DNA of 64,000 nt. Source: Terriglobus saanensis SP1PR4 (GTDB lineage Bacteria > Acidobacteriota > Terriglobia > Terriglobales > Acidobacteriaceae). This document shows, in pieces, positions 1 to 64,000 of the stretch; the first letter of the stretch is position 1, and each line of letters begins with the position of its first letter. The notes beneath the pieces were generated by a model, which did not search any database, was not told the DNA's origin, and saw only the letters and a list, made by a program, of their open reading frames with translations. The translations under genes were made by a program, and so were the position numbers. Location of the stretch: positions 186,001 to 250,000 of the forward strand of contig NC_014963.1 of the NCBI RefSeq assembly GCF_000179915.2, given 5' to 3'.

Positions 1-550
1 GAGACTTGAGGCCGGGCCGCTCTCCGATGAGAAGCAGTACAGCCTCCGCGCCGCGTATCTCACCGATCTCATCGCCCAGAGCGACGCGCGCCTGTGTCGC
101 CACGACGACACGGTCCAGCGTCCATCCGATGAGGCCATCGCGCAGATGCCGCAACAAAGGAAGCGCGTGGGATGCAGGTGCGAGGGAGGAGAGTCCGTCG
201 GCAATCACTACAGTAAGAAGATGAGTGCCTGGAGTCGTGCTGGGCTTCAGAGCTTCGATACATGCGGGGTCGAGCGAGCGTCCACGGTCTGGACGGCGAA
301 GGTATTCGGATCGGTTACAGGCTTTACTCCACGCGCGCAGCGAGGAGAAGTCTGCAGCCTGCAACTTGCGCACCAGCCTGTCCACATCCAGAGGTGTATG
401 GATGGCGTCGCGGGCGGTGGCGTGGTCCATTGTGAAGTCGAGTACGGCCTGCGTCGGTTGGCTCGATCCGACGCGCCCCATGGCGATACGCGCGGAAGTC
501 CACTGCGATAGATGCTGCCATGGATCAGGGCTCGCCAACTCGTCCTTCAT
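1..550 (-). CDS. eutC: Ethanolamine ammonia-lyase small subunit (3' end outside window)
   Basis: EutC is the light chain of the adenosylcobalamin-dependent lyase that splits ethanolamine into acetaldehyde and ammonia. Translating the minus strand from an ATG at 550 gives an open frame to the window edge (183 codons). It starts MKDELASPDPWQHLSQWTSA and contains the family hallmarks RVGSSQ, RPDRGRSL, VIADGLSS and, near the edge, LIGERPGLKS. The ATG overlaps the eutB stop codon as ATGA, the usual sign of translational coupling for two subunits made in equal amounts. Family members are about 250-300 residues, so roughly the last third is missing here. No frameshift is seen in the visible part. 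Confidence 0.95.
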   Translation of the reverse strand, partial: MKDELASPDPWQHLSQWTSARIAMGRVGSSQPTQAVLDFTMDHATARDAIHTPLDVDRLVRKLQAADFSSLRAWSKACNRSEYLRRPDRGRSLDPACIEALKPSTTPGTHLLTVVIADGLSSLAPASHALPLLRHLRDGLIGWTLDRVVVATQARVALGDEIGEIRGAEAVLLLIGERPGLKS

Positions 551-1941
551 AGCTGCCCCTGTAGAAGTCCCGGCGGCATGAGACGCGCAATTGCATCTCT
601 CGATGAAGCGAGACGTCCTTCTTCGTCCACGATGCGCATCTTCCTCAGCCATGCTTCAAACTCGGGCGCGCGCTTGAGACCAAGAACACTACGGACGTAG
701 AGAGCATCGTGGAACGAGGTGCTCTGGTAGTTCAGCATGATGTCGTCCGCTCCCGGAACACCCATGATGAAGTTGACACCCGCAACGGCAAGAAGCGTGA
801 GCAGCGAATCCATATCGTCCTGGTCGGCTTCGGCGTGGTTGGTGTAGCAGACGTCGCAGCCCATCGGAAGACCCATTAGCTTGCCGCAGAAGTGATCTTC
901 CAGACCCGCACGAATGATCTGCTTGCTGTCGTAGAGATACTCCGGTCCGATGAATCCAACGACGGTGTTGACAAGCAATGGACGGCACATGCGCGCGACG
1001 GCGTAGGCGCGGACTTCGCAGGTCTGTTGGTCGACGCCGAAGTTCGCATTTGCGGAAAGAGCACTTCCCTGGCCGGTTTCAAAGTACATGCAATTCGTTC
1101 CGATGGTTCCGCGATGCAGTGCAAGCGCCGCCTCCTCCGCTTCGCGTAACAGGGAGAGCGATATGCCGAAGCCTTCATTTGCTTTCTGCGTACCTGCAAT
1201 GGATTGAAAGACGAGATCGACGGGTGCGCCCAGTTGCATGGCCTGGAGCGTGTTCGTCACATGTGTGAGCACACAGCTTTGCACGGGCGCGTCGAAGCGT
1301 TGACGGAAGTCGTCCAGCAGACGCAGAAGCTTCATCGTGGCGGACACGCTGTCACTGGCGGGATTGATGCCGATGACGGCATCGCCGCAGCCGTAGAGAA
1401 GACCATCGATGACGGACGCAAGGATGCCCTGCGGATCGTCCATGGGATGGTTTGGCTGTAGACGTACGGACATCGTTCCCGGAAGACCGATGGTGGTTCG
1501 AAACCTGGTGACAACGCGGCATCGGCTGGCTGCGAGGATCAGGTCCTGATTGCGCATCAGCTTCGACACTGCCGCGACCATCTCGGGCGTGAGTCCACGG
1601 CTGACCTGTAAAAGCGAGTCGGCATTATGTGTCTCCTGCAGGAGCCACTCGCGGAGTTCACCTACGGTGAGATGCGCTACGGGAGCGAAGGCCTCAAGAT
1701 TATGTGTGTCGTAGATGAGGCGTGTGACGTCGTCGTCCTCATAGGGAATCACCGCTTCGTTTAGGAAGTGTCTCAGCGGAACGTCGGCAAGCGCGTATTT
1801 CGCGGCGGCGCGAACGATCTCCGACTCGGCGGCGACGCCAGCCAGTTCGTCGCCCGATCGTGCGGGTGTTGCCTTGGCAAGCAGCATCTTCAGATCGTCG
1901 AAACGATAGGTGCAGCCGTTGATCGTGTGTGAGAAAGCCAT
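547..1941 (-). CDS. eutB: Ethanolamine ammonia-lyase large subunit
   Basis: EutB is the catalytic TIM-barrel chain of ethanolamine ammonia-lyase. The 464-residue product aligns end to end with the E. coli protein from memory: SGDELAGVAA near the start, YEDDDVTRLI, TTIGLPGTMSVRLQPN, CVLTHVTNTLQAM, YFETGQGSALSANANFG, NTVVGFIGPEYLY, and CYTNHAEADQDDM followed by GADDIMLNYQ. I chose the ATG at 1941 (MAFSHTING) because family homology begins there; the frame stays open to 2103, but that stretch overlaps the permease and has no family resemblance. It lies 29 bases after the permease stop and overlaps eutC. No microcompartment shell genes are visible, so this looks like the simple non-compartmented pathway that uses ethanolamine as nitrogen or carbon source. 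Confidence 0.96.
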   Translation of the reverse strand: MAFSHTINGCTYRFDDLKMLLAKATPARSGDELAGVAAESEIVRAAAKYALADVPLRHFLNEAVIPYEDDDVTRLIYDTHNLEAFAPVAHLTVGELREWLLQETHNADSLLQVSRGLTPEMVAAVSKLMRNQDLILAASRCRVVTRFRTTIGLPGTMSVRLQPNHPMDDPQGILASVIDGLLYGCGDAVIGINPASDSVSATMKLLRLLDDFRQRFDAPVQSCVLTHVTNTLQAMQLGAPVDLVFQSIAGTQKANEGFGISLSLLREAEEAALALHRGTIGTNCMYFETGQGSALSANANFGVDQQTCEVRAYAVARMCRPLLVNTVVGFIGPEYLYDSKQIIRAGLEDHFCGKLMGLPMGCDVCYTNHAEADQDDMDSLLTLLAVAGVNFIMGVPGADDIMLNYQSTSFHDALYVRSVLGLKRAPEFEAWLRKMRIVDEEGRLASSRDAIARLMPPGLLQGQL

Positions 1942-1970
1942 CTCGTCGCAATCCTGCAGGAATTTGTGAA

Positions 1971-3311
1971 CTAAGCCGACTGGCGTTTTGCCAATCGAAG
2001 AAGAAGATAACCTGCAGCTAACAGGCAGACGAAGAGCGCCGCGATCACCAGATTGTAGTAAATGACGCTGGCAAGGCAGACGCCCACGCCAGCCAGCGTC
2101 CACAATGGTGAAAACGGATAGAGTCTTGCGCGAAAGGGCCGTGGCATGGATGGCTCCGTCTTACGCAGACGGAAGAGAGCCAGCATGCTCGTGGCATACA
2201 TGACCAGCGCACCGAGTACGGACATGGTCACGATGTTTGCGGTGAGCGATTGTCCGCCGATGGTGATCCAGGAGTCGCTGTAGATGGCCGCGATGCCGAC
2301 GACCCCTCCAGCAAGGATGGCGACGTAGGGTGTGCCAAGACGCGGATGCACCTTGCCGAAGAGCGAAGGTAGATAGCCGCTGCGGGCCAGCGCGAAGATC
2401 TGACGCGAGTAGCCAAAGATAATCCCATGTAGCGAGGCAATGAGGCCGAAGAGACCGAGCCACACGAGCATGTGCAGCCAACCGCTGGAGGGGCCCACGA
2501 TGATCTTCATCGCCTGCGGAAGCGGGTCGTTGATGTTGGCGAGCAAGCGCCAGTCTCCTACGCCGCCCGCGAAGACCATGACGCCCATTGCGAGCGCCAG
2601 CAGCGTGCCTATGCCTGCGATGTACGCGATCGGGATGGAACGCGAGGGGCGCTCGGCCTCTTCCGCTGCCATGGCGACGCCTTCAATCGCAAGGAAAAAC
2701 CAGATCGCGAAGGGAACTGCGGCAAACATGCCTTGCAGTGTGGACAGGGTGAAGTGGTTCTGACCTGCCCAGCCGTTCGCCATGAAGTTCGACAGACGAA
2801 ATCCAGGGGCGACTACGCCCATGAAAACGAGAAGCTCGACGATGGCGAGGACTGTAATCAGTAGTTCGAAGCTGGCTGCAATGCGGACACCGATGATGTT
2901 GATCGCCATGAAGAGGAGATAAGCCATCGCTGCAGCGTGCTTTAGAGAGAGCGAAGGAAACTGCACGTTCAGGTACGCGCCGATGGCGAGTGCGATGGCG
3001 GGCGGAGCGAAGACGAACTCAATCAGCGTGGATGCGCCCGCGAGATAGCCTCCGAACTGCCCGAAGGCGCGTTCCGCGTAGGCGAACGGACCGCCTGCGT
3101 TCGGGATTGCCGTTGTGAGTTCGGTGAAACTGAAGATGAAGGTGGTGTACATCGTGGCGACGAGAAGGGTCGTCACCAGAAAACCGAGAGTGCCCGCACT
3201 GGCCCAGCCATAGCTCCATCCAAAGTACTCGCCGGAGATCACGAGCCCCACGGCAATTCCCCAGAGCTGCCACGTGTTCAACGTCGCCTTCAGGTGCGGC
3301 TGTTCTTCCAT
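1971..3311 (-). CDS. eat: Ethanolamine permease (APC superfamily)
   Basis: A 446-residue inner-membrane transporter with about 12 hydrophobic segments that should import ethanolamine for the lyase encoded just downstream. It resembles the ethanolamine-permease branch of the amino acid/polyamine/organocation family: VISGEYFGWSYGW in the first helix, IPNAGGPFAYAERAFG, FLAIEGVAMAAEEAERPSRS, and LHGIIFGYSRQIFALARSGY. The ATG at 3311 (MEEQPHLKATLN) has GGAGAG seven bases upstream and is preferred over the in-frame ATG at 3338 and the longer frame to 3494, which lack such a site. First gene of the permease-eutB-eutC unit. Substrate is inferred from homology plus operon context, which agree. Confidence 0.93.
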   Translation of the reverse strand: MEEQPHLKATLNTWQLWGIAVGLVISGEYFGWSYGWASAGTLGFLVTTLLVATMYTTFIFSFTELTTAIPNAGGPFAYAERAFGQFGGYLAGASTLIEFVFAPPAIALAIGAYLNVQFPSLSLKHAAAMAYLLFMAINIIGVRIAASFELLITVLAIVELLVFMGVVAPGFRLSNFMANGWAGQNHFTLSTLQGMFAAVPFAIWFFLAIEGVAMAAEEAERPSRSIPIAYIAGIGTLLALAMGVMVFAGGVGDWRLLANINDPLPQAMKIIVGPSSGWLHMLVWLGLFGLIASLHGIIFGYSRQIFALARSGYLPSLFGKVHPRLGTPYVAILAGGVVGIAAIYSDSWITIGGQSLTANIVTMSVLGALVMYATSMLALFRLRKTEPSMPRPFRARLYPFSPLWTLAGVGVCLASVIYYNLVIAALFVCLLAAGYLLLRLAKRQSA

Positions 3312-3739
3312 AGATACTCTCCGGCCATGATCCGTCATGATGGCTTCAGCCCGTTGAAGTCGATCTTGATCTAACGCATAATACGCGCATCGCATGAACT
3401 TCCCATTGCTGACGGATGTGCTGCGCGCTTCCCGGGAGGCACGTGGGCCACTAAAGTTGCCACGGATTTGTACGTCAATTAGGCGAAGACGCAAATGCCC
3501 AGGCAGACAATCTTTTGCGGATGGTCTCAGCAGCTACCGTTGTTGCGCTCTAGTGCGGAGAAGAGTTAATTTTCCGTGAAATTCAAAGCTTTCTTTGTTT
3601 TTTAGGCTAAATGCGATAGTGGCTGCTCCGCTTCTGTCTCTATTCTGCAGTTAACTTTTCCGATTTCTTTCTCCGCCGGGCATTTCGCAAGAAGGCGATC
3701 GTCGGCGACAATCTGGCCGCAACACACTTCAGGAGATTT
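3312..3739. other. Divergent intergenic region
   Basis: About 430 bases between the ethanolamine operon (left) and the first TonB-dependent receptor (right). It must hold both promoters. I see AT-rich stretches near 3560-3620 but no -10/-35 pair, operator or RNA that I would defend. The receptor has a good AGGAG site directly before its ATG. Confidence 0.5.
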
Positions 3740-6700
3740 ATGCGTTTCAAGAGTCTTTCCCTTTGCTTGTTTCTTGTCCTGTGCGCGATCTTTTTTCCTT
3801 CACAGGTCTTCGCGCAATCGACGCAAGGCACCATTCTTGGAGTTGTGAAAGACAGTACCGGGGCATCGGTGCCGAATGCTTCGGTCAAACTGACGGGCGT
3901 GGATACGGGCGTGACGAAGTCGGACATCTCCGACTCCTCGGGTGCTTATCAGTTCTCCAATCTCAGCGCAGGTCTCTACAGCGTGGAGATTACCGCCCAG
4001 GGATTCTCCGTGCAGCGATTGGAGAATCTACGACTCACCGCACGCCAGGAGCTGCGTGCCGATTCGACGCTCACTACAGGGAACGTGAGCCAGGAGGTCT
4101 CCGTCAACGCCAGTGATGCGGGAACCATCCAGACCGATTCTCCCTCGATCGACGCGTCGCTCTCGAGTGTTGCCGTGCGCGACCTGCCTGCGAACTATCG
4201 TGCGAGTCAGAGTGGGACAAGCCCTCTTTCGATGATCCAGACGCTTCCCGGAGTGCAGGCGGATACCGCTGCACCCGGAAAAACCGCGGCCTATTCCGTG
4301 CAGGGAGGCCTTCCCTTCCAGACGGAGGTTTCGGTGGATGGCATTACGACACAGAGCGCGACGGGAGGGAACAGTCCACTCTCCAATGCCTTCCCCTCGG
4401 GCGAGTCGATCTCCGAGTTGCGCGTCGACGGTGTTCTGAACGCTGCCGAGTTTGGACAACCGGGCGAAGTTACGACGATTACGAAAAGTGGAACCAACAA
4501 GCTGCATGGTTCGCTCTTCTGGTATCACCAGGACGCTTCCTTGAACGCGAAGGATTACGGCGCGCTCTCCAAAGCTCATCTGGTGACGAACGATTATGGA
4601 GCGACTGTGGGTGGTCCGGTTGTTGTTCCGCATCTCTACAACGGCCACGACCGAACGTTCTTTTTTGGAACATATGAGGGATATCGGAGCCCGCGCACGA
4701 CATCGGTTCAGTACTATGTGCCCACGGCGGCGATGAAGAATGGGGACTTCTCCCATGTAGCTGGCCTGACTTCGCTGCACAATCCGTTTACCGGCGGAAA
4801 CTATGCTCTCTCTGCTGTGCCGATCAATCCTGTTGCACAGAAGTTCTTGCAGTTCTTTCCAGATCCGAACATAGGCGATACGTCCACTTATACGCCGGGT
4901 GTCTTCAACTATTCGACTAATAAAGATACCTCTCTCTTCTCCAACCAGTTCGACGTTCGCGGCGATCAATACTTTGGTCAGAAGGCGCTCGTCTTCGCAC
5001 GCTTCACCTGGAAGAACTATGAGCCTCATACGCCAAATAGTCTGCTTGTGCCTTCCACTACGAACTCGGTGCAGGACCGCATCTTCCTGGTCGCTGGAAA
5101 CTATAACTTCACCTCGAACCTGATCAATGAGTTTCGTTACGGGTTTACCTTCGATACTTCAGGGAATACCAATTCGCTGGATGGCAAAGCGTTCACGCAG
5201 AGCTCGGGTCTGACCGGTCTGCAGAATCTTTTTTATAACGGTCTTCCTGAGCTTGATTTCAATTACCTGACTTCCCTGAACGCGGACCGACTGAGTTCGA
5301 CAACGAAGTCGCGCATGCATGTGTTTACCGACAATCTGAGCTGGGTAAAGGGTCGCCACACCATGAAGTTTGGCGTGGACATCCGACGCATCGAGGCACT
5401 TACGCCGCTCGGATTCAATGGAGCGGATAACTATGGGACCTTCAATTACTCTCCTGCAACCTTCACGGGAAGTGAGTTTGCCGACTTCCTGATTGGTACC
5501 CCCAGCACGACGTTCTACGATGTGGTGCAGTCGGACAACGATGGCAAGACGCTCCACTACCACGCGTATGCGCAGGACCAGTGGAGAGCCAGCGATAATC
5601 TCACTCTGAGCTTCGGTCTTCGTTACGAATTCCATCCGGCGTATCACGATCCCAGCGGCAATATCGGCAACTTCGATCCTTCGGTGGCAAAGTCGGGCCG
5701 CGTGGTTTTCCCAGCGGGTAAAGGCAGCCTCGTCTCCACGGATTATCTGGCGAGCTTCGACTCCTGTGGTCTCGGACAGACGACCGGCGTTCCGACGCAG
5801 AACGGAGCTCCCTGCACACCCACAGTGGACAATGTACAAGCGGGCTTGCCTGATGGACTGAGGACTGCCATCAAGACGCGTTTTGCGCCTCGCTTTGGTT
5901 TTGCGTATCGCCCGTTTGGAGGCAATCGCACGGTGATTCGCGGCGGATACGGGCTCTACAACATCACTCTCCTGGGTTCGAACTTTTACTCGCTCACCGG
6001 AACGTTGCAGGCCAACACCGTGCAATACGCCAACCTGCAAACGGCCACGGGCCCGTCTTATGTATGGCCCAGCATCTTTGCGGGGTCGGGCACCAGTTCG
6101 AGCTCTGTGGGCTACGGTCAGGCTTACTTCGGAACCGCAAACGATATCCACTGGAAGGATCCGTACTCCAACCAGTTCTCACTTTCGATCGATCGCGATC
6201 TTGGAAATAGCTATGGTCTGCGCGTCTCTTATATCGGTATGACTACGCGCCACCTTGTGTGGGCGCCGAACCTGAACGATTTGCCTTACTCCACGACAAC
6301 GTCGGCGGCGAATCAGCCTCTCTCTGCTCGCCCATTTCCAAATTGGGGCACGATCAACACTCGTTCCACAGGAGCTGACTCCAACTACCAGTCCGGACAG
6401 GTGAACTTCTTCCATCATCTGAAGGACGGCTTCACCTTCGATACGACCTACACGCTGGCGAAGAACCTTTCGGATAACCAAGGGCCGAACAGCAGCAGCT
6501 TTGCCAGTGAGAGTGGAGGCTCGCGCGCCTCCTTTGCGGGCGATCCTAACGTCGACTTTGGCCAGGTCTATGGCTCGCGCAGACATCGTTGGAGCACCAC
6601 GCTGGTCTATGCGCTTCCCTTTGGGCGCGGACGCCAGTTCGGCGGCAAGATGAATCGCTTCGCGGACGCAGCGGTCGGCGGATGGCAGGTCAGCGGCATC

Positions 6701-7246
6701 TCTCTGCTGCAGACCGGGCCGTTCCTGTCGCCCTACTTCTCGAGTGGTGAGGGCGATCCCTCCGGTACAGGGTCTGGTTTGAACAGTGCAAACAATGGAG
6801 CAGCTCTGGGTAGCCGTTCTCAACTTGTGGACCGCGTTAGAGGTGTGAGCGCCACGCCCACGTTACGCACCGCGCTCAACTGGTTCAACAAGGCTGCCTT
6901 TACCTGCCCCGGAGATCCGAACTGGGTAGCCGGTACTCCGTGCCATACTGGACGCGGGCAGGCAGGCGACCCCGCTCCGATCGGACGCTTCGGCAATGCA
7001 CAGAACGGCTCTCTTGTTGGCCCCGGAACAGTCAATTTGTCTCTTGGTTTGAACAAGGTCTTCACCCTTACCGATCGCATCTCGTTGCGCGCGGAAGGAA
7101 CCTTCACCAATGTTCTGAATCACACCAACCTCGGAAATCCGAATATGGATATCTCCAGCTCCGCCTTCGGCCAGATTACTGCCGCAAGCACTGCCGACTT
7201 TGGTGGCCCGCGTACCGGTCAGGTTTCCATGCGGGTGCAGTTCTAA
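3740..7246 (+). CDS. Oar-like TonB-dependent receptor 1
   Basis: A 1168-residue outer-membrane protein of the acidobacterial Oar-like type. A signal peptide (about residues 1-25, ending VFAQS) is followed by a carboxypeptidase-regulatory-like beta-sandwich (GTILGVVKDSTGASVPNASV, about 30-110), a plug region (about 125-260, with SVQGGLPFQTEVSVDGI) and a long beta-barrel ending in the typical C-terminal aromatic residue (VSMRVQF). AGGAG precedes the ATG. No TonB box can be assigned by eye and the ligand is unknown; such receptors in this phylum are usually linked to uptake of peptides, glycans or other large nutrients. It lies between the ethanolamine operon and a phospholipase C, so a lipid-derived ligand is possible but unproven. 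Confidence 0.92.
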   Translation: MRFKSLSLCLFLVLCAIFFPSQVFAQSTQGTILGVVKDSTGASVPNASVKLTGVDTGVTKSDISDSSGAYQFSNLSAGLYSVEITAQGFSVQRLENLRLTARQELRADSTLTTGNVSQEVSVNASDAGTIQTDSPSIDASLSSVAVRDLPANYRASQSGTSPLSMIQTLPGVQADTAAPGKTAAYSVQGGLPFQTEVSVDGITTQSATGGNSPLSNAFPSGESISELRVDGVLNAAEFGQPGEVTTITKSGTNKLHGSLFWYHQDASLNAKDYGALSKAHLVTNDYGATVGGPVVVPHLYNGHDRTFFFGTYEGYRSPRTTSVQYYVPTAAMKNGDFSHVAGLTSLHNPFTGGNYALSAVPINPVAQKFLQFFPDPNIGDTSTYTPGVFNYSTNKDTSLFSNQFDVRGDQYFGQKALVFARFTWKNYEPHTPNSLLVPSTTNSVQDRIFLVAGNYNFTSNLINEFRYGFTFDTSGNTNSLDGKAFTQSSGLTGLQNLFYNGLPELDFNYLTSLNADRLSSTTKSRMHVFTDNLSWVKGRHTMKFGVDIRRIEALTPLGFNGADNYGTFNYSPATFTGSEFADFLIGTPSTTFYDVVQSDNDGKTLHYHAYAQDQWRASDNLTLSFGLRYEFHPAYHDPSGNIGNFDPSVAKSGRVVFPAGKGSLVSTDYLASFDSCGLGQTTGVPTQNGAPCTPTVDNVQAGLPDGLRTAIKTRFAPRFGFAYRPFGGNRTVIRGGYGLYNITLLGSNFYSLTGTLQANTVQYANLQTATGPSYVWPSIFAGSGTSSSSVGYGQAYFGTANDIHWKDPYSNQFSLSIDRDLGNSYGLRVSYIGMTTRHLVWAPNLNDLPYSTTTSAANQPLSARPFPNWGTINTRSTGADSNYQSGQVNFFHHLKDGFTFDTTYTLAKNLSDNQGPNSSSFASESGGSRASFAGDPNVDFGQVYGSRRHRWSTTLVYALPFGRGRQFGGKMNRFADAAVGGWQVSGISLLQTGPFLSPYFSSGEGDPSGTGSGLNSANNGAALGSRSQLVDRVRGVSATPTLRTALNWFNKAAFTCPGDPNWVAGTPCHTGRGQAGDPAPIGRFGNAQNGSLVGPGTVNLSLGLNKVFTLTDRISLRAEGTFTNVLNHTNLGNPNMDISSSAFGQITAASTADFGGPRTGQVSMRVQF

Positions 7247-7271
7247 TTCGCTGTAAAGCAGAAGAAACGCT

Positions 7272-7303
7272 AAAGGGAGCCGGATATTTCTTCGGCTCCC
7301 TTT
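7272..7303 (+). terminator. Hairpin after receptor 1
   Basis: Perfect 11-bp arms (AAAGGGAGCCG and its complement) enclose a 10-base loop 25 bases after the receptor stop. Only a short T run follows. It ends just before the phospholipase ribosome site, so it may be a terminator or an attenuating stem between the two genes. Confidence 0.6.
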
Positions 7304-7320
7304 ATCGTTAGAGAGAGACG

Positions 7321-9429
7321 ATGAAGACTAGACGAGATTTTCTTCGCATGACGGCAACTTCTGCTGGTGCAGCCATGGTGCCTCCTGCGATCCAGCGTGC
7401 GCTGGCGATCGCACCGCGTCGCGGGACGGGCACGATTCAGGATGTGGAGCACGTTGTGATTCTCATGCAGGAGAATCGCTCCTTCGATCATTATTTTGGA
7501 ACGCTGCGCGGCGTGCGCGGTTTCGGCGACCCTCGTCCTGCGCCTCTGCCGAACGGACAGAGCGTATGGCACCAGCCTGTGGCTGCGGTGAAGACGAAGC
7601 GTTATCACGCTCGCGGCCTGTCTCCGGACGCGAAATACGTGCTGCCGTTTTATCTCAACCCGAAGCGGACGACGGAGTTTCAAGCCGGAACGGACCATGG
7701 TTGGAGCAGTGGACATCTTGCGTGGAACGATGGCCGCTACGATCAGTGGGTAAACCAGAAGCAGGATGTCCTGACGATGGGATACCTCAAGCGGCAGGAT
7801 GTCAGCTTTCACTATGCGCTCGCGGATGCCTTTACCCTGTGCGATGCGTACTTCTGTTCGACCCATTCGAATACCTGCCCCAATCGCATCTATCTTTGGT
7901 CGGGCACGATCGATGCGCGGAATGCGATGGGCAAAAAGCCGAATGGGCCGGGTCTGGAAGAACGAGCGAAGACGAATGGCTATACGTGGACGACGTATCC
8001 GGAGCGTCTGCAGCAGGCGGGAGTTTCGTGGAAGGTCTACCAGGGCGGCACAGGAGTACCCGGAACGCCGACGGACAATTACACGGATAACTCGCTGGAG
8101 TTCTTTGCGCAGTACCAGGTACAAGAGGGCGCTTCGCCTGCAAGTCCGCTTGTGCGCCAGGGCGTCTCAAGCCAAACGTTGCGCGATCTTCGCAGCGATG
8201 TGGAGAAGGGCACGCTACCTCAGGTTTCATGGGTCGTCGCGCCGTATAAGTACTGCGAACATCCGGAGGCTTCACCGACCGATGGCGCTTACTTTATCTC
8301 GCAGGTGATGGAGGCGCTGACGGCCGACCCTGATGTCTGGAGCAAGACGGCGTTCCTGATCAACTATGACGAGAACGATGGCTTATTCGATCACATCATT
8401 CCGCCGATGCCGCCGAAGACGAACGCAGCTGGTCAGAGCGGCATGGTCTCTGCGGATCTTCGCGAGAGTCTGCAGGATGAGTTTCTTGATCTCGATAAAT
8501 ATCCGCACGAGATGCATCCGCTGGTTCCGGGGGCGGACCCCGGAGGTCTGCAGCCCATTGGCCTTGGGCCGCGTGTTCCGATGCTCGTCCTCTCCCCGTG
8601 GAGCACGGGTGGTTGGGTTTGCTCGCAGGTCTTCGATCACACGTCGGTGCTGCAGTTTCTGGAGAACCGCTTTCATGTAGAGGAGCCGAACATCAGCAAG
8701 TGGCGTCGCGCGGTGTGCGGCGATCTGACGGCGGCCTTCGATTTTTCGAATGCGGGTCCGACGCGTAATGCTTCTTTTCCTGTGCCTGCGCCGATGAAGT
8801 CTTTGCATCATCCCTACCAGGTGCCGCCGCAACAGCTGATGCCGCAGCAGGAGCCGGGGACGCGTCCCGCAAGGGCTTTACCGTATCGCATTGAGACGCA
8901 GTGCCATGTTGCTTCCGGTCGCGTCACGCTTGACCTAGTGAATCGAGGCAGCGTGGGCGCGGCGTTTTATGTCTTCGACGCTAAGCGTGCGGAGGCGGAG
9001 CCACGCCGGTACACCGTTTCTTCGGGTGATACGTTGAGCGATTTCTGGGAGTTGTCTAGCGGCTTCGACCTTTTGGTGCATGGGCCGAATGGATACCTTG
9101 TCCATCAGAAGGGCACGCTCGATACCGTGCAGCCAGAAGTAACTTTGCAGCATGAGGAAGCGGGACTTTCACTCAAAATCGCGGTTCGCAATCCAAAGAC
9201 GCAGGCCATCACGGTGAATTTGGCCGAGGCGTATGCGGGTTCGCATCAGACACAGGTTGTCCAGGCGCATGGAAACATAACGACGGAGATTCCGCTGAAG
9301 GCGACGGATGGATGGTTTGATGTCTCCCTTACTCTAGAAGAGGACGCGGGTTTTCTGCGGCGCTTTGCCGGGCATGTGGAGGACGGTAAGCCGAGTACGA
9401 GCGATCCTGGTGTGGGCCGAAGTTCTTAA
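7321..9429 (+). CDS. Tat-exported phospholipase C (non-haemolytic PlcN type)
   Basis: A 702-residue exported phosphoesterase that should cleave phospholipid headgroups. The N-terminus MKTRRDFLRMTATSAGAA carries a twin-arginine motif (RRDFLRM). The catalytic domain of the phosphoesterase/acid phosphatase-like family begins with IQDVEHVVILMQENRSFDHY and FGTLRGVRGF, with AWNDGRYDQW, YFCSTHSNTCPNR and FLINYDENDGLFDH downstream. Two repeat-like C-terminal modules (about 510-690, for example GSVGAAFYVFDAK and GFDLLVHGPNGY) match the bacterial phospholipase C C-terminal domain. Length fits the phosphocholine-specific phospholipase C family (about 700). GAGAGAG precedes the ATG. The enzyme could feed headgroups toward the nearby ethanolamine pathway, which is inference. 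Confidence 0.93.
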   Translation: MKTRRDFLRMTATSAGAAMVPPAIQRALAIAPRRGTGTIQDVEHVVILMQENRSFDHYFGTLRGVRGFGDPRPAPLPNGQSVWHQPVAAVKTKRYHARGLSPDAKYVLPFYLNPKRTTEFQAGTDHGWSSGHLAWNDGRYDQWVNQKQDVLTMGYLKRQDVSFHYALADAFTLCDAYFCSTHSNTCPNRIYLWSGTIDARNAMGKKPNGPGLEERAKTNGYTWTTYPERLQQAGVSWKVYQGGTGVPGTPTDNYTDNSLEFFAQYQVQEGASPASPLVRQGVSSQTLRDLRSDVEKGTLPQVSWVVAPYKYCEHPEASPTDGAYFISQVMEALTADPDVWSKTAFLINYDENDGLFDHIIPPMPPKTNAAGQSGMVSADLRESLQDEFLDLDKYPHEMHPLVPGADPGGLQPIGLGPRVPMLVLSPWSTGGWVCSQVFDHTSVLQFLENRFHVEEPNISKWRRAVCGDLTAAFDFSNAGPTRNASFPVPAPMKSLHHPYQVPPQQLMPQQEPGTRPARALPYRIETQCHVASGRVTLDLVNRGSVGAAFYVFDAKRAEAEPRRYTVSSGDTLSDFWELSSGFDLLVHGPNGYLVHQKGTLDTVQPEVTLQHEEAGLSLKIAVRNPKTQAITVNLAEAYAGSHQTQVVQAHGNITTEIPLKATDGWFDVSLTLEEDAGFLRRFAGHVEDGKPSTSDPGVGRSS

Positions 9430-9464
9430 TTCTTTTTTGCCATCCCATAGCGAAGCGAAGGGAT

Positions 9465-9582
9465 CTGCTGTCGCGGCTTTGGCGAAAGTATGGGTCGCGC
9501 AGAGCGCATAAACCGGACGTCGACGGAGATCTTTTGGATGCGCTTCGCGCATTACCCACTCATTCGCAAAGAACGCGAATGA
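9465..9582 (-). repeat. Dispersed intergenic repeat, copy A
   Basis: Read on the minus strand, this segment matches 57648-57760 on the plus strand at roughly four bases in five, including the exact blocks TCGCGTTCTTTGC, GTGGGTAATGCGCGAAGCGC and CCGGTTTATGCGC. It sits between the phospholipase stop and the porin stop. Short frames inside it (products with NARSASK) are by-products of the repeat, not genes. It contains hairpin-forming arms around 9555-9590. Confidence 0.8.
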
Positions 9583-9603
9583 ATGGGGCACAAAGCTTTT
9601 GCA

Positions 9604-11364
9604 CTACGGCAAGTAATACCTGAAGCTGGTGTAGACGAAGTTGTTGGTCGCCTTGGGCGCTCCACCGACTCCTGCCCAACCGTTGCGTTCCAGGTAGCTA
9701 TACGCCAGACCATACTGCAGCTTTCCTTTGGGGCCGCTGTAGAAGCGGTACTGATAGCCCAGAGAGCCCTGCATGATGTCTCGTGTGGCGCCGAGGCAGG
9801 TTCCGGTTCCGGGAGCATATCCGGTGCTGCCCGTGGGAATCGCTTCCACACCGCAACCGACGTTTGAGCCTGTGATTGGGGCGTAGCCTACGAGCACGCC
9901 AGCAGCGTTGAGATACGTCGTCCGCTGCACATACTCTGTGCCCGCGTAGGCGAAGAGGTCGAGCCTGGGTGTGGGGTGGACTTCCAGCGAGAAGAGGCCC
10001 TGTGCGTTGCGCAGAGGCTCCAGCGTTCCGTTGGGATGCACGGTGATATCGGGCAGGATCGATGCACCGTATCGGCCCGTGCCGTCACCGGCTACGACAT
10101 GCAGACCCACGGTTGTCTTCGATCCGATCGGGAAGCGTGCACTTGCAACCAGGCCTCCGCCCAGCTTGGTATCGTTCTGCGCATTGGTGGAGCTTGCGGC
10201 GGTGGGATAGTAGCGGTCGCGGAAGAAGCGGGCAACACCGCCGATTTCATAGTGGCCGTACTTCGGATCGAAGGAAGCCTTGACGATGACATCGGGCGCG
10301 ACCTGATTGGTGTAGTTTGCAGCCGAGTTATTCAAACCGCCCGCAGCGCCTGCCGAGCCAAAGAAGAAGTTACTTGCGGCATTGCTTGCGGCGAACTGGT
10401 ACTGCGAGTTCTCCACTGAGGCAGCGAGCGTAAACGACGGCGTGAAGGCTTCCTGCACGCGGAAGCTGGCCTGCCGAACGTAGGTGAAGCCCACATGGAG
10501 ATTGCCGTCGAAGAAGAGCGGTACGGCTTCCTGTCCCGGGCTGGCGGCCTTCTTATCTTCCGTCAGCAGCGTCCACATCTCGCCGCCTGTAAAGGTCGCG
10601 CTACCGGCCTGCGCCTGGGCCCATGCCTGCCGGATGCGAAGGGTGTAGCTGTTTGTCTGGAGATTGTTGGAGGTGATACCGGCCGAAAGAAAGTCGCCTT
10701 CAAAATATCCACTGATGGTGCCGAAGGGGACTTTTCCGCTGGCCAGAAAGGAGAGTCGCGACTGGCGCGCCGAAGGCACCCACTCGCTGGTATGCGCTTC
10801 GCCTGCCGCAGGGAATGGCGTGGCGTTGTAGTTCGTGTAGATGTCGGCGTTCATCGCGCGCTGCCGCCAGATGCTTTCAGCGGCCAGGAAGCCTCCGGGC
10901 ACAAGGGTGATGCCCTTGTAATGGATCGACGCCGGCTCATCCATGGCCTTGCGCAGTGTTTCCTGAGTCTGCTGGACCGCTTCTACCTTGGCTGTCACAA
11001 CGGCATCCGTAGTGTGGATCTCTTCGACCTTCGCTTGCAGAGTATTCACCGCAGAGGTGTTCTGCTCTACAGCCGTAGTGACCGATTGCGTCTGCGCAGC
11101 GGTGGCGGCCGTCTGTTGCTGGCTGGCCTGTTGCATGGAGGCGAACTGCGCATCGCGTTGGGAAAGCTGCTGTTTCAGCAGATCGATCTGACTTTGAAAG
11201 TCATCATGCATCTGTTGCATCTGCGCCGCCAGCGAACTCAGGGTTGCGGTTTTACGTCGGGCGACTGCATGTTTCGGATGCACTGTTGCGGTTTTCTGTG
11301 CCGACATAAATGGGACAGCTCCCATCGCGACTGCGATTAACGCCGAACGAAGTAGGGTTTTCAT
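9604..11364 (-). CDS. Coiled-coil outer-membrane porin-like protein
   Basis: A 586-residue exported protein: signal peptide (MKTLLRSALIAVAMGAVPFM, cleavage near SAQ), a heptad-rich coiled coil (about 40-135, many Gln/Ala/Thr and LLKQQLSQRDAQF) and a beta-strand-rich barrel starting near HYKGITLVPGGFLAAE and ending in FVYTSFRYYLP. This is the layout of DcaP-type or trimeric porins with periplasmic coiled coils. The ATG at 11364 has GAGG upstream; the longer frame to 11415 would add a non-signal extension. It lies 66 bases downstream of an MFS transporter on the same strand and may provide outer-membrane entry for the same organic acid. The specific substrate cannot be read from sequence. Confidence 0.8.
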   Translation of the reverse strand: MKTLLRSALIAVAMGAVPFMSAQKTATVHPKHAVARRKTATLSSLAAQMQQMHDDFQSQIDLLKQQLSQRDAQFASMQQASQQQTAATAAQTQSVTTAVEQNTSAVNTLQAKVEEIHTTDAVVTAKVEAVQQTQETLRKAMDEPASIHYKGITLVPGGFLAAESIWRQRAMNADIYTNYNATPFPAAGEAHTSEWVPSARQSRLSFLASGKVPFGTISGYFEGDFLSAGITSNNLQTNSYTLRIRQAWAQAQAGSATFTGGEMWTLLTEDKKAASPGQEAVPLFFDGNLHVGFTYVRQASFRVQEAFTPSFTLAASVENSQYQFAASNAASNFFFGSAGAAGGLNNSAANYTNQVAPDVIVKASFDPKYGHYEIGGVARFFRDRYYPTAASSTNAQNDTKLGGGLVASARFPIGSKTTVGLHVVAGDGTGRYGASILPDITVHPNGTLEPLRNAQGLFSLEVHPTPRLDLFAYAGTEYVQRTTYLNAAGVLVGYAPITGSNVGCGVEAIPTGSTGYAPGTGTCLGATRDIMQGSLGYQYRFYSGPKGKLQYGLAYSYLERNGWAGVGGAPKATNNFVYTSFRYYLP

Positions 11365-11430
11365 ACAAGGCCTCAAAAGGTGTTGCAGACTGCGCTCCGC
11401 TTGAACGGAGCGCAATTGGTGAAAGTTCTG

Positions 11431-12654
11431 CTATCGCGTCGTTGGAACGACGTCTGTAGCGGTTTTAGGTGGGCGAACGATAAAGGGAACCACTGCGGAG
11501 ATGAGCATGACGACAGCCAGCACGTGCAGGCCGCTGGCAAAAGATCCGCTGGTCTGTCGCAGATGCGCGATCAGCAAAGGACCGAAGGCGCTGGCAAAGC
11601 CCCACGCTGTGAGCATCAGGCCGTAGATAGGTCCGACATAGCGAGAGCCGAAGTAATCCGCTGCGAAAGCGGGCATGGTGCCAAAGCCGCCTCCGTAGCA
11701 CATCAGAACGATGAAAGCGACCGCCGTGAGCGGCGCGACGGCACCGAGACTCGGAAGGAACCAGAAGAGCGCGGCCTGCAAAAGGAACATGACGAGGAAG
11801 GTATAGCGTCGCGTCAGATAGTCCGACATCGAGGCCCAGAAGACACGTCCCAGAGCATTGCCGATGCTGACGATTCCTACCATGCCTGCAGCGACGATTG
11901 CGCTGACCTTCGTCAGCTCCTGGAACATGGGAGCTTCCTGCGAGATGATCGAGATCCCTGCCGAGGTGTTGAGAAAGAGGAGAACCCAGAGTGCCCACCA
12001 CTGCCAGCTCTTCAGCGCTTCAGCCAGAGTGAAGTCACGTGCCGCCTGAGACTTCAGCGAAACCTTTGGAGTCCAGCCTTCCGGCTTCCAGTCTGCCGGT
12101 GGGTTCTGCATAAAGAAGCCCGCGCCGACACAGATCACGAGATACGCCGTGCCGAGATAGGCGAAGGTCGTCATGACGCCTATGCTCTGGATGAGGCGAG
12201 TAGCCACCGGCGCGGTGATGAGAGCGCCTGCACCAAATCCGCCAACAGCGATGCCTGTCATCAGGCCGCGCTTGTCGGGGAACCACTTCACCAGCACGGA
12301 GACGGGAATGATGTATGCGAAGCCCAGGCCGATACCACCGATGAACCCATAGGTAAGGTAGAGCCACCAGAGCCGACCGGCGGAGAGGCTGGCAAGAATT
12401 GTGCCCAGACCGTAAAGCAGACCACCCGTCATCGCGACGACGCGGGGACCACTGCGATCGTTCCAGAGGCCACCGAAGAACGCGGCAAAGCCGAGGACAA
12501 AGATCGCAATGGTAAAGGTGAGTGTGACCTCTGCAATGCTCCAGTGAAACTGGGTCGCCAGTGGCTTACGAAAGACGCTCCACGCGTACACAGCGCCTAG
12601 CGCAACCTGCAGAAGAACGCCTGCGGCCGCGATGCCCCATCGCTTCGAGTTCAT
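11431..12654 (-). CDS. MFS transporter, oxalate/formate antiporter-like (OFA family)
   Basis: A 407-residue, 12-helix major facilitator. The family signature is visible: GAVYAWSVFRKPL in helix 1, a conserved FFGGLWNDRSGPR loop between helices 2 and 3, GIGLGFAYIIPVSVLVKWFPDKRG, and MSDYLTRRYTF in the second half. OFA-family proteins move small carboxylates such as oxalate, formate, lactate or pyruvate. The ATG at 12654 has GAGGA seven bases upstream. The gene lies downstream of a formate-dehydrogenase-like oxidoreductase and upstream of a porin, all on the minus strand, which supports a small-carboxylate role; the exact substrate is not resolved. Confidence 0.85.
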   Translation of the reverse strand: MNSKRWGIAAAGVLLQVALGAVYAWSVFRKPLATQFHWSIAEVTLTFTIAIFVLGFAAFFGGLWNDRSGPRVVAMTGGLLYGLGTILASLSAGRLWWLYLTYGFIGGIGLGFAYIIPVSVLVKWFPDKRGLMTGIAVGGFGAGALITAPVATRLIQSIGVMTTFAYLGTAYLVICVGAGFFMQNPPADWKPEGWTPKVSLKSQAARDFTLAEALKSWQWWALWVLLFLNTSAGISIISQEAPMFQELTKVSAIVAAGMVGIVSIGNALGRVFWASMSDYLTRRYTFLVMFLLQAALFWFLPSLGAVAPLTAVAFIVLMCYGGGFGTMPAFAADYFGSRYVGPIYGLMLTAWGFASAFGPLLIAHLRQTSGSFASGLHVLAVVMLISAVVPFIVRPPKTATDVVPTTR

Positions 12655-12739
12655 CGTTTGATCCTCGGATGAATCTATTTTGTTAGATAGATATCTGATG
12701 CGGAAAGCGAACCACGTGCCGCATCAGTCCGCATAAAGT

Positions 12740-12769
12740 CATGGGCCATCCGAGATTGGATGGCCCATG
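12740..12769 (-). terminator. Hairpin between the oxidoreductase and the MFS gene
   Basis: Perfect 12-bp arms (CATGGGCCATCC and complement) with a 6-base loop, placed 22 bases after the oxidoreductase stop. No T run follows, so it may be a processing or mRNA-stabilising stem rather than a strong terminator; the MFS gene could still be co-transcribed. Confidence 0.55.
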
Positions 12770-12791
12770 TGAAACGGTAAGAAAATTTCCG

Positions 12792-15350
12792 CTATGGGGC
12801 GAAGGAGCCAGGGATCAGCCGGTCGTACCAGGGTGTGTGAAGCGGCATGCCCGGTTCGTCCGATTTTTCCACGGTGATGGTGATGTGCTTCGCGGCAGGC
12901 TGATTGCTCTTCTCTGCAACGCTGCCGATGGGCAGCAGAACATTGAGTTCGGGGAAGTATCCCGCGCAGTCGCCTTTGCTCAGACGGTAAGGGACGACGA
13001 CGAAACGCTTCGCGTAGCGGGTTTGGTCATTGAAGTAGCTGGTGATGTTGATGATGTCGCCAGCCTTCAGGCCTCGGTCGCGCATGTCCTCGGTATTCAT
13101 CATCAGGACGCGGCGTTCGTTATGAATGCCGCGATAGACATCGTTCCAGGCATAGACGGTCGTGTTGAACTGATCGTGGCTGCGAACGGTGGTGACGACG
13201 AGCTGCCCGGGCTTGAGATCGTGCTTCGGAAGCTCGATCACGGCAAAGTTCGCCTTGCCTGTTTTGGTGTCAGCAAAGTTTCCTTCGCGCGGCTTGTTGG
13301 GAAGATAGAAGCCAAACTTCTGGCGAACCTTCTCGTTATAGCCGTCGCAGCCGGGAATGACTTTGCCAATCAAATCGCGGATCAGATCATAGTTGTCGAG
13401 CAACGAGAGCCAGTCGACCTTCGACTTTGTGCCGAGCGTGCGCGCGGCGATGTGGCAGATCATCGCGGGCTCCGACATGAGGAGCTTCGACGCAGGCTCC
13501 AGACGCCCGTGCGACATTTCCACTACACCCATTGAGTTTTCCGTGCTCTGGAACTGATGTCCGGATTTCTGCTCGTCGAGCTCAGTACGGCCAAGCGCCG
13601 GAAGGATGAGCGCTCTCTTGCCGGTAACGAGGTGGCCGCGATTCAACTTGGTGCTGATCTGCACGGTCAGGCGCGTGTTGCGCATAGCCTCTGCTGTGTA
13701 TTCCGTATCCGGGGCCGCGGAGAGAAAGTTGCCGCAGAGGCCGATGAAGACCTTCGCCTTTCCCGCATGCATGGCCTTGATGGATTCGACAACATCGAAG
13801 CCATGATGACGCGGCGGATCGAAGCCGAAGACTTTCTGCAGTTGATTGAGGAAGGGCTCACGTGGCCGTTCCCAGACACCCATGGTGCGGTCGCCCTGCA
13901 CGTTGGAGTGGCCGCGTACGGGACAGACGCCCGCGCCGGGTTTGCCGATGGCGCCGCGCAGCAGGTTGATGTTGACCAGTTCCTGAATCGCCGAGACCGC
14001 GGTCTTCTGCTGCGTCAGGCCCAGGCACCATGCCGTAATGATGCGGTCGGACTTCACCAGCAGCTCGGCGACTTCACGCATCTTCTCGCGTGGAACGCCG
14101 GACTGATGCACAAGCACGTCAAAGTCCGCCAACCGAAGATCGGCGATCAACTCTTCGATTCCAGAAGTCTTTTCGCGGATGAACGTCCAGTCGAAGGCTT
14201 TGCCTGGATTCGCGTCTTCCAGAGCAAGCATCTCTTTCAGGATCCCTTTGAAGAGAGGGATGTCACCGTTGATGCGGATCTGCAGGTACAGATCGGTGAG
14301 TTTCTGCCCATTGCCGATGACGCCCTTCGGTTCCTGTGGATCTTTGAACCGCAGCAGCCCCGCTTCGACGAGGGGGTTGATCGAGATGATCGTCGCTCCC
14401 GCTTCTTTTGCTTCGGAGAGCGTCGTGAGCATGCGGGGATGGTTCGTCGCCGGGTTATGACCGATGAGGAAGATGACCTGCGCCTTCGCAAAGTCGTCGA
14501 TCTTTACCGTGCCCTTGCCGATGCCGATGGATTCAGTCAAAGCCGATCCGGAGCTCTCGTGGCACATGTTGGAACAGTCCGGCATGTTGTTGGTGCCGAA
14601 GTGCCGCGCAAAGACGCCGTAGAGGAACGCCGACTCATTGCTGGCGCGACCGGAGGTGTAAAAGACTGCCTCGTCCGGGCTTTCGAGCGCGTTGAGCTCG
14701 TCCGCGATTATCTGGTACGACTCGTCCCAGGAGATCGGCGTGTAATGCTCTTCGCCTTCGCGTAGCACCATAGGTTCCGTCAGGCGTCCCTGTTGGCCGA
14801 GCCAGTATTCATCGTGGTTGGAGAGTTCGACGATGGAGTGCTTGGCGAAGAACTCCCGTCCGCACTTACGCGAGTCGGTCTCCCACGCGACGGCCTTTGC
14901 TCCATTTTCACAGAATTCAAAAAACTTTCGATGGCCATCGGTCTCCGGCCATGCGCAGCTCATGCAGTCGACGCCGTGTGAGTGGTTCAAGATCGAAAGG
15001 GAACTTGCACCTCGCAGGATCGACTTGTTCATGAATAGATGCTCGGTCGAGCGGACGACAGCGGCCACGCCAGCGGCATAGTGCTCTGGCTCGGTGAGCC
15101 ACATCGGTCGCAGTTCGGCAGGAAACTGGGCCTGCACCGGATGGAACTTCCAGCTTGGTTGTTCCAGGGCTTCGCCCGCTAGTCCGTCCGAGGAGATCGG
15201 ATTGTTGCGAATGCGCGCTTCGCTGTTGATGTCGTTTTTTTCGGCTTCCCAGTGAGAGGGCGTTTGAGCATCCATCTGGCCTTCGGCTTGATCCTGATGA
15301 TCGGCGGGGTCCGATTGGGGGGCGGTATCGTTCCGGGGCGTAGTTGCCAT
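12792..15350 (-). CDS. Molybdopterin oxidoreductase, YdeP/FdhF-like alpha subunit
   Basis: An 852-residue cytosolic oxidoreductase of the formate-dehydrogenase alpha-like (YdeP) family. Near the N-terminus DCMSCAWPE (Cys129 and Cys132) with further Cys at about 147 and 163 may hold an iron-sulfur cluster. SNMCHESSG places Cys263, followed by His, where E. coli formate dehydrogenase H has selenocysteine-His. Later motifs for the bis-MGD cofactor include GHNPATNHPRML, GAGVCPVRGHSNVQG and TTVRSHDQFNT. The ATG at 15350 has a perfect GGAGG six bases before it. Residues 1-55 are acidic, low-complexity and not conserved. YdeP relatives often lack proven formate activity and some act in acid resistance, so the reaction is uncertain; a formate/oxalate-type transporter follows. 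Confidence 0.88.
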   Translation of the reverse strand: MATTPRNDTAPQSDPADHQDQAEGQMDAQTPSHWEAEKNDINSEARIRNNPISSDGLAGEALEQPSWKFHPVQAQFPAELRPMWLTEPEHYAAGVAAVVRSTEHLFMNKSILRGASSLSILNHSHGVDCMSCAWPETDGHRKFFEFCENGAKAVAWETDSRKCGREFFAKHSIVELSNHDEYWLGQQGRLTEPMVLREGEEHYTPISWDESYQIIADELNALESPDEAVFYTSGRASNESAFLYGVFARHFGTNNMPDCSNMCHESSGSALTESIGIGKGTVKIDDFAKAQVIFLIGHNPATNHPRMLTTLSEAKEAGATIISINPLVEAGLLRFKDPQEPKGVIGNGQKLTDLYLQIRINGDIPLFKGILKEMLALEDANPGKAFDWTFIREKTSGIEELIADLRLADFDVLVHQSGVPREKMREVAELLVKSDRIITAWCLGLTQQKTAVSAIQELVNINLLRGAIGKPGAGVCPVRGHSNVQGDRTMGVWERPREPFLNQLQKVFGFDPPRHHGFDVVESIKAMHAGKAKVFIGLCGNFLSAAPDTEYTAEAMRNTRLTVQISTKLNRGHLVTGKRALILPALGRTELDEQKSGHQFQSTENSMGVVEMSHGRLEPASKLLMSEPAMICHIAARTLGTKSKVDWLSLLDNYDLIRDLIGKVIPGCDGYNEKVRQKFGFYLPNKPREGNFADTKTGKANFAVIELPKHDLKPGQLVVTTVRSHDQFNTTVYAWNDVYRGIHNERRVLMMNTEDMRDRGLKAGDIINITSYFNDQTRYAKRFVVVPYRLSKGDCAGYFPELNVLLPIGSVAEKSNQPAAKHITITVEKSDEPGMPLHTPWYDRLIPGSFAP

Positions 15351-15563
15351 TTTGACCTCCAGAGTCCGTAGAACGATTGTAGGCTTGCGATCCTTGCTGC
15401 GCATTCAATCAGAAGGAGGACGGAGATCATTGGATGCATTTTCCCTAACCTCCGCATCTCCTGAAACGTCGACATCGATCTGATTTTCCGATTGCGATGT
15501 TTTCCGTTTGCGTAGAATGAGCGAAACCTGATCCCCAATTTCCATCAATAAAGAGGCCCTCCT

Positions 15564-16850
15564 TTGGATCGTCGCCATTTTCTGCAAACTAGTCTGCTTG
15601 CAACCCCTTCCGCATTGGCTTTAGGACAACGAACGGAGCACCGGGCGGAGAGCTTCTCTCGCCCGCTTCCTTCTGCAATCGCCGCGCTCAAGAACCGCAA
15701 GGACGAAGCCGTGCCGATCACCCTTGCCGAGCGCGAAGCTCGTTTTGAAACCGCGCGTCGGCTGATGAATGAGGAGAAAATCGATGCCATCCTGTTGGCG
15801 GGCGGCACCTCCCTGGTGTACTTCACCGGCATGCGGCTAGGAAACAGCGAACGTATGTTCTGTTTTGTAATTCCACAGAAGGGCGACGCCTTCGTCGTCT
15901 GTCCGGCGTTCGAGAAAGACCGCATGATGGAGCGGATGAATCTTCTTCCGGGAGGAGCAACGATCCGCATTTACACCTGGCAGGAGCATGAAAGTCCTTA
16001 CGCGCTTGTGCGCAAAGGGCTTGCCGACGGAGGTGTGGACTCGGGCACGCTCGGTATCGAAGAAAAGACGCCGTTTGTTTACGCCAACGAGATCGCCAAG
16101 GCGTGCGGCAATCTGCACGTGGTGGACGCTACGCCGGTGATCGCTGGTTGCCGCATGATCAAAAGTCCCGCAGAGTTAGCGCTAATGAAGCTGGCGTGCT
16201 CCGTAACGCTGCAAGTCTACGAAGCGGTATGGAAGTCCGCGCATCCGGGCCTGACCACGGCACAGTTTAGCGAGCTGTGCGACGCAGCGTATCGGCACGT
16301 CGGTTTTCCCGGAGACACGAGCTGCCAGACGGGAATCTACAGTGCATTGCCGCATGGATCGGTCACGCCGCAGGTGATCAAAGAAAACGACATCGTGCTG
16401 ATCGACGACGGCTGCATGGTGGAAGGGTATGTATCCGATCTGTCGCGCACCTTCGTGTACGGCAAACCGACCGACAGGATGTTGCGCGTCTTCGACGTAG
16501 TGCATCAGGCGCAGGCGGCGGCACTGGCTGCGGCGAAGCCGGGCGTGGAGTGCCAGGCGGTGGATGCTGCGGCACGCAAGGTCATTACCGACGCAGGATT
16601 TGGTCCGGACTACAAGACGTTCACGCACAGAGTCGGTCACGGCATTGGGATGGACGGGCATGAGTGGACCTACCTGGTACGGGGAAACACGACGAAGCTG
16701 CGACAGGGGATGACCTTCTCGGATGAGCCCGGTATTTATCTCAAGGGCGAGTTCGGTGTTCGGCTGGAAGACGATATGGCCATCACCGAGCACGGTGCAG
16801 AGATGATGACGCCGACCAGCGCTTCGCTGACACAGCCTTTTAGCAGCTAA
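15564..16850 (+). CDS. Xaa-Pro aminopeptidase-like M24 metallopeptidase, Tat-exported
   Basis: A 428-residue metallopeptidase that removes N-terminal residues preceding proline or acts on related dipeptides. MDRRHFLQTSLLATPSALAL is a twin-arginine-like signal, so the enzyme is probably periplasmic. A creatinase N-terminal domain (about 55-195) is followed by the pita-bread catalytic domain with all five metal ligands: Asp281 (LIDDG), Asp292 (SDLSRTF), His359 (GHGIG), Glu388 (DEPGIY) and Glu402 (RLEDD). The start is a TTG at 15564 with AAGAGG upstream. It is divergent from the oxidoreductase and is followed by a clear terminator. Nearby M28 peptidase and Oar-like receptors fit peptide scavenging. 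Confidence 0.92.
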   Translation: MDRRHFLQTSLLATPSALALGQRTEHRAESFSRPLPSAIAALKNRKDEAVPITLAEREARFETARRLMNEEKIDAILLAGGTSLVYFTGMRLGNSERMFCFVIPQKGDAFVVCPAFEKDRMMERMNLLPGGATIRIYTWQEHESPYALVRKGLADGGVDSGTLGIEEKTPFVYANEIAKACGNLHVVDATPVIAGCRMIKSPAELALMKLACSVTLQVYEAVWKSAHPGLTTAQFSELCDAAYRHVGFPGDTSCQTGIYSALPHGSVTPQVIKENDIVLIDDGCMVEGYVSDLSRTFVYGKPTDRMLRVFDVVHQAQAAALAAAKPGVECQAVDAAARKVITDAGFGPDYKTFTHRVGHGIGMDGHEWTYLVRGNTTKLRQGMTFSDEPGIYLKGEFGVRLEDDMAITEHGAEMMTPTSASLTQPFSS

Positions 16851-16886
16851 TACAAGCATTTTTTTGATTTCAGGAGAGTTACAAAG

Positions 16887-16928
16887 ACGGCGACTTTGTA
16901 AATAAAAATGCGAAAGTCGCCGTTTTTT
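16887..16928 (+). terminator. Rho-independent terminator after the M24 peptidase
   Basis: Perfect 11-bp arms (ACGGCGACTTT and complement) around a 15-base AT-rich loop, followed by a T6 run. It ends the peptidase transcript. Confidence 0.9.
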
Positions 16929-17120
16929 CTTGCGTTAGCGCGTACGTAGTTCTATCGTGGGACAAATCACCTCATCTAAATCGAGCGCGGTCTTGAAGGC
17001 TAAGACTGTGTAGGGGGGCCTTGCGGCTCGCCGACGAACACGTGCATCTTTTCTCACCCGTTGGGATGTAACTGAAGCGAAACCTTCGCTCAGCAGAAAA
17101 GTATAGGAGAGCTCTAAAAC

Positions 17121-20100
17121 ATGAAGTTATTTCCGAGGCAAGTGAAGTTTGTTCTGATGCTGTTCGTTCTTGCGCTGACGCAAGCGATCACAGCACAGAC
17201 GTTCCGCGGTGGTATCGCGGGAACAGTGCAGGACAGCAGCGGCGCAGTGGTCCCCAACGCCAAGATTTCTTTGACTGGTACCGACACCGGCTATAAGCGC
17301 GAACTGGAGTCCACAAGCTCCGGCGACTACACCTTCCCGGATCTTCCTCTCGGAAACTATTCGATTGAGGTTTCATCCGCAGGCTTTGCGTCTACGAAGA
17401 TCGATAAGATCGCGGTTCGTCCAGGTCAGGTCTATTCGCTGGAAATCAAGCTCAGCGTTTCTACCTCGTCAGAACTGATCGAGGTCAATGCAGCAGCGGT
17501 CTCTCTGGATACCGTTTCTTCGACGAACAACGCTGTCGTCAATGAGAAGGCTGTAGAAAACATGCCTCTCAACGGTCGTGACTTTACGCAGCTCATCAAG
17601 ATTGTTCCCGGATATAACGGAGCAGGTTCGCTCAACGGTACGCGTACGAACCAGAACAACTATCAGATCGATGGTGCGGACAATAACGATATCTGGCAAA
17701 ACGCTTCAGCAGCCAACCAGGGAGGCGTAGGCTCCATCGCTGGTGTCACGATTCCCATCGATGCAATCGATCAGTTCACTGTTCAAACGCAGGCCAACGC
17801 GGAATCCGGACGCAACGGCGGTGGTCTCATCTCGCTCGCTATCAAATCCGGTACGAACCGCATTCACGGAACGGCATATTACTTCAACCGTAACGAGTTC
17901 TTCGCGGCGCGCAGTCCATTCCTCAAGGACACGGACCGCAAGCCAGCCCTCCGCAATCAGCAGTTCGGCGGTTCGCTTGGCGGCCCCATCATTCACGACA
18001 AGCTCTTCTACTTCGTAAACTATGAGCGTCAGAAGTACACGATTGCGAACTCCGCTTCCGCTACCGAACCAACCACCGCATACGTGGCTCAGGCGACTGC
18101 GCTTCTCGCGGCTCACGGAATCTCTGTCAACCCGCTCTCGCTCAGCGTGATCACGCTGTGGCCGCAGGGCAACAAGAACTCCGGACCCGCAGCCAACGGT
18201 AACTTCCTGGACACCACACCCCAGCATGGTTACAGCGATAACTCCATCGGCAAGATCGATTGGACAATCACCCCGCGCCAGCAGCTTTCGGCACGCGCCT
18301 TCATCGGTACCGGCCGTCAGTTCGCCACCTCCAGCAGCACTGGTCCATTTATCTCTGACTATTATCAAGTCGCTCCTGACATCACCCAGAACTTCACGGT
18401 AGTCCACAACTGGGCAGTTACGAACCATATCTCGAACCAGCTCCTCGCGGGCGTGGGCGTCTTCAATCAGACCTTCAACGACCAGAACCACAGCCAGAAC
18501 ATTCCGGCGCTCGGCCTTAACACCGGAGTCACCACACCGTCGCTCTTCGGCGCTCCCACCATCACGATTAGTTCTTCGACGGATTTTGATCAGGTTGGTC
18601 CAACTCAGCCCCTCGGACGTAAGGACTACACCGGTCACCTGACCGACACCATGACGTGGCTCAAGGGTAAGCACCAGTTCCGCTTTGGTGGTGAATTCCG
18701 TCGCAACTACATGGACCTGCAGTATCAGCGTAACGTTCGTGGAACCTTCACCTTTACTGGCAACGCTTCGGCCAGCGTTGCACTGCCTGCCGGAGCGACT
18801 TCTTACGCTGCCGATACTGCGCCAACACAGGCCGTCAAGGGACTTGCTGACTTCCTGGCTGGTTATGTGGGTTCATCGTCCTTCACGCAGGGTACGCTGC
18901 GCCGCGGTATCTATAACAAGGCGTTCGATATCTTCGCTCAGGACACCTACACCGTTCTTCCGTCGCTCACCTTGAACTACGGTGTCCGTTACACCTACAA
19001 CGGACCCTTCACCTCCAACGGCGTGATCTCGGGCTTCCGCCCCGGAGCAACGAACGCAGACGCCTATGGTCTGGAGATTGTCGGTCAGGGCCTCGACTCC
19101 GTGTACAACTCCAACAAGACCAACTTTGCTCCGCGCTTTGGCTTCTCTTATCAGCCAGCGCAGAAGATGGTCATCCGCGGTACGTACGGTATCTACTTCG
19201 ACGTTCCCAACTGGAACGGCTTCTTCGATAACCGTCCAGGCAATGGCGGCGCATCCGGTGTGCAGGCCAATCCAACCGGCGCGACCCCTGTACTCAACCT
19301 GAGCCGCAACTTATACCAGTGGCAGACGGGTGTGAACCCATTTGTCGGTGCCTCCATTCCTGCCGCCCTCGGTCTTTCCACTGTCGACCCTAACTTCAAA
19401 ACGGCGTATGTGCAGAACTTCAACCTGAATACGCAATATCAGATCAGCCGCAACACGATGTTGCAGATCAGCTACGTCGGCTCGCTGGGCCGTCGTCTGT
19501 TCCGCCTTCGTGACATCAACCAGGCACGCCCCGGAATCGGTGCGACAACTGCTGCACTCCAGCCACGTCGCCCCTTCTACACGGACACCCGTCTGGCGAA
19601 CCGTACGACCATCGCAGCCATTAACCAGATGGAAAGCAAGGCTGCATCGAACTACCACTCGATCCAGGCGATGCTGCGTACCAGCAATTACCACGGTCTG
19701 ACCGCGCAGGGTTCTTACACGCTCGGTCATGCCTTCGACAACGTATCGGGTACCCGCGGATTCGCTCCTCAGGATTCGACCAACATCGATGGAGAGTATG
19801 GCAGCGCCGACTTCGACGTGCGCCAGACGTTCAATGGTTACATCGTCTACGAAGTGCCAAAGTTTACCGATCACGCAACGTACCTTACACGTGGCTGGCA
19901 GGGCAATGCCTTCATCACCGCTTACACGGGTACGCCCTTTTCGGCAAAGCTGGGTAGCACGGACAACAGTGGCACTGGCGAACTCCAGGACCGCCTGAAC
20001 CAGATCGGAGATCCAAAGGCAGGCCTGAACCGTCAATTGGTCCGTCCGGCGGGTGCAACTCCCTACGTCCAGTGGTACACGGGCGCGGCTTTCCAGACGG

Positions 20101-20396
20101 CGCCTGCGGGCACCTTCGGAACAACCGCACGTAACGCCTACCGTGGACCTGGATTTGCCACAGTCGATGCGGCTGTTGTGAAAAACACCTACATCCACGA
20201 AGGCATCAACCTCCAGTTGCGGGCTGAGATGTTCAACATCTTCAACCGCCTGAATCTGGCGAACCCCAGCCTTTCGGGCTCGCCAACGGGCAGTTCTTTC
20301 GGTCGCAGCACAAACACTCGTTCCAACAGCGGCGCCCCCGGCATCGGACCGGGTGAGCCGTTCAATGTGCAGCTCGCGGGCAAGATCATTTTCTAA
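17121..20396 (+). CDS. Oar-like TonB-dependent receptor 2
   Basis: A 1091-residue outer-membrane receptor. Signal peptide about 1-25 (ends AITAQT), carboxypeptidase-regulatory-like fold (GGIAGTVQDSSGAVVPNAKI, about 28-110), plug domain (MPLNGRDFTQLIKIVPGYNG, about 145-165; YQIDGADNNDIW), and a barrel of about 800 residues ending QLAGKIIF. The NGRDFTQL plug motif is typical of this acidobacterial receptor class. It is followed by a 38-bp palindrome and then an M28 peptidase on the same strand, so peptide uptake is a reasonable guess. No FecR or sigma-factor gene is adjacent, and I cannot identify a ligand. Confidence 0.92.
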   Translation: MKLFPRQVKFVLMLFVLALTQAITAQTFRGGIAGTVQDSSGAVVPNAKISLTGTDTGYKRELESTSSGDYTFPDLPLGNYSIEVSSAGFASTKIDKIAVRPGQVYSLEIKLSVSTSSELIEVNAAAVSLDTVSSTNNAVVNEKAVENMPLNGRDFTQLIKIVPGYNGAGSLNGTRTNQNNYQIDGADNNDIWQNASAANQGGVGSIAGVTIPIDAIDQFTVQTQANAESGRNGGGLISLAIKSGTNRIHGTAYYFNRNEFFAARSPFLKDTDRKPALRNQQFGGSLGGPIIHDKLFYFVNYERQKYTIANSASATEPTTAYVAQATALLAAHGISVNPLSLSVITLWPQGNKNSGPAANGNFLDTTPQHGYSDNSIGKIDWTITPRQQLSARAFIGTGRQFATSSSTGPFISDYYQVAPDITQNFTVVHNWAVTNHISNQLLAGVGVFNQTFNDQNHSQNIPALGLNTGVTTPSLFGAPTITISSSTDFDQVGPTQPLGRKDYTGHLTDTMTWLKGKHQFRFGGEFRRNYMDLQYQRNVRGTFTFTGNASASVALPAGATSYAADTAPTQAVKGLADFLAGYVGSSSFTQGTLRRGIYNKAFDIFAQDTYTVLPSLTLNYGVRYTYNGPFTSNGVISGFRPGATNADAYGLEIVGQGLDSVYNSNKTNFAPRFGFSYQPAQKMVIRGTYGIYFDVPNWNGFFDNRPGNGGASGVQANPTGATPVLNLSRNLYQWQTGVNPFVGASIPAALGLSTVDPNFKTAYVQNFNLNTQYQISRNTMLQISYVGSLGRRLFRLRDINQARPGIGATTAALQPRRPFYTDTRLANRTTIAAINQMESKAASNYHSIQAMLRTSNYHGLTAQGSYTLGHAFDNVSGTRGFAPQDSTNIDGEYGSADFDVRQTFNGYIVYEVPKFTDHATYLTRGWQGNAFITAYTGTPFSAKLGSTDNSGTGELQDRLNQIGDPKAGLNRQLVRPAGATPYVQWYTGAAFQTAPAGTFGTTARNAYRGPGFATVDAAVVKNTYIHEGINLQLRAEMFNIFNRLNLANPSLSGSPTGSSFGRSTNTRSNSGAPGIGPGEPFNVQLAGKIIF

Positions 20397-20417
20397 CTTG
20401 CACCCAACAGACGAACC

Positions 20418-20455
20418 AACACAGGCTGAGAACGAATTCGTTCTCAGCCTGTGTT
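20418..20455 (+). terminator. Perfect 38-bp palindrome after receptor 2
   Basis: Two 19-bp arms with no loop (left arm begins AACACAGGCTGAGAACG). It lies 22 bases after the receptor stop and 47 before the M28 ATG. The stem is strong but has no T run; a terminator is most likely and would also work on the opposite strand. A protein-binding site is an alternative. Confidence 0.65.
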
Positions 20456-20501
20456 GTGTCTGATAGCTTTTCCAATCGAATAAAGCGAACAGGAGATTGT
20501 A

Positions 20502-22031
20502 ATGAAGCGTTTTGCAGTGATTTTGACGGGTGCGGCCTTATTGGCCCCGCCGCCGACGTTTGCGCAGATGGGTGCTCCTGGGCAGCGTCCCACAGGGATG
20601 CCGGCAGTGGCTGGACCTTTGGCAGCAAAGTATAAGACGGACGCAGACAAAATTCTGACTGCGGCGATGGAGGACAACGAAGGCTATGCCGATTTGGCGT
20701 ACCTCTGCGATCACATCGGAAAGCGCATCAGTGGGAGTCCGCAGCTGAACACCGCCATAGAGTGGGGCGCGGACCTGATGAAGAAGGCTGGCCTGCAGAA
20801 CGTGCAGATTCAGCCGGTGATGGTGCCGCACTGGGTGCGTGGTGGCGAGTCTGCCGCTCTGGTCGGGCCGGTGAAGAAGCCTCTCCACATGCTGGGCCTG
20901 GGCATGAGCGTGGGCACATCGAAGGAAGGCACCACGGCGGACGTCGTCTTTGTGCATGACTTCGCGGAGTTGGATGCGCTGCCCGACGCGCAGGTCAAGG
21001 GAAAGATCGTCGTCTTCAATCCGGGATGGAAGGGCTACGGCGTTGGTTCGATGTACCGAACGGGCGGAGCGTCGCACGCTGCGGCAAAAGGCGCTGCCGC
21101 AATGCTGGTGCGTTCTGCCACCGGGCTGGCGATGAAGACGCCGCACACCGGAACGCTGCGCTATGACGAGAAGCAGACCAAAATTCCGGCTGCTGCGATC
21201 TCGGTCGAAGACGCGTTGATGATCGAACGCCTGAGCAAGGAAGGTCCCGTCAAAGTGCATCTGCAGATGGATGCGCATATGGAAGAGGACGTGAAGGCAG
21301 GGAACGTCATGGGCGAGATCGTCGGCAGCGAGCATCCGGAACAGGTGGTCGTTCTTGGTGGTCACATCGACTCGTGGGACGTCGGCCAGGGCGCACAGGA
21401 CGACGGCTCCGGCATCATGGCAACGTTCGAAGCGGTCTCTCTCATCCACAAGCTGGGACTGAAGCCGAAGCGTACGATCCGCATCGTCTTCTGGGTGAAT
21501 GAAGAGAATGGCGGAGCCGGTGGACGCGCGTATCGCCAGCTCATTGGTGACAAGATCGGCGACCAGGTGGCCGCGATCGAGATGGATGGTGGTGCGGAGA
21601 AGCCACTGGGTATCGGCTATGGCGGATTCGGTGGCGGACGTCGTCCGACTCCTCCCGTTCCTGGTGCAGTTGCTGCGCCAGTGGCAGAACCACGCGGCAT
21701 GGACGAGAGCACGCTCTCTCCAGCGGAGAAGCAATCCTTCGTTTACATGAAGGACATCGCTTCCTTACTTGAATCGATCGGCGCGAACACGGTTTCGCCC
21801 GGCGGCGGCGGTTCGGACATTGGACCCATTACTACAGACGGCGTTCCGGCCCTGAGTCCCGCAACGGTGGGTGACCACTACTTCGACTGGCACCACACCG
21901 AGGCCGATACGCTGGATAAGGTGGACGTCGATTCCTTCAAACGGAACACGGCGATGCTGTCTGTCGTGGCGTATGTGCTTGCGGATATGGACGGCCGTCT
22001 CGCTGGACAGAAATCTGTAGCGCGCGAGTAA
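20502..22031 (+). CDS. Secreted M28 zinc carboxypeptidase (carboxypeptidase Q-like)
   Basis: A 509-residue exopeptidase with a signal peptide (1-21, ending TFAQ). A protease-associated domain (about 140-260) is inserted in an M28 di-zinc catalytic domain. The metal ligands are visible: His288/Asp290 (GGHIDSWD), bridging Asp in QDDGSG (about 300), the Glu pair in VNEENGG (about 334-335), Asp362 (EMDGG) and the late His in DWHHTEADT. This is the pattern of plasma glutamate carboxypeptidase-like enzymes that hydrolyse small peptides. AGGAG precedes the ATG. A Gly/Pro-rich insert (about 370-400) is unusual for the family. It may work with the receptor upstream and the M24 peptidase. Confidence 0.92.
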   Translation: MKRFAVILTGAALLAPPPTFAQMGAPGQRPTGMPAVAGPLAAKYKTDADKILTAAMEDNEGYADLAYLCDHIGKRISGSPQLNTAIEWGADLMKKAGLQNVQIQPVMVPHWVRGGESAALVGPVKKPLHMLGLGMSVGTSKEGTTADVVFVHDFAELDALPDAQVKGKIVVFNPGWKGYGVGSMYRTGGASHAAAKGAAAMLVRSATGLAMKTPHTGTLRYDEKQTKIPAAAISVEDALMIERLSKEGPVKVHLQMDAHMEEDVKAGNVMGEIVGSEHPEQVVVLGGHIDSWDVGQGAQDDGSGIMATFEAVSLIHKLGLKPKRTIRIVFWVNEENGGAGGRAYRQLIGDKIGDQVAAIEMDGGAEKPLGIGYGGFGGGRRPTPPVPGAVAAPVAEPRGMDESTLSPAEKQSFVYMKDIASLLESIGANTVSPGGGGSDIGPITTDGVPALSPATVGDHYFDWHHTEADTLDKVDVDSFKRNTAMLSVVAYVLADMDGRLAGQKSVARE

Positions 22032-22049
22032 TTCAACTCTTACGAGTCC

Positions 22050-22089
22050 TTAAACAGTGATGCCCTCGCTTCCGGGAGGGCATCTGTTT
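22050..22089. terminator. Bidirectional terminator between convergent genes
   Basis: Stem GATGCCCTC with its exact complement, extended by TAAACAG/CTGTTTA arms with a one-base bulge. It lies between the stops of the M28 gene (plus) and receptor 3 (minus) and should serve both. Confidence 0.8.
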
Positions 22090-22102
22090 AAGTGTGAAGT
22101 CC

Positions 22103-25100
22103 TTAGAACTCGAACCGAACCGAACCGCGAGCGTAGAAGGCGCGCTGGAAGGAGAGAGGCTTCAAGTAATCGACGTTCGGCGTGGTGGAGTTGAGTTCTG
22201 AATCCTGATCGACCTGTGTGAGCGACCGGGAGTTGAGGACGTTGAACATATCCCAAGAGAGCTTTACCTTTGCACCTTCGCGAACCGGAATGGAGTAGTC
22301 GGTGTGAAGGTCGAGCTGCATGTTGGAAGCAGTGCGACCGAGGCTTCCACGTCCGTTGCCTAGAGGAATTTCGCCCTCGTTGTCATAGACGGGGTGAGCG
22401 CCGAGGTTTGTAAGGGGAGCGCCAGCCTGGCCACGGAATCCGATGCCCTGTGTGAGGTTCTTGAGGAAGCCGCTCGGTACGACATAGGAGCCGTATAGGT
22501 TCGCGACGTGACGTCGGTCGGTGTTGAGAAAGCCAGACTTGAACTGGTTACCCAACAGGCCGAGCACACCTTGAGTGAAGTCGAAGAGTGAGCTCACACC
22601 GGGGTCGGACTGACCGTTATCGTTGCGGAAGAGACCTTCATAGTTTCCGTAGAGCTTCGCGTAACGATAGTTCACGCGCATCAGGAAGTTGTGGCTGAAG
22701 TTCTTATTCGCTTCGATTTCCAATGCCTGGTAGTGACGACGAGCTGCTGCAAATCCATCCGCTTTGCCGTCTGGAGTTGGGAGGCCAGCAACGTCAGGGT
22801 TTTGGCCGCAGGCGCCGCCGAGGGCATCACCGGCCGCGTTGTGCTGAATGCCGTAGTCGAGTACACAATTTGCCGGTGGAGTGGTGGTGTAAGCCTCCTC
22901 CTGTTCGTTGACGAAATAGTCTGCGGAGGGGCTTGGATTACCAATCAAGAAGTTTTGAAAGGGGCCAATGTTTGGATCAGCACCAAGGGCACCTTCCGGC
23001 GAAACGCCGGAGAGATCTTCAAGAATTCTCAGAAGACGGCGATCGGTGTACCGTGCACTCACGACAAACCCTAAGCCGACCTGACGTTCGATTCCGGCAA
23101 CGAACTCTTCTTCATAGTTCAGCTTGGTGCCCGAGGCAATGAGTTCGGGTGCCGAACCGCTGATGGAGAGACCTCTACCGGCGCCTGCGGCTACCCCGTT
23201 GTCATCGACGCCTGCCGCCGTATTTCCGCTCAGCAGATGGGCTGCATCAAGAACCGGAATGACCGTTCCCAGGGAACTGAGAACTACCTGATGATTTGCG
23301 TCCGAAAGGGGCGCGTAGTTAGCGCGGTAGACATCCTGCTCCTGGTTGAGTTCGCGAACGGCGGCGTCTGCTGGAAGCATTTGCGTGTAGCGAGCGTAGT
23401 TGAAGAAGACCTTGCCTTTGCGATCTCCGAAGGGATCGATATTGATGCCTACACGCGGAGACCAATTGTCATTGAAGACATACTGCTGAACTACACCGTT
23501 GAGCTGCTCCTCTTCCCAGCGGAGACCTGCGTTGACGCTGATGTGCTTGTTGATGACCCAGTCATCGTTCGCATAGAGCTGGTGATATCCAACGCTGGTG
23601 AACGCCTGGGGAGTGCTAAAGATGCCACGATTCTGCGAGAGGTAAACCTGCGCTAGACCATAGCCCGGGATGTTCATCTGGGGGCATAGAGTCAGAGGGC
23701 AGTTCGGGTCTGGACTGTCTTTGGTGTAATTAAGCGCAATCAACTTGAAGCCCGCGCTCGTCTGCGTCCCCGCGATTGCAGCAGGAGTTGCGGCCCCAGC
23801 GCTATTTGTGGTGGGGAAAGCGTAGGTCCCACCGGTATAACCCTTGAACAGGTCATAGATGGCACGGTCAAATTCGTACCCAATGGAGAGGGTATGGGTG
23901 CCAAAGAAGCTGACCGTTTTTTCTGTTTCCGCGGTGAAGCTGTAGGCGTGAGTATCAGGATTCTGATAGTAACCGAGACCTGCCGCATTGAACTGAGCGC
24001 CAGCGAGCCCAAGATTAGGCTGTGTCGTATCGGTGATGTTGTAAAGATTCTGAAATCCAGACTCGGTAAAGTGGGTCTGCTTCGCGGTGCCTGCAATATT
24101 GAGGACCCAAGTCGGTGTGATCGCCGCATTCATATGGAAAACCTCGTTACGCGATCCGAAGTTCCAGCGGCTGAACGACGACGAGTTAGCCTGGTTGAAG
24201 TTGGGATAAAGGGGGAAGGTATCCTGGTTGGCGTATCCGTATCCATAGTTGCTGCTGGAGGGATCGCCGAAGGCAGACGCGTCGAAGGTCAGTGTCTCAA
24301 ACGGCTTGTAGGTGATCTTGCCAGCCCAACTGTAGGCCGTAATGGAGTTGGTGAACGCACCCTGCGCTGCGAGACCGGAACCTGCGGGCGCGATATATTG
24401 CACCTGGTTGAGCGAAGGATTGAAGGCACCGAAGAAGAAGAGCTTGTCACGCATACCGTGGAATGGAATGTAGCCGCCCAATTCAATGGCTGCGTCATAC
24501 TGGGGTACGCCAAAGATGCGTCCATGGGTGTTCACGCGATTGAAGAAGTCATCTGCGTAGCGCTGGGTTGAGCTGAACTGTGCGGGAGCAAAGTAGGCTG
24601 AGACCGCTCCATGGAAATGAGTTCCGCCCGTTTTCGTCACGATCAGTGCAATACCGCCGTCCGCGCGACCATACTTCGGCTCCAAAGCGCCGGTCTTTAC
24701 CTGAACGCCCTGAATGAAGGACAAGTTGATGCCTGTTCCGAGAGAGCCGTAGGTCGGGCTGAAGACGCCGAGACCACCGTAACCGACGTCGGTCAGATTC
24801 ACGCCGTCGATGATGTACTGATTCTCCAGGCCAGTTGCGCCACCGATGGAGGGATTCGCATTTCCGGTACCACCGCCGTTAACTGCACCAGGAGCCGTAT
24901 AGAACAGGCTTCCAACATTGCGCGCCACGGGAACCTGCTCATAGAAGGTGTAATCCAGGTTGCTGCCGATAGCCGTCGAAACGGTATTTACTTCAACGCT
25001 GTTCGCCTTGACTTCAATAACGTCCGAAACCTGGCCGATCTGTATGGAAAGATCAAAGCTCGACAGGCGTCCGATTACGACGTTGACGTTCTTTGCCTCA

Positions 25101-25390
25101 GTCGCGCTGAAGCCTTCTTTCTTGGCTGTTACAGAGTAGAGACCAGGCGTAAGGCCACCGATTGTGTAGCGTCCCGTGGCATCGGTCGTCACTTCTTTTT
25201 GATCGGTCGCACCCTTCAAGGTCACCTTTGCTCCCGGGACGGCAGCACCACTGCCATCCGTGATGACGCCCGACAGTCCGCCACGTGTTGCGGAAGTCTC
25301 CTGGGCGTAAAGCAGAGGACCAACCCTTGTTCCCGTCGAGAACAAAAGTGCAGATACAAAAATCCCTTTGATCAATAGCTTCACAAGCAT
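22103..25390 (-). CDS. Oar-like TonB-dependent receptor 3
   Basis: A receptor of about 1095 residues: signal peptide (ends near LLYAQE), carboxypeptidase-regulatory-like domain (GGLSGVITDGSGAAVPGAKV), plug region (about 140-260, with NQYIIDGVNLTDVGYGG), barrel ending ARGSVRFEF. The start is ambiguous. An ATG at 25390 is directly abutted by GGAG, which is too close; a GTG at 25384 sits six bases after the same GGAG and is a good candidate; a TTG at 25396 is also in frame. All leave a usable signal peptide. Two inverted repeats lie 30-90 bases upstream and probably control it. The Pro-Gly-rich extracellular loops give no clue to the ligand. Confidence 0.9.
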   Translation of the reverse strand: MLVKLLIKGIFVSALLFSTGTRVGPLLYAQETSATRGGLSGVITDGSGAAVPGAKVTLKGATDQKEVTTDATGRYTIGGLTPGLYSVTAKKEGFSATEAKNVNVVIGRLSSFDLSIQIGQVSDVIEVKANSVEVNTVSTAIGSNLDYTFYEQVPVARNVGSLFYTAPGAVNGGGTGNANPSIGGATGLENQYIIDGVNLTDVGYGGLGVFSPTYGSLGTGINLSFIQGVQVKTGALEPKYGRADGGIALIVTKTGGTHFHGAVSAYFAPAQFSSTQRYADDFFNRVNTHGRIFGVPQYDAAIELGGYIPFHGMRDKLFFFGAFNPSLNQVQYIAPAGSGLAAQGAFTNSITAYSWAGKITYKPFETLTFDASAFGDPSSSNYGYGYANQDTFPLYPNFNQANSSSFSRWNFGSRNEVFHMNAAITPTWVLNIAGTAKQTHFTESGFQNLYNITDTTQPNLGLAGAQFNAAGLGYYQNPDTHAYSFTAETEKTVSFFGTHTLSIGYEFDRAIYDLFKGYTGGTYAFPTTNSAGAATPAAIAGTQTSAGFKLIALNYTKDSPDPNCPLTLCPQMNIPGYGLAQVYLSQNRGIFSTPQAFTSVGYHQLYANDDWVINKHISVNAGLRWEEEQLNGVVQQYVFNDNWSPRVGINIDPFGDRKGKVFFNYARYTQMLPADAAVRELNQEQDVYRANYAPLSDANHQVVLSSLGTVIPVLDAAHLLSGNTAAGVDDNGVAAGAGRGLSISGSAPELIASGTKLNYEEEFVAGIERQVGLGFVVSARYTDRRLLRILEDLSGVSPEGALGADPNIGPFQNFLIGNPSPSADYFVNEQEEAYTTTPPANCVLDYGIQHNAAGDALGGACGQNPDVAGLPTPDGKADGFAAARRHYQALEIEANKNFSHNFLMRVNYRYAKLYGNYEGLFRNDNGQSDPGVSSLFDFTQGVLGLLGNQFKSGFLNTDRRHVANLYGSYVVPSGFLKNLTQGIGFRGQAGAPLTNLGAHPVYDNEGEIPLGNGRGSLGRTASNMQLDLHTDYSIPVREGAKVKLSWDMFNVLNSRSLTQVDQDSELNSTTPNVDYLKPLSFQRAFYARGSVRFEF

Positions 25391-25419
25391 CTCCAAAATT
25401 TAGCGGTAGGATTCAGGGC

Positions 25420-25481
25420 GTATGGGCTTTTGCCCTATACGGCCGTATCTCATTTGGTATACGCACGACGTATGCCAAATG
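25420..25481. promoter_or_regulatory. Pair of inverted repeats, probable operator
   Basis: At 25451-25481 two 13-bp arms (CATTTGGTATACG and, inverted, CGTATGCCAAATG) match at 12 positions around a 5-base spacer. Just beside it, 25420-25440 holds GTATGGGC facing GCCCTATAC. The layout suits dimeric repressor binding over the promoter of receptor 3; the divergent GWxTD gene could also be affected. The regulator is not identified in this window. Confidence 0.6.
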
Positions 25482-25621
25482 AAATTCTCTTTAGAATCAT
25501 GAAAGTACTTTGAAGTTGAGAAAGCTCAATATTCCAGATTCTGGAGATTACAGGTTCGTAAATGCGGTTTCGCGGAGCGCTCGTCGAAGGAACGACATGG
25601 GATTAGAATGACGCGTACACT

Positions 25622-27355
25622 ATGAATTTCCGCTCAATGTATTCAGGCAGTTCTATTTTGGGAATAAAGGCATTCGGATCTATTACAGTTCGAGTTACAT
25701 GTCTCTTATTGGCGCTAGTTATCGCGCAGTCGAGTATGTTAGCCAAAGATCCACATCTGCCGGAGATCTATGCTCATTGGCTGAACCAGGAAGTGAACTA
25801 CCTAATCACTTCGGAAGAAAGAACTGAGTTTCTTCATCTCACTTCGGACACGGCGCGCGAGCAGTTCATCGAGACATTCTGGAAGATCAGAAATCCTTCT
25901 CCTGCGGCCCCTACCAATGTCTTCAAGGACGAACATTATCAGCGATTGGCCTATGCAAATCAGCACTTCGGCACGCTCTCTCTGAACGATGGAGCAAGCA
26001 CGGCTCGGGGAATGGTCTACATCACACTCGGTGAACCAGCGCAAATCCAGTCTTATCCGGAATCGAAGCACCTGCGGCCAATCCAGATGTGGTTTTACCA
26101 GAACACCAGCGGGGCAATTCCCGTCCACTTCTATGTGCTCTTTTACAAACCCAGTCCGATTGAAGATTACAAGCTCTACTCACCTACCGGCGATAGGCCA
26201 CAAAAGCTGATCAATGGTACGGACGCCGTCAATAACGATCCCGTTGCGATCAAGATCATTAACGACGACTTGGGAGTCGAGATGGCCCATGTCGCCCTGT
26301 CTCTTATTCCTGGTGAACCTGTCGATCTCAAATCGCCTTCGCCCTCGATGCAATCCGATATCTTACTCAGTAACATCCGAAATTACTGGAATCTTCCTCT
26401 CAATAAAGAACGTATTCGCGAGAGACGAGGAGCCTCCGAGCAGGTCTCCCATCGCATTATTCTTGGGGAAGAGTTTTTCGATCTTACTGCGGTCGTAGAG
26501 CGGAGTTCTACGAAGCAGCTGCGCGTCAATTACCTTCTTCGCTTCCGTGAACCCCGCGACCTGGGATTGGCGCAGCAGGCGGATGGGCGTTTCTTTTATA
26601 ACTTCGTTCTCGAAGCGAAATTAACATCTGCCTCGGGTAAGGAAGTCTATCGTCAGACAGAAAAGCTCTCCGACTATCTCAGCCAGAAACAGTTTGAAGA
26701 GATCAAGAGCAAAATTTTCGGTGTTGAAGGAAGTCTGCCTATCGCTCCAGGTCACTATGATCTGCATCTTGCACTTACGAATCAGATCAGCCATCAAACC
26801 TTCCAGCAAACGAAGACCCTTCTTGTGCCCGCGTACGATCATCCACTGGCGATCAGTTCGGTATTCTTCGCGGCGAAGGAAGTGCCGGGCAAAGATTACG
26901 CGGGTAATCTGCCCTTCAGTTATTCCGGCTTGAAGCTGGCGCCCGTCGGTTCCGACAACACCACCATCGCGCAGGGAGACCCCTTACGCATGATCTTCCA
27001 ACTATGGGAGGCTGCGGGAACGCCAACGGAGCTCCGTGGGAAGACGCTTGAGATCAGTTATGTGATTGGACAGCTGGGCTCTCAGGAAAAGCAGGAAGAG
27101 CAGCAGACGGTGGACCGCGGCGATTTCGATGCAGCGGGCAATCTACTCATCGGCAGAGACTTTCGCACGGACATCCTTCGCCCTGCAAGCTACCGGTTGA
27201 TTATCAAGGTAGAAAATCCTGAAGACCACGGTACGGTCTATCAATCTCTGAGCTTCCGTGTAGCCCCTGCATCCCCGGCACCGCCAGCACTTTGGACTTT
27301 GCTGGTTCCGGCAGGTACAGGCGAAGTAGTCGCAGAAAAAACCTCTTCCAAATAG
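25622..27355 (+). CDS. GWxTD domain-containing exported protein
   Basis: A 577-residue protein with an N-terminal hydrophobic segment (about 24-42, VTCLLLALVIAQSS). The GWxTD-type domain follows (about 48-160): HWLNQEVNYLITSEERTEFL, then QFIETFWKIRNPSPA, DEHYQRLAYANQHFG and RGMVYITLGEPAQIQSYP. The remainder is beta-rich with no named domain. This family is common in Acidobacteriota and its function is unknown. The start at 25622 lacks a Shine-Dalgarno site; starts further in would shorten or remove the signal segment. It converges on the ArsR-type gene with a gap of only 15 bases and no terminator that I can see. Confidence 0.85.
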   Translation: MNFRSMYSGSSILGIKAFGSITVRVTCLLLALVIAQSSMLAKDPHLPEIYAHWLNQEVNYLITSEERTEFLHLTSDTAREQFIETFWKIRNPSPAAPTNVFKDEHYQRLAYANQHFGTLSLNDGASTARGMVYITLGEPAQIQSYPESKHLRPIQMWFYQNTSGAIPVHFYVLFYKPSPIEDYKLYSPTGDRPQKLINGTDAVNNDPVAIKIINDDLGVEMAHVALSLIPGEPVDLKSPSPSMQSDILLSNIRNYWNLPLNKERIRERRGASEQVSHRIILGEEFFDLTAVVERSSTKQLRVNYLLRFREPRDLGLAQQADGRFFYNFVLEAKLTSASGKEVYRQTEKLSDYLSQKQFEEIKSKIFGVEGSLPIAPGHYDLHLALTNQISHQTFQQTKTLLVPAYDHPLAISSVFFAAKEVPGKDYAGNLPFSYSGLKLAPVGSDNTTIAQGDPLRMIFQLWEAAGTPTELRGKTLEISYVIGQLGSQEKQEEQQTVDRGDFDAAGNLLIGRDFRTDILRPASYRLIIKVENPEDHGTVYQSLSFRVAPASPAPPALWTLLVPAGTGEVVAEKTSSK

Positions 27356-27370
27356 CGATAAACAGGCAAT

Positions 27371-27664
27371 CTAGCGGCTGAGGCTTGTACCAATGTTTTT
27401 TAAGTAACGAAGATACGCGGAGAGCTTTTCCGGAACCGTACGGTAATAGACGTTCAGTCCCTCCTTGCGAGAAGAGACCAGACCAAGTTCCGTCAACACT
27501 TTCAAATGGTGGGACAAAGTCGCGTTGGAGATGGCGTTCTTGGCGTGCATGTCGCTGCAGCAGAGTTCTTCGTGTTCTGCAATCTGCGTATAAACGGCGA
27601 GCCGGTTCGGATCTCCGAGTGCCTTCCCGATCTGCGCGACTTCGTCGTCCTTGATACTTGCCAT
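27371..27664 (-). CDS. ArsR-family transcriptional repressor
   Basis: A 97-residue winged-helix regulator. The helix-turn-helix is clear (ISNATLSHHLKVLTELGLV, about 45-63) followed by a wing (SSRKEGLNVYYRTV). Where arsenic/metal sensors have ELCVCDL, this protein has ELCCSDM (Cys35, Cys36), so the classical CxC metal pair is absent; it might sense through the vicinal cysteines, or sense something else. It is divergent from the RND pump operon, and an inverted repeat lies between them, so it most likely represses the pump and itself. No good ribosome site precedes the ATG at 27664. Confidence 0.92.
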   Translation of the reverse strand: MASIKDDEVAQIGKALGDPNRLAVYTQIAEHEELCCSDMHAKNAISNATLSHHLKVLTELGLVSSRKEGLNVYYRTVPEKLSAYLRYLKNIGTSLSR

Positions 27665-27741
27665 ATGGAATGAGACGCATTAGAGCGGATTAAGGGCACT
27701 AAAAAGACGCCTATAAAAAATAACCCCTAAGAGTTGAATCC

Positions 27742-27769
27742 AACTATTTCGACGTTCATCTAAATAGTT
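27742..27769. promoter_or_regulatory. Probable ArsR-type operator
   Basis: Perfect 8-bp arms AACTATTT and AAATAGTT separated by 12 bases, a spacing common for ArsR-family dimers. It sits 38 bases before the RND pump ATG and 78 bases before the repressor ATG. A smaller GTTG/CAAC repeat overlaps its left edge (27733-27744). Confidence 0.65.
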
Positions 27770-27806
27770 CGCAGGCTGGATCCGCTGCGCGACTGGAGAA
27801 CTCGAG

Positions 27807-30800
27807 ATGTGGATTGTCCGCCTTGCTTTGAATCGTCCTTACACTTTCATTGTAGCGGCGATCCTGATTCTTGTTCTTGGTTTCTCTTCCATCGCGACGA
27901 CGCCGACGGACATCTTCCCTAACATCGACATCCCTGTGGTGACGATCATCTGGTCCTACTCGGGTCTGCCTGCGAAAGAGATGGAGCAGCGCGTCACCAC
28001 CTTCAGTGAGTTCGTCATGGCGGTGGTGAATGACGTGAAGGCGATTGATTCCCAGACAACCAGCGGCGCAAGTGTCATTAAAATTTCGTTCCAGCCGCAG
28101 GTCCATATCGATGCGGCCATGTCGCAGGTGGGGGCGGCGGTAAACTCCATCCGCTTCCGCATGCCGCCTGGTGTAAATCCCCCGTGGATTTTGCGGTTTA
28201 GCGCCTCGACCGTCCCCATTATTCAGCTTGCTCTTTCGAGCGATACGCTCTCCGAATCTGAGATCTACGACTACGGTCTCTTCCGTATCCGTCAGCAGTT
28301 GACAACGGTGCCCGGCACGCTGCTGCCCACGCCTTACGGCGGAGTCGCGCGGCAGATCATGGTGGACCTCGACCAGAATGCGCTTCTCGCAAAAGGGCTA
28401 ACGCCGATCGATGTTACGGCGGCCATCAATGCGCAGAACGTGACGCTCCCTTCAGGCACAGCCAAAGTCGACGCGCGCGAATATACGGTCAGTACGAACT
28501 CTAGCCCCGTCGATGCGCTCTCGCTGAACGATGTGCCGATCAAGACGGTTAACGGATCGCTCGTTTATATGCGTGATGTGGCCCACGTGAGGGACGGCTG
28601 GTCGGTGCAGCAGAACGTCGCCAGGGCGAACGGCAAACCGGCAGCGCTTCTCGCCATCATGAAGACCGGCTCGGTGTCGACGCTCGACATCGTCAACCAG
28701 ATCAAGAACGATGTTCTTCCTGCTTCGCGTGCAGCGGCTCCCAAGGGATTGAAGATCACGGAGCTCTTCGATCAATCCATCTTCGTAAAAGCATCCATTG
28801 TCGGCGTACTTCGCGAAGGTGTAATCGCCGCGAGTCTTACGGCGTTGATGATCCTGCTCTTCCTCGGTAGCTGGAGAAGCACGCTCATTATCGCCATCTC
28901 CATTCCGCTTTCGATTCTTAGTTCCATCATCGTCCTGAGTGCGATGGGCGAGACGATGAATACCATGACGCTCGGCGGCCTTGCCCTGGCCATTGGTATC
29001 CTGGTGGACGACGCGACGGTCACCATCGAAAATATCCACCGCCATATGGACGACCAGCCCCTGCGGGAAGCGGTGCTGATTGGCGCTTCTGAGATTGCAA
29101 CGCCAACGCTCGTCTCTACACTGACGATCTGCATTGTCTTCGTCTCGGTGGTCTTCCTGACCGGTCCTGCAAAGTTTCTCTTCACGCCCATGGCGCTCGC
29201 AGTCGTCTTCGCTATGCTCGCCTCGTATGTGCTTTCGAGAACGCTTGTTCCGGTACTCGTGAACTTCTTTCTCGGCGCCGAGCAGAAGCATGGCATCCAC
29301 GAAGAAGAGCAGGCTAAGTCAACGTCCTTCTTTGGCCGCATCAACGACCGCTTCAATGAAGGCTATGCCCGGGTGCAGGGCGTCTATACGCGCTCGCTGG
29401 AAAAGGTTTTGAATCACCCAAAGCCAGCGCTCATTGCGTCGATTGCGATCATGTCTACCGCGTTCCTTCTATTGCCTTTCATCGGTAGGGACTTCTTTCC
29501 CTCGGTGGACGCAGGGCAGATCAAGCTGCACATTCGGGCTCGTCCTGGAACCCGCATTGAGGCCACGAAAGTCCTCTTCAGCCAGGTTGAAGACCAGATT
29601 CGCAAGATGATCCCGGCGAATGAAACCGATCTGATTATGGACAACATCGGTCTGACGCCCGAGACCTTCAACTATGCCTTCGGCGACGGCGCAACCATCA
29701 GCAGCGCCGATGGAGAGGTGCTCATCGCCCTCAATGCAAAACATCACGGCTCCACGGAAAAATATATGAAAGAGCTGCGGTCGCAACTGCAAAAGCAGTT
29801 CCCCGATCTCACCTTCTTCTTCCAGCCCGCCGACATGGTGACGCAGATTTTGAACTTTGGACTGCCTGCGCCGATCGATGTGCAGGTGCAGGGTTACGAT
29901 CCTGCAAACTACAACATCGCACGGCATCTTCGCGAGCGCCTCGCTTCAGTTCCTGGTGCGGTGGATGTGCATATGCATCAGGTCGTCGATGCACCGGATC
30001 TTCATCTCGACGTTGATCGCGTGCGTGCCGCACAGTTCGGTCTGACGCAGCAGGACGTGGCGAACAGCATGTATATCTCGCTGGCCTCCAGCGCTGCGGT
30101 GCAACCGAACTTCTGGCTGGACCCCAAGATGGGCATTACGTATACCGTGGCCGCACAGACGCCGCAGTACAACATCGACTCTATCAACGCGCTGCAGAAC
30201 ACGCCGATCCCGATTCCTACAATGCGTAACCGCACGGAGGTGCTGGGCAACATGGCAACGCTGACGCCTGCCATTCTGCCCGTCGTCATCAACCACCATA
30301 ACGGTGCGCCCGTCTTCGACATCTTCGCGAATACGCAGGACAGCGATCTCGGTTCCATCGCTTCGAAGGTAAACAAGATCGTGAAGGAAGAGAGTGCGCA
30401 TCTACCACCGGGTACGAAGATCGTTGTACGCGGACAGGTGGAGAGCATGAACGAAGCCTTCAATCGTCTGGGCCTCGGTCTTACCTTCGCCGCGCTGCTG
30501 GTCTACCTGTTGATGGTGGTGAATTATCAGAGCTGGCTCGATCCCTTCATCATCATCTGCGCTCTGCCAGGAGCCTTCTGCGGTATCGTCTGGGCGCTCT
30601 TCCTCACGCAGACCACCTTCAACGTCCCGAGCTTGATGGGAGCCATCATGTCGATCGGTGTGGCTACGGCCAACTCGATTCTCCTGGTGACCTTCGCCAA
30701 CGAGCTTCGGGAAAAGGGAGTCGCGCCTCTTGAAGCGGCCCTGACCGCAGGCTTCACGCGGTTGCGCCCCATCATCATGACGGCTTTCGCCATGATCATT

Positions 30801-30974
30801 GGCATGTTGCCGATGGCGCTCGGTATAGGAGAAGGCGGCGAGCAGAATGCACCTCTGGCACGGGCCGTGATCGGCGGTCTCGGTGTCGCCACTTTCGCCA
30901 CGCTCTTCTTTGTTCCTCTGATGTTCACTTTGATCCACGGAAGAAACGCCAACACGCCACAGGAGGCAGTATGA
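27807..30974 (+). CDS. RND efflux pump inner-membrane subunit (HAE1, AcrB-like)
   Basis: A 1055-residue proton-driven exporter, the normal length for the family. It has the N-terminal helix, two large periplasmic loops (about 35-335 and 555-860) and two sets of transmembrane helices. The fourth helix carries the proton-relay Asp pair Asp401-Asp402 (GLALAIGILVDDATVTIENI), placing it with drug/organic exporters rather than metal pumps. FFPSVDAGQIKLHIRA and GEGGEQNAPLARAVIGG are further family motifs. GGAG precedes the ATG. Its stop overlaps the adaptor start (ATGA). It is the first gene of the pump operon facing the ArsR gene. Substrate unknown. Confidence 0.93.
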   Translation: MWIVRLALNRPYTFIVAAILILVLGFSSIATTPTDIFPNIDIPVVTIIWSYSGLPAKEMEQRVTTFSEFVMAVVNDVKAIDSQTTSGASVIKISFQPQVHIDAAMSQVGAAVNSIRFRMPPGVNPPWILRFSASTVPIIQLALSSDTLSESEIYDYGLFRIRQQLTTVPGTLLPTPYGGVARQIMVDLDQNALLAKGLTPIDVTAAINAQNVTLPSGTAKVDAREYTVSTNSSPVDALSLNDVPIKTVNGSLVYMRDVAHVRDGWSVQQNVARANGKPAALLAIMKTGSVSTLDIVNQIKNDVLPASRAAAPKGLKITELFDQSIFVKASIVGVLREGVIAASLTALMILLFLGSWRSTLIIAISIPLSILSSIIVLSAMGETMNTMTLGGLALAIGILVDDATVTIENIHRHMDDQPLREAVLIGASEIATPTLVSTLTICIVFVSVVFLTGPAKFLFTPMALAVVFAMLASYVLSRTLVPVLVNFFLGAEQKHGIHEEEQAKSTSFFGRINDRFNEGYARVQGVYTRSLEKVLNHPKPALIASIAIMSTAFLLLPFIGRDFFPSVDAGQIKLHIRARPGTRIEATKVLFSQVEDQIRKMIPANETDLIMDNIGLTPETFNYAFGDGATISSADGEVLIALNAKHHGSTEKYMKELRSQLQKQFPDLTFFFQPADMVTQILNFGLPAPIDVQVQGYDPANYNIARHLRERLASVPGAVDVHMHQVVDAPDLHLDVDRVRAAQFGLTQQDVANSMYISLASSAAVQPNFWLDPKMGITYTVAAQTPQYNIDSINALQNTPIPIPTMRNRTEVLGNMATLTPAILPVVINHHNGAPVFDIFANTQDSDLGSIASKVNKIVKEESAHLPPGTKIVVRGQVESMNEAFNRLGLGLTFAALLVYLLMVVNYQSWLDPFIIICALPGAFCGIVWALFLTQTTFNVPSLMGAIMSIGVATANSILLVTFANELREKGVAPLEAALTAGFTRLRPIIMTAFAMIIGMLPMALGIGEGGEQNAPLARAVIGGLGVATFATLFFVPLMFTLIHGRNANTPQEAV

Positions 30975-32224
30975 CGCAGCAGACACAAATCGTTCCGACC
31001 GAAGAGACCACTGCACGGTCCTCCAGCGTAGTTCTGCGAGTGGGTGTGACCGTGGCGATTCTTCTCGTGCTGGTTGCCATCGGAGTTGTGCCACGCCTCT
31101 CGCGACAGCGCGACGCCCTTGCTGCTTCACGTGAGGCACCGGCCACGCATCCGGTGGTCACGCTCATTCACCCAAAGCAGGGCGAGCCAACCTCTGTGCT
31201 GCAATTGCCCGGAAACATTGAACCGCTTTACAGTGCCAATCTGTATGCACGTGTGGACGGTTACCTTGCCAGTCGTAGTGTGGACATCGGCACCAAGGTG
31301 AAAGCAGGCCAGGTCCTGGCGGTGATCTCTTCTCCGGAAGTCGATCAGCAGCTTTTGCAGGCCAAGGCCGCTCTAGCGCAGTCGCAAGCTTCGCTTGAGC
31401 AAGCGAAGGCCGCGCTCGAACAGGCGAGGGCCAACGCTGAACTTACACGCCTGACCAAGGAGCGCGATCTTCCGTTGGGAGAGCAGCATGCCATCTCGCA
31501 ACAGATTGTAGACAGCGCAGTGCAATCGCACAACGCGCGGTTGGCGGATGTCTCCGCCGCTTCTGCCAACATCACGGCAGCGGAAGCGAACGTGACGGCC
31601 AATCGTGCGAACGTCTCGCGTATCCAGCAGACACAAAGCTTCGAGCGGATCGTCGCTCCCTTCGACGGCGTCATTACGCAGCGCAATGTGGAACGTGGCG
31701 ATCTTGTGAGCATTGGCACGCCGGCTGCGGGCAAACCGCTCTTTAGCATTGCGCAGAGCGGAACGTTGCGCATTCAGGTCGATGTCCCTCAGTCTGAGGC
31801 GGTTGCGATCAAAGACGGGCAGACCGCTGCAGTCGATGTGAAAGAGCGTCTTGGACGCGCCTACACAGGCACTGTGATTCGCAATGCGGGAGCTCTCAAC
31901 AACGCCGCACGCACCATGCTCACCGAAGTGCAGTTGGACAACAAGGACGGTTCGCTGCTACCGGGCATGTATGCGCAGGTCAGGTTCACCCTGCCGCAGC
32001 AACGCAACTCTCTAATCATTCCTACAAGCGCCCTTGTAGTGAACCAAGGCGGAATGCATGTGGTCACGATGGATGCAGGGCAAACGATCCACTTTGTGCC
32101 CGTCACCATCGGCAAGGATATGGGCAAGGAAATCGAGATTCTGAATGGGCTGCAAGGCTCGGAGTCGCTGGTGGCAAGCCCTGGCGATCTCCTGAATGAG
32201 GGCGAACATGTCGAAGTACGCTGA
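30971..32224 (+). CDS. RND periplasmic adaptor (membrane fusion protein)
   Basis: A 417-residue HlyD/AcrA-type adaptor that bridges pump and outer-membrane channel. One N-terminal transmembrane helix (about 22-42), the split lipoyl domain (YARVDGYLASRSVDIGTKVK and later FDGVITQRNVERGDLVSIGT), a coiled-coil hairpin in between (about 118-215, Ala/Gln-rich), then beta-barrel and membrane-proximal domains. The start overlaps the pump stop as ATGA, indicating coupled translation. Its 3' end overlaps the next gene. It lacks a lipobox, so the N-terminal helix is its anchor. Confidence 0.92.
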   Translation: MTQQTQIVPTEETTARSSSVVLRVGVTVAILLVLVAIGVVPRLSRQRDALAASREAPATHPVVTLIHPKQGEPTSVLQLPGNIEPLYSANLYARVDGYLASRSVDIGTKVKAGQVLAVISSPEVDQQLLQAKAALAQSQASLEQAKAALEQARANAELTRLTKERDLPLGEQHAISQQIVDSAVQSHNARLADVSAASANITAAEANVTANRANVSRIQQTQSFERIVAPFDGVITQRNVERGDLVSIGTPAAGKPLFSIAQSGTLRIQVDVPQSEAVAIKDGQTAAVDVKERLGRAYTGTVIRNAGALNNAARTMLTEVQLDNKDGSLLPGMYAQVRFTLPQQRNSLIIPTSALVVNQGGMHVVTMDAGQTIHFVPVTIGKDMGKEIEILNGLQGSESLVASPGDLLNEGEHVEVR

Positions 32225-33704
32225 TTTCAAACCGACTCAAAGTAAATCGATGGATGAGACGAGATCACGCAAGGTGGTCAGGTATGTCCTGCAGACCGCA
32301 CTCGCGGGTCTGTTGACGTTGATGATCGTCGGTTGCCGCGTGGGACCAAACTATGCGAGACCTATGGGCACCACGCCGCAAAGCTATCGTGGCGCATTGG
32401 CTCCTGAGATTGCACCGGCAACACAGGCCGGTGCGTCGCTCGGCGACCGTCAATGGGCCGCGGTCTTTCAGGATCCGGTCCTGCAGCGGCTAGTCGCGGA
32501 GGCCTTGCAGAACAACCTGGACCTTCGCGTTGCCGCGCAGCGAGTGCTGGAAGCACAGGCACAGGTGGGTATCACTCGGTCGCAGCAGATGCCGACGATC
32601 AACGGCGGAGGCAGTTACTCCGCTCTGCAGATCCCCAGCTCGCTCGCGGGCAATAAGTCCGACGGTACTCCCGCAAACTCCTTTTTTAGCGGCGGAGGCT
32701 TCAGCGCATCGGCGGCGTGGAACCTGGATTTCTGGGGCATGTATCGCCGCCAGACGGAGGCCGCCCGTGCGGAACTTCTCGCCAGCGCATGGGGACAACG
32801 CGCCACACGGGTCACGCTTGTGCAAGAGGTCGCCGAGGCATACTTTCGGCTTCGCAGCCTCGATGAGCAGTTAGAGATCACCAACAATACCATCAAGGCT
32901 CGGCAGGACTCTTTGCAGCTCACGCAATCGCTGGAGAAGTACGGCTTCGGTTCCAGGGCAGACACGCGACAGGCAGAAGAACTCCTCCACTCCGCGCTGG
33001 CGAACCTGCCCGAGATCCGCCGACAGATTGCCGTACAGGAGAACACGATCAGCATCCTTCTCGGCCACAATCCGGATGGCGTAGAGCGCGGTCTGAAGGT
33101 CGCGGACCAGCCGCATCCCGAAGAGGTGCCGACAGGCGTACCTTCACAGTTGCTGGAAAGACGCCCCGACATTCAGCGTGCGGAGGCTACGCTCATTGCG
33201 GCCAACGCCCGCATTGGAGTCGCCAAAGCGCAGTTCTTCCCTCAGATCTCGTTAACGAGTATGGGGGGCTCTGCCAGCAACCAGCTACAGAACATCTTCT
33301 CCAGCAAGAACGCTTACTGGTACGCGGCCGGTTCTCTGTCCGAGCCCATCTTTGACGGCGGTCGCATCCGTAGTAACTATCACTACTCGCAGGCGCAACA
33401 ACAGGAGATGCTTCTCGAATATCGAAAGACAATTCTGACTGCACTCAAGGAGGTCTCGAACTCTCTGGTCGCTTACAAGGAGACGCGCGAACGCCGTGCG
33501 GAACAGACCGCGCTGGTCGTCTCTGCTACGGACGCTGTGCGTTTGGCGAGGCTACGTTACTCCGGCGGAAATACAAGCTATCTCGAAGTACTTACGAACG
33601 ATACCAACCTCTATGACGCGCAACTGCAATTAGCGCTCAGCCAGGAGCAAGAGGCCGTCTCGCTGGTGCAGCTTTACGCGGCCCTTGGAGGAGGATGGCA
33701 GTAA
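32208..33704 (+). CDS. Outer-membrane efflux lipoprotein (NodT/OprM type)
   Basis: A 498-residue TolC-like channel. Lipobox at about residue 43 (IVGC, then RVGPNYARP, the typical start of the mature NodT family). Two outer-membrane efflux repeats follow (WAAVFQDPVLQRLVAEALQN and LLERRPDIQRAEATLIAANA), and the protein ends LYAALGGGWQ, a common terminus. I chose the ATG at 32208, which has GAGG six bases upstream; the frame is open to 32196. It overlaps the adaptor gene by 17 bases, completing a three-gene pump. The next gene, a lasso-cluster glycosyltransferase, begins 92 bases later on the same strand. Confidence 0.92.
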   Translation: MSKYADFKPTQSKSMDETRSRKVVRYVLQTALAGLLTLMIVGCRVGPNYARPMGTTPQSYRGALAPEIAPATQAGASLGDRQWAAVFQDPVLQRLVAEALQNNLDLRVAAQRVLEAQAQVGITRSQQMPTINGGGSYSALQIPSSLAGNKSDGTPANSFFSGGGFSASAAWNLDFWGMYRRQTEAARAELLASAWGQRATRVTLVQEVAEAYFRLRSLDEQLEITNNTIKARQDSLQLTQSLEKYGFGSRADTRQAEELLHSALANLPEIRRQIAVQENTISILLGHNPDGVERGLKVADQPHPEEVPTGVPSQLLERRPDIQRAEATLIAANARIGVAKAQFFPQISLTSMGGSASNQLQNIFSSKNAYWYAAGSLSEPIFDGGRIRSNYHYSQAQQQEMLLEYRKTILTALKEVSNSLVAYKETRERRAEQTALVVSATDAVRLARLRYSGGNTSYLEVLTNDTNLYDAQLQLALSQEQEAVSLVQLYAALGGGWQ

Positions 33705-33761
33705 TCGCCAGAATTGAAATGAGACGAAAAAAAATTTCATTGAAATCGATATGCAGATCGA

Positions 33762-33797
33762 CTTAGTGGAGTAAGGTAGCCTACTCTCTCCACTAAG
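33762..33797 (+). promoter_or_regulatory. Inverted repeat overlapping the GT2 start codon
   Basis: Perfect 10-bp arms CTTAGTGGAG and CTCCACTAAG enclose a 16-base centre that is itself nearly self-complementary (GGTAGCCTAC). The last base of the repeat is the G of the GTG start of the glycosyltransferase. It could be an operator or an mRNA stem hiding the start. The 9-mer ACTTAGTGG in its arms recurs just upstream of the lasso precursor (34980-34988, minus strand). Confidence 0.6.
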
Positions 33798-34777
33798 TGG
33801 GTTCAGAATTGAAAAAATTATCGGCACCTTCGATCATTCTTGAGTGGGAGACAGTTCAAGAGGGCGGCTTGGACCGCGGACTGGCGGGACTTCGCGGCAT
33901 CTGTGGCCAGTTGACGGAACTGGCCGCGGATCTCGACGGTCCTGCGGAAGTCATTATCTGTTATGAGCCGGAAGTGATTGCAGAGGAGTGCCTGCGGTCC
34001 ATTGTGGATGTCGCCGCCGCTCCCGCAAAATGGCCTTGTCCTGTCCTTTTATATAAAGTCCCCTCTACGGCCAATTACTACGAAAAGAAAAACATCGGCG
34101 CGCGCCATGCCCAAAATCAAGTCCTGATTTTTTTCGATACGGATTTACTTCCTGACCCTGGTTGGCTCGAAGGCATGTTGACCCCGTTTCAGCGGTGGGA
34201 GGTCTCGGTGCTCATGGGTGCGACTTATCTGGATTCTGTGCGGCCATACGATATGGCGGTCGCGCTTTTCTGGATCTTCAAGCCCGCGAGGGCAGCGGCA
34301 CCGCTCCATCCCACAATCAGCCTGCTCTCGAATAATCTCGCGATGCGGCGTCCGCTGTTTATTCGCTTTCCATTTCCCGACCGGGATCTATACCGTGGCC
34401 AATGCACGGAGCTTGGAATACAACTGCTGAACGCGGGCCTTACGCTATACGAACAGACAGGGGCGCGCGCCAGACACCCGCCGCCACCGGGAAAGAAATT
34501 TATTAAACGAGCCCTGTTAGCAGGGCAGAACGAGCATTTTTATCATGCGCTTGAAAGGAAGACCTCGTTTGCTACCAACTGGGCGCAGCTTCGCACCGAT
34601 TATCGCAATGTCGCGAAGCGCATCAGGGAGCGCAGCGTTGTATTAAAGCCGAACGCAAGCGCGCGGACTCTCGCATGGATTCTAGGCTCCAGTTATTACG
34701 TCATCAAGGCGCTGGGTTACTTCCGGGCACGCATGAAGGCGCAACTCCACAGAAGCCTTGCGAGGGCCGAGGGCTGA
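33797..34777 (+). CDS. GT2-type glycosyltransferase of the lasso cluster
   Basis: A 326-residue cytosolic enzyme with a GT-A fold. VIICYEPEVI and KNIGARHAQNQVLIFFDTDL show the nucleotide-sugar domain with the metal-binding DTD (114-116) followed by PDPGWLEGM. The C-terminal part is basic and has a hydrophobic stretch (about 289-305). GTG at 33797 is the longest start; no Shine-Dalgarno site is seen and a TTG at 33809 is the alternative. It converges on the lasso precursor gene with 14 bases between stops, so it probably belongs to the cluster and may glycosylate the peptide or a lipid carrier. Sugar and acceptor are unknown. Confidence 0.8.
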   Translation: MGSELKKLSAPSIILEWETVQEGGLDRGLAGLRGICGQLTELAADLDGPAEVIICYEPEVIAEECLRSIVDVAAAPAKWPCPVLLYKVPSTANYYEKKNIGARHAQNQVLIFFDTDLLPDPGWLEGMLTPFQRWEVSVLMGATYLDSVRPYDMAVALFWIFKPARAAAPLHPTISLLSNNLAMRRPLFIRFPFPDRDLYRGQCTELGIQLLNAGLTLYEQTGARARHPPPPGKKFIKRALLAGQNEHFYHALERKTSFATNWAQLRTDYRNVAKRIRERSVVLKPNASARTLAWILGSSYYVIKALGYFRARMKAQLHRSLARAEG

Positions 34778-34791
34778 TGCGGCCAGGCAAA

Positions 34792-34959
34792 CTACGAGGC
34801 GCAGGTACCTAGATCGGACAGATTGAACGTAGTATTTGATGCAAGAGTCACCTGCGCCACTTCGGCGATCTTGGCTTGTGGCTTGTTCCATGTGCGAAGA
34901 GCTTTTTGAGCACCCTTGGCCTGTTCTATATTCTGGATTATTTCGTTGCTGCTCTGCAT
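34792..34959 (-). CDS. Putative lasso peptide precursor
   Basis: A 55-residue peptide (MQSSNEIIQN...GTCAS). GGAGAG lies three bases before the ATG at 34959, which supports this start over the longer frame to 34983. The leader has a W-x-K-P segment (TWNKPQAKIAEVAQVTL) resembling the aromatic-x-x-Pro recognition motif bound by lasso B1 proteins. Thr38 would be the conserved penultimate leader Thr. The only acidic core residue is Asp49: a core starting at Ala40 makes it position 10, one starting at Ser41 makes it position 9, the usual ring size. The core ends in Cys53-Ala-Ser55; a C-terminal Ser is the substrate of HprK-like lasso kinases. It is the last gene of the B2-C-kinase-A run. Assignment rests mainly on context. 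Confidence 0.75.
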   Translation of the reverse strand: MQSSNEIIQNIEQAKGAQKALRTWNKPQAKIAEVAQVTLASNTTFNLSDLGTCAS

Positions 34960-34970
34960 AGTCTCTCCAG

Positions 34971-35000
34971 TACCGTCTGCCACTAAGTCCCGCGACGGTA
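34971..35000 (-). promoter_or_regulatory. Inverted repeat upstream of the lasso precursor
   Basis: Arms TACCGTC and GACGGTA (7 bp, perfect) with a 16-base loop, between the kinase stop and the precursor ribosome site. The loop holds the ACTTAGTGG 9-mer also found around the GT2 start. It could set precursor expression apart from the upstream enzymes, either as an operator or as an mRNA processing stem. Confidence 0.45.
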
Positions 35001-35013
35001 AGTAAAAATAATA

Positions 35014-35880
35014 CTACTCGCTCTGTATCTTAATTGATCGGCCATTAGCCGCATTTATGTGATCTTCGATAAGATCTGCGCAAGATACAACTGAACCTTC
35101 ATGACATAAATATGAAAATTCGATTGCGTTGGAAAGAGTGCAGGTAAGTTCCAGATGGCTCTGCATGCATCCGAGCGCAGCCAGATAGTTTGGCCGATAA
35201 GAGTTTTCAGTCAAAAGAGAAAGTCGCGCTGGGCCTGTGATAGGAACGATACCGTCGGAACGAGTTCGATCCAGTAAAAAGACCGTTCGCAGTCGCGCGG
35301 GATGTGGCCGTGTTTCCACGGGCAGTGTGTACTTGTCCCTCGCTCCGGGCAGCCGATCCAGATCGCTCACATCAATTTCGAGATGATCGCAGGCATCTCG
35401 CCATAACTTGATGCCGGGACGGCTCGGCCAGGCCATTATGCCTTCAGGTTGGGAGTAGATCGCCGTGAGATCGTCCCCCAGGAGCGACCATCCCCGGCGC
35501 ACCAACTCGCCCGCGAGCGTCGATTTTCCTGTCCCCGAAGGCGCAGCGATGGCGATGGCCTCCATTTGTTCCGCGGGCACCAGGCAAGCGCCATGCAGAG
35601 CGAAGCCTCCGCGCTGATAGATCAGTGCCGCCCGCACGGCCCCATAAAGAAACTGATTGAACGCAATGGGATTGACACCCTCTTCACGGCAGACCTCGAT
35701 CACCGATCCGTCCCTGGCGAGAAATCTACCGATGCCTGGCATGATGCGTAACAGGGCTCCGGGCTTTGCAACAGAGAAGGGCGCAACGCGGACGGCGCCC
35801 TCCAGTGCATCGGGGAGCGAACCTACTTCGCGTATTTCAGCGCCGGGAACTCCTGGTACAGGCAAGCCAGCTTTTTTCAA
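35014..35880 (-). CDS. HprK-like lasso peptide kinase
   Basis: A 288-residue protein with an HPr-kinase-type P-loop: APSGTGKSTLAGELVRRGW (Walker A about 114-121) followed by LLGDD (133-137), and upstream GGFALHGACLV. It lacks the HPr-interacting N-terminal domain of true HprK/P and matches the stand-alone kinases found in lasso clusters, some of which are known to phosphorylate the C-terminal Ser of the precursor. The start is TTG at 35880, directly after the TGA of the cyclase gene, with AGGAGG just upstream, so it is translationally coupled. The precursor 54 bases downstream ends in Ser, which fits the proposed reaction. Confidence 0.87.
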   Translation of the reverse strand: MKKAGLPVPGVPGAEIREVGSLPDALEGAVRVAPFSVAKPGALLRIMPGIGRFLARDGSVIEVCREEGVNPIAFNQFLYGAVRAALIYQRGGFALHGACLVPAEQMEAIAIAAPSGTGKSTLAGELVRRGWSLLGDDLTAIYSQPEGIMAWPSRPGIKLWRDACDHLEIDVSDLDRLPGARDKYTLPVETRPHPARLRTVFLLDRTRSDGIVPITGPARLSLLTENSYRPNYLAALGCMQSHLELTCTLSNAIEFSYLCHEGSVVSCADLIEDHINAANGRSIKIQSE

Positions 35881-37773
35881 TCAGCCTCCTGCATTTTGTC
35901 GAAGTAGAAATAATCCTATGTCTGCGGCTCGATCGATCCTGCCTGTGAGCACAGGGGAAGTTTCGCCGTTGGCCACTGCGTAAATGGCGCGCCGCAGAAG
36001 GGCCAGATCGAGGAGACGGATGCAGGCAGGTGACTCCGCCATATCCTCCGCGATCTGGCGATAGTTCGCGCATTGTCTCGCCATGGAGGAGCTGTAGTCT
36101 GCAGACTGCTGTCCCTGCGTGCGGCGCAGGCGAACCGACTCCGGAAGCACTCCTCGACCTGCTTCGCGCGCCAGACCACGGGATTGTCCCGCAGGGGAAA
36201 ACGCTGCGAGGGGAAAGGAAAGCAGAAGCTCAATCAATCGGCGGTCGCTCGTTGGGTCGCGAAATTCTATGCCCCACTGCGGCAGAGGATCCGCCGCCCA
36301 GAGCATCGCTGGTGAGAGCGCCCCTCGCAAGAAGGCTTTCCGTGTTCGTTGAGGGGGGCGCAACCGACGCAAGGCCTCACTGTTCGCCTTTTGAAAATCG
36401 GAGGCAAGGAGACAAGCAGGCAGGCTTTGGCTCACCTTCTCTCCGTAGACGCGGAAGCGCAGGGCATCGAAGAGGGATTGAGGAAGCAGTCCTCCGGCGA
36501 TGGTCTTCCAGGCGGCGCGATCTCCCGCTGCCTGCATGTCCAGCGCAAGCCCGAATGCCGCTCTGAATTGAAGATGCTGGCAGAGTTCGCGAAATCCTCC
36601 CAGACCGCTATAGCTGAGAGCGAAGTTGCCGTGAGCGCCGGTCAACAAAACACGCGAACCCCTTTCTCTCAACCTGTGGGCGATGGTATCGATCCAAAGG
36701 TGGTTCGCTCCATTCCGCACGGGCGTGGCGCTGCGAGCGTGGATCTGCGGGATCAGGTCAAGAGCCGTGCGGCCATCCGTTCGCAGTACGATGTGCTCGA
36801 TGTTTTGATGGAAGGCAGCTGTTTTTGCCGCAAACGGCGCATCGTCGGCGTCCCATCCAGTACGTCGATTGCTTGGATTGTCGAGATGCGGCGCGGAGGT
36901 GTAGGCCGTGATGCTCTGGCCTGAAGCGCGCAGCTGTTTTGCCGCCATGCTTGTGACCAGACCGGAATCGAGACCGCCGCTGAGTGTCGCGCTCACGGGG
37001 GAGGAAGACCGCAGGCAGGACTGCACAGCCTTCTCAAAAAGCTCGCGCGCGCTTTCGACGTAGTCCGCCGCGTTGCTGAACCGCGCCTGATACTTGTCTT
37101 GGGGAGCCCACCAACGCGTGATCTTCACCTGCCCATTACTCCAGAGCAAAGAATGGCCGCCGGGTAGCGCGCTGATCTCGCGAAACGGAGTTTGCCCTTT
37201 CAGAAAGACCGCCTCGGCACATAGCCCGAGCGCCTGCTCGTGCATCGTTGGTTTGAGATATGGACAAGCGCGAATCGCAGTAAGTTGCGTACTTACGATC
37301 AATCTGCCTTCTGCCAGAGCATAAAAAAGACGCGTATGGCCAACATGGTCCGTAGCGCCAAAGAGCTCTTTCTTTTTGTGAGAGAACGCGACAAACGCGT
37401 AGTCGCCCGCGAGATGTCCCATGCAGACCCGGCCCCACTTGAGAAAGCAGCGGTAAAGAATTGCAGAGTCCGCCACATGGCTTGCGGTGGCCTGTGGCAG
37501 GTCGAGAGCACGTAGGAGGTCTTCGCGATTGTCCAATCTCGCCTGGCAGACGAACACAGTATCTCGGTCTTCCGAAAGGATGGGCTGGCGGTCGAACTTA
37601 TCTTCAGGAAGCAGACCCGATACGCCGACCGCTGCACGGAAGTCTGATCTCTCTCCCGCGATGGCCTCGGGCCAGAGCCGTAGATTGCTCCCTCTGCCTA
37701 GCAGAGCTTCGCTGGTCCGCTGCAACACGTCTGGTCGAATGTTCTCTTCTGCGGAAGCAATCACTGCGAACAA
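35881..37773 (-). CDS. Lasso peptide cyclase (asparagine synthase-like C protein)
   Basis: A 630-residue homologue of asparagine synthetase B that should adenylate the ring Asp/Glu side chain and close the isopeptide bond with the core N-terminus. The N-terminal domain begins MFAVIAS, lacking the Cys2 nucleophile of true glutamine amidotransferases, as expected for lasso cyclases. ATP-pyrophosphatase signature SGGLDSGLVTS at 265-275, with TGAHGNFALSYSG downstream. Its start overlaps the B2 gene by 13 bases and its stop touches the kinase start. It differs from housekeeping AsnB in the missing Cys2 and in its partners. Confidence 0.9.
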   Translation of the reverse strand: MFAVIASAEENIRPDVLQRTSEALLGRGSNLRLWPEAIAGERSDFRAAVGVSGLLPEDKFDRQPILSEDRDTVFVCQARLDNREDLLRALDLPQATASHVADSAILYRCFLKWGRVCMGHLAGDYAFVAFSHKKKELFGATDHVGHTRLFYALAEGRLIVSTQLTAIRACPYLKPTMHEQALGLCAEAVFLKGQTPFREISALPGGHSLLWSNGQVKITRWWAPQDKYQARFSNAADYVESARELFEKAVQSCLRSSSPVSATLSGGLDSGLVTSMAAKQLRASGQSITAYTSAPHLDNPSNRRTGWDADDAPFAAKTAAFHQNIEHIVLRTDGRTALDLIPQIHARSATPVRNGANHLWIDTIAHRLRERGSRVLLTGAHGNFALSYSGLGGFRELCQHLQFRAAFGLALDMQAAGDRAAWKTIAGGLLPQSLFDALRFRVYGEKVSQSLPACLLASDFQKANSEALRRLRPPQRTRKAFLRGALSPAMLWAADPLPQWGIEFRDPTSDRRLIELLLSFPLAAFSPAGQSRGLAREAGRGVLPESVRLRRTQGQQSADYSSSMARQCANYRQIAEDMAESPACIRLLDLALLRRAIYAVANGETSPVLTGRIDRAADIGLFLLRQNAGG

Positions 37774-38210
37774 GGCGGCGCGTCTCCCGGCGGCTGCACG
37801 ACCGCATTGTTGAAGCTGTAGATCGGGACGTAACGTTCTTTCTCTCTACGTCCCGTGACGATGACTCCACCTGCCTCGAGCCAGGCGTGCGCCTTTATCG
37901 TTACCCCTTCACTGGGTGCGACAGATAAAACGAGCGTCGAAGCAATGTGACGTTGTCGCAGCATACCGCGTGCTGCCATCGCTTTCTCGAGGCAAGTCCA
38001 CTGATGAGGAAGGTTGCGATCAACAGATGCCAGGGCTCCCCGAACATCCAACGCGGTGCGCGCCTCATCCCGGAATCTGTTTGCCTGCAGGAGAGGTCGC
38101 GCAAGATCCTTTGCCGAACGATCAAAGGGAAGACGCAACTTCCACGAAGCCCTCAGAAGTTGATAGGTCGCCTCGGCAATCAATCCGTACCGTCTCAAAT
38201 GTGCTCGCAT
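37761..38210 (-). CDS. Lasso peptide B2 protein (leader peptidase)
   Basis: A 149-residue transglutaminase-like cysteine protease that removes the leader peptide. Family motifs: WTCLEKAMAARGMLRQRHIA with catalytic Cys73, and KAHAWLEAGGVIVTG with catalytic His108. The length equals that of stand-alone B2 proteins from split B1/B2 systems. The ATG at 38210 has no strong ribosome site. First gene of the minus-strand cluster transcript, overlapping the cyclase gene. The recognition partner B1 is encoded divergently at 38504. Confidence 0.9.
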   Translation of the reverse strand: MRAHLRRYGLIAEATYQLLRASWKLRLPFDRSAKDLARPLLQANRFRDEARTALDVRGALASVDRNLPHQWTCLEKAMAARGMLRQRHIASTLVLSVAPSEGVTIKAHAWLEAGGVIVTGRREKERYVPIYSFNNAVVQPPGDAPPCSQ

Positions 38211-38400
38211 AGAGTACTGATGCTCTCGTGGTCTTCACACTCTATGTTTGTCTACTGCGATCGACAAATGGCCTTCCAGTAAAAGTTGATGGCATGAAAG
38301 AAAATATGCAGGAAAGAGGAAGGAACTTATGGTCTCTAAGTTGAGAAGGTCAGACACGTGATCACAAATCTCGTAAGGTAGCTAGAGAGATTGGCCCATT

Positions 38401-38478
38401 GCCTGCAGGAACGCAGGCACAGCACTTATAGGGCTGAGATAGACTTCTCCTTCTCACTGGAGAGAGTTCCACGTGGAA
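38401..38478 (+). promoter_or_regulatory. Hairpin and palindrome upstream of lasso B1
   Basis: In the 293-base divergent gap between B2 and B1 there is a hairpin at 38401-38418 (GCCTGC/GCAGGC, 6-base loop) and a perfect 12-bp palindrome TTCCACGTGGAA at 38467-38478, 25 bases before the B1 ATG. The 10-mer GTAAGGTAGC at 38373-38382 is shared with the region before the GT2 gene (33771-33780). The rest of the gap holds only frames under 15 codons, none like a precursor. Confidence 0.45.
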
Positions 38479-38503
38479 ACGTGTAAATCAATATAGGAAA
38501 GAT

Positions 38504-38779
38504 ATGAAAGATAGCCTTGTCGTCTATAAGCGAGCATCGGAAGTTGTTGCGGCGACCATGGGTGAGACCTCTCTTCTGTTGCATGTGAATGACTGGGTCT
38601 ATCTGGAATTGAACGAAAGTGGCAGCCGCATCTGGGCGCTTTTGGAAGAGGGCTATGGTCTGCCGCAACTCGTTTCCACCCTGGTGGAAGAGTTTGCCGT
38701 AGCTCCGGAGGACTGCGCGGAAGAAACCGCTGAATTTCTCGCGATCCTGGAGTCGAAGAAATTTGTCGTGCGGTTGTAA
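38504..38779 (+). CDS. PqqD-family RiPP recognition protein (lasso B1)
   Basis: A 91-residue PqqD-like protein. In lasso pathways this stand-alone recognition element binds the precursor leader and delivers it to B2 and the cyclase. The fold is visible: beta-hairpin segment SLLLHVNDWVYLELNESGSR, then IWALLEEGYGLPQLVSTLVEEF and a three-helix part ending ESKKFVVRL. AGGAAAG precedes the ATG. It is on the opposite strand from B2, cyclase, kinase and precursor, an uncommon layout, and converges on the GT17 gene with 24 bases between stops. Confidence 0.9.
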   Translation: MKDSLVVYKRASEVVAATMGETSLLLHVNDWVYLELNESGSRIWALLEEGYGLPQLVSTLVEEFAVAPEDCAEETAEFLAILESKKFVVRL

Positions 38780-38803
38780 CTGTCTCCCGTCTTCCTTAGA
38801 TGT

Positions 38804-39910
38804 TTAGTGGTGGAGATGACCCTCTTCTGTGCTTTGCCTCCGTCTTCCGCGTAACAATCGTGCCAACAAAGAACGCGCGATCCCTGCGCAGAGCAATGGC
38901 AGGCTGAGAAGCGGCAGAAGCTCGTCGAAGTGAAGATCGATCCACCGTACTGTTTTATCGGAGAAGGCTGTACTTGTCCTTGCCCAGGCCCAAGTGCGCA
39001 CCGCACTTCGCTTCCACACGGGAGGCAGCGGGCTGTGGCGGAGCGTGGTCGGACATGCGGTCGCAAGACGACGAAGATCTTCGGGAAGATCACCGGGACT
39101 CCGTTCCGCATACCACCATCCTCTGTGGTGAACGGCATGTTCTTCGCAGCGTAGGAGATGGGGAAGATGCATCCCGCGGCCAGTGGCCCACTCCGCGTGA
39201 AAGACGCGTCCAAGTTTGCTGGAGAGCTGTGCCGAAGGATCGATTGCCGTCAGATGACGACCGGCGTCGGCGATCACCGGCTTTTCTTCGGGCCCGAAGC
39301 GAAGCCAGAAAGGGGAGCTTTCCAGAAGGCTCTTAACGGGTGCGGCGACTCCGGATCGGCCACTCCACAGCGACTTCAACTCACCCCAAGTCTCGGGGAC
39401 AGAATGGTTCGCCGCAAAGGCAAAGGGAAGGGAAGTATCCACGCAGCACGTAGACGCGGGAGCGAGAAGATCAAGCTTCTGATAGTGGCGCGTCATTTGA
39501 AGCCGATGGGGTTCTTGCAAACCCTCGGCATGCAAACGCTGTAAGAGAGATACGCTCGGAATCTCATCGGAATCAAGGAGCAGAACGATATCTTCCGGAC
39601 CGGCGTCACGGAGCGCGAACAGGATCGCATTGCGTTGGACTTGTGCTCTCTGCTTTGGCGAACTGGACGGACCTCCCAGGCGTGCAAGTTGCAACGTTCT
39701 TAACTTATCCGCAGCCCATGAAAATCTTTCTTGGTGGGATAAATAATGAAATAACTTATCCTCGCCTCGGTAGGTTTCTCCCGCTTCGACCAGAACGAAG
39801 AAATCCGTATCGACATAGTTTTGGCGGAGACGGTGCTCCAGTAAGTCGAGCTCGCCATCGAAAAGGAAAGTGTCATAAATACGAGCTGCCGATTTCTGGT
39901 AATTACCCAC
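38804..39910 (-). CDS. GT17-type glycosyltransferase
   Basis: A glycosyltransferase of the beta-1,4-N-acetylglucosaminyltransferase-like GT17 family. The family opening is IYDTFLFDGELDLLEHRLRQ, then FFVLVEAGETYRG, VQRNAILFALRDAGPEDIVL and LLDSDEIPS, whose DSD is the likely metal site. I chose GTG at 39910 because the family normally starts a few residues before YDTF; a TTG at 39970 would add 20 residues with no better ribosome site. The C-terminal 40 residues are hydrophobic then Arg-rich, suggesting membrane association. Its place beside B1 suggests a role in the lasso cluster, but capsule or lipid glycosylation cannot be excluded. Confidence 0.83.
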   Translation of the reverse strand: MGNYQKSAARIYDTFLFDGELDLLEHRLRQNYVDTDFFVLVEAGETYRGEDKLFHYLSHQERFSWAADKLRTLQLARLGGPSSSPKQRAQVQRNAILFALRDAGPEDIVLLLDSDEIPSVSLLQRLHAEGLQEPHRLQMTRHYQKLDLLAPASTCCVDTSLPFAFAANHSVPETWGELKSLWSGRSGVAAPVKSLLESSPFWLRFGPEEKPVIADAGRHLTAIDPSAQLSSKLGRVFHAEWATGRGMHLPHLLRCEEHAVHHRGWWYAERSPGDLPEDLRRLATACPTTLRHSPLPPVWKRSAVRTWAWARTSTAFSDKTVRWIDLHFDELLPLLSLPLLCAGIARSLLARLLRGRRRQSTEEGHLHH

Positions 39911-40058
39911 GATAGAAAGAGATGTTACAAACTTCGCGGGGAAGTACGAGTTCGCACTTTGATAGGACAACCAAATTTTTAACTACCGAGTTCACTCCGA
40001 GAAAAAGATACGCGTACACTTCTCCCACTTCTAACTCTGTATAGGACTTGGAGCTCCA

Positions 40059-40973
40059 ATGAATAATCTGCGCACTCTTTGTGTCGTCTCAGTGGTCGTA
40101 CTTCTTACGTCTGTCTCCGCACATGCACAAGCAACCCGCACGTGGGTCTCTGGTGTAGGGGATGATGCCAATCCCTGCAGTCGTACTGCTCCTTGCCATA
40201 CCTTTGCGGGCGCGATCTCGAAGACAGCTGCAGGTGGCGAAATCGACATTCTAGATCCGGGTGGATTCGGCTCTCTGACGATCACCAAGAGCATCACGGT
40301 GGACGGTATGGCGGGCCTTGGAGGCATCCTGAACAGCTCTGGCGCGAATGGCATCACGATCAATGCAGGCGTCGGCGATGTGGTAACGCTTAGGAATCTT
40401 TCGATCAATGGATCCGGGACCGGCGGGATCGGGGTAAGAATTATCCAGGCCAAAACAGTGCATATCGAAAGATCAGTCATCAGCGGAAATACCGGAAATG
40501 GGATCGACGTTAATACGAACGCTGCTTTGGAACTTACTGTGACGAATTCAACGGTTCGAGATAATGGTGGCAGCGGAATCTCCCTTCTGGGGACCGTCGC
40601 CAGTGTGAACGCAACCATCGTGGATAGTTACATCCAAAATAACGGAGCAAGCGGTTTGCTCTGTGGAGCCTTCTGCAAAAGCCTGGTAAGAAACAGCTCT
40701 TCCAGCGATAACTCCGGGGCCGGTTTTGTTGCAGACGCTACCACGAGCGCCGCCGCTCTGAACATCGCCGATGCCACCAGCGCAGACAATGGGGGAGCGG
40801 GAGTGCAGGCCATCGGTGGAGCCAGCACGATCGCGACCATTCGTATCTCCAATGTCTCCATCGCTTCGAATGGCTCCGCGTTTTCGACCAGCACTAATGG
40901 AAACATCTATTCCTATTTCAACAACCATGCCACCGGAGCTGGCACAGTCACATCGATCGTTCCAGTGCAGTAA
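40059..40973 (+). CDS. Secreted right-handed beta-helix protein
   Basis: A 304-residue protein with a signal peptide (1-24, ending AHAQA) and a repetitive parallel beta-helix (about 55-290) of the pectate-lyase-like type: coils such as KTVHIERSVISGNTGNGIDV, LTVTNSTVRDNGGSGISLLG and ISNVSIASNGSAF. Four cysteines are visible after the signal (NPCSRTAPCH and LLCGAFCK), suggesting disulfides outside the cytoplasm. No catalytic residues can be assigned. GGAG precedes the ATG. It sits inside the lasso region between GT17 (minus) and the nucleotidyltransferase (plus, 40 bases later); whether it belongs to the pathway is unclear. Confidence 0.8.
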   Translation: MNNLRTLCVVSVVVLLTSVSAHAQATRTWVSGVGDDANPCSRTAPCHTFAGAISKTAAGGEIDILDPGGFGSLTITKSITVDGMAGLGGILNSSGANGITINAGVGDVVTLRNLSINGSGTGGIGVRIIQAKTVHIERSVISGNTGNGIDVNTNAALELTVTNSTVRDNGGSGISLLGTVASVNATIVDSYIQNNGASGLLCGAFCKSLVRNSSSSDNSGAGFVADATTSAAALNIADATSADNGGAGVQAIGGASTIATIRISNVSIASNGSAFSTSTNGNIYSYFNNHATGAGTVTSIVPVQ

Positions 40974-41013
40974 AGATCAAACCCTTTCGAGGCTCACCAA
41001 CGATAGGTGATGA

Positions 41014-42201
41014 GTGGCTATGCAAACTGTTAAGTCATGGCTGGAGAAAACTCCCATCGAATTTCAAGTGGTGGTGGCAGCCTGCTGTGGACCGCAGACA
41101 GAAGTACACATCGAACGATTGGAAAGACTCCTCCGCTCTTCCATCGACTGGAGTCGGCTCCTTCGGATCGCTCACCGCAATCGGGTCAAAGGACTTGTCT
41201 TCTCCTCACTCTCGACGCACGGTGACCTGGTCCCCCTCGTCGTGCTGGAAGAATTGAAGGCGGCGAGCTTAACACTTCTACGTGACAACGTGATCGCTGC
41301 TCGCTATGCGACGTACCTCACGGAAGAACTGGCTGCTTCCGGCATCAGGGTCGCGACGGTCAAAGGCGCGCCGCTCGGCCAGAAGCTCTACGGCGCTTTG
41401 AATCTTCGCCACGGTAAGGACATCGATCTCCTCATCCCCGAAGCGTCGCTGGAAGCTGCGGACGCAGTGCTTCGCTGCAGCGGACATATTCGCTCCGCTC
41501 CGCCACCTTCCGCTACTCCGCACGAACTTCAGGCGTACCGCATTTACAGAAGCCATTACGAATACGAGCCCGGCCCAGGCAAGCCGCAGGTGGAGCTTCA
41601 TTGGCGGCTTCATCTTAATCCGTGTTTCGGTCCATTGAGTTATCCGGAAACAGAATGGCAGACGATCGCCTTCGCGCCGGGCATTCGCGTGCGCACGCTC
41701 GGAGATCTGGATCTTCTCTGTTATCTCTGTGCGCACGGCTCTACGCATGCCTGGTCGCGCTTGAAGTGGATCGTGGATATCGCCGCGATGCTCCGGTCCG
41801 ACCCTGATCTTGCGGCCCCTTTCCTGGAGCGCTCCCGGCAACAGAACACGGAACGAGCGGCGTGCCAGGCGCTTATGATGGCGCACGATCTCTTTGGAAC
41901 GCCACTCCCCTCGACGGTGCCCGCGCCCGGCATCGCAGTGCGCCTCCTCCACAGGATCGCGCAGAAGACCCTGACCTTCGGTGGTGCGGAACAGGAGATC
42001 GCCGAAGGTCCTTTTCTGCTCCGCCAGGTCTACTTTTCGCAACTCCTTTTGAGTACTTCGTTTCGCCAGTTGCTTACGGGACTTCATAACCAGTTACTTG
42101 CGCCCGCCGCCTCGCGCGGTTCCTTGAGTTCGCGCGCGGCACGTGTTGCGGCGCCCTTGCGCTTCGTTTATCGATGGTTGTGGAGAACGGCCAACCCGTA
42201 G
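41014..42201 (+). CDS. Nucleotidyltransferase family protein of the lasso cluster
   Basis: A 395-residue member of the large uncharacterised nucleotidyltransferase family often found in lasso and other RiPP clusters. VKGAPLGQKLYGALNLRHGK, then DIDLLIP (Asp136, Asp138) form the polymerase-beta-like active site; VELHWRLH and LDLLCYLCAHGSTHAWSRLK are further family motifs. In the pseudomycoidin pathway a homologue acts with the kinase to add hexoses onto the phosphorylated C-terminus, as I recall it. GTG at 41014 has AGG six bases upstream; an ATG two codons later is possible. The pairing with an HprK-like kinase in this cluster supports a tailoring role. Confidence 0.85.
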   Translation: MAMQTVKSWLEKTPIEFQVVVAACCGPQTEVHIERLERLLRSSIDWSRLLRIAHRNRVKGLVFSSLSTHGDLVPLVVLEELKAASLTLLRDNVIAARYATYLTEELAASGIRVATVKGAPLGQKLYGALNLRHGKDIDLLIPEASLEAADAVLRCSGHIRSAPPPSATPHELQAYRIYRSHYEYEPGPGKPQVELHWRLHLNPCFGPLSYPETEWQTIAFAPGIRVRTLGDLDLLCYLCAHGSTHAWSRLKWIVDIAAMLRSDPDLAAPFLERSRQQNTERAACQALMMAHDLFGTPLPSTVPAPGIAVRLLHRIAQKTLTFGGAEQEIAEGPFLLRQVYFSQLLLSTSFRQLLTGLHNQLLAPAASRGSLSSRAARVAAPLRFVYRWLWRTANP

Positions 42202-42287
42202 CTGTCCCTGGTGTCGGACTAAGTGTAAGCAGTGGCAGAGTTTTGGGGAAAATTTTCAGTTGGCAAGGGGTGCTGTAAGATGCAAGT

Positions 42288-42686
42288 GTGGAGTTCGTTT
42301 CAAACTTTGTCTGGTTAGCGTGTGCGTCCGTTGCGCTCGTAGCGACGTGCCGTGGCGTACGTCGAGGGACAATCAGGCTCTCCATGGTGTCAGCCATCCT
42401 GCTGGCGCTTCTTCTCTGCTTCATCCTTTTACCCGTCATCTCCGTGAACGACGACCTTCTGCTGGCCGATCAGGCCTCGTTGCCTCTTTCAGGGCAGACC
42501 TGGCGCGTCGCGTATGAAGGTGCGTCGGTTGGGCTGAATCTTTTGTTCGCGATCGTGGCGTATCTGCTTTGGGTTTGTTTCGGAATCGAGTCACGCCTGG
42601 GCAGGAAAGATCTTTGGAATGTGCGTCCCCTCGCCGCCCGGCTAGCGCGGTCTCAGCGCCTCCGTCCACCGCTCTGCGTAGCGTAA
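42288..42686 (+). CDS. Small membrane protein before the metal efflux operon
   Basis: A 132-residue protein with probable transmembrane segments at about 5-20, 30-52 and 82-98. Between the last two is a polar stretch (SVNDDLLLADQASLPLSGQT) that may face the periplasm. I do not recognise a named family. The start is GTG at 42288 without a clear Shine-Dalgarno site. It ends 47 bases before the outer-membrane channel gene and is on the same strand, so it is probably part of the efflux operon, either as an accessory or a sensor. The C-terminus is Arg-rich. Confidence 0.65.
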   Translation: MEFVSNFVWLACASVALVATCRGVRRGTIRLSMVSAILLALLLCFILLPVISVNDDLLLADQASLPLSGQTWRVAYEGASVGLNLLFAIVAYLLWVCFGIESRLGRKDLWNVRPLAARLARSQRLRPPLCVA

Positions 42687-42733
42687 ATACGTCCCCTTCT
42701 AAATCTTCCCATTCCTGAGCTGCCGTCCACGGC

Positions 42734-44023
42734 ATGAACCAGCGAGGTGCACTCATCGTGCGCAGAATCATTTGTCTTTGTCTTTTAAGTTGCGCCGCGG
42801 CTTCGGCCGTCGCACAGTCTTCGCAAACGGCACCGGTGTCTTCCACCGCTGCCGGACCACTCACGCTCACGCAGGTGCTGGAGGTCGCTCACCGCGCCAA
42901 TCCCACCCTCCTCTCCGCCGCGCAGCATCTCTCTGCGGTGCGCGCGCAGGAGATCACTGCAGGCCTGCGGCAGAATCCGAACGCAGTGCTCGGGACCCAG
43001 ATGACTACTTTGGATCCTGGCGATCCGAACGGCACGGAGTTCTACCAGTTTGGCGTGCAGCGTCTCTTTGAGCGCGGCGGCAAACGGGATGCTCGCCTGG
43101 CAACAGCCCGATCGACCACGGCGCTCACCGGCTTCCAGCTGGATGATCAACGGCGGCAAATCGATCTTTCCATCCGGCAGGCTTTTTCCCGCATGCTCTT
43201 TGCGCAAAAGGCGCTTGGGATCGCTCGGGAAAATCTCGCGGATTACCAAAAAACCGTTGCTCTGATGAAGGTGCGTCTGGACGCTGGCGCGATGGACCAG
43301 ACCGACTTCGACCGCGTGGAATTGCAGCTCGCCGGCTTTGAATCCGATCTGGACAACGCCCAGTTGGCGCTGCGGCAGGGAAGCATCGCCTTGCAGACTC
43401 TCATGGGCGTGGCTACTCCAAACGAGCAGTTCGATATTGCAGGAACGCTCGACCCGCCGACGGTGACCACGACGATCGATCAACTGCGCAGCGATGCCCT
43501 CGCGAATCGCCCTGATCTGAAGGCCTCGCAGGCACAGGTCGCCGTCAGCAACGCCGGTGTAAAGCAAGCCATCGCCAACGGCACGGCCGACCCCACGGTG
43601 GAAGGCGAGTACGAGCGTGCGGGAAGGGCAAACACCGTCGGTGCAAGTCTCAACTTTCCACTGCGGATCTTCGATCGCAACCAGGGAGAGAAAGAGCGTG
43701 CGAAGTATGAGTTGGAGAGCAGCCGACTTGCGCTGACCGCCTTACAGAACCAGGTGCTTTCCGATGTGGACAGCGCCTGGGCTGGGTATCTCGCCGCGCA
43801 GTCTCAGGCAGCGCGCTATCGGTCCAAGTATCTGGCGGAAGCGGCGCACGTTCGCGACAACCTGCAGTTCAGTTATCGCAACGGCAACGCAACCCTGCTT
43901 GACTACCTCAGCGCCCTCTCCGACTATCGACAGATCAACCTCACAGCTCTAAATGCAGATCTGCAGCTCCTGCTCTCGCTCGAGCAACTCAGCTACGCCA
44001 CACATACGGAGATCCTTCCATGA
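42734..44023 (+). CDS. czcC: Outer-membrane efflux protein (CzcC-like)
   Basis: A 429-residue TolC-family channel with a signal peptide (about 1-28, ending AVAQS) and no lipobox. The long alpha-helical repeats of the family are visible (LTLTQVLEVAHRANPTLLSA near the start; LQFSYRNGNATLLDYLSALS near the end). FYQFGVQRLFERGGKRDAR is typical of the CzcC branch. The last codons overlap the adaptor start (ATGA). It should form the outer-membrane exit of the heavy-metal-type pump encoded downstream. Confidence 0.88.
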   Translation: MNQRGALIVRRIICLCLLSCAAASAVAQSSQTAPVSSTAAGPLTLTQVLEVAHRANPTLLSAAQHLSAVRAQEITAGLRQNPNAVLGTQMTTLDPGDPNGTEFYQFGVQRLFERGGKRDARLATARSTTALTGFQLDDQRRQIDLSIRQAFSRMLFAQKALGIARENLADYQKTVALMKVRLDAGAMDQTDFDRVELQLAGFESDLDNAQLALRQGSIALQTLMGVATPNEQFDIAGTLDPPTVTTTIDQLRSDALANRPDLKASQAQVAVSNAGVKQAIANGTADPTVEGEYERAGRANTVGASLNFPLRIFDRNQGEKERAKYELESSRLALTALQNQVLSDVDSAWAGYLAAQSQAARYRSKYLAEAAHVRDNLQFSYRNGNATLLDYLSALSDYRQINLTALNADLQLLLSLEQLSYATHTEILP

Positions 44024-45117
44024 ACAGGTTTCGCGTCACGTCCCCATTCGGTTTCCGGGTATTCGCATTCGGTTGTCTTCTTCCTCTCGGACTTGCAGGT
44101 TGCAAGCACGATGCTGCACCGGTCCCGGACCTGCCCAAGGCCAATCTGAAGGTGGAAACAGTCCACTCACAAAACATCGGCGACACACTGGAAATTCCCG
44201 GACGTGTAGAAGCAGATCCCGAGCATCTGGTGCACATCTACGCTCCGCTCAGCGGACGTCTTTTGAATCTCAAACTGACCGCGGGCCAGGAAGTGCGGAA
44301 GGGCCAGGCCATTGCTATGCTGCAGAGCGGCGATGTCGCGCAGGCACGTGCTGATTTCGAGAAAGCACACATCGAAACACTCCGGGCCGATCATGCTCTG
44401 GAGCGCGGCAAGCTTCTGGTCGCGCATGAAGTCATGTCGCAGGCAGACTTTCAGGAGCTTCAGGCCGCAGATGACGCGGCACATGCCGAGCAGGAACGTG
44501 CGCGCCAGCGTATCCATGAACTTGGATTCTCCGAAAACGGTACGTCGGACATGACCGCCATCACCTCACCCATCACCGGCACGGCGCTGGAAGTTGGCAC
44601 CGCAAGCGGAGAGATGCAGCGCTCGTTGGAGACGACGAACGCCATCGCTACCGTCGCCAACCTGGACACCGTCTGGATCACCGGCGATCTCTTCGAGCAC
44701 GACCTCGGCGCTGTGCCTTTGCATCGCCCCGTGGACATACTCTTCTCCGCTTATCCGGGTGAGACCTTCCACGGCACGATCGCCAACATCGGCGACTCGC
44801 TCGATCCCACAACGCACGCGGTGAAGGTCCGCGTTGTGTTGGCGAATCCCGGTCATCGCCTGAAGCCCGCCATGTTTGCGACACTTCGTATTGCTCGGCC
44901 ATCGGTGATGCGCATCCTCGTGCCGGTCGAAGCCGTTCTGCACGACGGCGATGTCACCGAGGTCTACATTCCGTCCTCTGCAGGCAAGTACACACTACGG
45001 CAGGTCGTCACAGGACCCACGCGCGGCAAGCAGATTGAGATCGTCTCAGGTCTCCATGACGGCGACAGGATCGTAACCGAAGGCGCAGCGTTTCTGCGGC
45101 AACCGGTAGGAGACTAA
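44020..45117 (+). CDS. czcB: Efflux adaptor lipoprotein (CzcB-like)
   Basis: A 365-residue periplasmic adaptor. A lipobox ends at Cys28 (LAGC, then KHDAAPVPD), so it is probably lipid-anchored. A lipoyl half-motif (IYAPLSGRLLNLKLTAGQEV), an alpha-hairpin (about 105-175), a second half (ITSPITGTALEVGTASGEM) and a barrel domain follow. There is no His-rich metal-binding tail as in some CzcB proteins. Coupled to the channel gene by an ATGA overlap; the pump gene follows after two bases. Confidence 0.9.
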   Translation: MNRFRVTSPFGFRVFAFGCLLPLGLAGCKHDAAPVPDLPKANLKVETVHSQNIGDTLEIPGRVEADPEHLVHIYAPLSGRLLNLKLTAGQEVRKGQAIAMLQSGDVAQARADFEKAHIETLRADHALERGKLLVAHEVMSQADFQELQAADDAAHAEQERARQRIHELGFSENGTSDMTAITSPITGTALEVGTASGEMQRSLETTNAIATVANLDTVWITGDLFEHDLGAVPLHRPVDILFSAYPGETFHGTIANIGDSLDPTTHAVKVRVVLANPGHRLKPAMFATLRIARPSVMRILVPVEAVLHDGDVTEVYIPSSAGKYTLRQVVTGPTRGKQIEIVSGLHDGDRIVTEGAAFLRQPVGD

Positions 45118-45119
45118 GC

Positions 45120-48100
45120 GTGGCCTCACTTCTGAAAGCTCTTCTCCGCTATCGCACCATGGTTCTGATCGTGCTCGCGGCTGCTCTTGCAGCGGGCACC
45201 TTCGGCGCTCTGAAGCTCGACGTCGAAGCCTATCCCGATCCCTCTCCACCGCTCGTCGAAATCATCACGCAGAATCCTGCTTGGTCGGCCGAAGAGATCG
45301 AGCAACAGGTTACGGCTCCCATTGAACTCACACTCAACGGAACACCGCAGCTGGAACAGATCCGCTCCATCAGCATCTTCGGTCTAAGCGACGTCAAGCT
45401 GTACTTCAAATTCTCCAGCGAACTCTTCCGCGACCGTCAGGAAGTTCTGGCACGCCTACAGACGCTGCAACTCCCGATGAACCTGCAGCCGCAGCTCTCG
45501 CCCTGGTCGCCCATCGGTGAGATCTATCGCTATCAGCTCAGCGGTCCGTACTCGCTCAACGATCTGAAGGCAACGCAGGACTGGCTCGTTCGTCGCGAAC
45601 TCAAGCAGGTCCCCGGCGTCGTCGATATCACTACCTTCGGTGGAACGACGAAGCAATACCAGGTCCAGCCAGATCCCGACAAGCTGCTGGCGTACGGCGT
45701 CACCCTGCCCCAGGTCATCACGGCGATCCAAAGCAGCAATGCCAACGCTGGTGGAAACTATCTCTCCATCGGCGATCAGAACGTAAACGTTCGCTCCATC
45801 GGCCTGCTGCGGAATATGGACGATGTCGGCGCAGTCGTCGTTGCCCAAAAGAACGGCACGCCCGTGCTCGTTCGCGATGTGGCCACGGTGAAGGAAGGCT
45901 TCCAACCGCGTCTCGGCAAGATCGGCCGCAACGATCAGAAGGACATCGTCGAAGCCATCGTTCTGCTGCAGAAGGACGAGCAGAGCATCCCCGCACTGGA
46001 AGCCCTCAAGAAAAAAATCGGAGAGCTCAACACCGGCTCGCTGCTTCCACCTGGAATGCATATCAGCACGATCTATGACCGCACACGTCTGATCGATCTG
46101 ACCACGCACACCGTGAAGCACGTCATCCTTACCGGTCTTTTCCTTGTGACGCTGATCCTCCTGCTCATGCTGGGTGATCTCCGCACAACGCTCATCGCCG
46201 CAGCCACGATTCCTTTCGCGGTGCTGTTCTCGTTTTCGATGATGGCGCTCACCGGACACTCGGCCAACCTCATCTCCATCGGCGCGATTGACTTCGGTAT
46301 TCTGGTGGACGCGTCCATCATCGTGCTCGAAAGCTCCTTCCGCAGACTCTCGCGGTGCGAGCCCGGACAGACGACGGCAGGCGCCATTGTGCAGGGCGTA
46401 CAGGACGCAGCCCGTCCCGTACTCTTCTCCACACTGATCATTCTTGTCGCCTTCATCCCTCTCTTCACCATGCAGGGCGTCCCCGGCAAGATCTTCGCTC
46501 CCATGTCAGTGACGTACGGATTTGCGCTCACGGGTGCCTTGATTTTCGCTCTCGTCTTTGCTCCTGTACTCAGCGACGTCTTCGCCAAAAAGCAGCCGCC
46601 AGTAGCAGAGTCGACGAAGCAAACCCATACCTCGCACGAAGATGAGGGCACGTGGCTCAGCCGCTTCTTCTCACATCATTACGCCTACATGCTTGACGGC
46701 ATCTTCCGCGTGCCCAAACTCATCTGGGGCGTCGCCGCAGTCGCAATGATCGGAGCGGTCCTGCTCTTTGTCTTCGCCGTCGGTGGCGAGTTTATGCCGC
46801 CGCTCGAAGAAGGCAATCTTTGGATCCGCGTCACACTTCCGCAGGATATTTCTTTCGAGCGTGCAGCGGCGCTTGGTGACCAGCTTCGCGCCGATATGGC
46901 GAAGTTTCCTGAGATCACGCAGGTCGTCTCCCAGGTCGGTCGCCCGGACGATGGCACAGACGTCACAACCTTCAACAATCTGGAATTCGGTGTTCAGCTC
47001 AAGCCATCGAGCGAATGGCCGAGCGAACTCCACGGCGACAAAGACAAACTCATCGAAGAAATGCAGCACGCCTTCTCCAAATACCCCGGCGCCGCCTTCG
47101 GTTTCTCGCAGGCGATTCAGGACAATGTGGAAGAGGCCATGAGCGGAGTCAAAGGCGAAAACTCACTCAAGCTCTTCGGCGACAACCTCGACGATCTCAC
47201 GCGCATGGCCAACCAGATTCAAACGGTCATGGAACAGGTGCGCGGTGTCACCGACGTAGGCATCTTCAAGGTTAACGGTCAGCCAAGCATGGTGATCAAT
47301 CTGAACCGCGAACATGCAGCGCGATACGGCATCTCGCCCTCAGACGTGAATGCTGCGATTCAGGCTGCGGTCGGTGGCTCTCCGATTACGCAGATGGTGG
47401 AAGGCGATCGTCGCTTCGATATCGCTCTGCGCTATCCGGAGTCGGACCGCTCCACGCCTGAAGCGGTCGGACGCATCCTCCTGCCCACACCGGATGGAGG
47501 ACACGTGTCGCTCTCGCAGGTCGCCGACGTGGCGATTCGTGAAGGCAGCTTCATGATCTATCGTGAAGGCGGACGCCGCTACATCCCCATCAAATTCAGT
47601 GTGCGCGGGCGAGATCTGTCCGCGACCATCGAAGATCTACAACATCAGATCCACGACAAAATCAAACTGCCGCAGGGATACTCCTTTGCCTGGGCCGGGG
47701 AGTTTGATTCACTGCGCAAGGAACAGCAGAGGCTTGCTGTCATTATCCCGATCAGTCTGCTCGTGATCTTTCTACTCCTCTACTTGCAGTTCCAGCGCTG
47801 GGTGGACGCGTTGATCGTTCTGGCAACGCTTCCGTTCTGCGCCATCGGTGGCATCCTCGGTCTGCTGATTACACATACGTCCTTCAGTATCTCGGCGGCC
47901 GTTGGATTCACCTCGCTCATCGGTGTCGCAACGCTTGCCGCCGTGGTCTTCCTCTCGGGCATTCGACGCACGCAACGCGCGCATCCACACCCCAAGGCGG
48001 AAGCTCTACGCATAGGTGCGCTCGACGAGTTGCGTCCCGTGATGATGGCCTGTCTGTCGGCAGGTCTCGGCCTGCTGCCTGCGGCGGTGATGAATGGCAT

Positions 48101-48236
48101 CGGCGCACAGGCGCAACAGCCACTCGCCCGCGTCGTCGTGGGAGGCATGGTCACCACTGTCCTGGCGGTGCTCTTTCTGATCCCTCTGATGACCGCAGGA
48201 ACAAAACCGGCGGAGGTCAGCGTCGAATCAGAGTGA
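45120..48236 (+). CDS. czcA: Heavy-metal RND efflux pump (CzcA-like, HME family)
   Basis: A 1038-residue inner-membrane proton antiporter. The fourth helix carries the heavy-metal signature Asp391, Asp397 and Glu404 (AIDFGILVDASIIVLESS), equivalent to the DFG...D...E set of CzcA and distinct from the Asp-Asp pair of the pump at 27807. YPDPSPPLVEIITQNP and GIRRTQRAHPHPKAEALRIG are other landmarks. The start is GTG with GGAG upstream in the end of the adaptor gene. The DFG pattern points to divalent ions such as cobalt, zinc, cadmium or nickel rather than copper or silver, but the ion is not proven. A strong terminator follows. Confidence 0.92.
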   Translation: MASLLKALLRYRTMVLIVLAAALAAGTFGALKLDVEAYPDPSPPLVEIITQNPAWSAEEIEQQVTAPIELTLNGTPQLEQIRSISIFGLSDVKLYFKFSSELFRDRQEVLARLQTLQLPMNLQPQLSPWSPIGEIYRYQLSGPYSLNDLKATQDWLVRRELKQVPGVVDITTFGGTTKQYQVQPDPDKLLAYGVTLPQVITAIQSSNANAGGNYLSIGDQNVNVRSIGLLRNMDDVGAVVVAQKNGTPVLVRDVATVKEGFQPRLGKIGRNDQKDIVEAIVLLQKDEQSIPALEALKKKIGELNTGSLLPPGMHISTIYDRTRLIDLTTHTVKHVILTGLFLVTLILLLMLGDLRTTLIAAATIPFAVLFSFSMMALTGHSANLISIGAIDFGILVDASIIVLESSFRRLSRCEPGQTTAGAIVQGVQDAARPVLFSTLIILVAFIPLFTMQGVPGKIFAPMSVTYGFALTGALIFALVFAPVLSDVFAKKQPPVAESTKQTHTSHEDEGTWLSRFFSHHYAYMLDGIFRVPKLIWGVAAVAMIGAVLLFVFAVGGEFMPPLEEGNLWIRVTLPQDISFERAAALGDQLRADMAKFPEITQVVSQVGRPDDGTDVTTFNNLEFGVQLKPSSEWPSELHGDKDKLIEEMQHAFSKYPGAAFGFSQAIQDNVEEAMSGVKGENSLKLFGDNLDDLTRMANQIQTVMEQVRGVTDVGIFKVNGQPSMVINLNREHAARYGISPSDVNAAIQAAVGGSPITQMVEGDRRFDIALRYPESDRSTPEAVGRILLPTPDGGHVSLSQVADVAIREGSFMIYREGGRRYIPIKFSVRGRDLSATIEDLQHQIHDKIKLPQGYSFAWAGEFDSLRKEQQRLAVIIPISLLVIFLLLYLQFQRWVDALIVLATLPFCAIGGILGLLITHTSFSISAAVGFTSLIGVATLAAVVFLSGIRRTQRAHPHPKAEALRIGALDELRPVMMACLSAGLGLLPAAVMNGIGAQAQQPLARVVVGGMVTTVLAVLFLIPLMTAGTKPAEVSVESE

Positions 48237-48261
48237 GTTCCATCCTCAAAGAAGCCAGAGC

Positions 48262-48297
48262 AAAGCCGAGCGCCAGTTGTCGCGCTCGGCTTTTTGG
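48262..48297. terminator. Bidirectional terminator after czcA
   Basis: Perfect 12-bp arms (AAAGCCGAGCGC and complement), 8-base loop, then a T run on the plus strand. Lies between convergent stops of the pump and the propeller-GGDEF gene. Confidence 0.88.
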
Positions 48298-48298
48298 T

Positions 48299-51200
48299 TT
48301 AATGCGTCGACGTCGTTTCGGTGGAGGGCGTGCCCGCAACGCGCAGGCAGTTTCTTCCGCCGCGCTTGGCCGCGTAGAGCGCCAGGTCAGCTCTCTCCAG
48401 AAGCATTGTCGTCGTGCCCTTGATGTCTGCCTCCGCGCATCCGATGCTGACGCTTGCGTTGATCAGAAATCCTTCGATCTCAATCGGCGTGGATGCGATG
48501 GCCGAAAGAATACGCAGGGCCAAAGCCGTTGCCTGCGGCACAGCCGTGTTGGGAAGAAGAACGATGTACTCCTCGCCCCCAAAGCGCGCCAGCGTGTCCG
48601 TCGCACGCAGAGAGGTGGAGATGCGCGCGGCGATGGTCTGAATGACGGTGTCGCCCGCGAGATGCCCATACGTATCGTTGACGGACTTGAAGTGATCGAT
48701 GTCCAGAAGCAGGAGCGAGAAGGTCTGCGCGGTGCGTTTGCTCCGCGCCAGCTCGGTGTCGAGCAGAGCAATAAAGTGACGCCGGTTGAACAGGTTCGTC
48801 AGAGAATCGCGCGATGCCAGTTGGTTGAGAAGGCTGTTGGCGACCTGCAGCTTATCTCTCTGGTCGTTCAGCTCCAGGGTCCGCTGTGCAATCTCTGCCT
48901 CAAGCTGTTGTCGTCTCCGTTCCAGCACCGCCGTACGGACACGTACGAGAAGATAAATCACAAGGCAGGCAAACAGGACCAGGAGCATGCGGAAGGGCAG
49001 CGTCTCAGTCCACAGCTTCGGTGCTTCGATTGGAAATGCAGACTCAATTACAGGGCCCAGGCCTGAACGGCTGACCGCGCGCGCCATCAGCGTGAAGTTT
49101 CCCGCTGGAAGGTCGCTGTAACTGATGCTGTCGTGACCCTCCGCAAAGGGAACCCAGTCTTTATCGACTCCCACCAGCTTGTGGGAGTAGCGCATGCTCT
49201 CCGGAGCCGTGAAATCCAGCAGGGCAAAGCTCGCTTCAAAGCCACGATGCGCGGCATCCAGGCGAATGCTGCGGTTCGCAGATTCGTAAGCAGCCACGGT
49301 GCTTGAGCGCGTGTCATGCTGCAACTGAAGATTAGTCATCACTAGGGGCGCGCGGTAGCTCCGTTGTTCCAGGCGATCGGGCAGAACGCCGATCAATCCC
49401 TCCGCCCCTAGAAAGAGAAGCGCTCCATCATCCAGCACAATGGAGCCAAACAGCTTCTGCGAGATGCTCCGCAGACCTTCTCCTACCGAAAAGACCTGCA
49501 CGGCCAGCGTTTCAGGACTAATTACTGCAAGTCCCGCTGCAGTATTGACCCAGATACGACCGTCCTTTCCAAGCGCCATCGTAAGGACGGAGTCGGAGGG
49601 CAATCCATTGCGCTTATCGATGGTGCGAAAGATCGGTGTGCCTTCGGGTGTCCAGTTCCACAGCACGGCAAGACCAGCGTCCGTAGTCGCAACCCACAGT
49701 CTGCCGTTGTGGTCTTCTTTCATCACCCACACGTTGTCGCCTGGAATGGAGTCACTCTTCGACGAGTGCCGAAAAGCCTGAAAGTGGCCGGTCAACGGAT
49801 CGCGCACATCCAGCCCCGTACGTGTGCTCAACCATAGCCGTCCATCCCGCGCGTGCAACACCCGACGAACGTCATTCTCCGGCAGGCTGAAGGGATCGGC
49901 GGGATCATGGCGATACATGAAGCCCTTTTTCGTCTCGGAGTCGTAGACGTACAGACCGTTATACGTTCCAGCCCAGACCTTCTCGCCATCCAGAGTAGGA
50001 GCGCTGACAACCTCCTTGGCTACGAGGGGATCAGGAACAGGCCGATAGCTGTTCTTTGCCAGATCGACTTGAAAGAGCCCTGTGCCCGAAGCGTAGACAG
50101 TCTTTGTACCAGCGCTTCGGCTGCCTTCTTGATCATTTCCTACGATGGCAAGAATCTCGCGGCTCGTGCTCTGTCCCGGAGTCGCAGGCATTACCTGCTT
50201 TACCTTGGCGTTCTTCTCCAGCGTTCCAAACTCACCCTGATCGAAACCGACCCACACCTTGCCGTAGGCTTGGCCCACACTGCGAATCTCCGTACCGGAC
50301 TGCGCGTCTGGATGCACGAGCGAGGGATGGATCTGGTAGATGCCGCGCGTCGAGTCGTTGAGCGTCGAAACACCGTTATCGCTCGCGATCCAGAGCACAC
50401 CGGACCGGTCCTTGAAGAGTCCACGCAGAAAATTATTCTTCAGCGGATAGGGTTTGCCTGAGCCCTTCGTGAATGAACGAATGTCGCCGTTCTTCATGTC
50501 ATAGGTCAACATGCCAGCGCCGTACGTTGCAATCCACAACTGACCCGACGCATGTTCGAACAGGCCGCGAACGGTGTGTTCCCCAATCTGCGATCTAAGA
50601 CCCGCAAGTTTCGGAACGCCGCGCAGCACATGCGCATTTGGGTCGTAGGTCGCCAGGCCGACGTGGTCGCAACCGACCCAGAGCTTGCCCGACTTGTCCT
50701 GCAGGAAAGACCAGACAAAAGGCCGCGCTCCGACCTCACCTTCGCCTTCCAGACCGAGAACATCCACAAACTTCTTCGCATTGGCGCGTTTGACCTGCAA
50801 ACCCGCATCGCCTCCTACCCACAGCGAGCCACTGCGGTCTAAAAAAAGGGAGAAGACGTGCTTCAGGTCAAATCCAGCAACACCTGGATGACTTCCCACG
50901 CCTAAATAGACCTCGTACGCATGAGAACTCGGTTCGTAGTGAAAGAGTCCAAACTGGCCGCCCGCCCACAGACCTCCATGACCGTCCGAGATCATCGCGT
51001 AAATTCTCGCATTCGCAAGCGAAGGTGGAAGATCCGGCAGCGCCTCGAAAGAATCGGTAGAGGCGCGATAGAGCGCTACCCCTGCGTTGTCCGTACCGAT
51101 CCACACGTCGCCATCGGGCCCGGGCACAAGTGCGCGAACACTGTTGTTCGGAAGGGAACTCGGGAGCTTCGAATCGTGAGCGTAGGTGTGGAGGTGGCTT

Positions 51201-51460
51201 CCATCGAAGCGCGAAAGACCGCCATACGTCGCGATCCATACGTAGCCTCGCGTGTCCTGCGTGAAGGCATAGACCGACTGATGGGGCAGTGTATCGCGTG
51301 TATTCAGACTGACAAAGTCGAGGTCCGAGACGCTTTCCAGCGTTTTTGCGGAGAGAGCGAAATCAGGTTGTGCGGCAGCCGTCGCGCACTGCAATGCGGT
51401 GGACAAAATGCACACGCCTGCCCAAAGCAGGAAACTGTTCGTCGGTCGCATTCGATCCAT
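48299..51460 (-). CDS. Beta-propeller sensor diguanylate cyclase
   Basis: A 1053-residue membrane sensor. Signal peptide (about 1-30), two-component-type propeller repeats (about 45-690; repeated W-I-A/G-T units such as GYVWIATYGGLSRFDG and GDVWIGTDNAGVALY), a Y_Y_Y-like domain (about 700-790, ending SGLGPVIESAFPI), one transmembrane helix (about 800-825), a short coiled coil and a GGDEF domain. The active-site loop is GGEEY (961-965) and the inhibitory RxxD site is present (Arg952 to Asp955), so it should be an active, product-inhibited cyclic-di-GMP synthase. The propeller part is what hybrid two-component systems use to sense oligosaccharides; the output here is cyclic-di-GMP. Ligand unknown. 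Confidence 0.92.
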   Translation of the reverse strand: MDRMRPTNSFLLWAGVCILSTALQCATAAAQPDFALSAKTLESVSDLDFVSLNTRDTLPHQSVYAFTQDTRGYVWIATYGGLSRFDGSHLHTYAHDSKLPSSLPNNSVRALVPGPDGDVWIGTDNAGVALYRASTDSFEALPDLPPSLANARIYAMISDGHGGLWAGGQFGLFHYEPSSHAYEVYLGVGSHPGVAGFDLKHVFSLFLDRSGSLWVGGDAGLQVKRANAKKFVDVLGLEGEGEVGARPFVWSFLQDKSGKLWVGCDHVGLATYDPNAHVLRGVPKLAGLRSQIGEHTVRGLFEHASGQLWIATYGAGMLTYDMKNGDIRSFTKGSGKPYPLKNNFLRGLFKDRSGVLWIASDNGVSTLNDSTRGIYQIHPSLVHPDAQSGTEIRSVGQAYGKVWVGFDQGEFGTLEKNAKVKQVMPATPGQSTSREILAIVGNDQEGSRSAGTKTVYASGTGLFQVDLAKNSYRPVPDPLVAKEVVSAPTLDGEKVWAGTYNGLYVYDSETKKGFMYRHDPADPFSLPENDVRRVLHARDGRLWLSTRTGLDVRDPLTGHFQAFRHSSKSDSIPGDNVWVMKEDHNGRLWVATTDAGLAVLWNWTPEGTPIFRTIDKRNGLPSDSVLTMALGKDGRIWVNTAAGLAVISPETLAVQVFSVGEGLRSISQKLFGSIVLDDGALLFLGAEGLIGVLPDRLEQRSYRAPLVMTNLQLQHDTRSSTVAAYESANRSIRLDAAHRGFEASFALLDFTAPESMRYSHKLVGVDKDWVPFAEGHDSISYSDLPAGNFTLMARAVSRSGLGPVIESAFPIEAPKLWTETLPFRMLLVLFACLVIYLLVRVRTAVLERRRQQLEAEIAQRTLELNDQRDKLQVANSLLNQLASRDSLTNLFNRRHFIALLDTELARSKRTAQTFSLLLLDIDHFKSVNDTYGHLAGDTVIQTIAARISTSLRATDTLARFGGEEYIVLLPNTAVPQATALALRILSAIASTPIEIEGFLINASVSIGCAEADIKGTTTMLLERADLALYAAKRGGRNCLRVAGTPSTETTSTH

Positions 51461-51580
51461 TCTTCACCAAAGGAGGGTGAGCGTATCTCGATCTTAGAAG
51501 CTGGATTGGTGATCGTCTCTCCCCCCATTGTGTCAGGACAAGCAAAGGTTTGCTGTAGCGATCTCGGAACGCTCGCCGGA

Positions 51581-53977
51581 TCACTTCGAAGGGATGAGCC
51601 AGGTTTCGGCGATCTGCCCACCCCGACCGCCGCCGCCCGCGCCGTTCGCGCGAAGCCACTGCAGCGTGAGGCTTCCGGTGCTGGTGATGCCTTTGGGCAG
51701 AGCGATTTCGACAATCTCCGGATTCGTGGTGCGGACACGGAAGGACTGCACCTCCGTCTTTCCGTTGGCAAGAATGCGCATGGGCAGCGTGTAGCCTTCG
51801 CCTGCATAGTTGATTCGCAGGGTGTAAATGGTGGTGGCGTCCAGATAGTCGTAGTGAAGGGTAAGCGGCTCTTCGTAGAGCGTCTCCGCATAGCTGAGGG
51901 AGGCGAGGTTCCACCCCTTTTCGAGGGTTTCGTCGGCAATCCCGTCGATGGCGGTGTGGTACATCTCGGGATCGGCGAGCCAGCCCTTGCCACGAACAAG
52001 GTGCGGCTCGGCACTCGGGTCGCCGAGGTCGTCGTACAAAGTGCGGGGGCGCGGGTCTTTCCAATGGGTAATGGCTTTGAGGGCCGTGGTCTTATCGCCT
52101 TCAGTGGAGAGTGCCTCAGCGGAAGAGAGCTTTGCTTCAATCCAGCTACGACTGCTAAGAGCGGTACCGACGCGGTCGAGATTCGCGCCGCGCTCCCAGT
52201 TGGAGGCACCGTACTTCGGAACACTGAGCTGCAGGCCCACCTCGTGAAAGAGCTTGTCGGCGAGAGAGAAGAGCGCATCGTGAAGCCGAGACTCTTCCGT
52301 CGAAGCTTCAGTATCGGCGAGTGCGTGGCGGGCAGCGGCGATACGTTCGTTGCTGGTCCCATCTGTTGATAGAGCCGCGAGTGCGGCAGTCTCCGAGGCG
52401 AGTTCGCGGCGGCGCCTAAGCTGAAGATAGGCGTCGTAGCGTGCGCGGTACAAGAGAGAGTTCCAGCGCCAGTTGTCAGCCGAGACGTTTGCACTTTCCA
52501 GCAGGGCAAGGGTCTTTGGAATGCCGGTGTTCTGGAGCAGTGGGCCGTTCCAGTTCTGCTCAAGTTCCTCGATGCCACGCGCTACATGCTCCGCGGTGGC
52601 GTCCTTGAGGTGGAGAAGATAACGCGCATATTCGACGAGGGTTCCATGAGTGTTCGTAACGGAGGACCAGCCCCAGCTTCCCCATAGAAATTTATTCACG
52701 TCGTCGTTGACGCCTTCGGAGTAAACGATGAAGCCGGAGTTTAGGGCGCCGAAGCGTTTATAAATGTGCTCGAACGCCGCAGGCCGAGGGCCGATGGGCT
52801 CGCGACCTTCGGTGAGCGCAAAGATCGGGTCCCACTGTGGAACGGGGAACTGCGCGTGCATCGTGTGGGCTGTGTCGGGGTAGAACTCAAGCGGATACTG
52901 CGGCGGAATGGCAGCGCGTTGCTGCTCCATGGATTCGCGCGACTGCGGACCGAAGAAGATGCCGGTGAGCCACGCGGGCTTGTCCGCGAGAAGCTCATAA
53001 AATCGCTTGTAGCGCAGACCAGTAAAGCCCTGCGCGGAGACCCAGATCGCGGCCTTCGGGTGATAACGGTGCAGGATCTCCGCCTCTCTCTGCAACAGCG
53101 GAAACAAAACCTCAGGTGCGGTATGACCGGGGTCTCCGCCGGGGACGTGGACAGAGTCGATCAGCGGCAGAGACTTTACGAGAGCTTCGAACTGCTTTAA
53201 CTCAGCTGAGAACTGGACGGTGTCCGTGTAGTCCTTCGCCATCTCGGGATAGAACAGGTCGAAGCGAAGGCCGTACTGCTGCGAGAGGCGCGAAACGCCC
53301 TCGATCATCTCCTGCGCGGGCGCGGGAAAGAGAGGACTGGTGGGATTGTCATCCGAGATCGGTGCAACGAACTGCACAGTGTTTAGTCCGAAGACGGCGA
53401 GGTCCAGCATCTGCTGCTCAAACTGGGCAAGCGTCCAGGCGTCATAAGTGTTGTTCTTCATGCGATACCCGATCTGGTAACCGCGGACAGGTTTCTCCGG
53501 TGCGGTGTAGAAGGCCTTGGGCATGGGCAGCGTCATGGCGCTTTCCGTGAAGCGCGTGTTCCGCAGAAGCCAGCCAGCAGCGAAGAGCTCCGCGCGCGGC
53601 GTGTTTCCCGCAAGGACGACAAGGTGTTTGCCCAGCGGTGTGACGGTGTAGCCTTCGGGGTTTGCCGTGACCGGAGCGTGCCGCGCTTGCCATTGCAAAA
53701 AGAGAGGCCTGGGAAGCAGCTCTTCCATCTCCGCAACTGTACCGAGGACAATCGTGCCGAGGACAGCAGTGCGTGCGGGGGAACTCTGCGCTAAATGCGG
53801 AGTGATCTGCCAATTCGAATTGGTGCGTCGCGCGGTCTCGCGCTTGAGGAAGGTGAGGTATTGTCGCTCGATCGGCGTGGCGGGGCTGGCGACGAGGACA
53901 GGATTCTGAGCCACGGAAGTAAGCGCTAACAAAAATGCGAAGCAGGCAGCGCAAGAGTCGAGGTTTCGAGAGAACAT
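51581..53977 (-). CDS. Secreted glycoside-hydrolase-like protein
   Basis: A 798-residue exported protein (signal peptide about 1-23, ending SVAQN). The N-terminal domain (about 30-165) resembles the alpha/beta domain that precedes the barrel in GH20/GH67/GH84-type enzymes, with AELFAAGWLLRNTRF near its end. A probable TIM barrel follows: EKPVRGYQIGYRMKNNTYDA, FGLNTVQFVAP, LIDSVHVPGGDPGHTAPEVL and AAIWVSAQGF. A C-terminal beta-sandwich ends with a Gly-rich linker and GQIAETWLIPSK. I cannot name the family or the catalytic acids with confidence. It is divergent from Oar-like receptor 4 across a short gap with an inverted repeat, suggesting a shared glycan substrate. Confidence 0.7.
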   Translation of the reverse strand: MFSRNLDSCAACFAFLLALTSVAQNPVLVASPATPIERQYLTFLKRETARRTNSNWQITPHLAQSSPARTAVLGTIVLGTVAEMEELLPRPLFLQWQARHAPVTANPEGYTVTPLGKHLVVLAGNTPRAELFAAGWLLRNTRFTESAMTLPMPKAFYTAPEKPVRGYQIGYRMKNNTYDAWTLAQFEQQMLDLAVFGLNTVQFVAPISDDNPTSPLFPAPAQEMIEGVSRLSQQYGLRFDLFYPEMAKDYTDTVQFSAELKQFEALVKSLPLIDSVHVPGGDPGHTAPEVLFPLLQREAEILHRYHPKAAIWVSAQGFTGLRYKRFYELLADKPAWLTGIFFGPQSRESMEQQRAAIPPQYPLEFYPDTAHTMHAQFPVPQWDPIFALTEGREPIGPRPAAFEHIYKRFGALNSGFIVYSEGVNDDVNKFLWGSWGWSSVTNTHGTLVEYARYLLHLKDATAEHVARGIEELEQNWNGPLLQNTGIPKTLALLESANVSADNWRWNSLLYRARYDAYLQLRRRRELASETAALAALSTDGTSNERIAAARHALADTEASTEESRLHDALFSLADKLFHEVGLQLSVPKYGASNWERGANLDRVGTALSSRSWIEAKLSSAEALSTEGDKTTALKAITHWKDPRPRTLYDDLGDPSAEPHLVRGKGWLADPEMYHTAIDGIADETLEKGWNLASLSYAETLYEEPLTLHYDYLDATTIYTLRINYAGEGYTLPMRILANGKTEVQSFRVRTTNPEIVEIALPKGITSTGSLTLQWLRANGAGGGGRGGQIAETWLIPSK

Positions 53978-54027
53978 GCGCTGCTCCTGAAGGAGTTAGG
54001 CAAACTAGGTCAGATGTCCGGGTTGAT

Positions 54028-54043
54028 TTACGTAATAACGTAA
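54028..54043. promoter_or_regulatory. Inverted repeat in the divergent promoter region
   Basis: TTACGT and ACGTAA arms separated by four bases inside an AT-rich stretch, between the divergent glycoside-hydrolase-like and receptor 4 genes. A candidate operator or promoter element for one or both; the regulator is unknown. Confidence 0.4.
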
Positions 54044-54148
54044 TTTACTTTACATTCAGACTTCAAAACATTTGCTCCTCACATAGTAAGGGTCTTCCCG
54101 GAACCTTACACAACCTCGCCTGAATGATTGGGAACTTCAAGGATGGTT

Positions 54149-57100
54149 ATGTCTCGCAGTCGCCTTTTTTCCGTTGCTTTCTTTCTCTTTCTTTTTGCCG
54201 CAGTGCGGTTGAGTGCTCAGGCGGTGAACGCCACGATGAGCGGAACGATCCACGATAAGACCGGGGCCGTCATTCCCGGAGCTCGCGTAACAGTGACGAA
54301 CGTCGACACCAACATTACCCAGACGGTCTCGGCGAGTGCAGGCGGAGAGTACAACGTGCTCAATCTTGCGCCTGCCCATTATCGCCTGGACGTGGAAGCC
54401 CCCGGCTTCGCGCACTATGTGCAGACCGGCATCACGCTCGATGTCGGACAGAAGGCAAACCAGGAGGTCGCCCTCGAGTTAGGCGCATCGTCCAGCACGG
54501 TCAGCGTGGTTGCGGATACGAATGCGGTTGAAGCTTCCGACGCGACGCTGAGCGACGTGGTCACTGGTTCCGAGATCCGCAATCTCCCGCTCAACTCCTG
54601 CAATCCGTACGCCCTGATTGCGCTTACCCCAGGCTTCTCCGGATCTGTGGGCAACAACTACAACTCCATCAGCTATTCGATCAATGGCAGCCGCCAGGGA
54701 TATACGGATGTTCTGGTGGACGGCATCCCCGGTGGATTCCCAACGGTTAACGGCAACTCCGGCGTCGGAGTTTTCCCGTCGGTCGATGCGATCAACCAGT
54801 TCCGTGTTCTGGGGCAGAACTATCCTGCCGAGTTCGGACGCAGCCTTGGCGGCATTCTGAATACCGTCTTCAAGAGCGGTACGAACGCCTTCCACGGCTC
54901 CCTCTTCGAGTTTGCCCGTAACTCTACTTTGGATGCGAACGACTACTTCTCGAAGTTGAATGGAAAGGCACTCCCGACCTTTCAGAGAAACCAGTTCGGT
55001 GGCGTGCTCAACGGCCCTATCCTGCATGACAAGCTGTTTTTCCTCGTCTCGGCAGAGCTTCTTCGCCAGAGCAGCGCCATCTCCACCACCACCACAGTGC
55101 CGACGCTGTTGCAGCGGCAGGGCGACTTCTCGCAGACCTTCACCTCCACCGGTGCGCTGGTTAAGATCTACAATCCCTTCACCACGCGCGCCAATCCTGC
55201 AGGCGGTTATATGCGCGACGCCTTCGTAGGCAACAAGATCACTTCCGGCTTGAGCAAAGTCGGCCAGAACGTCATGAACTACTATCCGCTGCCGACTGCG
55301 ACCGGCAACACGCTCACAGGTGCGAACAACTACTTCGCCACCAGCACCGAAGACAACCGGATCGACGGCTGGGACGTGCGGCTCGACTACACGCTGCCGC
55401 ATAACCAGACGGTCTTCGCCCGCTACTCCGACCGTTTCTACGACGACACGCCGCAGCCCTTCTTTCCCGCAGCAATCAGTAAGGCGGAGAGCCGCATCGA
55501 GCAGCGCGACTGGATGCGTAACTTCGTTGTCGATTACACCATCGCGCCCAGCTCGCATCTGCTCTATGACGTGCGCCTCGGTTTCTCTCGCGCCCTCTAC
55601 GACTATCTCAACGCCGGTCTTGGCTTCCAGGCCAGCGATCTCGGTCTTCCTACAGCGTTAAACACCGGTGGCGGTCTTCCCATTTTTCCCGTCTTCGCCG
55701 CAAGCGGTTACGTACAGCTGGGCAACGCGGACAATCGCCACAACGCCTTCATGACCTATAGCCTGCCACAGAGCCTTACTTGGGTGCATGGCAACCATAC
55801 CTTCAAGTTCGGTCTGGATGCTCGTCTCATCCGCGTGAACGATCGTGAGACACGCGATACCTCCGGCGACTTCACCTTTACCTCCGGCTTCACGCAGGGG
55901 CCGAACCCCAGCACGGCGAGCGTCTCGGCGGGTAACTCCATCGCGTCCCTGCTTCTGGGCACCGGCACCGGCGATCTAATTCAGAACTTCAAAGACGTCG
56001 CCTCGCAGAGCTACTACTACGGAGCCTATGCGCAGGACGACTGGCGCATCACACCCAAGCTGACCCTGAGCTTCGGTATGCGCTACGATCTCGACACGCC
56101 CAGAACGGACCGCTATAACCGCATCAACTACTTCGACCCCACGGCGCCTTCGCCACTGGCGCAGCCTTCCGGGATCACTGGTCTACAAGGCGGCCTGGTC
56201 TTTGTCGGCGTCAACGGACACGACCGGCACCAGACCAACTACGACGCCAATAACTTCGCTCCGCGCTTCGGTGTAGCGTATGCCGTCGATCCGAAGACGG
56301 TCATCCATGCAGGCTTCGGCATCGTCTACGGTCCTTCGCCGCAGGCGGCCGCCGGTACGGTCGGGCCCTTCGGCTTCCGTGTGCAGAACACGTGGGTCAG
56401 CACGCTGGACAACATCACTCCCTACAACACGCTCGACAATCCCTTTCCCTCAGGATTCCAGCCCGTACCGGGAGCATCGCAGGGTCTCGCTACGGGCGCA
56501 GGCGGACAGATCGAAGGCTTCCTTCGGAACACCGTCACTCCTTATACAGAGCAGTACCTGCTCAACTTCGACCGGGAGCTTCCAGGAAACTCTCATATCC
56601 AGATCGGCTACGCGGGCAATCACGGCCTCAAGCTACAGCAGAGCCGCGAAGGTGGCATCGACTTCGATCAGCTTCCAACGTCGGCCCTCTCACTCGGTTC
56701 CAAGCTGAACGACCTCGTTGCGAATCCGTTCTTTGGCGTGATCACAAGCGGTACGCTCGCAGCAGCGCAGGTCAGTCGCGGGCAGCTCTTGAAGCCGTAT
56801 CCACAGTTCACCAGCGTCTTGCCCCTCTTCCAGCCGGGAGGCCAGACAAAGTATGACTCCTTGCAGGTGAAATACGACAAACGCTTCGGCGCAGGTCTGC
56901 AGGTCAACGCAAGCTACGTCTTCTCCAAGACCTTCGACACAAACACGACGCATCAGGACAGCTATAACCCTTCGGCCGACTACGCGGTGGCCTCGCAGCA
57001 CACACCGCACCGCCTCGTGGCGGGTTATACCTACCAGCTGCCCGTGGGTATCGGTCGCCACTTTGGCGGACAGATGCCGCGAGCGCTCGACGCTCTGATC

Positions 57101-57553
57101 GGTGGCTGGCAGGTGAACGGCATCAGCACCTTCCAGAGCGGCAACCCCCTGCAGATCACGGCAAGCAACGTCTCCGGACTAGGCAATCCGACGGAGTACG
57201 CAAACTACGACGGAACGAACCCGACGCTCTCGGGCGACATTCACAAGCGGCTGGCGAAGTACTTCAATACCGCCGCTTTCTCGCAGCCTGCGGCATTTAC
57301 CCTGGGGAACTCTCCAGCTTACGTGTCGCGGCTCCTGTCTCCACGCCTTGTAACGACGGACCTCTCTCTCTTCAAGGAGTTCCACCCCTACCGCGAAACG
57401 ACTCTGCAGCTGCGAGGCGAGGCCTTCAACGCCTTCAACCACGTGCAATTCGCTTCGCCTAACACCAGCGTTAATTCCACCAGCTTCGGACAAATTACCT
57501 CGCAGGCCAATACACCGCGCCAGCTCCAGTTCGGAGCAAAGCTGCTGTTCTAA
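54149..57553 (+). CDS. Oar-like TonB-dependent receptor 4
   Basis: A 1134-residue outer-membrane receptor. Signal peptide (about 1-25, ending LSAQA), carboxypeptidase-regulatory-like domain (ATMSGTIHDKTGAVIPGARV), plug region (about 140-240, with LPLNSCNPYALIALTPGF and GYTDVLVDGIPGG) and a barrel ending QLQFGAKLLF. I chose the ATG at 54149 because AAGG lies six bases upstream; ATG 54143 and TTG 54128 are in frame. Divergent from the glycoside-hydrolase-like gene and followed by a strong terminator, so it is a single-gene transcript. The pairing hints at an oligosaccharide ligand. Confidence 0.92.
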   Translation: MSRSRLFSVAFFLFLFAAVRLSAQAVNATMSGTIHDKTGAVIPGARVTVTNVDTNITQTVSASAGGEYNVLNLAPAHYRLDVEAPGFAHYVQTGITLDVGQKANQEVALELGASSSTVSVVADTNAVEASDATLSDVVTGSEIRNLPLNSCNPYALIALTPGFSGSVGNNYNSISYSINGSRQGYTDVLVDGIPGGFPTVNGNSGVGVFPSVDAINQFRVLGQNYPAEFGRSLGGILNTVFKSGTNAFHGSLFEFARNSTLDANDYFSKLNGKALPTFQRNQFGGVLNGPILHDKLFFLVSAELLRQSSAISTTTTVPTLLQRQGDFSQTFTSTGALVKIYNPFTTRANPAGGYMRDAFVGNKITSGLSKVGQNVMNYYPLPTATGNTLTGANNYFATSTEDNRIDGWDVRLDYTLPHNQTVFARYSDRFYDDTPQPFFPAAISKAESRIEQRDWMRNFVVDYTIAPSSHLLYDVRLGFSRALYDYLNAGLGFQASDLGLPTALNTGGGLPIFPVFAASGYVQLGNADNRHNAFMTYSLPQSLTWVHGNHTFKFGLDARLIRVNDRETRDTSGDFTFTSGFTQGPNPSTASVSAGNSIASLLLGTGTGDLIQNFKDVASQSYYYGAYAQDDWRITPKLTLSFGMRYDLDTPRTDRYNRINYFDPTAPSPLAQPSGITGLQGGLVFVGVNGHDRHQTNYDANNFAPRFGVAYAVDPKTVIHAGFGIVYGPSPQAAAGTVGPFGFRVQNTWVSTLDNITPYNTLDNPFPSGFQPVPGASQGLATGAGGQIEGFLRNTVTPYTEQYLLNFDRELPGNSHIQIGYAGNHGLKLQQSREGGIDFDQLPTSALSLGSKLNDLVANPFFGVITSGTLAAAQVSRGQLLKPYPQFTSVLPLFQPGGQTKYDSLQVKYDKRFGAGLQVNASYVFSKTFDTNTTHQDSYNPSADYAVASQHTPHRLVAGYTYQLPVGIGRHFGGQMPRALDALIGGWQVNGISTFQSGNPLQITASNVSGLGNPTEYANYDGTNPTLSGDIHKRLAKYFNTAAFSQPAAFTLGNSPAYVSRLLSPRLVTTDLSLFKEFHPYRETTLQLRGEAFNAFNHVQFASPNTSVNSTSFGQITSQANTPRQLQFGAKLLF

Positions 57554-57573
57554 GCAACATGTGGTTTTTCAGG

Positions 57574-57604
57574 ATGCGGGGCCGCTAGCGGCCCCGCATT
57601 TTTT
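57574..57604 (+). terminator. Rho-independent terminator after receptor 4
   Basis: A very GC-rich palindrome (13-bp arms beginning ATGCGGGGCCGC) followed by T6. Confidence 0.93.
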
Positions 57605-57647
57605 GTCATCCCGCAGCACAAGGAAAACCCCGAGACGGGTGCCTCAT

Positions 57648-57760
57648 ACATCGCGTTCTTTGCAATGTGTGGGTAATGCGCGAAGCGCATCCAAGATCTC
57701 CACGGCATCCGGTTTATGCGCTTCGCGCGACCCCATTCTTTCGCGATCAGGCCGCGAAAG
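57648..57760 (+). repeat. Dispersed intergenic repeat, copy B
   Basis: Second copy of the element at 9465-9582, in the opposite orientation. It keeps TCGCGTTCTTTGC, GTGGGTAATGCGCGAAGCGC and CCGGTTTATGCGC. At its right edge, 57731-57766 forms a long hairpin (CCCCATTCTTTCGCG facing CGCGAAAGAATGGGG). A 101-codon frame across it reads NARSASK and is not a gene. The remaining sequence to the cold-shock gene (57767-58004) shows nothing else firm besides the untranslated leader. Confidence 0.8.
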
Positions 57761-58004
57761 AATGGGGCACATGAATCTTTTTGCCATCCTTCGCTGCGCT
57801 ATGGCTGACAGAGAATGGCGGCATGGAACTTATTTGCACTGCTATGGAATAAAACGGCGGAGCTAATACCGTCAATGAGCAGAACGTGTAGTATAGAAAG
57901 TGATCGTAGAATCTGATCTGGTCTTCTTGCTTGTTTGGCTTGCCGTACTCGCAGATTATTCCAAGTTGCGTTCGGCGGTACATCGATTCATAAGGAAACA
58001 AACA

Positions 58005-58205
58005 ATGGAACAGGGAACAGTGAAATGGTTCAACGACGCAAAGGGATTCGGCTTCCTCAGCCGCGCTAACGGCGAGGATGTATTCGTACATCACACCGCG
58101 ATCCAGAGCAATGGCTTCCGTTCGCTCCAAGAGGGTCAGAACGTTCAGTTCAACGTCGTCAAGGGCCCCAAGGGCTGGCAGGCAGAGAACGTTCAGGTTG
58201 CATAA
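58005..58205 (+). CDS. Cold-shock domain protein
   Basis: A 66-residue single-domain RNA/DNA-binding protein of the CspA family. RNP1 (KGFGFLSR) and RNP2 (VFVHHTAI) are both present after the usual start [11 protein letters not shown]. It binds single-stranded nucleic acid and unwinds RNA secondary structure. The true ATG is at 58005 with GGAA nine bases upstream; the frame is open further upstream but without homology. The stretch of over 100 bases before it is AT-rich and probably an mRNA leader, as is common for these genes. Two terminators follow. Confidence 0.95.
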
Positions 58206-58220
58206 GCTTTTTCTAGCTTG

Positions 58221-58255
58221 AAAGAGGCGACTCCCTGGGAGTCGCCTCTTTCTTT
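58221..58255 (+). terminator. Terminator of the cold-shock gene
   Basis: 15-bp arms (AAAGAGGCGACTCCC and complement) separated by a single base, then a T-rich run. Confidence 0.92.
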
Positions 58256-58278
58256 TGCTTGCTTATTTGTTCCAAAAG

Positions 58279-58312
58279 AAAACCTGCTCCTCAACTGAGG
58301 AGCAGGTTTTTT
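58279..58312. terminator. Second terminator, also serving the minus-strand lipoprotein
   Basis: 15-bp arms (AAAACCTGCTCCTCA and complement) with a two-base loop, then T6 on the plus strand. The other side is A-rich, so it also works for the lipoprotein gene that converges from the right. Confidence 0.88.
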
Positions 58313-58366
58313 GTTGCATTTGAGCAGGACAGCCGGGGAGAGGTGAAGCACTCAGTCAATCCCGCG

Positions 58367-60883
58367 TTAGCGATTGATGGCCATGAGTGGGGGAGAGTCG
58401 ATGGTGGGATCCGTATTGAGTGCGATGAACCGACCCGTCGATGCCTGGTAGAAGGTCGTCGATCCGGGAAGGAAGGTAAAGCGGCCCGTCGTGGCATCCG
58501 TCACCGTATAGGTCAGGCTCCGGGGAGCGGCTGGCGAAACGGTGGAGGCGCTTGTGGGAACGTTGGAGGTAACCGTTGCGATACCGGTTCCGTCTGCCGT
58601 GATCGTTCCCAGGTTGCCAGCGGAGGTGTTGGCGGTCACGCTCAACGCGCCCATCAGATAGGATCCGTCAAAGGCTGCGATGCTCGTCGTCTCCGTCATC
58701 TGTGGCTCGAACTTGCCGAGCGCCGCATAGGACGTGTCCAGGAAGTAGCCGCGGTTGGCGGCGGTGAGATACATGGTCCGTGTCTTGGACGTGGTGGAGG
58801 TTACCGGCAGGTTCAGAGTGCCGCGGCCGTTGGCCGAAACCTGGCAGCTTGCCTGACCGGTGGACTGTGCGGCGGTGCGGACCGAGCTGATCACGCTGGC
58901 ATCCGTACCGGCTGCAGTGGCTTTCTTTAGCAGCGTTTCCAGGCCGCCCGTGTCGGTATTGGTGACAGCGCAGCGCCCGTCGCCGCTGGCGGCAACCCGC
59001 AGGATCGTCGAGACCGACGAACCGGCGACCACCTGGGGGCTGACCTTCAGGGCCGAGGAGTCGGCGGCCGAGGTGACATAACCAAGGAGCGCACCGGAGA
59101 GAGCCGCGTCGGTGAAACCGCCATCGCTCTGGCGCTGGGCCGAACCCGCAAGCAGGATGTGCGAGCTGTGGTCGGCTTCGGAGAGGATGAACGCCTGCTG
59201 CGCATTGAGCATATAGGCGGCGTAGTGGGTGGGATAGGTGTCAGCTGGTGCGCCCGCGAGAGCCAGCGTCAGTTCGACGCGGCCGTTCAGATCGGCCTTG
59301 CCATACTTGCCGGAGAGGTTTGCTTGGGGGATATTCGTCGAAGCGATCATCGCGTCGCCCATGCCGGAGCTGATTACGCCGCTCGCTTCGCCGACAAACT
59401 GGCCGACCTGCGCCACGGTGCCGGAGAGTGTGCCCGCCGCGCAGTTTGCCTGGCAGGGGGTCTCACCCTGCAGGCCGAGAGCGAAGCTGCCCGTAAGGCC
59501 CTGGGCGAGGGTTGTGCGGTCCTGCAGAATCATCGAACCGGCTTCGCCGTCTGCGGGAAGGGCAGCGGTGGAAGTCTCGGTAGCCGCAGAACCTTCAATC
59601 GCGTAGGTGTTCGTTGCGGCAATGGTGCCGTCCGTGTTGAAGGTGGAGATCGTGATCAGACCCTGGCGCTTCGCGCCGACCGTGTATGTTCCCAGAAAGG
59701 AAGACGCGAGGATCGAGCCGCTGGTGTTGGTGGTGGTGTGATGGTTGGCATCCAGTTCGCCGTCCGTGATCAGGCCGTTGCCGTCGGCGGTAAAGCTGCC
59801 AACCGTTGCGCTGCGATAAAGTGTGCTGTCCGTGGTCGACTTGTCGATGCTCTGCATCATGAAGGCATACGATCCAGCAAGCTGGCCGCTGGCGGGCGTC
59901 ACGGGGTAAGTCACGAGCGAAAGGAACGAGGGCTGAATGCTCTGGACCGCATCTTCAGAATCCGTGACCTGAAGCGTGAAGGAAGTCGCACCTGCGTCAG
60001 TCGGTGTACCGCTGATCACGCCTGTCGTCGAGAGAGTCAGGCCCTTGGCCAGGTTTCCAGAGGCGAGCGCGAAGAGATAAGGGGCCACTCCGCCCGACAT
60101 CTGGATAGACTGCGAGTAGGCCACGCCCTTGACCGGGTTTGGGAGGCTCGCCGTCAGTACCTTCAGAGGTGTGGCCTTGACCTTCAGGACGACCGGAGCC
60201 TGAAGGGTGTCCGCGTTGACGTCCGTTGCTGCGATGGTGAAGCTCGAATTGCCAGCCGTCGTGGGCGTTCCGGAGAAGGCGCAGGTGCTGGGGTTGAAGC
60301 TGAGGCCCGTGGGAATCGTGCCTGCAGCGATCTGGCAGACGACGCTACCGATTGCGCCGAGGAATTTGACCTGCGCGGTGTAAGCGGTGTTCACCGTGGG
60401 TGTTGGAAGCGGCGTGCTATCCATGCTGAGGACTGACTGCAAGGGAAGTGTGAACTGGCCCGTAGCCTGCTGTGCCGGTGTGCTGGCATCGGAGACGGCG
60501 ATCGTTCCGGTGAACTTCGCGGCGGATTCGGGAGTTCCCTTGATCGCGCAGCCGTTGAGCTGCAGACCAACGGGTAGCGTGCCCGACTGGACGGAGCAGG
60601 TATAAGGAGCCGTTCCACCCGTGACAGAGATCGCCGCGCTATAGGGCTGATTGATCGTAGCCGTCGGCAGCGCCGAAGAGCGGATAGCCAGGGCAACAAC
60701 CTGTGGCGCTGTGGGGGACGTCGGGTCGGTCGGCGAGGTCGCGGTGGAAGCAGACTTGGGAGCAATGCCGCTACCGCATCCAGTAAGGGCCAATGTTGCA
60801 ATGAGGCAGAGGGGCTTGATCCAACCGTCGCACTTGGTGATCGTTCCTTCGAACTGATTCCGTTTGTTCAACAAGTAGTTCAT
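58367..60883 (-). CDS. Putative-Ig-domain surface lipoprotein
   Basis: An 838-residue lipoprotein. Lipobox ends at Cys36 (LTGC, then GSGIAPKS), followed by a Ser/Thr/Pro linker. Three cadherin-like putative-Ig repeats follow (about 55-345), each with the pattern inwards from N-x-P/A-Y to G-T-P: LPTATINQPYSAAISVTGGT, then GLSFNPSTCAFSGTPTTAGN and GLTLSTTGVISGTPTDAGAT. The rest (about 350-838) is Thr/Ser/Gly-rich beta sheet with repeated units of the type GTITADGTGI and SFTADGNGLI. The ATG at 60883 has GGAGG four bases upstream and is preferred over the frame to 60931. Likely exposed on the surface; role unknown. Common in Acidobacteriota. Confidence 0.85.
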   Translation of the reverse strand: MNYLLNKRNQFEGTITKCDGWIKPLCLIATLALTGCGSGIAPKSASTATSPTDPTSPTAPQVVALAIRSSALPTATINQPYSAAISVTGGTAPYTCSVQSGTLPVGLQLNGCAIKGTPESAAKFTGTIAVSDASTPAQQATGQFTLPLQSVLSMDSTPLPTPTVNTAYTAQVKFLGAIGSVVCQIAAGTIPTGLSFNPSTCAFSGTPTTAGNSSFTIAATDVNADTLQAPVVLKVKATPLKVLTASLPNPVKGVAYSQSIQMSGGVAPYLFALASGNLAKGLTLSTTGVISGTPTDAGATSFTLQVTDSEDAVQSIQPSFLSLVTYPVTPASGQLAGSYAFMMQSIDKSTTDSTLYRSATVGSFTADGNGLITDGELDANHHTTTNTSGSILASSFLGTYTVGAKRQGLITISTFNTDGTIAATNTYAIEGSAATETSTAALPADGEAGSMILQDRTTLAQGLTGSFALGLQGETPCQANCAAGTLSGTVAQVGQFVGEASGVISSGMGDAMIASTNIPQANLSGKYGKADLNGRVELTLALAGAPADTYPTHYAAYMLNAQQAFILSEADHSSHILLAGSAQRQSDGGFTDAALSGALLGYVTSAADSSALKVSPQVVAGSSVSTILRVAASGDGRCAVTNTDTGGLETLLKKATAAGTDASVISSVRTAAQSTGQASCQVSANGRGTLNLPVTSTTSKTRTMYLTAANRGYFLDTSYAALGKFEPQMTETTSIAAFDGSYLMGALSVTANTSAGNLGTITADGTGIATVTSNVPTSASTVSPAAPRSLTYTVTDATTGRFTFLPGSTTFYQASTGRFIALNTDPTIDSPPLMAINR

Positions 60884-61507
60884 GCTGCCTCCGTATCGTG
60901 CTGGCCCAGGTGCAGGCCGTTTTTGAAACAAGAATTCCCCGATGCGCCAAGCGCATTTTTCTGCGATATGACATTCGTGTGCGGGGTCCTAGCAGAAGGG
61001 AAAAATCAATCCCGCGAATGATTGAAGTGTAGGGAGCAGGACGAATCCCGCCACTCCCACATTTGGGCCAGATTGTGGTACTTATTTGCCACTTTTAATT
61101 TGGCACCACCCATGCAATTCGAGAAACCCCATAATCTATGGGAAAAACACAGCGATTATGCTAAAAACTGTGTTTCTATAGGCATGTCTTTTTTATGCAA
61201 AAAAATGCGCATCATGCCATATTGAGAACGATATTGTGCACCGCAAGCGGAATAACCAGCAAGATCGAGCATTCGGTGTACCTGCAGGCTGCGGTGGACA
61301 TCCCATCAAGTTGAGCGCGAAGAGGTACACGAGTCGGTCTCTCTACAGAGGAGAGGTGATTCCGTTTCGGTAGCTGACCCGCACGCCTTCGCTCCGCGCT
61401 CTCTGGTGGGTATGGATGAGCATCACGTCCCAGGGAGCACAATGTGTGAAGTACTTCCGAATGGACCGAAGTTTCCTCTAGCCAATGTTTCTCACTGGTG
61501 AAGAACC
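60884..61507. other. Divergent intergenic region with several repeats
   Basis: About 620 bases with no convincing gene. The part near 61080-61220 is AT-rich and carries two inverted repeats: AAACACAG/CTGTGTTT (61145-61175) and GGCATG/CATGCC (61181-61218). A sigma-54-like site precedes them. The remaining 280 bases before the GGDEF-EAL gene could be a long leader; I do not recognise a riboswitch in it. Confidence 0.5.
61101..61116 (+). promoter_or_regulatory. Possible sigma-54 promoter
   Basis: TGGCACCACCCATGCA: the -24 half is a perfect TGGCAC, GG and GC are ten bases apart as required, and the -12 half differs from TTGCA at one position. It points toward the GGDEF-EAL gene about 390 bases downstream. 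Confidence 0.4.
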
Positions 61508-64000
61508 ATGAAGAGGACCACAGATCGGAAAACAGACACGACGACGAACCATGCCACAGGCATCATCTCGGCAGCGTTCCTCACGCTGCTCGTCCTCGCA
61601 GCGATTCTTCTTGGCCTGACCGCCGCTGGAGATTACTTCCATGTGCGTTCAACTGCCATGGGTGGTCAATCGCGCGATGCTCGGAAAGACGGCTTTGTCT
61701 TCGCCGCAACGATCGGCCATCGAACCCGCAACGCACAGATTGCTGCGGGTAGCGAACAAGTCCTCGATTTCAGCCGTCTTCCCAGCGAAGCAGCCGCTAG
61801 GCTCACGACAGACACCATTAAGCGGCCCGTCGAATTTCTGCACGACCTCGGATTTACCTCCATTGCGATCGTTCGCCCGGATGGAATCGTCATTCGGAGC
61901 GGGGCTCCACTGCCGTCGTCCATCGTTAGCGTTCCGCTCAAGTCCAGCCTGCCCGCCCGGCTTCTTTGGAACAACGGCTTCTACCTCGAAACCAGGCACG
62001 AGTTGAAAAGCAGCAAGGACGAGTTTCTGGGTACGATGGTCGCTCAGCAGCCCATTCCTACTCTGGATGAGATCTTTCGCCAGGACCCTGAGAACGGCAA
62101 AACCCATGACATGATGCTCTGCGGGCCGATCTCCTCTGGAGCCATGTGCTTCGCGAGTCGTTCGAAAAATGGACCCTTTACGCTCACGGATACTTCAGAC
62201 CAGAGATTGCAGTTGATCCAGAGCGCGTTTGCTGGAGAAACCTCCACGGAGTACTGGACCAGAACCTCTGTGGGCAGAGTGCTTGCCTCATCCGTACCGG
62301 TGGGCAGCACAGGTCTCGCTTTGACGAAGACGGTCGCCGTCTGGGAAACGCTTATCCCCCTCGATCTTGAGGTGGGTGCAATCGCTCTTGTCGTTTTCGT
62401 CCTCATGGGCCTCTCCTGGCCTCTGCTTACGCGTGCGGTCAAGCCTCTGGTCGACACGCTGATCCTTGAAAAAGAGCGCTCGAATCAGAATGAGCACCGA
62501 TTTATCGCCGCGATGGAGAGCAGTCTCAGTGCTTTCTATCTTCTGGACAGTGTTCGCGACGAGCGGAACGAGATCATTGATTTCCGTTTCGTGTACCTGA
62601 ACGGGCACGCCGAAAAGCTGATTCACCGGAGATCGGCCGACCTCCTGGGCAAATGGCTCTGCACAGAGATTCCGATGAATCGGACAGCAGGGTTTTTCGA
62701 CAAATACCGAAAGGTTGTGGAGACGGGAATCCCCTTCAATGAAGAAGCCTCGGTCTCCAGCGTCGACGTCGATGCCGCCTGGGTCCATCTCCAGGTCGTC
62801 CGTCTGGGCGATGGCATCGCGATTACGACGACAGATATCAGTCTGCGGAAGCGCATGGAAATTCAGCTGGAGAAGGCCCTCGGCTTTACCCAGGCGATCA
62901 TCGACGCTTCGCCCTTCAGCACCATCGTGACTGACCTGGAAGGCAATATCGTTGCCGTGAATCCTGCCACGGAGCGGATGCTTTGGTACACCAAGGCCGA
63001 GATGGTGGGGAAGATGACTCCCCTTTCCCTTCACGATCCTGTCGAGCTGAAGTTGCGGGCCGCAGAGCTCTCCGCCGGTATGGGCGTCCCCGTAGCAGCC
63101 AACATGGAAGTCTTTATCGTGGGACCGAAGCGGGGAATGGCCGAGGAAAACGAATGGACCTACATCAGAAAAGATGGATCCAGGCTGCCCGTGCAACTCA
63201 CTGTGACGGCACTGACCGATGACTATGGGCACGAAACGGGCTACATGGGCATCGCCTACGACATTACAGAACGAAAGCGGCAGCAAGACTATATCTCCCA
63301 CCTGGCCCACCACGATTCCTTGACGGGCCTGCCGACCCGCATTCTCTTTAAGGATAGGGTCGATGTCGCTCTCGCCAGGGTGCAGAGATACGGGGGCAAG
63401 TGTGCTCTCATGCTCATCGATCTCGACAACTTCAAAGACATCAACGACTCCCTGGGGCACCATGCCGGAGATGAAGTCCTGATCGTCATTGCGCAAAGGC
63501 TAAAGGAGGTTCTGCGCTCTACGGATACCGTCTCCCGCATGGGCGGCGATGAGTTTACGGTCCTTCTCGATCACATTACATCGGAGGAGGACGCGACGAC
63601 CGCCGCCGTAAAACTGCTGGCGACACTTTCGAAGCCGATTTTGATCGGAGAAGACCTTTTACCGATCTCGGCGAGCATCGGCATCAGCATCTATCCCGAA
63701 GGCGGAGCCACCTCGGGAAACCTTCTCAAGAACGCCGATGCGGCGATGTATTACGCCAAAGGTTCCGGGAAGCAGAGCTATCGTCTTTTCACACAAGGTC
63801 TGGCGGACGCCACAACCAAAAGACTCCAGATGGAGATGGCCCTTAAGAAAGCGATCAAGTCGCAGGAGTTCTCCGTGGTGTACCAGCCCCAGGTCGCCCT
63901 CGCGAACGATGTCATCATCGGCGTCGAAGTCCTGGCGCGATGGAAGAGCGAAAGGCTTGGAGTTGTTCCTCCCAGCGACTTTATTCCCATTGCAGAACAG
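61508..64000 (+). CDS. Membrane PAS-GGDEF-EAL cyclic-di-GMP protein (3' end outside window)
   Basis: The visible 831 codons hold an N-terminal membrane anchor (about 14-40), a periplasmic sensor region (about 43-285), a second transmembrane helix (about 287-308), two PAS-like domains (about 335-450 and 460-590, the second with IIDASPFSTIVTDLEGNIVA), and a GGDEF domain with intact GGDEF (679-683) and the inhibitory RxxD (Arg670 to Asp673). The start of an EAL domain follows, with EVLARW at about 807, a common active variant. It may both make and degrade cyclic-di-GMP. The ATG at 61508 has a weak GGTGA site. The frame is open to the window edge with no stop, and the missing part should be the rest of the EAL domain. 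Confidence 0.92.
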   Translation, partial: MKRTTDRKTDTTTNHATGIISAAFLTLLVLAAILLGLTAAGDYFHVRSTAMGGQSRDARKDGFVFAATIGHRTRNAQIAAGSEQVLDFSRLPSEAAARLTTDTIKRPVEFLHDLGFTSIAIVRPDGIVIRSGAPLPSSIVSVPLKSSLPARLLWNNGFYLETRHELKSSKDEFLGTMVAQQPIPTLDEIFRQDPENGKTHDMMLCGPISSGAMCFASRSKNGPFTLTDTSDQRLQLIQSAFAGETSTEYWTRTSVGRVLASSVPVGSTGLALTKTVAVWETLIPLDLEVGAIALVVFVLMGLSWPLLTRAVKPLVDTLILEKERSNQNEHRFIAAMESSLSAFYLLDSVRDERNEIIDFRFVYLNGHAEKLIHRRSADLLGKWLCTEIPMNRTAGFFDKYRKVVETGIPFNEEASVSSVDVDAAWVHLQVVRLGDGIAITTTDISLRKRMEIQLEKALGFTQAIIDASPFSTIVTDLEGNIVAVNPATERMLWYTKAEMVGKMTPLSLHDPVELKLRAAELSAGMGVPVAANMEVFIVGPKRGMAEENEWTYIRKDGSRLPVQLTVTALTDDYGHETGYMGIAYDITERKRQQDYISHLAHHDSLTGLPTRILFKDRVDVALARVQRYGGKCALMLIDLDNFKDINDSLGHHAGDEVLIVIAQRLKEVLRSTDTVSRMGGDEFTVLLDHITSEEDATTAAVKLLATLSKPILIGEDLLPISASIGISIYPEGGATSGNLLKNADAAMYYAKGSGKQSYRLFTQGLADATTKRLQMEMALKKAIKSQEFSVVYQPQVALANDVIIGVEVLARWKSERLGVVPPSDFIPIAEQ

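Follow-up and report, generated by a model that had tools for sequence, protein, structure and literature searches.

Gene content of the locus

The window analyzed here, a 64,000-nucleotide stretch of the genome of Terriglobus saanensis SP1PR4, contains a group of genes of the lasso peptide type (Table 1). The gene set, the precursor gene and the conservation of that precursor are evident in the DNA itself, and all of the genes named in the original prediction are present, as judged from Pfam and NCBIfam profile matches, from motifs and from the retention of the precursor in Terriglobus albidus. Family matches in both collections support the lasso-type assignment, and the predicted acidobacterial host is borne out by the genus Terriglobus; strain SP1PR4 is a tundra soil bacterium. 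The tailoring set had also been called unusually large. Its genes are there, but the set is less unusual than claimed: kinase, nucleotidyltransferase, glycosyltransferase and sulfotransferase genes are all known from lasso clusters (PMC7533575, PMC8498205, PMC9266682, PMC10368454).

Table 1. Features of the lasso-type cluster, by position in the window
Feature	Position	Strand	Basis
GT2-type glycosyltransferase	33797..34777	+	PF00535 33.9 bits, cut-off 23.3
Precursor peptide A, 55 aa	34792..34959	-	W-x-x-P leader motif, tail DLGTCAS
Predicted core ASNTTFNLSDLGTCAS	34795..34842	-	Thr(-2) register, Asp10
HprK-like peptide kinase K	35014..35880	-	PF07475 below cut-off, catalytic motifs
Asn-synthase-like macrolactam cyclase C, without Cys2	35881..37773	-	PF00733 101.6 bits, PF13537 64.4 bits
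Leader peptidase B2	37761..38210	-	NF033537 67.4 bits (cut-off 33); PF13471 72.3 bits
Leader-binding B1 (PqqD/RRE)	38504..38779	+	PF05402 52.3 bits, cut-off 23.4
GT17-type glycosyltransferase	38804..39970	-	PF04724 59.6 bits, cut-off 26
Beta-helix protein, possible associate	40059..40973	+	PF13229
NTP_transf_5 nucleotidyltransferase, membership uncertain	41014..42201	+	PF14907 189 bits, cut-off 31.2

The genes for B2, C, K and A form a minus-strand run in which A comes last, at the 3' end and directly after the kinase gene, while B1 is divergent from B2; the order GT2-A-K-C-B2-B1-GT17 is common to the window and T. albidus. A GT2 search gave one match apiece in T. albidus and the genome of the window, both at the cluster, and nothing at E <= 1e-5 in four further genomes. 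Between the GT17 and nucleotidyltransferase genes lies a beta-helix gene that the original prediction did not include. This gene adjoins GT17 in T. albidus and an orphan precursor in genome G011, and a search of G002, G346 and G1069 for its protein gave nothing at E <= 1e-10. The flanking RND pumps (27807-33704 and 42734-48236) are not counted as established members; their ORFs lack a match in a 19.9-kb stretch of T. albidus. The 18 proteins scanned in the cluster region include no ABC transporter to account for export.

B2 carries Cys73 and His108 and exceeds the NCBIfam cut-off for lasso_biosyn_B2. For B1, which passes the PqqD cut-off in Pfam, the best NCBIfam match is the lasso-specific NF033536 (50.3 bits, below the cut-off of 80), and for the cyclase it is the lasso cyclase model NF033535 (222 bits, below the cut-off of 525), a lasso role being supported by its neighbors. 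The cyclase has SGGLDS at 265 and starts with L/M-F-A, and thus has no Cys2. Searches of solved structures gave no match for B2; for the cyclase, the only matches were asparagine synthetase B and a hydroxyamidotransferase.

The kinase scores 22.4 bits against HPr_kinase_C (cut-off 33.3) and 29.4 bits against HprK_rel_A, its best NCBIfam match (cut-off 200), and it contains His96, the Walker A motif SGTGKST and Asp136-Asp137; the T. albidus kinase is 51% identical to it. The precursor ends in CAS, with a C-terminal Ser, and the kinase motifs and this residue together support the earlier proposal of a phosphorylated product, which would belong to a known kind of lasso pathway, that with a C-terminal-Ser kinase.

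The ORF listing gives the precursor frame as 34792-34983, of which the 55-residue gene takes up 34792-34959, with GGAGAG three bases 5' of its ATG. The precursor has no match in Pfam or NCBIfam and no relative in a scan of viral contigs; its genome-wide profile match has an E value of 2.3e-20 with a profile that itself includes the window sequence. A homologue occupies the equivalent cluster position in T. albidus, which argues that the frame is more than a chance ORF and speaks for rejecting the view of the window genes as a generic HprK/PqqD cassette that lacks a precursor.

A glycosyltransferase that appears to travel with a tail cysteine

Searches with GT17 yielded matches in 3 of 398 genomes of the family, in 2 of 396 genomes of the phylum (the same two Terriglobus), in 10 of 385 Alphaproteobacteria, of which three are full-length, and in 2 of 369 Gammaproteobacteria, neither of them full-length. 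Full-length GT17 occurs in six sampled genomes, including that of the window, which span Acidobacteriota and Alphaproteobacteria, and in all six both a precursor and an HprK-like kinase lie no more than 5 kb away from it. This linkage to lasso-type precursors strengthens the suggestion, made in the original prediction, that the product may be glycosylated. A structure model of GT17 (two sequences) reached a pLDDT of 37, and a solved-structure search with GT17 gave no match.

The precursors at these loci share a feature of their own. All nine end in Ser and contain a single Cys in the tail, whereas Cys occurs in 1 of 24 unlinked candidates, there as the last residue; these candidates were chosen by eye and include near-copies, and "unlinked" means that no GT17 lies within the fetched stretch, some stretches ending at contig ends. 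Within three Tistrella-type genomes, where C, B1 and B2 were not found beside the GT17 locus, Cys is present in 5/5 linked precursors and in 0/6 inspected unlinked paralogues (5 distinct), as illustrated by the tails DGVGCAS (linked) and DGLGNAS (unlinked). The kinase tree places the G011 kinase as sister to that of G346 (support 99/95); G346 has both the Cys and GT17, and G011 has a precursor without Cys and no GT17 match in its genome. In these comparative data, a candidate acceptor residue and a glycosyltransferase family vary together, and this pattern, which suggests that GT17 travels with a single tail Cys, is new.

These counts describe precursor candidates picked by eye after many other ORFs matching loose patterns had been discarded; a Cys-free candidate (L150/L167) is excluded from all of them, and cyclase loci without an accepted precursor include L035, L040, L042, L074, L112, L114, L122 and L127. 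In the precursor profile search, inspection of matches weaker than E 0.01 covered two, at E 0.113 (G1069) and 0.446 (G842), each adjoining a stronger match. The link between Cys and GT17 is based on few lineages, and its Fisher values take no account of kinship.

S-glycosylation of the tail Cys is possible. We tentatively suggest, at odds well short of even, that GT17 could be a dedicated lasso S-glycosyltransferase whose action would give a Cys(sugar)-x-Ser(phosphate) tail, the Cys being separated from the phosphorylated C-terminal Ser by a distance of one or two positions, and that some of the rings may exceed nine residues. In the lasso-peptide papers cited here, as far as their cited sections extend, we found no such tail decoration described.

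Alternatively, the product may resemble pseudomycoidin: K would phosphorylate the C-terminal Ser, the nucleotidyltransferase, the glycosyltransferases or both would add sugar to the phosphate, and the Cys would serve some different purpose (a disulfide dimer, for example) or be a chance inheritance. PsmK and PsmN set a precedent for sugars on the phosphate (PMC9266682), and a survey of 54 stretches found PF14907-type genes in 8, one of these genes (L034) sharing an open frame with B2. A nucleotidyltransferase is also annotated beside the Tistrella pTM1 locus, although a PF14907-type query gave no match to that gene. The C-terminal Ser such chemistry would use is universal among the linked precursors, but it is also found in 10 of 11 unlinked rows and so is not special to GT17 loci. 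Against this alternative, every precursor found with GT17 carries a Cys, and in T. albidus and G346 the contigs with PF14907 genes are not those of the cluster. We consider it possible but somewhat unlikely. Because of these off-cluster positions, and because a tree of 11 nucleotidyltransferases gave no well-supported placement, membership of this enzyme in the cluster is doubtful; the gene that had been predicted as a member is indeed present, 2.2 kb from B1.

Tyr sulfation was considered as a common theme and dropped, because sulfotransferase loci include several whose precursors lack a Tyr after the Thr (L044, L045, one in G842 and one in G346).

Core register and ring size

Known lasso rings close on Asp or Glu at core position 7-9. 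Lasso leaders typically carry [Y/W]xxPxL and have Thr at -2; the window leader has the motif WNKPQA, as compared with YxxPxL, and its Thr lies at Trp+14, not +15, a spacing shared by all nine GT17-linked precursors. We inferred the register from 20 precursor rows of this Trp+14 group. With Thr at -2, predicted cleavage places the window Asp at position 10, whereas a core starting at Ser would have Asp9 and one starting at Asn would have Asp8. Either the cleavage site or the ring size is therefore ambiguous, and the core originally predicted is not fixed. In place of a threaded lasso, a macrolactam-tailed peptide whose ring is enlarged to 10-12 residues would suit the shared Thr spacing and the Asp positions of the window (10) and of G346 (12 and 11). 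Yet in the remaining 6/9 linked rows and 11/11 unlinked rows (10 distinct) the Asp or Glu falls at position 8 or 9, and cleavage shifted by one or two residues would bring the window into line, so we regard an enlarged, unthreaded ring as distinctly unlikely.

Proposed pathway

We favor, with a probability of roughly 0.6, the reading that the cluster directs the synthesis of a small lasso-type peptide carrying phosphate and sugar, and that GT17 acts on its tail. B1 would bind the Trp-x-x-Pro leader, K would phosphorylate the C-terminal Ser of the precursor, and B2 would cleave after the Thr-x pair, whereupon C would couple the freed N-terminus with the side chain of Asp, closing a ring that leaves the six-residue tail LGTCAS. 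GT17, probably with help from GT2, may add sugar to the tail after or before cleavage, the leading candidate acceptor being the single Cys that stands two positions ahead of the putative phospho-Ser. Before decoration, the predicted product has 14-16 residues; the calculated [M+H]+ of the cyclised core is 1583.70 for 16 aa, 1512.66 for 15 aa and 1425.63 for 14 aa, and the increments considered for decoration are 79.97, 162.05 and 203.08. Weighing against this reading are the scores of the cyclase, B1 and the kinase, which stay under the curated lasso or kinase thresholds, and the Asp positions of 10 in the window and 12 and 11 in G346, beyond the 7-9 range of known rings. It is improbable that the product is a plain phosphorylated lasso peptide and that the two glycosyltransferases act at the cell surface and are its neighbors by chance: the GT2 and GT17 families often have other targets, and partial GT17 matches occur without lasso-type genes in fetched stretches (5 of 7 inspected, plus two plasmid stretches), but the full-length genes keep to lasso-type precursors across Acidobacteriota and Alphaproteobacteria.

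The proposed connection between GT17 and Cys can be tested directly, as T. saanensis is a culturable type strain (DSM 23119 / ATCC BAA-1853; PMC3570800).

Comparison with known systems

Paeninodin-type clusters (PadeK, ThcoK, SyanK; PMC9266682, PMC8498205) likewise have A, B1, B2, C and a kinase, whose site is the C-terminal Ser. As described in the cited parts of those papers, they differ from the window, in which A is last in its run, B1 is divergent, GT17, GT2 and a tail Cys are added, and the scanned neighbors include no ABC transporter. The bsf cluster of Bradymonas sediminis (PMC10368454) shares the split B1/B2, the kinase and a nucleotidyltransferase, but in BsfA the phosphorylated residue is Ser3 and the last residue is Asp; the main text of that paper, in which "glycosyl" has 0 occurrences, describes departures from the canonical Thr(-2), including in Acidobacteriaceae. 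Glycosyltransferases beside kinase-type lasso genes were known earlier from Butyrivibrio, where lasso clusters combine an HPr kinase, a nucleotidyltransferase and GT2/EpsH (PMC7533575); the families there are GT2/EpsH and not GT17, and the cited sections report no link to a tail Cys.

The cited portion of PMC9266682 describes one case in which a lasso peptide receives sugar, that of PsmN, where the enzyme chemistry is unclear. The pseudomycoidin cluster, with PsmK and PsmN, shares with the window a kinase and candidate sugar-adding enzymes; in clusters of the window type, however, it is GT17 that stays with the cluster, while PF14907 does not.

Results

The sequence motifs on which the original prediction of a lasso peptide cluster rested are present in the window proteins, and the layout of the genes is summarized in the table. 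The B2 leader peptidase and C cyclase genes overlap and the C and K (HprK-like kinase) genes abut, which is the pattern expected of one operon. Family searches returned no match for the window precursor (A). On either side of the cluster lies an RND-type efflux operon; neither has a match in the stretch examined in Terriglobus albidus.

Layout of the cluster and its flanks in the window (positions 186001-250000 on one contig of 5,095,226 bases)
Feature	Position in window	Strand	Remarks
RND-type efflux operon	27807-33704
GT2	33797-34777	+	outside core; family search Glycos_transf_2
B2-C-K-A run	38210 down to 34792	-	Transglut_core3/lasso B2; Asn_synthase + GATase_7; weak HPr kinase match; precursor
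B1	38504-38779	+	divergent; family search PqqD
GT17	38804-39970	-	family search Glyco_transf_17
beta-helix gene	40059-40973	+
nucleotidyltransferase	41014-42201	+	outside core; family search NTP_transf_5
RND-type efflux operon	42734-48236

The closest cluster is found in the same genus, in T. albidus DSM 26559, where tblastn recovers the identical order GT2-A-K-C-B2-B1-GT17-beta-helix with enzyme identities of ~43-61%. The two precursors share W-x-K-P, a Thr-Leu pair and the tail TCAS. The nucleotidyltransferase is missing from the T. albidus cluster, and in both T. albidus and a third genome, G346, the PF14907 genes lie on contigs other than the cluster's. In G346, two precursors and three sulfotransferase-type genes lie with B1, GT17, K, C and B2 inside ~8 kb. 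GT2 was found in two of six genomes tested (the window genome and T. albidus), both times at the cluster. A homologue of the window beta-helix gene occurs in three of six genomes searched, each time close to a lasso-type gene; in one genome, G011, such a homologue is divergent from an orphan precursor of the Trp+14 type (L162, 9806-9973) around which no lasso enzymes were matched in a 19 kb stretch.

A profile built from the window and T. albidus GT17 enzymes matches 3/398 sampled family genomes, the third being G346, and 2/396 genomes in the phylum sample, the same two Terriglobus. Ten plasmid records matched GT17, the best being Tistrella mobilis pTM1, on which GT17 adjoins two sulfotransferases, an HPr-type kinase, two unannotated precursor ORFs and a nucleotidyltransferase without a match to the PF14907-type query; two of the other nine records were examined and showed GT17-type matches and nothing else of the cluster. 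Among alphaproteobacteria, 10/385 genomes matched at E <= 1e-15, three at full length and seven over just ~110-140 residues at the start, and the five of these seven partial matches whose surroundings were inspected showed no lasso-type genes by the queries used. Both gammaproteobacterial matches (2/369) were partial. All six distinct full-length cases lie <5 kb from a precursor and an HprK-like kinase.

All nine GT17-linked precursors have W-x-x-P with Thr at Trp+14, and each contains the invariant Asp and ends in Ser. The tail after Asp is six residues long in six of them and five in three. Each has one Cys in this tail. Among 24 hand-chosen candidates with no GT17 in the stretch examined, some stretches ending at contig ends, Cys is absent downstream of the motif in 23, and the remaining one, L118, has it as its last residue; the association with GT17 linkage (Fisher 2.6e-7) is uncorrected for kinship and includes near-copies among the rows. 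In Tistrella-type genomes and G011, a genome-wide precursor profile detected paralogues that are not linked to GT17 but have this Thr spacing. When L109, a G011 locus, and three loci found earlier are included, the unlinked Trp+14 rows number 11 (10 distinct), and none has Cys. These paralogues were picked up by similarity to the linked set, so the counts are biased to close relatives and leave aside most weaker matches. Within three Tistrella-type genomes, Cys is present in 5/5 linked precursors versus 0/6 inspected unlinked ones (5 distinct), as in the tail pair DGVGCAS and DGLGNAS.

Discussion

Because it co-varies with GT17, the tail Cys is the leading candidate for the sugar acceptor; Ser, Thr, Asn or phosphate are also possible. 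On a tree of 28 kinases, the GT17/Cys label takes two changes. The G346 kinase, from a genome with both GT17 and Cys, is sister (support 99/95) to that of G011, which has no Cys, no GT17 match in the family sample, and an APS kinase and sulfotransferase in its run. From this pairing of sister kinases with differing labels, GT17 and Cys appear to have been jointly gained or lost at least once within one clade, over few independent events.

Tistrella-type genomes have several precursors at separate places (L063, L073, L086-L088, L097-L099, L163-L166). Each of three contains a single detected B2, standing alone, and on pTM1 a cyclase-kinase-B1 set lies ~34 kb from GT17. Because its genes are so scattered, the predicted pathway of these genomes must act in trans, if it is functional at all.

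Thr lies at Tyr+15 in all eight Y-type precursors of the survey. With Thr taken as -2 in the Trp+14 group, Asp or Glu falls at position 8 or 9 in 6/9 linked and 11/11 unlinked rows; the outliers have Asp at 10 (window) and at 12 and 11 (G346). Known lasso peptide rings comprise 7-9 residues, and in these outliers either cleavage would be shifted downstream or the ring would be larger. Acidobacteriaceae leaders without Thr at -2 have already been described by Duan et al. 2023 (PMC10368454).

In the portion of the open lasso-peptide literature examined, we found no description of the window cluster or of GT17 in a lasso pathway, and a literature search pairing lasso peptides with adenylylsulfate (APS) kinase returned no paper. 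Sulfotransferase-type genes, none of which was seen among the genes scanned beside the window cluster, accompany the kinase in L044, L045, L050, L086-L088 and L109, the last with an APS kinase as well. In L109 (G011:C1:1247000-1262000), a lasso-type cyclase, APS kinase, HprK-like kinase, sulfotransferase and precursor follow one another in one run (3803-8280), suggesting that the lasso-type product is sulfated and that the locus provides the PAPS itself. At another locus, one open frame (L034, 12460-14325) matches both B2 and an NTP_transf_5 nucleotidyltransferase and is probably a fusion of the two. PMC8498205 notes a sulfotransferase in Firmicutes lasso clusters and mentions B2/nucleotidyltransferase fusions.
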